Of a stretch of 19,364 nt of DNA, positions 1-19,364 are shown piece after piece. This DNA comes from Phaffia rhodozyma (lineage: Eukaryota > Basidiomycota > Tremellomycetes > Cystofilobasidiales > Mrakiaceae), in the NCBI GenBank assembly GCA_014706385.1, contig JACGZH010000020.1, positions 1 through 19,364 of the forward strand. Reading direction: 5' to 3'. How positions within the stretch are numbered: position 1 is the first letter of the stretch; the number at the start of each line of letters is the position of its first letter. The notes beneath the pieces are model-generated. The model had not been told where the DNA came from, did no database searches, and worked only from the letters and a program-made list of their open reading frames with translations. Position numbers and translations under genes: made by a program.

Positions 1-168
1 ACTCAGAGAGCACACGCTGACGGTCAGTGCCCAGCATGTTTTGCCTGCCGCGTCAGCACACACACCGACCCGGCTGAGACCGACCGAGTGAGTGCCAGCT
101 GAGTGGTCCGACGGCCCGACAGCCACCCAGACGGGCCATGGCCTGATGGACGGCGCTGACTGTCACCG

Positions 169-254
169 GCCGTCATAGCTCAATTGGTGGAGCGTATGAC
201 TGAAGACATCTGTCCGCAATCATAAGGTCGCCTGTTCGATTCAGGCTGACGGCA
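169..254 (+). tRNA. tRNA-Phe(GAA), 13-nt intron
   Basis: The acceptor GCCGTCA (169-175) pairs with TGACGGC (247-253), with A73 at 254. The D stem is GCTC/GAGC. The anticodon stem TATGA/TCATA (195-199, 220-224) holds the loop CTGAAG|A, anticodon GAA at 202-204. The intron is 206-218, after position 37. The T arm GCCTG/CAGGC encloses TTCGATT. No CCA is encoded. A T7 terminator follows at about 259. A CA dinucleotide lies 4-5 nt upstream of the mature end. It reads phenylalanine codons in cytosolic translation. Confidence 0.95.
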
Positions 255-472
255 TCCCTTTTTTTCCGGTCCTCGCTCTGTGTGTCAGTGAGGATGGCTT
301 CGATGGTGTGGCCGTCTTTTTTTTTGGGGGCTGGCTGCCCGGTGTGTGCGTACTATGCATACATGAACGACAACCATAGACACACATAGGCAAAGGCACA
401 GAAGAGAAGAAGAAGAAAAAAAAAAGCAAAAAGAGCAAAGGCCACGGTGGCAAAGTACAGGGTGCAAAAGAA

Positions 473-555
473 AGCTGTCTGCAGGATTCGAACCTGCGCC
501 CTCAAAGAGGAAGAGATTTCTAATCTCTCATCGTAGACCACTTGATTAAGACAGC
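473..555 (-). tRNA. tRNA-Ser(AGA), type II
   Basis: On the minus strand GCTGTCT (555-549) pairs with AGACAGC (480-474). The anticodon stem AGAGA/TCTCT holds TTAGAAA, anticodon AGA at 521-519. A 14-nt variable arm with stem CCTC/GAGG marks a serine type II tRNA. The T arm is GCAGG-TTCGAAT-CCTGC. There is no intron. The discriminator base is T, whereas serine tRNAs usually have G73, and the D stem is weak (ATC/GAT). A-runs at lower coordinates give the minus-strand T-run terminators. Confidence 0.92.
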
Positions 556-643
556 GTATGGTCTCGGTCTGCCGATCGACTGCCCATAGCCTGTGCTCAA
601 CAGCCATCCAGCCAGTTGGTCTGCCCAGCGCACACGTGTCGGC

Positions 644-668
644 GTGCTGTGCTGTGCTGTGCTGTGCT
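644..668. repeat. GTGCT pentamer, 5 copies
   Basis: There are five perfect tandem copies of GTGCT. The identical tract is at 10326-10350. No function can be inferred. Confidence 0.95.
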
Positions 669-856
669 CGGTGCGTCTTTCGGAGCGTGTGCTGCCAAAC
701 ATGCGCCGTCAAAGAGAGCAAAAGAAAAAGAAAGAGAAAAAGAAGGAGACATACAGACCAAAGAAAAAAAGATAACGATCGATGGCCGTCGACGGACAAA
801 CACAACAAAGCAAGACAACCATACAGCTGTACAGCAAAAGAGAATGGAAAGAACAG

Positions 857-916
857 ATGCAAATGCAAATGCAAATGCAAATGCAAGTACAAATGCAAGT
901 ACAAATGCAAGTACAA
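857..916. repeat. Hexamer tract ATGCAA / GTACAA, 10 units
   Basis: Five ATGCAA units are followed by alternating GTACAA and ATGCAA to ten units in all. The same tract is at 10539-10598 with the same unit count, so the two copies have not drifted at a site expected to change length readily. Confidence 0.95.
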
Positions 917-942
917 AAGAGAGGAGCAAAAGGCAAAAAGTG

Positions 943-1014
943 CTCCCGGACGGGGAGTCGAACCCCGGTCTCCCGCGTGACAGGCGGAAATCATAACCGT
1001 TAGACCATCCAAGA
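943..1014 (-). tRNA. tRNA-Asp(GTC)
   Basis: TCTTGGA (1014-1008) pairs with TCCGGGA (950-944), with two G-T pairs and discriminator G73 as usual for Asp. The anticodon stem TCCGC/GCGGG holds CTGTCAC, anticodon GTC. The T arm is CGGGG-TTCGACT-CCCCG. There is no intron. An A5 run at 935-939 on the plus strand is the T5 terminator on the coding strand. Confidence 0.96.
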
Positions 1015-1252
1015 GTCGGTTGGATGTCAACCTCGTCCGCTCGCCAGGTGGCTGGACAGCTGGCCGGTGCATGCACCCCATACCGTGCATTCAACCACAC
1101 AGTACCCGCAGGCACACACCAGCGCTGATACCAGTGGTCAGAACGGACATACAAAAACAAGACGAAACAGAAAGACGAAAGGAAAGAAGGACAAGGAAAA
1201 AAAGAAAAAAAGAAAAAAAGAAACGAGAGCAAAAGAAAAGACCAAAAGAGAG

Positions 1253-1324
1253 ATCCCCAACCGGGAGTCGAACCCGGGCCTACCGCGTGAGAGGCGGTTA
1301 TCATAGCCGTTAGACAATTGAGGA
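1253..1324 (-). tRNA. tRNA-Glu(CTC)
   Basis: TCCTCAA (1324-1318) pairs with TTGGGGA (1260-1254). The anticodon stem ACCGC/GCGGT holds CTCTCAC, anticodon CTC. The T arm is CCGGG-TTCGACT-CCCGG. There is no intron. The discriminator is T, unlike the A of the other glutamate gene (8673-8745). Coding-strand CATCAAG lies directly upstream, fitting the common CA start signal of the array. Confidence 0.95.
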
Positions 1325-1533
1325 CTTGATGGCTGTCATCCGTGTCCAGACACCTTGTCCAGACAGCTTGTCCATGCGTCAGAGACGTCTCCACCGGGTG
1401 CACACATCGCTTGTCTGCTGCCGAGAAAGTGGCGGAGAGTGGCAAAAAGTGAGTGAAAAGTGGCAGAAAACAACGAAGAGCGACAGGAAGCGCTCGGGAA
1501 AAGGAAACAAAGAACGAAAGGAAAAGGAAAAAA

Positions 1534-1620
1534 GGCACGCTCCCAGGATTGAACTGAGGACCTCCATGAGACAAGGCGCAAAGACCCTAACATGGCGCGA
1601 TACCACTACACCAAGCATGC
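1534..1620 (-). tRNA. tRNA-Pro(AGG), 15-nt intron
   Basis: GCATGCT (1620-1614) pairs with AGCGTGC (1541-1535), discriminator C as in all three proline genes here. The anticodon stem CCATG/CATGG (1595-1591, 1568-1564) encloses TTAGGG|T, anticodon AGG at 1588-1586. The intron is 1584-1570, after position 37. The T arm is CTCAG-TTCAATC-CTGGG. A CA lies 5 nt before the mature 5' end. Confidence 0.94.
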
Positions 1621-1876
1621 ACGATGCCTCCCAGCCCAGCCCAGACACCATAGGCCCATGTCTGGTCGGACACTGTCCAGCACAGCCGGGTGTATATCTG
1701 CGTTCCCATCGTCGCCACCGCACCACCACATCGTCACACCGTCACAACACTGCATCGCTCACCATGGAGCGTGCCAGTCGACAACAATGCCACACAGACC
1801 GCAACGGTCGAGAACAGGAGGGGTGCAAAAAAGATGGCAAAAAAAGATGGCGAAAATTAGAAAAAGAAAGAAAAAG

Positions 1877-1950
1877 TGATCAATGAGGGGGTCGAACCCG
1901 CGACCTTGGCGTTATTAGCACCACGCTCTAACCAACTGAGCTAATCGATC
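1877..1950 (-). tRNA. tRNA-Ile(AAT)
   Basis: GATCGAT (1950-1944) pairs with ATTGATC (1884-1878), discriminator A. The D arm GCTC-AGTTGGTTA-GAGC and anticodon stem TGGTG/CGCCA are typical eukaryotic Ile. The loop CTAATAA gives anticodon AAT, expected to be edited to inosine at position 34. There is no intron. The T stem GCGGG/CCCTC has one C-T mismatch in both copies. Confidence 0.95.
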
Positions 1951-2013
1951 CGATGACTGTCAGGCCCACCCGGCAGACCATGGCCAGGTGTACCGTCGGT
2001 CGCACCAGTCGAT

Positions 2014-2105
2014 GGTGTGACTGGCATTGACACTGGCATTGGTAATGACACTGGTGCTGGCACTGGCATCGACACTGACGTCGACACTGACATCGACACC
2101 GGCAC
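2014..2105. repeat. Degenerate 6-bp repeat (CACTGG / GACACT type)
   Basis: This is imperfect tandem sequence built from GGCATT, GACACT and GACATC-like hexamers, between Ile(AAT) and initiator Met. It is present unchanged at about 11695-11786. It creates long open frames on both strands that are not genes. Confidence 0.8.
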
Positions 2106-2158
2106 GTGACCTGCGGCCGACACCACATACACACTCCTCAGCCATGGTCTCCCATCAA

Positions 2159-2230
2159 TGCCAAGTAGCGCAGTGGAAGCGCGCCGGGCTCATAACCCGG
2201 AGGTCGCCTGATCGAGACGGGCCTTGGCAA
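2159..2230 (+). tRNA. Initiator tRNA-Met(CAT)
   Basis: TGCCAAG (2159-2165) pairs with CTTGGCA (2223-2229), A73. The anticodon stem CCGGG/CCCGG has the three G-C pairs next to the loop CTCATAA. The T loop ATCGAGA has A54 and A60, the eukaryotic initiator signature, in place of TTCG. The first pair is T1-A72 rather than the A1-T72 usual in eukaryotic initiators. A T5 terminator follows at about 2238. It delivers methionine to the start codon. Confidence 0.95.
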
Positions 2231-2387
2231 CATTGTCTTTTTGCTCGTTTTCCCTCGGTTTTTTCCCTGGCCCCCGTCCGGCCGTCCGTGCTGGAGGCCT
2301 GCAAGCCGGCCGCATGGTGCCACCGTCTGTACGGCCAGCCAGCCGGGCGCTCGACATACCCTCTGGGCACGGAGGCCCCGGGCAAGC

Positions 2388-2461
2388 GACCCATTAGCTC
2401 AGTTGGTAGCAGCGCAAGATTCCAAATCTTGAGGTCATCCGTTCAAGTCGGGTATGGGTCT
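2388..2461 (+). tRNA. tRNA-Trp(CCA)
   Basis: GACCCAT (2388-2394) pairs with ATGGGTC (2454-2460). The anticodon stem CAAGA/TCTTG holds TTCCAAA, anticodon CCA. The T arm is ATCCG-TTCAAGT-CGGGT with one T-G pair. There is no intron. The discriminator at 2461 is T, the first base of the T-run terminator; tryptophan tRNAs normally carry A or G here. The D stem keeps only three pairs (GCT/AGC). Confidence 0.92.
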
Positions 2462-2687
2462 TTTTTTGTTTTCCCGCCCGTCTGCCTGCCCCACCACAGG
2501 GAACTGTGTCGACCTGGCTCGACCGTGGTGGACACGCGCACACAGGCCAGACCGGTCGGACAGACAGTGACCCACACAACGGCCGATAGAAACAGAGTGC
2601 AGAGAGAGCGTGCAGAGAAAAAGAAGGGCAAAAAGGAGGGCAAAAAAGAGGGCAAAAAAGAAAGGGGGACACAAAAAGTGAACATTT

Positions 2688-2786
2688 AGACCGATGTCGG
2701 GATCGAACCGACGACCAGCAGCGAGCGAAGACGACCTTGCGGACGAGTACCGAAAACTGCTGTGATAGCCACTACACCAATCGGCC
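2688..2786 (-). tRNA. tRNA-Arg(TCG), 26-nt intron
   Basis: GGCCGAT (2786-2780) pairs with ATCGGTC (2695-2689). The anticodon stem GCAGT/GCTGC (2760-2756, 2722-2718) encloses TTTCGG|C, anticodon TCG at 2753-2751. The intron is 2749-2724. A one-base shift would read TTC (Glu), but that leaves no base 26 and a 4-nt variable loop, and Glu(TTC) exists at 8673. G37 and discriminator T match the other arginine genes here. The T arm is GTCGG-TTCGATC-CCGAC. Confidence 0.86.
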
Positions 2787-3008
2787 AGATATGATCGCTT
2801 GCCCTGCCCCGGTGACCACTACATCGGCAGCAGCAGCTGGGAGAACGTCATCGGTCGCATCGCCCGTCTGGCCGAGACAGTGCGCATGCCGCGTGAGAGC
2901 GACCGGACTGGACCGAAGGCAGGAACCCTAGCAGTCAAAGAGGAAGCAGCCACAAGGCAGAAAAAAAAGAACAAAAAAGAACAAAAAGCAAAAGGCAAAA
3001 AAACAAGA

Positions 3009-3095
3009 TCGCCGCTCTCGGGATCGAACCGAGTGCCTTCGGTGAACAAGTGTATCCTTTACAAACCAACGCTCTTCCAGATGAGCTAAGCGGCG
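3009..3095 (-). tRNA. tRNA-Tyr(GTA), 14-nt intron
   Basis: CGCCGCT (3095-3089) pairs with AGCGGCG (3016-3010). The first pair is C1-G72, the tyrosine identity pair of eukaryotes, with A73. The anticodon stem TTGGT/ACCGA holds TTGTAA|C, anticodon GTA at 3062-3060. The intron is 3058-3045. Tyrosine tRNA genes carry an intron in nearly all eukaryotes. Coding-strand CATACC precedes the mature end. Confidence 0.96.
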
Positions 3096-3328
3096 GGTAT
3101 GGTGCCAGCACCGTTTGTCCGGATAGATTCTCGTCCAAGCGGACTCTGCGCAGCAGCAGTCGTCGTCGTCATCAGCACTGCCGACGCCACCGCCACCGCC
3201 ACTTCCACTGCCGTCATGCTCAGCCCATCTGACGGCCGGATCCGACCGCACCTCCGCCTGGCCCAGCCCGGCCGCCCACCAACCATCAGGAAGGATGGGA
3301 AACACAGCAAAAGAGGAAAAAAAAGAGT

Positions 3329-3415
3329 TGCCCAGAGCGAGAATCGAACTCGCGGCTGAGGATCACACTCGGGTGACGGTATGAGACCTACGTTTTACCA
3401 CTAAACTACCCAGGC
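3329..3415 (-). tRNA. Probable elongator tRNA-Met(CAT) with ~15-nt intron
   Basis: GCCTGGG (3415-3409) pairs with TCTGGGC (3336-3330) through G-T pairs, A73. The D arm is GTTT-AGTGGTA-AAAC and the T arm GCGAG-TTCGATT-CTCGC. The only reading with T33 in place gives loop CTCATA, anticodon CAT at 3383-3381. The intron would be about 3379-3365, with a small hairpin TCAC/GTGA. The anticodon stem is poor in any alignment (TAGGT against ATCCT has two mismatches), so intron ends are uncertain. It is the only elongator Met candidate in the unit. Confidence 0.75.
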
Positions 3416-3566
3416 ACGTTGACTGCCCAGCCGCCCCGGCGGTCGACCTCGATGGGCTACGTCTGGCCGAGCGGACGGTGTGGGCCGGGTCCTGACCACA
3501 CCGGTACACCAACACATCGACACACCAACACCCTTAGAGACAACACGACCGGGCGACGGGCACCAG

Positions 3567-3639
3567 GCCCGAATAGCTAAGTGGTTATAGTGCGCCGCTC
3601 GTAACGGTGAGGTCCGTGGTTCAAATCCGCGTTTGGGCT
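3567..3639 (+). tRNA. tRNA-Thr(CGT)
   Basis: GCCCGAA (3567-3573) pairs with TTTGGGC (3632-3638), discriminator T. The anticodon stem CGCCG/CGGTG holds CTCGTAA, anticodon CGT. The T arm is CGTGG-TTCAAAT-CCGCG. There is no intron. T5 follows at 3643-3647. Coding-strand CACCAG precedes the gene. Confidence 0.95.
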
Positions 3640-3655
3640 TGCTTTTTGCTCCGAT

Positions 3656-3699
3656 GTCCGCTGTGTGTATCGGGTCGGCCGTGTGTATCGGGTCGGCCG
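3656..3699. repeat. Two copies of an ~18-bp direct repeat
   Basis: Downstream of Thr(CGT), the motif GTGTGTATCGGGTCGGCC occurs twice in tandem, followed by a partial third. The copy is at about 13337-13380. Confidence 0.85.
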
Positions 3700-3849
3700 T
3701 GCGTGTCATGCCGGCCGGGCCACGTGCGGCGGGCGGACAGGTCGGCCAGCGATGTAAGCACACCTGCCAGCGGACACGCGCCGACGGACCCTTGCCAGCG
3801 GACACACCGCCAGAACGAGACTCGCGAGGGCAATAGGCCGACAACGACC

Positions 3850-3932
3850 GGTTCTATGGTGAAGTTGGTTATCACGCGAGATTCTGATTGACTCACCTTC
3901 TCGAATCCCCAGTTCGAATCTGAGTAGGACCT
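3850..3932 (+). tRNA. tRNA-Gln(CTG), 10-nt intron
   Basis: GGTTCTA (3850-3856) pairs with TAGGACC (3925-3931), discriminator T. The anticodon stem CGAGA/TCTCG holds TTCTGA|T, anticodon CTG at 3884-3886. The intron is 3888-3897, among the shortest here. The T stem CCCAG/CTGAG has one C-A mismatch in both copies. A T8 terminator follows shortly after the gene. No TTG glutamine gene is present. Confidence 0.93.
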
Positions 3933-4035
3933 TTCCTTTTTTTTCGCCCTCTTTTTCCCGTCCTCCCTCCTGCCGCCTGTGCCGTCTTCTGTCGGACTCG
4001 GCCCGGTCTGGCGTGTGCCGTCCGGTGCGGCCTTC

Positions 4036-4090
4036 TCTCGTCCTGTCTCGTCCTGTCTCGTCCTGTCTCGTCCTGTCTTGTCATGTCTCG
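4036..4090. repeat. 10-bp repeat TCTCGTCCTG, about 5.5 units
   Basis: Four perfect units are followed by two degenerate ones, in a pyrimidine-rich spacer between two plus-strand tRNA genes. The same unit count is at 13717-13771. Confidence 0.92.
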
Positions 4091-4115
4091 TCTTTTTCCA
4101 CCGACGCTTACCTTT

Positions 4116-4213
4116 ACTCCATTGGCGAAGTGGTTATCGCATTGTTCTTATAGGTTGCCGTCCGTGCCTCTAGTGCTTAACAAGGATCATGAGTTCGAAC
4201 CTCATATGGAGTA
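4116..4213 (+). tRNA. tRNA-Ile(TAT), 25-nt intron
   Basis: ACTCCAT (4116-4122) pairs with ATGGAGT (4206-4212), A73. The anticodon stem TTGTT/AACAA (4142-4146, 4179-4183) encloses CTTATA|T, anticodon TAT at 4149-4151. The intron is 4153-4177. The T arm is ATGAG-TTCGAAC-CTCAT. It decodes ATA and complements Ile(AAT) at 1877. A T4 terminator follows at 4215-4218. Confidence 0.95.
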
Positions 4214-4291
4214 TCTTTTGCCTCCCGGACGGACGGACGGACGGCCGGCTGGAGACCGACAAACTGACCGGCCAGGCCTGTGCGATCACTG

Positions 4292-4391
4292 GCGGGATTG
4301 GTGTAGTGGTATCACGCCGTCTTCGGGCTTTGCTGGCTCGCATGAAACACGTGTCTGACGGAGGTCCTCGGTTCAATCCCGGGATCGCGCC
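4292..4391 (+). tRNA. tRNA-Pro(CGG), 28-nt intron
   Basis: GCGGGAT (4292-4298) pairs with ATCGCGC (4384-4390) except for G4-G69; discriminator C. The anticodon stem CCGTC/GACGG encloses TTCGGG|T, anticodon CGG at 4324-4326. The intron 4328-4355 is the longest in the array. The T arm is CTCGG-TTCAATC-CCGGG. It closely resembles Pro(TGG) at 5489, which has T4 and so pairs. T5 follows at about 4397. Confidence 0.93.
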
Positions 4392-4615
4392 TTGTCTTTT
4401 TGCCGACCTGGCTTTTATCTTGTATCTTTTGTCTTTTGTCTTTTGTCTTTATCGCCATCTTATCTTCTTTCTTTCTTTCTTGCCGATCGATCGTGTCTGT
4501 CGATCTTATCTGCCATCTCTGTCGGCTGGCTGTGTATCTTATCATGCATCTTATCTTGCGATGGCTTCTCTCGGTCTGTCCATCGTGGCCGTGTGCTGAG
4601 GGCAAAAAGACGTCA

Positions 4616-4699
4616 TGGTCACCGCCAGGATCGAACTGGCGACCTATTGCGCACCGGGTGAGATGTGAAGCAAGCGTCATACCACTAGACCAGGCGACC
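4616..4699 (-). tRNA. tRNA-Val(CAC), 12-nt intron
   Basis: GGTCGCC (4699-4693) pairs with GGTGACC (4623-4617), A73. The anticodon stem CTTGC/GCAAT has an outer C-T mismatch and encloses TTCACA|C, anticodon CAC at 4667-4665. The intron is 4663-4652. The T arm is GCCAG-TTCGATC-CTGGC. An A5 at 4604-4608 on the plus strand is the T5 terminator. It is transcribed divergently from the permuted Arg gene. Confidence 0.93.
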
Positions 4700-4747
4700 G
4701 ATCGACACGGCCTTTTCTCCGCCGGGCTCCGTACTCCGGGGCTCGAC

Positions 4748-4772
4748 GTCCGACGTCCGACGTCCGATATCC
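4748..4772. repeat. Short 8-bp repeat (CGACGTCC)
   Basis: There are three copies of CGACGTCC followed by a degenerate copy, between Val(CAC) and the permuted Arg gene. The copy is at 14429-14453. Confidence 0.75.
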
Positions 4773-4882
4773 GATGGGCGATCGGACGGATCGGCCGGAC
4801 GCCCACCGCCTCGGATAACCCTAGCAGAGCCAACGCCCACACATCCACTTGGCCATACATCCACACAACCAGACGAAAGCTA

Positions 4883-4893
4883 AAGGCAAAGAT
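4883..4893 (+). other. Leader arm complementary to the permuted-gene trailer
   Basis: AAGGCAAAGAT here is a perfect reverse complement of 5032-5042, which begins 3 nt after the last tRNA base. Pairing would close the ends of the permuted pre-tRNA. The copy is at 14564-14574. The complementarity is seen; the function is inferred. Confidence 0.6.
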
Positions 4894-4903
4894 GGTGGAA
4901 CGG
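4893..4903 (+). promoter_or_regulatory. A-box-like element upstream of the permuted tRNA-Arg
   Basis: TGGTGGAACGG fits the A-box consensus TRGYNNANNNG at every fixed position and differs at one base from the A box of Val(AAC) at 8944-8954. It lies 54 nt before the B box at 4947, within the spacing seen in intron-containing genes here (for example 71 nt in Pro(CGG)). It may place TFIIIB so that the 3' half is transcribed. The copy is at 14574-14584. Confidence 0.6.
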
Positions 4904-4946
4904 TCGTCATGGCCGGCTGCCAGCTTGTATGCATCAGGAAATCGCG

Positions 4947-4957
4947 GGTTCGAACCC
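4947..4957 (+). promoter_or_regulatory. B box of the permuted tRNA-Arg
   Basis: GGTTCGAACCC matches the B-box consensus GGTTCGANNCC. Because of the permutation it lies upstream of the internal A box TGGCCCAGCGG (5001-5011), the reverse of the normal order. The copy is at 14628-14638. Confidence 0.8.
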
Positions 4958-4968
4958 CGTCTTGGTCT

Positions 4969-4993
4969 AGTGGTCCCACCACCCATTCGCTCT
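4969..4993 (+). other. Intervening sequence of the permuted tRNA-Arg
   Basis: This 25-nt spacer joins the mature 3' end to the mature 5' end. It contains a 5-bp hairpin, GTGGT (4970-4974) with ACCAC (4978-4982). It should be removed by tRNA end-processing enzymes. No CCA directly follows T73. The copy is at 14650-14674. Confidence 0.8.
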
Positions 4994-5031
4994 GGCCGAG
5001 TGGCCCAGCGGTAAGGCGTCTGACTACGAGG

Positions 5032-5042
5032 ATCTTTGCCTT
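5032..5042 (+). other. Trailer arm of the permuted tRNA-Arg
   Basis: ATCTTTGCCTT is the exact reverse complement of 4883-4893. It sits between the end of the 5' half (5029) and the first T4 run (5044-5047). The copy is at 14713-14723. Confidence 0.6.
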
Positions 5043-5043
5043 C

Positions 5044-5052
5044 TTTTGTTTT
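5044..5052 (+). terminator. Pol III terminator of the permuted tRNA-Arg
   Basis: Two T4 runs (5044-5047 and 5049-5052) lie one base after the trailer arm. The copy is at 14725-14733. Confidence 0.7.
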
Positions 5053-5225
5053 GGTCTTTCTGTTGTGTTGACACTGTGTTGCTGGTGCATTGCATTGCAT
5101 GGTTGTGTTCTCGTTGTGTTCTCGTTGTGTTCTCGCTATGTTTTTACTGTGTTGCCATTGTTATGCTGTTGTCTTTCTGCCATATGTCTTTTTCTCTTTC
5201 TATATTGATGCATCTATCGTTGACA

Positions 5226-5353
5226 GAAAAAAAAGAAGAAAAAAGAAGAAAAAGGGAAAAGAGGGAAAAGAAGGGAAAAAAGAAGGGAAAAAAGAGGAAA
5301 AAAGAGGACAAAGAAAAAACGGGAGAGGAAAAAGAAAAAAGAAAAAAAAAAAG
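5226..5353. repeat. Long A/G-only purine tract
   Basis: This is almost pure purine (about 125 bases, with very few C) in blocks such as GGGAAAAG. On the minus strand it offers many T-runs downstream of Pro(TGG). Such tracts can form triplex DNA. The copy is at 14907-15034. Confidence 0.8.
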
Positions 5354-5408
5354 AGTACACAGCATAGGGTAACAGCGGACGCTATGTGGCGGGTAATCCT
5401 ATGAGTAG

Positions 5409-5444
5409 CACAGCAAGTAACACAGCAACTGACACAGCAAGTAA
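5409..5444. repeat. 12-bp repeat CACAGCAAGTAA, 3 units
   Basis: Units at 5409-5420 and 5433-5444 are identical; the middle one reads CACAGCAACTGA. The copy is at 15090-15125. Confidence 0.9.
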
Positions 5445-5488
5445 CCCTACACCGACCACGCCACCCGCCCAGACGGGCCGAACAAAAA

Positions 5489-5582
5489 GGCGCGATTCCG
5501 GGATTGAACCGAAGACCTCCAAGAGATGTGCACGGCAGAAAGTGTGCCCAAACTTGGCGTGATACCACTACACCAATCACGC
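5489..5582 (-). tRNA. tRNA-Pro(TGG), 22-nt intron
   Basis: GCGTGAT (5582-5576) pairs with ATCGCGC (5496-5490), discriminator C. The anticodon stem CCAAG/CTTGG encloses TTTGGG|T, anticodon TGG at 5550-5548. The intron is 5546-5525. The T arm is TTCGG-TTCAATC-CCGGA. An A5 at 5484-5488 is the immediate T5 terminator. Body sequence is close to Pro(CGG) and Pro(AGG), while the three introns differ in length and sequence. Confidence 0.95.
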
Positions 5583-5724
5583 ACGATGGCAGCCCGTCAG
5601 CCCGTCTGTCTGTCTGCCTGGCGGGGTGTGAGCATGCGGAGACAGCAAACACAGACAGCAAGGAAGGATCGACGCGACAGAAGGCAGAGAGAACGGAAGT
5701 GGGCAAAAAGAAAAAGAGAAAGGA

Positions 5725-5834
5725 CGACCGCTGTAGGATTTGAACCTACGCCTTCAGAGAAGAGTAGCTGTCGCGTCGTCCCACAGAGGGGACTCGTTCG
5801 AGGCTACCGCGTTAGACCACTCCGCCAAACGGCC
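5725..5834 (-). tRNA. tRNA-Ser(CGA), type II, 27-nt intron
   Basis: GGCCGTT (5834-5828) pairs with AGCGGTC (5732-5726), discriminator G as expected for serine. The anticodon stem GTAGC/GCTAC encloses CTCGAA|A, anticodon CGA at 5800-5798. The intron is 5796-5770. The 14-nt variable arm has stem CTTC/GAAG. The T arm is GTAGG-TTCAAAT-CCTAC. Coding-strand CATCCAA precedes the gene. At 110 bases it is the longest gene of the unit. Confidence 0.94.
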
Positions 5835-6003
5835 TTGGATGGACGCCGCTCGGTGAGCGGTGAGGACAAGCCGGTGGGCAGCAGACCAAGAGAAGACACA
5901 CAGAACACGACACACAACACGACACACAACATGCCATATGAAATGCAACGAAATCAAATACGCCAAGATAAAACAAAACACACCGAAACACACCAAAAAG
6001 AGA

Positions 6004-6085
6004 TGGAGACTCCGGGAATCGAACCCAGGAATGACACATGATCGACAGTGCGAAGCGTCCAGTTTACCAACTAGCCTAAATCCCC
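6004..6085 (-). tRNA. tRNA-Ala(CGC), 10-nt intron
   Basis: GGGGATT (6085-6079) pairs with AGTCTCC (6011-6005) and carries the alanine identity pair G3-T70, A73. The anticodon stem GACGC/GTGTC encloses TTCGCA|T, anticodon CGC at 6052-6050. The intron is 6048-6039. The D stem is weak (GGCT against AACT) and the variable loop has 4 nt. The T arm is CTGGG-TTCGATT-CCCGG. The other two Ala genes lack introns. Confidence 0.93.
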
Positions 6086-6119
6086 AGCTGCCCTGCCCCC
6101 CCGGCCGGGACAAAAGGAA

Positions 6120-6218
6120 TGATGAAGACGAGATTTGAACTCGCGCCATTACTGACTGCGGTCTGGACTCGGAAGAGAGACCTAAACACAGCGCCTTAGA
6201 CCACTCGGCCACTTCACC
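6120..6218 (-). tRNA. tRNA-Leu(TAG), type II, 19-nt intron
   Basis: GGTGAAG (6218-6212) pairs with CTTCATC (6127-6121), A73. The D arm starts GCCGAGTGG, typical of Leu. The anticodon stem CTGTG/CGCAG encloses TTTAGG|C, anticodon TAG at 6184-6182. The intron is 6180-6162. The variable arm TCAGTAATGGC is identical to that of Leu(AAG) at 6935. It lies 34 nt from Ala(CGC), the tightest spacing of the unit; an A4 at 6112-6115 gives only a weak T4 terminator. Confidence 0.94.
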
Positions 6219-6235
6219 AGCATGCTTTCCCTGCG

Positions 6236-6298
6236 TTTGTGGTGTTGTTTGTGGTGTTGTTTGTGGTGTCGTTTGTGGTGTGTGGTGTGGTGTGGTGC
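6236..6298. repeat. 12-bp GT-rich repeat TTTGTGGTGTTG
   Basis: There are three near-perfect units followed by degenerate TGTGG repeats, directly upstream of Leu(TAG). The copy is at 15917-15979. Confidence 0.9.
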
Positions 6299-6428
6299 TT
6301 GCTTTGTGCGGAACCCTAACGAGCACGCGTCGACCAGACGCCCGCCGGGACGACAGGGAAGGATACAACAGAAAAAGAAGAAGAAGAAATGAACGGAAAT
6401 GAACGGAGAATAAAAAAAAAGAAGAATG

Positions 6429-6501
6429 TTCCTGCTAGCCGATTTGAACGACTGACCTCGACATTACTAGTGTCGCGCTCTACCAACTGAGCTAAGAAGG
6501 A
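6429..6501 (-). tRNA. tRNA-Thr(AGT)
   Basis: TCCTTCT (6501-6495) pairs with AGCAGGA (6436-6430) with one T5-C68 mismatch, A73. The anticodon stem CGACA/TGTCG holds CTAGTAA, anticodon AGT, expected to be edited to inosine. The T arm is AGTCG-TTCAAAT-CGGCT. There is no intron. It shares little with Thr(CGT) at 3567, including a different discriminator. The A9 run at 6412-6420 (terminator on the coding strand) is A10 in copy 2. Confidence 0.93.
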
Positions 6502-6692
6502 CGGTTGGTGTCCACCGAGCGCGTCGGTACGTCCTTCGTGTCCTGCCCCTGTGTCGGCACAGACGCACTGCTCGTCCGAACGGCAGCACACACCATCATC
6601 GCACCAGCCGGCGAGACCGAACACGGACGATCGGCAGATGTGCACCCGCCAGCACAGAGCCGATCGGTGTGTGGGACGAGAAAAAAAAAGGA

Positions 6693-6763
6693 TACAACCG
6701 CGGGGAATCGAACCCCGGCCTAGTGCATGGCAAGCACCAATGATACCATTTCACCACAGCTGT
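6693..6763 (-). tRNA. tRNA-Gly(GCC)
   Basis: ACAGCTG (6763-6757) pairs with CGGTTGT (6700-6694), A73. The anticodon stem GGTGC/GCACT holds TTGCCAT, anticodon GCC. The T arm is CGGGG-TTCGATT-CCCCG. There is no intron and the variable loop has 4 nt. The first pair is A1-T72; glycine tRNAs normally have G1-C72. An A9 at 6681-6689 is the terminator on the coding strand. Confidence 0.94.
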
Positions 6764-6934
6764 TGGATGCTGTACGGTCTGTTCATTCAGTCCACAGTCC
6801 AAAACGGACCGGCAGACAGCAAGGGGGTGTGGCAGTGTTGCAACGTGGCATCATACTACCATGGCACCGCACCTGAGAGCACAGCCCGGCCAGGCAGACC
6901 CGAGAGGCACGGCCCGTGCCGGCCGGACAAAAAG

Positions 6935-7027
6935 TGATGAGGGCGAGATTCGAACTCGCGCCATTACTGACTGCGGGGCATAGAAAGAGCCTTAACACAG
7001 CGCCTTAGACCACTCGGCCACCTCACC
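6935..7027 (-). tRNA. tRNA-Leu(AAG), type II, 13-nt intron
   Basis: GGTGAGG (7027-7021) pairs with CCTCATC (6942-6936), A73. The anticodon stem CTGTG/CGCAG encloses TTAAGG|C, anticodon AAG at 6993-6991. The intron is 6989-6977. It is nearly identical to Leu(TAG) outside the intron and anticodon, pointing to duplication followed by anticodon change. Coding-strand CATCCA precedes the gene. Confidence 0.95.
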
Positions 7028-7231
7028 TGGATGAAGGCCTGTCCGGCCGGTCGGCCAGTGTGCTCGCAGCAGCCGGCCTGTCTCGGTGCAACACATGGTG
7101 TGTGATGTGGTGGGCAGGACGGAGCATGACCGAGAGGAGCAGAGCGAAAGAAGAGAGTGCAAGAAAAGGCAGCGGGCGGAAAAAAAAAAAAAAAGACTAC
7201 CAAAAAACACAAAAAAAACGACACAAAAAAG

Positions 7232-7304
7232 TGGAGATTGTAAGAATCGAACTCACGACCTCAACCATGCTAAGATTGCGCTCTGCCAACTGAGCTAAAT
7301 CCCC
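7232..7304 (-). tRNA. tRNA-Ala(AGC)
   Basis: GGGGATT (7304-7298) pairs with AATCTCC (7239-7233) with the alanine identity pair G3-T70 and A73. The anticodon stem CAATC/GGTTG holds TTAGCAT, anticodon AGC. The T arm is GTGAG-TTCGATT-CTTAC. There is no intron. Several A-runs of 5-14 bases at 7182-7230 are terminators on the coding strand. Confidence 0.96.
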
Positions 7305-7522
7305 GTGTGTGTCTGTCTGTCCGTGCTGCCAGCCCAGATCGTCAGACATGCCCGCGCGACCCACCAGCCGACCCACCTCTCACCTCTGTTCAACCCTCCA
7401 TGCACCCTTCCACCGTCGACGGCCCACCAAGCGCACACCAAGCCAGCAAACAAAAACACAAAGAACGAAAACAGAAACAGAAACAGAAACAAAAAATCAC
7501 ACCGACACACAAAAACGAAGCT

Positions 7523-7616
7523 AGCCCCATGGGGGGGTCGAACCCCCAGCCTTCAGATGCCAACTGTCAAGAGACTGGGTAAGAGTCTGACGCTCTACCG
7601 ATTGAGCTAACAGGGC
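7523..7616 (-). tRNA. tRNA-Lys(CTT), 21-nt intron
   Basis: GCCCTGT (7616-7610) pairs with ATGGGGC (7530-7524), discriminator T. The D arm GCTC-AATCGGTA-GAGC and stem TCAGA/TCTGA are typical Lys. The loop CTCTTA|A gives anticodon CTT at 7583-7581. The intron is 7579-7559. The T arm is GGGGG-TTCGACC-CCCCC. It is the only lysine gene; TTT is absent from the unit. Confidence 0.94.
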
Positions 7617-7784
7617 GGTTATAGTCCCCAGCCCGGCCCGTACCCCTAGACACCAACGCCGCCACCCAACTAGCCCCTCCCACGCCCCGGTCGTGTGCCT
7701 CAGAGTCTTGCCGCCGTCCGCACAGTGTCTTGTACTGCCACCGCCTCCGCCCCCGCCACGCGCACAAAAAAAAAATGACAAAAA

Positions 7785-7856
7785 TGAGATGTAGGTGAAT
7801 CGAACACCTGTCTCCAGAATGGAAATCTGGAATAATAACCATTATACGAACATCCC
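7785..7856 (-). tRNA. tRNA-Gly(TCC)
   Basis: GGGATGT (7856-7850) pairs with ACATCTC (7792-7786), A73. The anticodon stem CCAGA/TCTGG holds TTTCCAT, anticodon TCC. The T arm is AGGTG-TTCGATT-CACCT. There is no intron and the variable loop is short. A10 and A4 runs at 7766-7784 provide terminators. Coding-strand CATCAAG precedes the gene. Confidence 0.95.
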
Positions 7857-7959
7857 CTTGATGGGAGGGTCCACATACATCAGTCCTATACCCTGCGCAT
7901 ACAGTCCACACTCTACAGCCCGCCAGCATACCAAGCGTCTCACGTGTACACCCACATTC

Positions 7960-8013
7960 TCACTCACACCCCACTCACACCCCAACCACACCCCACTCAC
8001 ACCCCAACCACGC
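7960..8013. repeat. CA-rich repeat (ACTCACACCCCA / ACCACACCCC)
   Basis: Short units of 9-10 bp alternate in the spacer upstream of Gly(TCC). The copy is at 17642-17695. Confidence 0.8.
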
Positions 8014-8031
8014 CCGCCGCAAAAAAAGAGA

Positions 8032-8117
8032 AACCCCGCCTGGGGATTGAACCCAGAATCTTCACCTCTCTCACCAGACAGTAGGAAGGAGACGCGTTAC
8101 CATTCTGCCAACGGGGC
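8032..8117 (-). tRNA. tRNA-Arg(CCT), 14-nt intron
   Basis: GCCCCGT (8117-8111) pairs with GCGGGGT (8039-8033); the first pair is G1-T72, as I recall for mammalian Arg(CCT). Discriminator T. The anticodon stem TCTCC/GGTGA has one T-T mismatch and encloses TTCCTA|A, anticodon CCT at 8085-8083. The intron is 8081-8068. The T arm is CTGGG-TTCAATC-CCCAG. The D stem has only two firm pairs. Confidence 0.88.
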
Positions 8118-8204
8118 GTGTGTGCCCGGGCAGGGTGCACTCGCTCTACCCCGCCCACACTCCCGCACACTCCCGCACCCACACACACCTCACGCACCCC
8201 ATCC

Positions 8205-8286
8205 GGACAGATGGCCGAGCGGTCTAAGGCGTCAGACTCAAGTTCTGATATCGCAAGATGCGGGGGTTCGAATCCCCCTCTGTTCA
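8205..8286 (+). tRNA. tRNA-Leu(CAA), type II
   Basis: GGACAGA (8205-8211) pairs with TCTGTTC (8279-8285), A73. The A box is TGGCCGAGCGG. The anticodon stem TCAGA/TCTGA holds CTCAAGT, anticodon CAA. The variable arm contains CGC/GCG. The T arm is GGGGG-TTCGAAT-CCCCC. There is no intron, although Leu(CAA) genes often have one in other eukaryotes. A T4 terminator follows at 8289-8292. Confidence 0.95.
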
Positions 8287-8360
8287 TCTTTTGCCCCCTG
8301 CCGAGAGATTCCGTGTGGTTTTGCAACCAAGACTCTGTTTCTGATAGCATCATACCAGAC

Positions 8361-8420
8361 CTCACCTCGCCGCACCTCACCTCACCGCACCGCACCGCAC
8401 CTCACCGCACCGCACCGCAC
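8361..8420. repeat. Pentamer CACCT / CACCG tract
   Basis: Alternating CACCT, CACCG and CCGCA pentamers run upstream of Ala(TGC). The copy is at 18043-18102. Confidence 0.88.
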
Positions 8421-8460
8421 TTCGCCCCACCGACCGACACACCACGCCTCCATCCCACAC

Positions 8461-8532
8461 GGGCTTATGGTGTAGTGGTATCACATTCGCTTTGCATGCG
8501 AAAGGCCGCGGGTTCAATCCCTGCTGGGTCCA
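8461..8532 (+). tRNA. tRNA-Ala(TGC)
   Basis: GGGCTTA (8461-8467) pairs with TGGGTCC (8525-8531) and includes the alanine identity pair G3-T70, A73. The anticodon stem TTCGC/GCGAA holds TTTGCAT, anticodon TGC. The T arm is GCGGG-TTCAATC-CCTGC. There is no intron. T5 follows at 8534-8538. Confidence 0.96.
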
Positions 8533-8610
8533 CTTTTTGCCGTCCGGTCGGAAGCATGCTGACCGGCGGCCACCCGCTCACAGCCTACCGCACGACGGAG
8601 CAGGCTGCAC

Positions 8611-8640
8611 ACGACTGCGCACGACTGCAGACGACTGCAG
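8611..8640. repeat. 10-bp repeat ACGACTGCAG, 3 units
   Basis: Three tandem units, the first reading ACGACTGCGC, lie between Ala(TGC) and Glu(TTC). The copy is at 18293-18322. Confidence 0.88.
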
Positions 8641-8672
8641 ACGAGTCGACCGATTCGGCGTGCTTGTACTAG

Positions 8673-8745
8673 TCCTCATTGGTCAAACGGTTTACGATAT
8701 CAGCTTTTCACGCTGAGGACCCGGGTTCGACTCCCGGATGGGGAA
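8673..8745 (+). tRNA. tRNA-Glu(TTC)
   Basis: TCCTCAT (8673-8679) pairs with ATGGGGA (8738-8744), A73. The anticodon stem TCAGC/GCTGA holds TTTTCAC, anticodon TTC. The T arm is CCGGG-TTCGACT-CCCGG. There is no intron. The acceptor resembles that of Glu(CTC). T5 follows at 8752-8756. Confidence 0.95.
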
Positions 8746-8936
8746 CGATCCTTTTTGTTTTCTCCCCGGGCTGCCTCGTCTGAGGGCCAGCTTGTCGGCA
8801 GGCATGGTCCCGGTGTCGCACGATCGGGCTGATGGGCCGGCCGACCGATGGACACACAGCGGCGGGCGGGCAGACGGCGGAGCGAGCGGTGCCTGGTCGA
8901 TGAGTAGGATACTGGGCAGACAGCGGCAGTCATCAG

Positions 8937-9008
8937 AGTTGCATGGTGTAACGGTTATCACTTGAGTCTAACACACTCACGACCCCAGTTCGACTCTGGG
9001 TGCGACTA
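8937..9008 (+). tRNA. tRNA-Val(AAC)
   Basis: AGTTGCA (8937-8943) pairs with TGCGACT (9001-9007), A73. The A box is TGGTGTAACGG. The anticodon stem TGAGT/ACTCA holds CTAACAC, anticodon AAC, expected to be edited to inosine. The T arm is CCCAG-TTCGACT-CTGGG. There is no intron. It is followed by an unusually long chain of T-runs. Confidence 0.95.
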
Positions 9009-9011
9009 CTC

Positions 9012-9111
9012 TTTTTGTTCTTTTTGTTCTTTTTGCTCTTTTTTCTTGCTCTTTTTTCTTGCTCTTTTTTCTTGCTCTTTTTTCTTGTTCTTTTTTCCTG
9101 TTCTTTTTTCT
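9012..9111 (+). terminator. Serial T-run terminators behind tRNA-Val(AAC)
   Basis: Three T5 and six T6 runs are separated by 4-7 nt units such as CTTGCTC, giving nine consecutive Pol III stop signals. The tract is also a 13-bp tandem repeat. The copy is at 18694-18793. Confidence 0.85.
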
Positions 9112-9302
9112 GCTCCTTTGTTCCTTTTGTTTTCTCTGTGCAGATGCAGCATCTGTGACGCCGGCCTGGTCGCACCGGGCGATGTTGCGTCCACAGCTGC
9201 CACTACTCGATCGCAGGACGACAAAGCGGCTGCCACTGTGCTGTGTGCATGTGTGCAAGCGTGCCTGTGGATGATCTGTCCGATGGCGCGGCAGCCTCAT
9301 AC

Positions 9303-9375
9303 GGAGTTATAGCACAGCGGTAGTTGCGGCTGGTTGCAACCCAGCAGGTCCCTGGTTCAATCCCGGGTGACTCCT
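9303..9375 (+). tRNA. tRNA-Cys(GCA)
   Basis: GGAGTTA (9303-9309) pairs with TGACTCC (9368-9374), discriminator T as usual for cysteine. The anticodon stem GCTGG/CCAGC holds TTGCAAC, anticodon GCA. The T arm is CCTGG-TTCAATC-CCGGG. There is no intron. The T-run terminator begins with the discriminator base. Coding-strand CATAC precedes the gene. Confidence 0.95.
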
Positions 9376-9520
9376 TTTTTCTTGCCGGCCGAGCATGCTG
9401 GTGGAAGATGGATGATGTCCATCGCAAGAACATACCAAGAACACGCACACCTCATGGACGGCAGAAGACGAGAGGGGAAGTACTGCACAGGAAAGGGAGA
9501 GGGAAAAAAAATGAGGAGAC

Positions 9521-9583
9521 AAAAAGACGACAAAAAGACGACAAAAAGACGACAAAAAGACGACAAAAAGACGACAAAAAGAC
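9521..9583 (-). terminator. 11-bp repeat AAAAAGACGAC: serial terminators behind tRNA-Asn
   Basis: Five full units and one partial unit each put a T5 on the minus strand, downstream of the Asn gene. The copy is at about 19204-19266 with the same unit number. Confidence 0.85.
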
Positions 9584-9655
9584 TGCCCCGTACGGGCTCG
9601 AACCGTAGACCTTGGAGTTAACAGCTCCACGCTCTACCAACTGAGCTACAGGGCA
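9583..9655 (-). tRNA. tRNA-Asn(GTT)
   Basis: TGCCCTG (9655-9649) pairs with CGGGGCA (9590-9584), discriminator G as usual for Asn. The D arm is GCTC-AGTTGGTA-GAGC. The anticodon stem TGGAG/CTCCA holds CTGTTAA, anticodon GTT. The T arm is TACGG-TTCGAGC-CCGTA. There is no intron. This copy is intact; the second copy has lost one base of the anticodon stem. Confidence 0.96.
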
Positions 9656-9850
9656 TGGGATGGTCGCCTGCTGTGTCCGAGCACTCAGAGAGCACACGCT
9701 GACGGTCAGTGCCCAGCATGTTTTGCCTGCCGCGTCAGCACACACACCGACCCGGCTGAGACCGACCGAGTGAGTGCCAGCTGAGTGGTCCGACGGCCCG
9801 ACAGCCACCCAGACGGGCCATGGCCTGATGGACGGCGCTGACTGTCACCG

Positions 9851-9936
9851 GCCGTCATAGCTCAATTGGTGGAGCGTATGACTGAAGACATCTGTCCGCA
9901 ATCATAAGGTCGCCTGTTCGATTCAGGCTGACGGCA
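9851..9936 (+). tRNA. tRNA-Phe(GAA), copy 2
   Basis: Same sequence as 169-254, with the 13-nt intron at 9888-9900. Confidence 0.95.
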
Positions 9937-10154
9937 TCCCTTTTTTTCCGGTCCTCGCTCTGTGTGTCAGTGAGGATGGCTTCGATGGTGTGGCCGTCTT
10001 TTTTTTTGGGGGCTGGCTGCCCGGTGTGTGCGTACTATGCATACATGAACGACAACCATAGACACACATAGGCAAAGGCACAGAAGAGAAGAAGAAGAAA
10101 AAAAAAAGCAAAAAGAGCAAAGGCCACGGTGGCAAAGTACAGGGTGCAAAAGAA

Positions 10155-10237
10155 AGCTGTCTGCAGGATTCGAACCTGCGCCCTCAAAGAGGAAGAGATT
10201 TCTAATCTCTCATCGTAGACCACTTGATTAAGACAGC
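10155..10237 (-). tRNA. tRNA-Ser(AGA), copy 2
   Basis: Same sequence as 473-555, including the unusual discriminator T. Confidence 0.92.
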
Positions 10238-10624
10238 GTATGGTCTCGGTCTGCCGATCGACTGCCCATAGCCTGTGCTCAACAGCCATCCAGCCAGTTG
10301 GTCTGCCCAGCGCACACGTGTCGGCGTGCTGTGCTGTGCTGTGCTGTGCTCGGTGCGTCTTTCGGAGCGTGTGCTGCCAAACATGCGCCGTCAAAGAGAG
10401 CAAAAGAAAAAGAAAGAGAAAAAGAAGGAGACATACAGACCAAAGAAAAAAAGATAACGATCGATGGCCGTCGACGGACAAACACAACAAAGCAAGACAA
10501 CCATACAGCTGTACAGCAAAAGAGAATGGAAAGAACAGATGCAAATGCAAATGCAAATGCAAATGCAAGTACAAATGCAAGTACAAATGCAAGTACAAAA
10601 GAGAGGAGCAAAAGGCAAAAAGTG

Positions 10625-10696
10625 CTCCCGGACGGGGAGTCGAACCCCGGTCTCCCGCGTGACAGGCGGAAATCATAACCGTTAGACCATCCAAGA
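10625..10696 (-). tRNA. tRNA-Asp(GTC), copy 2
   Basis: Same sequence as 943-1014. Confidence 0.96.
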
Positions 10697-10933
10697 GTCG
10701 GTTGGATGTCAACCTCGTCCGCTCGCCAGGTGGCTGGACAGCTGGCCGGTGCATGCACCCCATACCGTGCATTCAACCACACAGTACCCGCAGGCACACA
10801 CCAGCGCTGATACCAGTGGTCAGAACGGACATACAAAAACAAGACGAAACAGAAAGACGAAAGGAAAGAAGGACAAGGAAAAAAGAAAAAAAGAAAAAAA
10901 GAAACGAGAGCAAAAGAAAAGACCAAAAGAGAG

Positions 10934-11005
10934 ATCCCCAACCGGGAGTCGAACCCGGGCCTACCGCGTGAGAGGCGGTTATCATAGCCGTTAGACAATT
11001 GAGGA
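10934..11005 (-). tRNA. tRNA-Glu(CTC), copy 2
   Basis: Same sequence as 1253-1324. The A-run region downstream is one A shorter in this copy. Confidence 0.95.
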
Positions 11006-11214
11006 CTTGATGGCTGTCATCCGTGTCCAGACACCTTGTCCAGACAGCTTGTCCATGCGTCAGAGACGTCTCCACCGGGTGCACACATCGCTTGTCTGCT
11101 GCCGAGAAAGTGGCGGAGAGTGGCAAAAAGTGAGTGAAAAGTGGCAGAAAACAACGAAGAGCGACAGGAAGCGCTCGGGAAAAGGAAACAAAGAACGAAA
11201 GGAAAAGGAAAAAA

Positions 11215-11301
11215 GGCACGCTCCCAGGATTGAACTGAGGACCTCCATGAGACAAGGCGCAAAGACCCTAACATGGCGCGATACCACTACACCAAGCATG
11301 C
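11215..11301 (-). tRNA. tRNA-Pro(AGG), copy 2
   Basis: Same sequence as 1534-1620, with the intron at 11251-11265. Confidence 0.94.
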
Positions 11302-11557
11302 ACGATGCCTCCCAGCCCAGCCCAGACACCATAGGCCCATGTCTGGTCGGACACTGTCCAGCACAGCCGGGTGTATATCTGCGTTCCCATCGTCGCCACC
11401 GCACCACCACATCGTCACACCGTCACAACACTGCATCGCTCACCATGGAGCGTGCCAGTCGACAACAATGCCACACAGACCGCAACGGTCGAGAACAGGA
11501 GGGGTGCAAAAAAGATGGCAAAAAAAGATGGCGAAAATTAGAAAAAGAAAGAAAAAG

Positions 11558-11631
11558 TGATCAATGAGGGGGTCGAACCCGCGACCTTGGCGTTATTAGC
11601 ACCACGCTCTAACCAACTGAGCTAATCGATC
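11558..11631 (-). tRNA. tRNA-Ile(AAT), copy 2
   Basis: Same sequence as 1877-1950, with the same T-stem mismatch. Confidence 0.95.
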
Positions 11632-11839
11632 CGATGACTGTCAGGCCCACCCGGCAGACCATGGCCAGGTGTACCGTCGGTCGCACCAGTCGATGGTGTG
11701 ACTGGCATTGACACTGGCATTGGTAATGACACTGGTGCTGGCACTGGCATCGACACTGACGTCGACACTGACATCGACACCGGCACGTGACCTGCGGCCG
11801 ACACCACATACACACTCCTCAGCCATGGTCTCCCATCAA

Positions 11840-11911
11840 TGCCAAGTAGCGCAGTGGAAGCGCGCCGGGCTCATAACCCGGAGGTCGCCTGATCGAGACG
11901 GGCCTTGGCAA
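11840..11911 (+). tRNA. Initiator tRNA-Met(CAT), copy 2
   Basis: Same sequence as 2159-2230, with T1-A72 and A54/A60 kept. Confidence 0.95.
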
Positions 11912-12068
11912 CATTGTCTTTTTGCTCGTTTTCCCTCGGTTTTTTCCCTGGCCCCCGTCCGGCCGTCCGTGCTGGAGGCCTGCAAGCCGGCCGCATGGTG
12001 CCACCGTCTGTACGGCCAGCCAGCCGGGCGCTCGACATACCCTCTGGGCACGGAGGCCCCGGGCAAGC

Positions 12069-12142
12069 GACCCATTAGCTCAGTTGGTAGCAGCGCAAGA
12101 TTCCAAATCTTGAGGTCATCCGTTCAAGTCGGGTATGGGTCT
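12069..12142 (+). tRNA. tRNA-Trp(CCA), copy 2
   Basis: Same sequence as 2388-2461. Confidence 0.92.
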
Positions 12143-12368
12143 TTTTTTGTTTTCCCGCCCGTCTGCCTGCCCCACCACAGGGAACTGTGTCGACCTGGCT
12201 CGACCGTGGTGGACACGCGCACACAGGCCAGACCGGTCGGACAGACAGTGACCCACACAACGGCCGATAGAAACAGAGTGCAGAGAGAGCGTGCAGAGAA
12301 AAAGAAGGGCAAAAAGGAGGGCAAAAAAGAGGGCAAAAAAGAAAGGGGGACACAAAAAGTGAACATTT

Positions 12369-12467
12369 AGACCGATGTCGGGATCGAACCGACGACCAGC
12401 AGCGAGCGAAGACGACCTTGCGGACGAGTACCGAAAACTGCTGTGATAGCCACTACACCAATCGGCC
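12369..12467 (-). tRNA. tRNA-Arg(TCG), copy 2
   Basis: Same sequence as 2688-2786, with the intron at 12405-12430. Confidence 0.86.
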
Positions 12468-12689
12468 AGATATGATCGCTTGCCCTGCCCCGGTGACCAC
12501 TACATCGGCAGCAGCAGCTGGGAGAACGTCATCGGTCGCATCGCCCGTCTGGCCGAGACAGTGCGCATGCCGCGTGAGAGCGACCGGACTGGACCGAAGG
12601 CAGGAACCCTAGCAGTCAAAGAGGAAGCAGCCACAAGGCAGAAAAAAAAGAACAAAAAAGAACAAAAAGCAAAAGGCAAAAAAACAAGA

Positions 12690-12776
12690 TCGCCGCTCTC
12701 GGGATCGAACCGAGTGCCTTCGGTGAACAAGTGTATCCTTTACAAACCAACGCTCTTCCAGATGAGCTAAGCGGCG
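12690..12776 (-). tRNA. tRNA-Tyr(GTA), copy 2
   Basis: Same sequence as 3009-3095, with the intron at 12726-12739. Confidence 0.96.
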
Positions 12777-13009
12777 GGTATGGTGCCAGCACCGTTTGTC
12801 CGGATAGATTCTCGTCCAAGCGGACTCTGCGCAGCAGCAGTCGTCGTCGTCATCAGCACTGCCGACGCCACCGCCACCGCCACTTCCACTGCCGTCATGC
12901 TCAGCCCATCTGACGGCCGGATCCGACCGCACCTCCGCCTGGCCCAGCCCGGCCGCCCACCAACCATCAGGAAGGATGGGAAACACAGCAAAAGAGGAAA
13001 AAAAAGAGT

Positions 13010-13096
13010 TGCCCAGAGCGAGAATCGAACTCGCGGCTGAGGATCACACTCGGGTGACGGTATGAGACCTACGTTTTACCACTAAACTACCCAGGC
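13010..13096 (-). tRNA. Probable elongator tRNA-Met(CAT), copy 2
   Basis: Same sequence as 3329-3415, including the poorly paired anticodon stem. The mismatches are therefore not a sequencing accident in one copy. Confidence 0.75.
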
Positions 13097-13247
13097 ACGT
13101 TGACTGCCCAGCCGCCCCGGCGGTCGACCTCGATGGGCTACGTCTGGCCGAGCGGACGGTGTGGGCCGGGTCCTGACCACACCGGTACACCAACACATCG
13201 ACACACCAACACCCTTAGAGACAACACGACCGGGCGACGGGCACCAG

Positions 13248-13320
13248 GCCCGAATAGCTAAGTGGTTATAGTGCGCCGCTCGTAACGGTGAGGTCCGTGG
13301 TTCAAATCCGCGTTTGGGCT
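13248..13320 (+). tRNA. tRNA-Thr(CGT), copy 2
   Basis: Same sequence as 3567-3639. Confidence 0.95.
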
Positions 13321-13530
13321 TGCTTTTTGCTCCGATGTCCGCTGTGTGTATCGGGTCGGCCGTGTGTATCGGGTCGGCCGTGCGTGTCATGCCGGCCGGG
13401 CCACGTGCGGCGGGCGGACAGGTCGGCCAGCGATGTAAGCACACCTGCCAGCGGACACGCGCCGACGGACCCTTGCCAGCGGACACACCGCCAGAACGAG
13501 ACTCGCGAGGGCAATAGGCCGACAACGACC

Positions 13531-13613
13531 GGTTCTATGGTGAAGTTGGTTATCACGCGAGATTCTGATTGACTCACCTTCTCGAATCCCCAGTTCGAAT
13601 CTGAGTAGGACCT
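13531..13613 (+). tRNA. tRNA-Gln(CTG), copy 2
   Basis: Same sequence as 3850-3932, with the intron at 13569-13578. Confidence 0.93.
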
Positions 13614-13796
13614 TTCCTTTTTTTTCGCCCTCTTTTTCCCGTCCTCCCTCCTGCCGCCTGTGCCGTCTTCTGTCGGACTCGGCCCGGTCTGGCGTGTGCC
13701 GTCCGGTGCGGCCTTCTCTCGTCCTGTCTCGTCCTGTCTCGTCCTGTCTCGTCCTGTCTTGTCATGTCTCGTCTTTTTCCACCGACGCTTACCTTT

Positions 13797-13894
13797 ACTC
13801 CATTGGCGAAGTGGTTATCGCATTGTTCTTATAGGTTGCCGTCCGTGCCTCTAGTGCTTAACAAGGATCATGAGTTCGAACCTCATATGGAGTA
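13797..13894 (+). tRNA. tRNA-Ile(TAT), copy 2
   Basis: Same sequence as 4116-4213, with the intron at 13834-13858. Confidence 0.95.
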
Positions 13895-13972
13895 TCTTTT
13901 GCCTCCCGGACGGACGGACGGACGGCCGGCTGGAGACCGACAAACTGACCGGCCAGGCCTGTGCGATCACTG

Positions 13973-14072
13973 GCGGGATTGGTGTAGTGGTATCACGCCG
14001 TCTTCGGGCTTTGCTGGCTCGCATGAAACACGTGTCTGACGGAGGTCCTCGGTTCAATCCCGGGATCGCGCC
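13973..14072 (+). tRNA. tRNA-Pro(CGG), copy 2
   Basis: Same sequence as 4292-4391, including the G4-G69 mismatch; intron at 14009-14036. Confidence 0.93.
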
Positions 14073-14296
14073 TTGTCTTTTTGCCGACCTGGCTTTTATC
14101 TTGTATCTTTTGTCTTTTGTCTTTTGTCTTTATCGCCATCTTATCTTCTTTCTTTCTTTCTTGCCGATCGATCGTGTCTGTCGATCTTATCTGCCATCTC
14201 TGTCGGCTGGCTGTGTATCTTATCATGCATCTTATCTTGCGATGGCTTCTCTCGGTCTGTCCATCGTGGCCGTGTGCTGAGGGCAAAAAGACGTCA

Positions 14297-14380
14297 TGGT
14301 CACCGCCAGGATCGAACTGGCGACCTATTGCGCACCGGGTGAGATGTGAAGCAAGCGTCATACCACTAGACCAGGCGACC
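14297..14380 (-). tRNA. tRNA-Val(CAC), copy 2
   Basis: Same sequence as 4616-4699, with the intron at 14333-14344. Confidence 0.93.
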
Positions 14381-14613
14381 GATCGACACGGCCTTTTCTC
14401 CGCCGGGCTCCGTACTCCGGGGCTCGACGTCCGACGTCCGACGTCCGATATCCGATGGGCGATCGGACGGATCGGCCGGACGCCCACCGCCTCGGATAAC
14501 CCTAGCAGAGCCAACGCCCACACATCCACTTGGCCATACATCCACACAACCAGACGAAAGCTAAAGGCAAAGATGGTGGAACGGTCGTCATGGCCGGCTG
14601 CCAGCTTGTATGC

Positions 14614-14710
14614 ATCAGGAAATCGCGGGTTCGAACCCCGTCTTGGTCTAGTGGTCCCACCACCCATTCGCTCTGGCCGAGTGGCCCAGCGGTAAGGCGT
14701 CTGACTACGA
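14614..14710 (+). tRNA. Circularly permuted tRNA-Arg(ACG), copy 2
   Basis: Same sequence as 4933-5029. The 3' half is 14614-14649, the spacer 14650-14674, the 5' half 14675-14710. The leader A-box-like element (14574-14584), leader arm (14564-14574) and trailer arm (14713-14723) are also unchanged. Confidence 0.9.
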
Positions 14711-15169
14711 GGATCTTTGCCTTCTTTTGTTTTGGTCTTTCTGTTGTGTTGACACTGTGTTGCTGGTGCATTGCATTGCATGGTTGTGTTCTCGTTGTGT
14801 TCTCGTTGTGTTCTCGCTATGTTTTTACTGTGTTGCCATTGTTATGCTGTTGTCTTTCTGCCATATGTCTTTTTCTCTTTCTATATTGATGCATCTATCG
14901 TTGACAGAAAAAAAAGAAGAAAAAAGAAGAAAAAGGGAAAAGAGGGAAAAGAAGGGAAAAAAGAAGGGAAAAAAGAGGAAAAAAGAGGACAAAGAAAAAA
15001 CGGGAGAGGAAAAAGAAAAAAGAAAAAAAAAAAGAGTACACAGCATAGGGTAACAGCGGACGCTATGTGGCGGGTAATCCTATGAGTAGCACAGCAAGTA
15101 ACACAGCAACTGACACAGCAAGTAACCCTACACCGACCACGCCACCCGCCCAGACGGGCCGAACAAAAA

Positions 15170-15263
15170 GGCGCGATTCCGGGATTGAACCGAAGACCTC
15201 CAAGAGATGTGCACGGCAGAAAGTGTGCCCAAACTTGGCGTGATACCACTACACCAATCACGC
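15170..15263 (-). tRNA. tRNA-Pro(TGG), copy 2
   Basis: Same sequence as 5489-5582, with the intron at 15206-15227. Confidence 0.95.
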
Positions 15264-15405
15264 ACGATGGCAGCCCGTCAGCCCGTCTGTCTGTCTGCCT
15301 GGCGGGGTGTGAGCATGCGGAGACAGCAAACACAGACAGCAAGGAAGGATCGACGCGACAGAAGGCAGAGAGAACGGAAGTGGGCAAAAAGAAAAAGAGA
15401 AAGGA

Positions 15406-15515
15406 CGACCGCTGTAGGATTTGAACCTACGCCTTCAGAGAAGAGTAGCTGTCGCGTCGTCCCACAGAGGGGACTCGTTCGAGGCTACCGCGTTAGACCA
15501 CTCCGCCAAACGGCC
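15406..15515 (-). tRNA. tRNA-Ser(CGA), copy 2
   Basis: Same sequence as 5725-5834, with the intron at 15451-15477. Confidence 0.94.
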
Positions 15516-15684
15516 TTGGATGGACGCCGCTCGGTGAGCGGTGAGGACAAGCCGGTGGGCAGCAGACCAAGAGAAGACACACAGAACACGACACACAACA
15601 CGACACACAACATGCCATATGAAATGCAACGAAATCAAATACGCCAAGATAAAACAAAACACACCGAAACACACCAAAAAGAGA

Positions 15685-15766
15685 TGGAGACTCCGGGAAT
15701 CGAACCCAGGAATGACACATGATCGACAGTGCGAAGCGTCCAGTTTACCAACTAGCCTAAATCCCC
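15685..15766 (-). tRNA. tRNA-Ala(CGC), copy 2
   Basis: Same sequence as 6004-6085, with the intron at 15720-15729. Confidence 0.93.
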
Positions 15767-15800
15767 AGCTGCCCTGCCCCCCCGGCCGGGACAAAAGGAA

Positions 15801-15899
15801 TGATGAAGACGAGATTTGAACTCGCGCCATTACTGACTGCGGTCTGGACTCGGAAGAGAGACCTAAACACAGCGCCTTAGACCACTCGGCCACTTCACC
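15801..15899 (-). tRNA. tRNA-Leu(TAG), copy 2
   Basis: Same sequence as 6120-6218, with the intron at 15843-15861. Confidence 0.94.
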
Positions 15900-16110
15900 A
15901 GCATGCTTTCCCTGCGTTTGTGGTGTTGTTTGTGGTGTTGTTTGTGGTGTCGTTTGTGGTGTGTGGTGTGGTGTGGTGCTTGCTTTGTGCGGAACCCTAA
16001 CGAGCACGCGTCGACCAGACGCCCGCCGGGACGACAGGGAAGGATACAACAGAAAAAGAAGAAGAAGAAATGAACGGAAATGAACGGAGAATAAAAAAAA
16101 AAGAAGAATG

Positions 16111-16183
16111 TTCCTGCTAGCCGATTTGAACGACTGACCTCGACATTACTAGTGTCGCGCTCTACCAACTGAGCTAAGAAGGA
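16111..16183 (-). tRNA. tRNA-Thr(AGT), copy 2
   Basis: Same sequence as 6429-6501. The A-run behind it has ten rather than nine A. Confidence 0.93.
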
Positions 16184-16374
16184 CGGTTGGTGTCCACCGA
16201 GCGCGTCGGTACGTCCTTCGTGTCCTGCCCCTGTGTCGGCACAGACGCACTGCTCGTCCGAACGGCAGCACACACCATCATCGCACCAGCCGGCGAGACC
16301 GAACACGGACGATCGGCAGATGTGCACCCGCCAGCACAGAGCCGATCGGTGTGTGGGACGAGAAAAAAAAAGGA

Positions 16375-16445
16375 TACAACCGCGGGGAATCGAACCCCGG
16401 CCTAGTGCATGGCAAGCACCAATGATACCATTTCACCACAGCTGT
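16375..16445 (-). tRNA. tRNA-Gly(GCC), copy 2
   Basis: Same sequence as 6693-6763, including the A1-T72 pair. Confidence 0.94.
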
Positions 16446-16616
16446 TGGATGCTGTACGGTCTGTTCATTCAGTCCACAGTCCAAAACGGACCGGCAGACA
16501 GCAAGGGGGTGTGGCAGTGTTGCAACGTGGCATCATACTACCATGGCACCGCACCTGAGAGCACAGCCCGGCCAGGCAGACCCGAGAGGCACGGCCCGTG
16601 CCGGCCGGACAAAAAG

Positions 16617-16709
16617 TGATGAGGGCGAGATTCGAACTCGCGCCATTACTGACTGCGGGGCATAGAAAGAGCCTTAACACAGCGCCTTAGACCACTCGGC
16701 CACCTCACC
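16617..16709 (-). tRNA. tRNA-Leu(AAG), copy 2
   Basis: Same sequence as 6935-7027, with the intron at 16659-16671. Confidence 0.95.
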
Positions 16710-16913
16710 TGGATGAAGGCCTGTCCGGCCGGTCGGCCAGTGTGCTCGCAGCAGCCGGCCTGTCTCGGTGCAACACATGGTGTGTGATGTGGTGGGCAGG
16801 ACGGAGCATGACCGAGAGGAGCAGAGCGAAAGAAGAGAGTGCAAGAAAAGGCAGCGGGCGGAAAAAAAAAAAAAAAGACTACCAAAAAACACAAAAAAAA
16901 CGACACAAAAAAG

Positions 16914-16986
16914 TGGAGATTGTAAGAATCGAACTCACGACCTCAACCATGCTAAGATTGCGCTCTGCCAACTGAGCTAAATCCCC
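16914..16986 (-). tRNA. tRNA-Ala(AGC), copy 2
   Basis: Same sequence as 7232-7304. Confidence 0.96.
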
Positions 16987-17204
16987 GTGTGTGTCTGTCT
17001 GTCCGTGCTGCCAGCCCAGATCGTCAGACATGCCCGCGCGACCCACCAGCCGACCCACCTCTCACCTCTGTTCAACCCTCCATGCACCCTTCCACCGTCG
17101 ACGGCCCACCAAGCGCACACCAAGCCAGCAAACAAAAACACAAAGAACGAAAACAGAAACAGAAACAGAAACAAAAAATCACACCGACACACAAAAACGA
17201 AGCT

Positions 17205-17298
17205 AGCCCCATGGGGGGGTCGAACCCCCAGCCTTCAGATGCCAACTGTCAAGAGACTGGGTAAGAGTCTGACGCTCTACCGATTGAGCTAACAGGGC
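17205..17298 (-). tRNA. tRNA-Lys(CTT), copy 2
   Basis: Same sequence as 7523-7616, with the intron at 17241-17261. Confidence 0.94.
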
Positions 17299-17466
17299 GG
17301 TTATAGTCCCCAGCCCGGCCCGTACCCCTAGACACCAACGCCGCCACCCAACTAGCCCCTCCCACGCCCCGGTCGTGTGCCTCAGAGTCTTGCCGCCGTC
17401 CGCACAGTGTCTTGTACTGCCACCGCCTCCGCCCCCGCCACGCGCACAAAAAAAAAATGACAAAAA

Positions 17467-17538
17467 TGAGATGTAGGTGAATCGAACACCTGTCTCCAGA
17501 ATGGAAATCTGGAATAATAACCATTATACGAACATCCC
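17467..17538 (-). tRNA. tRNA-Gly(TCC), copy 2
   Basis: Same sequence as 7785-7856. Confidence 0.95.
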
Positions 17539-17713
17539 CTTGATGGGAGGGTCCACATACATCAGTCCTATACCCTGCGCATACAGTCCACACTCTACAG
17601 CCCGCCAGCATACCAAGCGTCTCACGTGTACACCCACATTCTCACTCACACCCCACTCACACCCCAACCACACCCCACTCACACCCCAACCACGCCCGCC
17701 GCAAAAAAAGAGA

Positions 17714-17799
17714 AACCCCGCCTGGGGATTGAACCCAGAATCTTCACCTCTCTCACCAGACAGTAGGAAGGAGACGCGTTACCATTCTGCCAACGGGGC
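17714..17799 (-). tRNA. tRNA-Arg(CCT), copy 2
   Basis: Same sequence as 8032-8117, with the intron at 17750-17763. Confidence 0.88.
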
Positions 17800-17886
17800 G
17801 TGTGTGCCCGGGCAGGGTGCACTCGCTCTACCCCGCCCACACTCCCGCACACTCCCGCACCCACACACACCTCACGCACCCCATCC

Positions 17887-17968
17887 GGACAGATGGCCGA
17901 GCGGTCTAAGGCGTCAGACTCAAGTTCTGATATCGCAAGATGCGGGGGTTCGAATCCCCCTCTGTTCA
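17887..17968 (+). tRNA. tRNA-Leu(CAA), copy 2
   Basis: Same sequence as 8205-8286. Confidence 0.95.
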
Positions 17969-18142
17969 TCTTTTGCCCCCTGCCGAGAGATTCCGTGTGG
18001 TTTTGCAACCAAGACTCTGTTTCTGATAGCATCATACCAGACCTCACCTCGCCGCACCTCACCTCACCGCACCGCACCGCACCTCACCGCACCGCACCGC
18101 ACTTCGCCCCACCGACCGACACACCACGCCTCCATCCCACAC

Positions 18143-18214
18143 GGGCTTATGGTGTAGTGGTATCACATTCGCTTTGCATGCGAAAGGCCGCGGGTTCAAT
18201 CCCTGCTGGGTCCA
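18143..18214 (+). tRNA. tRNA-Ala(TGC), copy 2
   Basis: Same sequence as 8461-8532. Confidence 0.96.
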
Positions 18215-18354
18215 CTTTTTGCCGTCCGGTCGGAAGCATGCTGACCGGCGGCCACCCGCTCACAGCCTACCGCACGACGGAGCAGGCTGCACACGACTGC
18301 GCACGACTGCAGACGACTGCAGACGAGTCGACCGATTCGGCGTGCTTGTACTAG

Positions 18355-18427
18355 TCCTCATTGGTCAAACGGTTTACGATATCAGCTTTTCACGCTGAGG
18401 ACCCGGGTTCGACTCCCGGATGGGGAA
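18355..18427 (+). tRNA. tRNA-Glu(TTC), copy 2
   Basis: Same sequence as 8673-8745. Confidence 0.95.
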
Positions 18428-18618
18428 CGATCCTTTTTGTTTTCTCCCCGGGCTGCCTCGTCTGAGGGCCAGCTTGTCGGCAGGCATGGTCCCGGTGTCG
18501 CACGATCGGGCTGATGGGCCGGCCGACCGATGGACACACAGCGGCGGGCGGGCAGACGGCGGAGCGAGCGGTGCCTGGTCGATGAGTAGGATACTGGGCA
18601 GACAGCGGCAGTCATCAG

Positions 18619-18690
18619 AGTTGCATGGTGTAACGGTTATCACTTGAGTCTAACACACTCACGACCCCAGTTCGACTCTGGGTGCGACTA
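18619..18690 (+). tRNA. tRNA-Val(AAC), copy 2
   Basis: Same sequence as 8937-9008. Confidence 0.95.
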
Positions 18691-18984
18691 CTCTTTTTGT
18701 TCTTTTTGTTCTTTTTGCTCTTTTTTCTTGCTCTTTTTTCTTGCTCTTTTTTCTTGCTCTTTTTTCTTGTTCTTTTTTCCTGTTCTTTTTTCTGCTCCTT
18801 TGTTCCTTTTGTTTTCTCTGTGCAGATGCAGCATCTGTGACGCCGGCCTGGTCGCACCGGGCGATGTTGCGTCCACAGCTGCCACTACTCGATCGCAGGA
18901 CGACAAAGCGGCTGCCACTGTGCTGTGTGCATGTGTGCAAGCGTGCCTGTGGATGATCTGTCCGATGGCGCGGCAGCCTCATAC

Positions 18985-19057
18985 GGAGTTATAGCACAGC
19001 GGTAGTTGCGGCTGGTTGCAACCCAGCAGGTCCCTGGTTCAATCCCGGGTGACTCCT
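18985..19057 (+). tRNA. tRNA-Cys(GCA), copy 2
   Basis: Same sequence as 9303-9375. Confidence 0.95.
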
Positions 19058-19265
19058 TTTTTCTTGCCGGCCGAGCATGCTGGTGGAAGATGGATGATGT
19101 CCATCGCAAGAACATACCAAGAACACGCACACCTCATGGACGGCAGAAGACGAGAGGGGAAGTACTGCACAGGAAAGGGAGAGGGAAAAAAAAATGAGGA
19201 GACAAAAAGACGACAAAAAGACGACAAAAAGACGACAAAAAGACGACAAAAAGACGACAAAAAGA

Positions 19266-19337
19266 CTGCCCCGTACGGGCTCGAACCGTAGACCTTGAGT
19301 TAACAGCTCCACGCTCTACCAACTGAGCTACAGGGCA
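19266..19337 (-). tRNA. tRNA-Asn(GTT), copy 2, one base missing
   Basis: Matches 9583-9655 except that GG at 9614-9615 is a single G at 19297. On the coding strand one C is lost from the 3' side of the anticodon stem (CTCCA becomes CTCA opposite TGGAG), leaving 72 bases and a broken stem. If real, this copy would fold poorly and may be a dead gene; it could equally be a consensus error. All other arms are intact. Confidence 0.8.
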
Positions 19338-19364
19338 TGGGATGGTCGCCTGCTGTGTCCGAGC

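Follow-up and report, generated by a model that had tools for sequence, protein, structure and literature searches.

A circularly permuted, probably functional tRNA-Arg(ACG) gene in the tandem tRNA arrays of a Phaffia-like basidiomycete

Introduction

How would a cell obtain a tRNA from a gene in which the 3' half comes before the 5' half, and could the decoding of two arginine codons be entrusted to such a gene? This is the question raised by a locus of a Phaffia-like basidiomycete, located in a window (the whole stretch of DNA that was analysed, 19,364 nt) where an earlier note, made from the letters alone, had read a permuted tRNA-Arg(ACG). We have followed up this reading computationally. 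To the view that the locus is a functional nuclear gene, circularly permuted and of type II (junction at 37/38), we give a probability of roughly 0.85, and it would then be, as far as our literature searches reach, the first permuted tRNA gene from a fungus, probably in working order.

Layout and identity of the gene

The window is one contig (C7) of an assembly of 19.77 Mb in 15 contigs, and a tandem unit of 9682 bp fills it twice over. We assign the genome to Phaffia rhodozyma or a close relative: a protein encoded 13-16 kb from the telomere of C13 has 93% identity, over 99% of the query, to one of P. rhodozyma, the next species coming at 24-30%. A second protein query matched a single metagenome protein, at 52%, and did not bear the species out. 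A hand parse of the unit yields 33 ordinary tRNA genes, 30 of which are recovered by the Rfam tRNA model and two more (at 1534 and 6001) by ARAGORN, while Arg(TCG), at 2690-2790, was added by eye. An intron follows position 37 in 16 of the 33, as the earlier note had it, and this is the very place where the permuted gene is broken. No second ACG gene is found among the 33, in keeping with the note's remark that the permuted one is the only such gene of the unit. The features on which the description rests are the following:

1..9682 (no strand): tandem unit 1, with 33 ordinary tRNA genes and the permuted one
9683..19364 (no strand): tandem unit 2, set apart from the first by four single-base indels
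4933..4968 (+ strand): 3' half of tRNA-Arg(ACG), A38 through position 73 (T), carrying the T arm and B box
4969..4993 (+ strand): 25-nt intervening sequence between the acceptor strands, with no T4 run (by reading)
4994..5029 (+ strand): 5' half, from G1 to A37, with D arm, A box (5001-5011) and anticodon ACG (5026-5028)
14614..14649 (+ strand): 3' half in the second unit
14675..14710 (+ strand): 5' half in the second unit

The 3' half lies upstream of the 5' half on a single strand, with A38 at 4933, position 73 at 4968, G1 at 4994 and A37 at 5029; the limits given in the earlier note, including the 25 nt left between the halves, are exact. When the halves are rejoined at 37/38 all of the 20 stem pairs form, as had been claimed: 7/7 in the acceptor stem (two G-U), 3/3 in the D stem, 5/5 in the anticodon stem (one G-U) and 5/5 in the T stem (one G-U). 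The rejoined molecule carries the usual tRNA signature (T8, G18G19, T33, T54T55C56 and the pair G15-C48), and CCA is not encoded. The permuted reading is thus the one that fits, and both the order of the halves and the 37/38 junction hold. The assignment to Arg(ACG) rests on the anticodon, on likeness to known Arg(ACG) tRNAs, on the acceptor stem and on T73. By eye, this acceptor stem is much like that of the Arg(TCG) of the unit, and T at position 73 is common to the permuted gene, Arg(TCG), Arg(CCT) and Arg(TCT).

Chance, assembly and conservation

Neither Rfam nor ARAGORN calls a tRNA at the permuted locus. The sole Rfam match there, to YrlA, is below threshold (18 bits) and was set aside as due to chance. 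We therefore built a covariance model, R1, from 15 other class I tRNAs of the genome, cut at 37/38 and permuted around random spacers, the permuted Arg(ACG) gene itself being left out, and searched the window and 29 further loci (196 kb). This is the kind of permutation-aware search that the earlier note had advocated, and it brings out the gene in both units (4933-5029 and 14614-14710) at 54 bits, with an E value of 1.8e-15; the remaining 79 of the 81 matches listed reach at best 27.8 bits, in a match that uses half of an ordinary tRNA. In the 29 further loci, the 17 matches with E up to 1e-6 are all the permuted gene again; 13 of them reach 54 bits, and the other four lie at 39-48.3 bits. 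Since R1 attains 54 bits without having included the gene, the permuted arrangement is not a product of chance.

The unit of 9.7 kb, with its 34 tRNA genes, is repeated at least 44 times, over some 430 kb, in contigs C4-C7 and at the ends of C9, C10, C11, C12 and C13. It is richer in G+C (55%) than nearby loci (about 47%; for the five larger loci measured outside the arrays, 46.6-49.9%). The G+C of these loci and the size of the assembly agree with the genome of P. rhodozyma, described as about 19 Mb with 47% G+C in the part of its report that bears on this (PMC5103461). A 17-mer of the 5' half, with up to three mismatches, is found 44 times in the arrays (43 exact, one with a single mismatch), and outside them in 34 scattered matches, as against 47 in a reversed control. 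A stretch of 101 nt across the gene, again with up to three mismatches allowed, recovers 40 copies, all with zero mismatches and in permuted order. The four array copies that escape this pattern differ by indels (one deletion in L033, three deletions in L034, one insertion in L035 and four insertions in L036), and reading them establishes that the permuted order is kept in 44 of 44 array copies, on nine contigs. It might be thought that the order was created by the assembler, since the window consists of exactly two units, differing mostly by single-base indels; but nine contigs carry 44 copies between them, all in this order, and the stretch of 101 nt concerned is shorter than any long read, which makes an artefact of this kind extremely improbable.

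Conservation is a poor guide here. There is no variable site between units in the 159 nt across the permuted gene, but 24% of the 159-nt windows of the unit are equally invariant, so that this adds little to the case for function, and we gave up unit-to-unit identity as a proof of it. The variation low throughout the unit would also suit another explanation, namely that we are looking at a dead relic of a tandemly duplicated Arg(ACG), spread by homogenisation of the array, with a working gene elsewhere that was missed or left unassembled: unequal crossing-over could keep 44 copies alike without any selection. Against this stands the contrast between the ordinary tRNA exons, with 0.55% of variable sites between units, and the spacers, with 3.03%, which indicates that selection does act within the array. 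In addition, 20 intact pairs out of 20 are not what is expected of a relic.

Looking for a conventional Arg(ACG) gene

A relic would require a working gene somewhere, and the earlier note had likewise proposed to look for one. We found none by patterns and BLAST in this assembly, which is broken at the arrays. With the rejoined 72-mer, all 80 matches are single halves in arrays (40 of the 44 candidates were scored). The anticodon arm without intron has 44 matches outside the arrays, as against 52 in the reversed control. Taken together, this search and that with the 17-mer of the 5' half give 78 non-array matches, 15 of which keep CTACG intact; ARAGORN sees no tRNA in these 15, and they get at most 9.6 bits from a second model, R2, which contains yeast and human Arg(ACG) sequences. 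A T-arm pattern matches the genome 471 times, and among the 100 matches listed 40 places on C1-C3 comprise 12 tRNA genes, none with ACG. Dispersed copies of two array tRNAs have kept 98.8% identity over 84 nt, so that an ordinary Arg(ACG) of the usual similarity should have surfaced. The permuted gene is apparently the only one for its anticodon, within a search that is not exhaustive in an assembly broken at arrays.

This matters for decoding. CGU and CGC usually fall to Arg(ICG), and some tRNA is needed for these codons, which also speaks against a relic without function. In the ribosomal open reading frames of X. dendrorhous (= P. rhodozyma), the portion of PMC4404019 that deals with codon usage gives RSCU values of 0.30 for CGU and 0.25 for CGC. 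What keeps the relic alive as an explanation is the nature of the genome search (patterns and BLAST, in an assembly breaking in arrays) together with a missing pair at the splice junction, considered below; on balance we hold it to be unlikely, and retain the functional permuted gene as the preferred reading.

Some dispersed copies deserve a mention in their own right. At 1343.7-1346.7 kb, C2 carries a small cluster in which four tRNAs of the array recur, namely Thr(CGT), a Lys(CTT)-like one, Ala(AGC) and Arg(TCG), with gene bodies matching the array at 82.7-98.8% and flanks that do not match; this cluster contains no other arrangement of Arg(ACG). A Met(CAT)-like array gene (window 3329-3415) has an intron, and its dispersed copy on C9 has none. 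Between 0.43 and 1.42 Mb, C1 harbours seven intron-bearing tRNA genes of equal score, which ARAGORN calls Ile(TAT) and which by eye are Ser(GCT).

Promoter and terminator

A permuted tRNA gene meets a difficulty at the outset, as its internal promoter is inverted. In known permuted genes the B box comes before the A box, an order thought unfit for TFIIIC, and in those of C. merolae an upstream TATA-like element is used, according to the section of PMC3978253 concerned with promoters. The Phaffia gene differs from this type II layout in having an A box in its leader, ahead of the B box:

4893..4903 (+ strand): stretch of the leader that matches the A-box consensus TRGYNNARNGG exactly, with 54 nt from it to the B box
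5044..5047 (+ strand): first downstream T4 run, likely the RNA polymerase III terminator, just after the leader-trailer helix described below (by reading)

The spacing of 54 nt compares with 42-81 nt in the 33 ordinary genes, and a match to the consensus is present in 104 of 5000 shuffled leaders. The polymerase III promoter may therefore keep its normal A-before-B order by means of the leader box. With such a promoter and a start shortly upstream, the leader strand of the helix would be included in the transcript. By reading, there is no T4 run before 5044. Further matches to the A-box consensus, at 4963-4973 and 4993-5003, overlap the spacer and the acceptor of the permuted gene; the latter is identical to the box that serves as A box in Leu(TAG) and Leu(AAG).

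Where might the leader box come from? An attempt to recognise in the leader a decayed Arg 5' half had to be abandoned on the evidence of alignment: 1827 of 5000 shuffles score as high, and R2 gives 30.5 bits to leader plus 3' half as against 30.2 to 5' half plus downstream sequence; there is a partial match to the 5' strand of the acceptor. We nevertheless put forward, as a speculation that we would rather not bet upon, a broader scenario in which CGU and CGC are decoded wholly via a tRNA dependent on an RNA circle, from a gene in at least 44 tandem copies, the leader being what is left of the 5' half of a tandem duplicate, kept for the sake of the A-before-B order. If true, it would reveal a way in which tRNA genes can become permuted in an organism that depends on TFIIIC, and it would place permuted tRNA genes in the fungi.

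Precursor folding and the splice junction

Three stretches of the flanks would shape the precursor:

4883..4893 (+ strand): leader strand of an 11-bp leader-trailer helix (shuffles and folding)
4924..4931 (+ strand): part of the leader for which constrained folds predict pairing with anticodon loop C32-A37 and with G5030
5032..5042 (+ strand): trailer strand of the 11-bp helix (shuffles)

The two strands of the helix pair perfectly over 11 bp, a length that 5 of 5000 shuffles reach. Flanks complementary over 11 bp also occur in one of the 33 ordinary genes, that at 6935, and over the window 58 of 19,364 sliding positions attain this length, the 40 of these 58 that are listed being at the permuted locus and near 6870. 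The ordinary gene in question, Leu(AAG) at 6935-7027, has GC-rich complementary flanks (11 bp, or 13 with G-U).

This pairing bears on whether the two halves could be transcribed separately and joined in trans, as in a split tRNA. One could imagine it, as a pairing partner of its own comes after each half, and the halves of the 44 copies could meet. Yet the halves sit 25 nt apart on one strand with no T4 terminator between them, an arrangement that does not make two transcription units (an A-box-like match at 4963 overlaps the acceptor and the spacer); moreover leader and trailer pair with each other, and a short spacer links the acceptor halves as it does in known permuted genes (1-74 nt in Table 1 of PMC3978253). 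We consider a split tRNA very improbable, and proceed with a single permuted transcript.

With the tRNA stems enforced, the leader is predicted to pair with the anticodon loop through C32-G4931, U33-A4929, A34-U4928, C35-G4927, G36-U4926 and A37-U4925. The constrained precursor fold, compared with shuffled flanks at three flank lengths that include the helix, has z scores of -3.49, -4.18 and -4.25 (1, 0 and 2 of 1000 shuffles as low, respectively); when the leader is too short to include the helix, it is not unusual (z -0.85, 193 of 1000 shuffles as low). Free folding favours another structure (-65.8 kcal/mol, against -56.2 for the constrained one), and so it does for the mature tRNA (-23.1 against -20.3). 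Between A37 and the helix the trailer has two bases, and leader and trailer thereby resemble an intron that has been cut open. In part this recalls a bulge-helix-bulge (BHB-like) motif, in that the leader is predicted to pair with U33-A37 and the trailer with the leader over 11 bp. One element is out of place. The 32:i-3 pair is possible in 13 of the 15 introns scored, out of 16 in the unit (the two without it, at 3329 and in Ala(CGC), are of uncertain register), but at the permuted junction it is, by hand, a C32-U4930 mismatch, although C32 could pair with G4931, one base nearer. The absence of this pair is the main feature of the sequence against efficient splicing, and it counts in favour of the relic.

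A possible maturation pathway

We may then imagine how the tRNA would be made. RNA polymerase III, guided by the leader A box and the B box of the 3' half, would produce a single RNA that runs from the leader through the 3' half, the spacer and the 5' half to the trailer, ending at the T-run at 5044. Through the 11-bp pairing and that of the leader with the anticodon loop, the two ends would together behave like an intron that has been opened. Once the tRNA splicing endonuclease had cut after A37 and before A38, the fungal tRNA ligase would join 37 to 38, resulting in a circle. RNase P and tRNase Z would subsequently excise the 25-nt spacer, CCA would be added, and A34 would be converted to inosine, allowing CGU and CGC to be read. 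Exons matching the splicing endonuclease family (PF01974) are present at two places of the genome, and three exons matching the Trl1-type ligase family (PF09511) on C8.

Comparison with known systems

Type II permuted genes are listed, in the relevant part of PMC3978253, for Cyanidioschyzon merolae, Ostreococcus, Micromonas and the Bigelowiella nucleomorph. As described there, the Phaffia gene has in common with them the 3'-before-5' order, the 37/38 junction, a downstream T-run and the lack of an encoded CCA, and its spacer of 25 nt falls within the 5-64 nt that Table 1 gives for type II. It differs from these algal and nucleomorph genes in its fungal host, in its 11-bp leader-trailer helix and in being present in at least 44 tandem copies within a 34-gene unit. 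Apart from the splice motif, with its C-U mismatch, every structural test made places it in type II. What sets it off from earlier examples is the host, the tandem amplification and, probably, the layout of the promoter. The same principle is met in the permuted tRNA genes of the green alga Auxenochlorella (PMC12633428, as far as its pertinent section goes) and of the archaeon Thermofilum pendens, with junctions at 59/60 (PMC3978253, likewise); in both organisms, the corresponding passages indicate, these genes surfaced because the list of ordinary tRNAs was incomplete. In the portions of these two sources that survey them, permuted nuclear tRNA genes are reported for algae of the red and green lineages and for a nucleomorph, with archaea in addition, and among the papers outside subscription that our searches listed we found none from fungi or animals.

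If the gene works and is the sole one for its anticodon, the ordinary splicing and ligation machinery of an opisthokont would be seen to cope with circular RNAs as indispensable precursors of a tRNA. A culturable relative of an industrial yeast would open to experiment both the promoter problem and the origin of permuted genes, for which the idea at stake is a tandem duplication followed by loss of the outer halves.

Arrays and contig ends

Long head-to-tail tRNA arrays are also known in Entamoeba, with at most five tRNA genes per unit in the part of PMC2652664 describing them, as against 34 in Phaffia, and the human tRNA repeat at 1q23.3 is again a head-to-tail array in the account excerpted from PMC4041453. 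In the Phaffia unit, the permuted gene is one of the 34. For strain CBS 7918 of P. rhodozyma, a short-read genome gave 49 dispersed tRNAs with 12 anticodons, according to the tRNA section of PMC5103461; this assembly probably lacked the arrays, and short-read tRNA counts would fall short for that reason.

A telomeric placing of the arrays had to be dropped. Three of the five large array-bearing contigs, C9, C10 and C13, begin with CCCTAA telomere repeats, and their TTAGGG-type repeats are at the end opposite to the arrays; at the other end of C11 there are scattered TTAGGG-type repeats only, and C12 has N there. The arrays, rather than the telomeres, seem to be the points where the assembly breaks. 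Near or directly beside telomere repeats lies a long reverse-transcriptase-like open reading frame (loci L013, L015 and L016; 1172 aa in L015), found likewise at the starts of C8 and C9, which by eye is perhaps a telomere-targeted non-LTR element.
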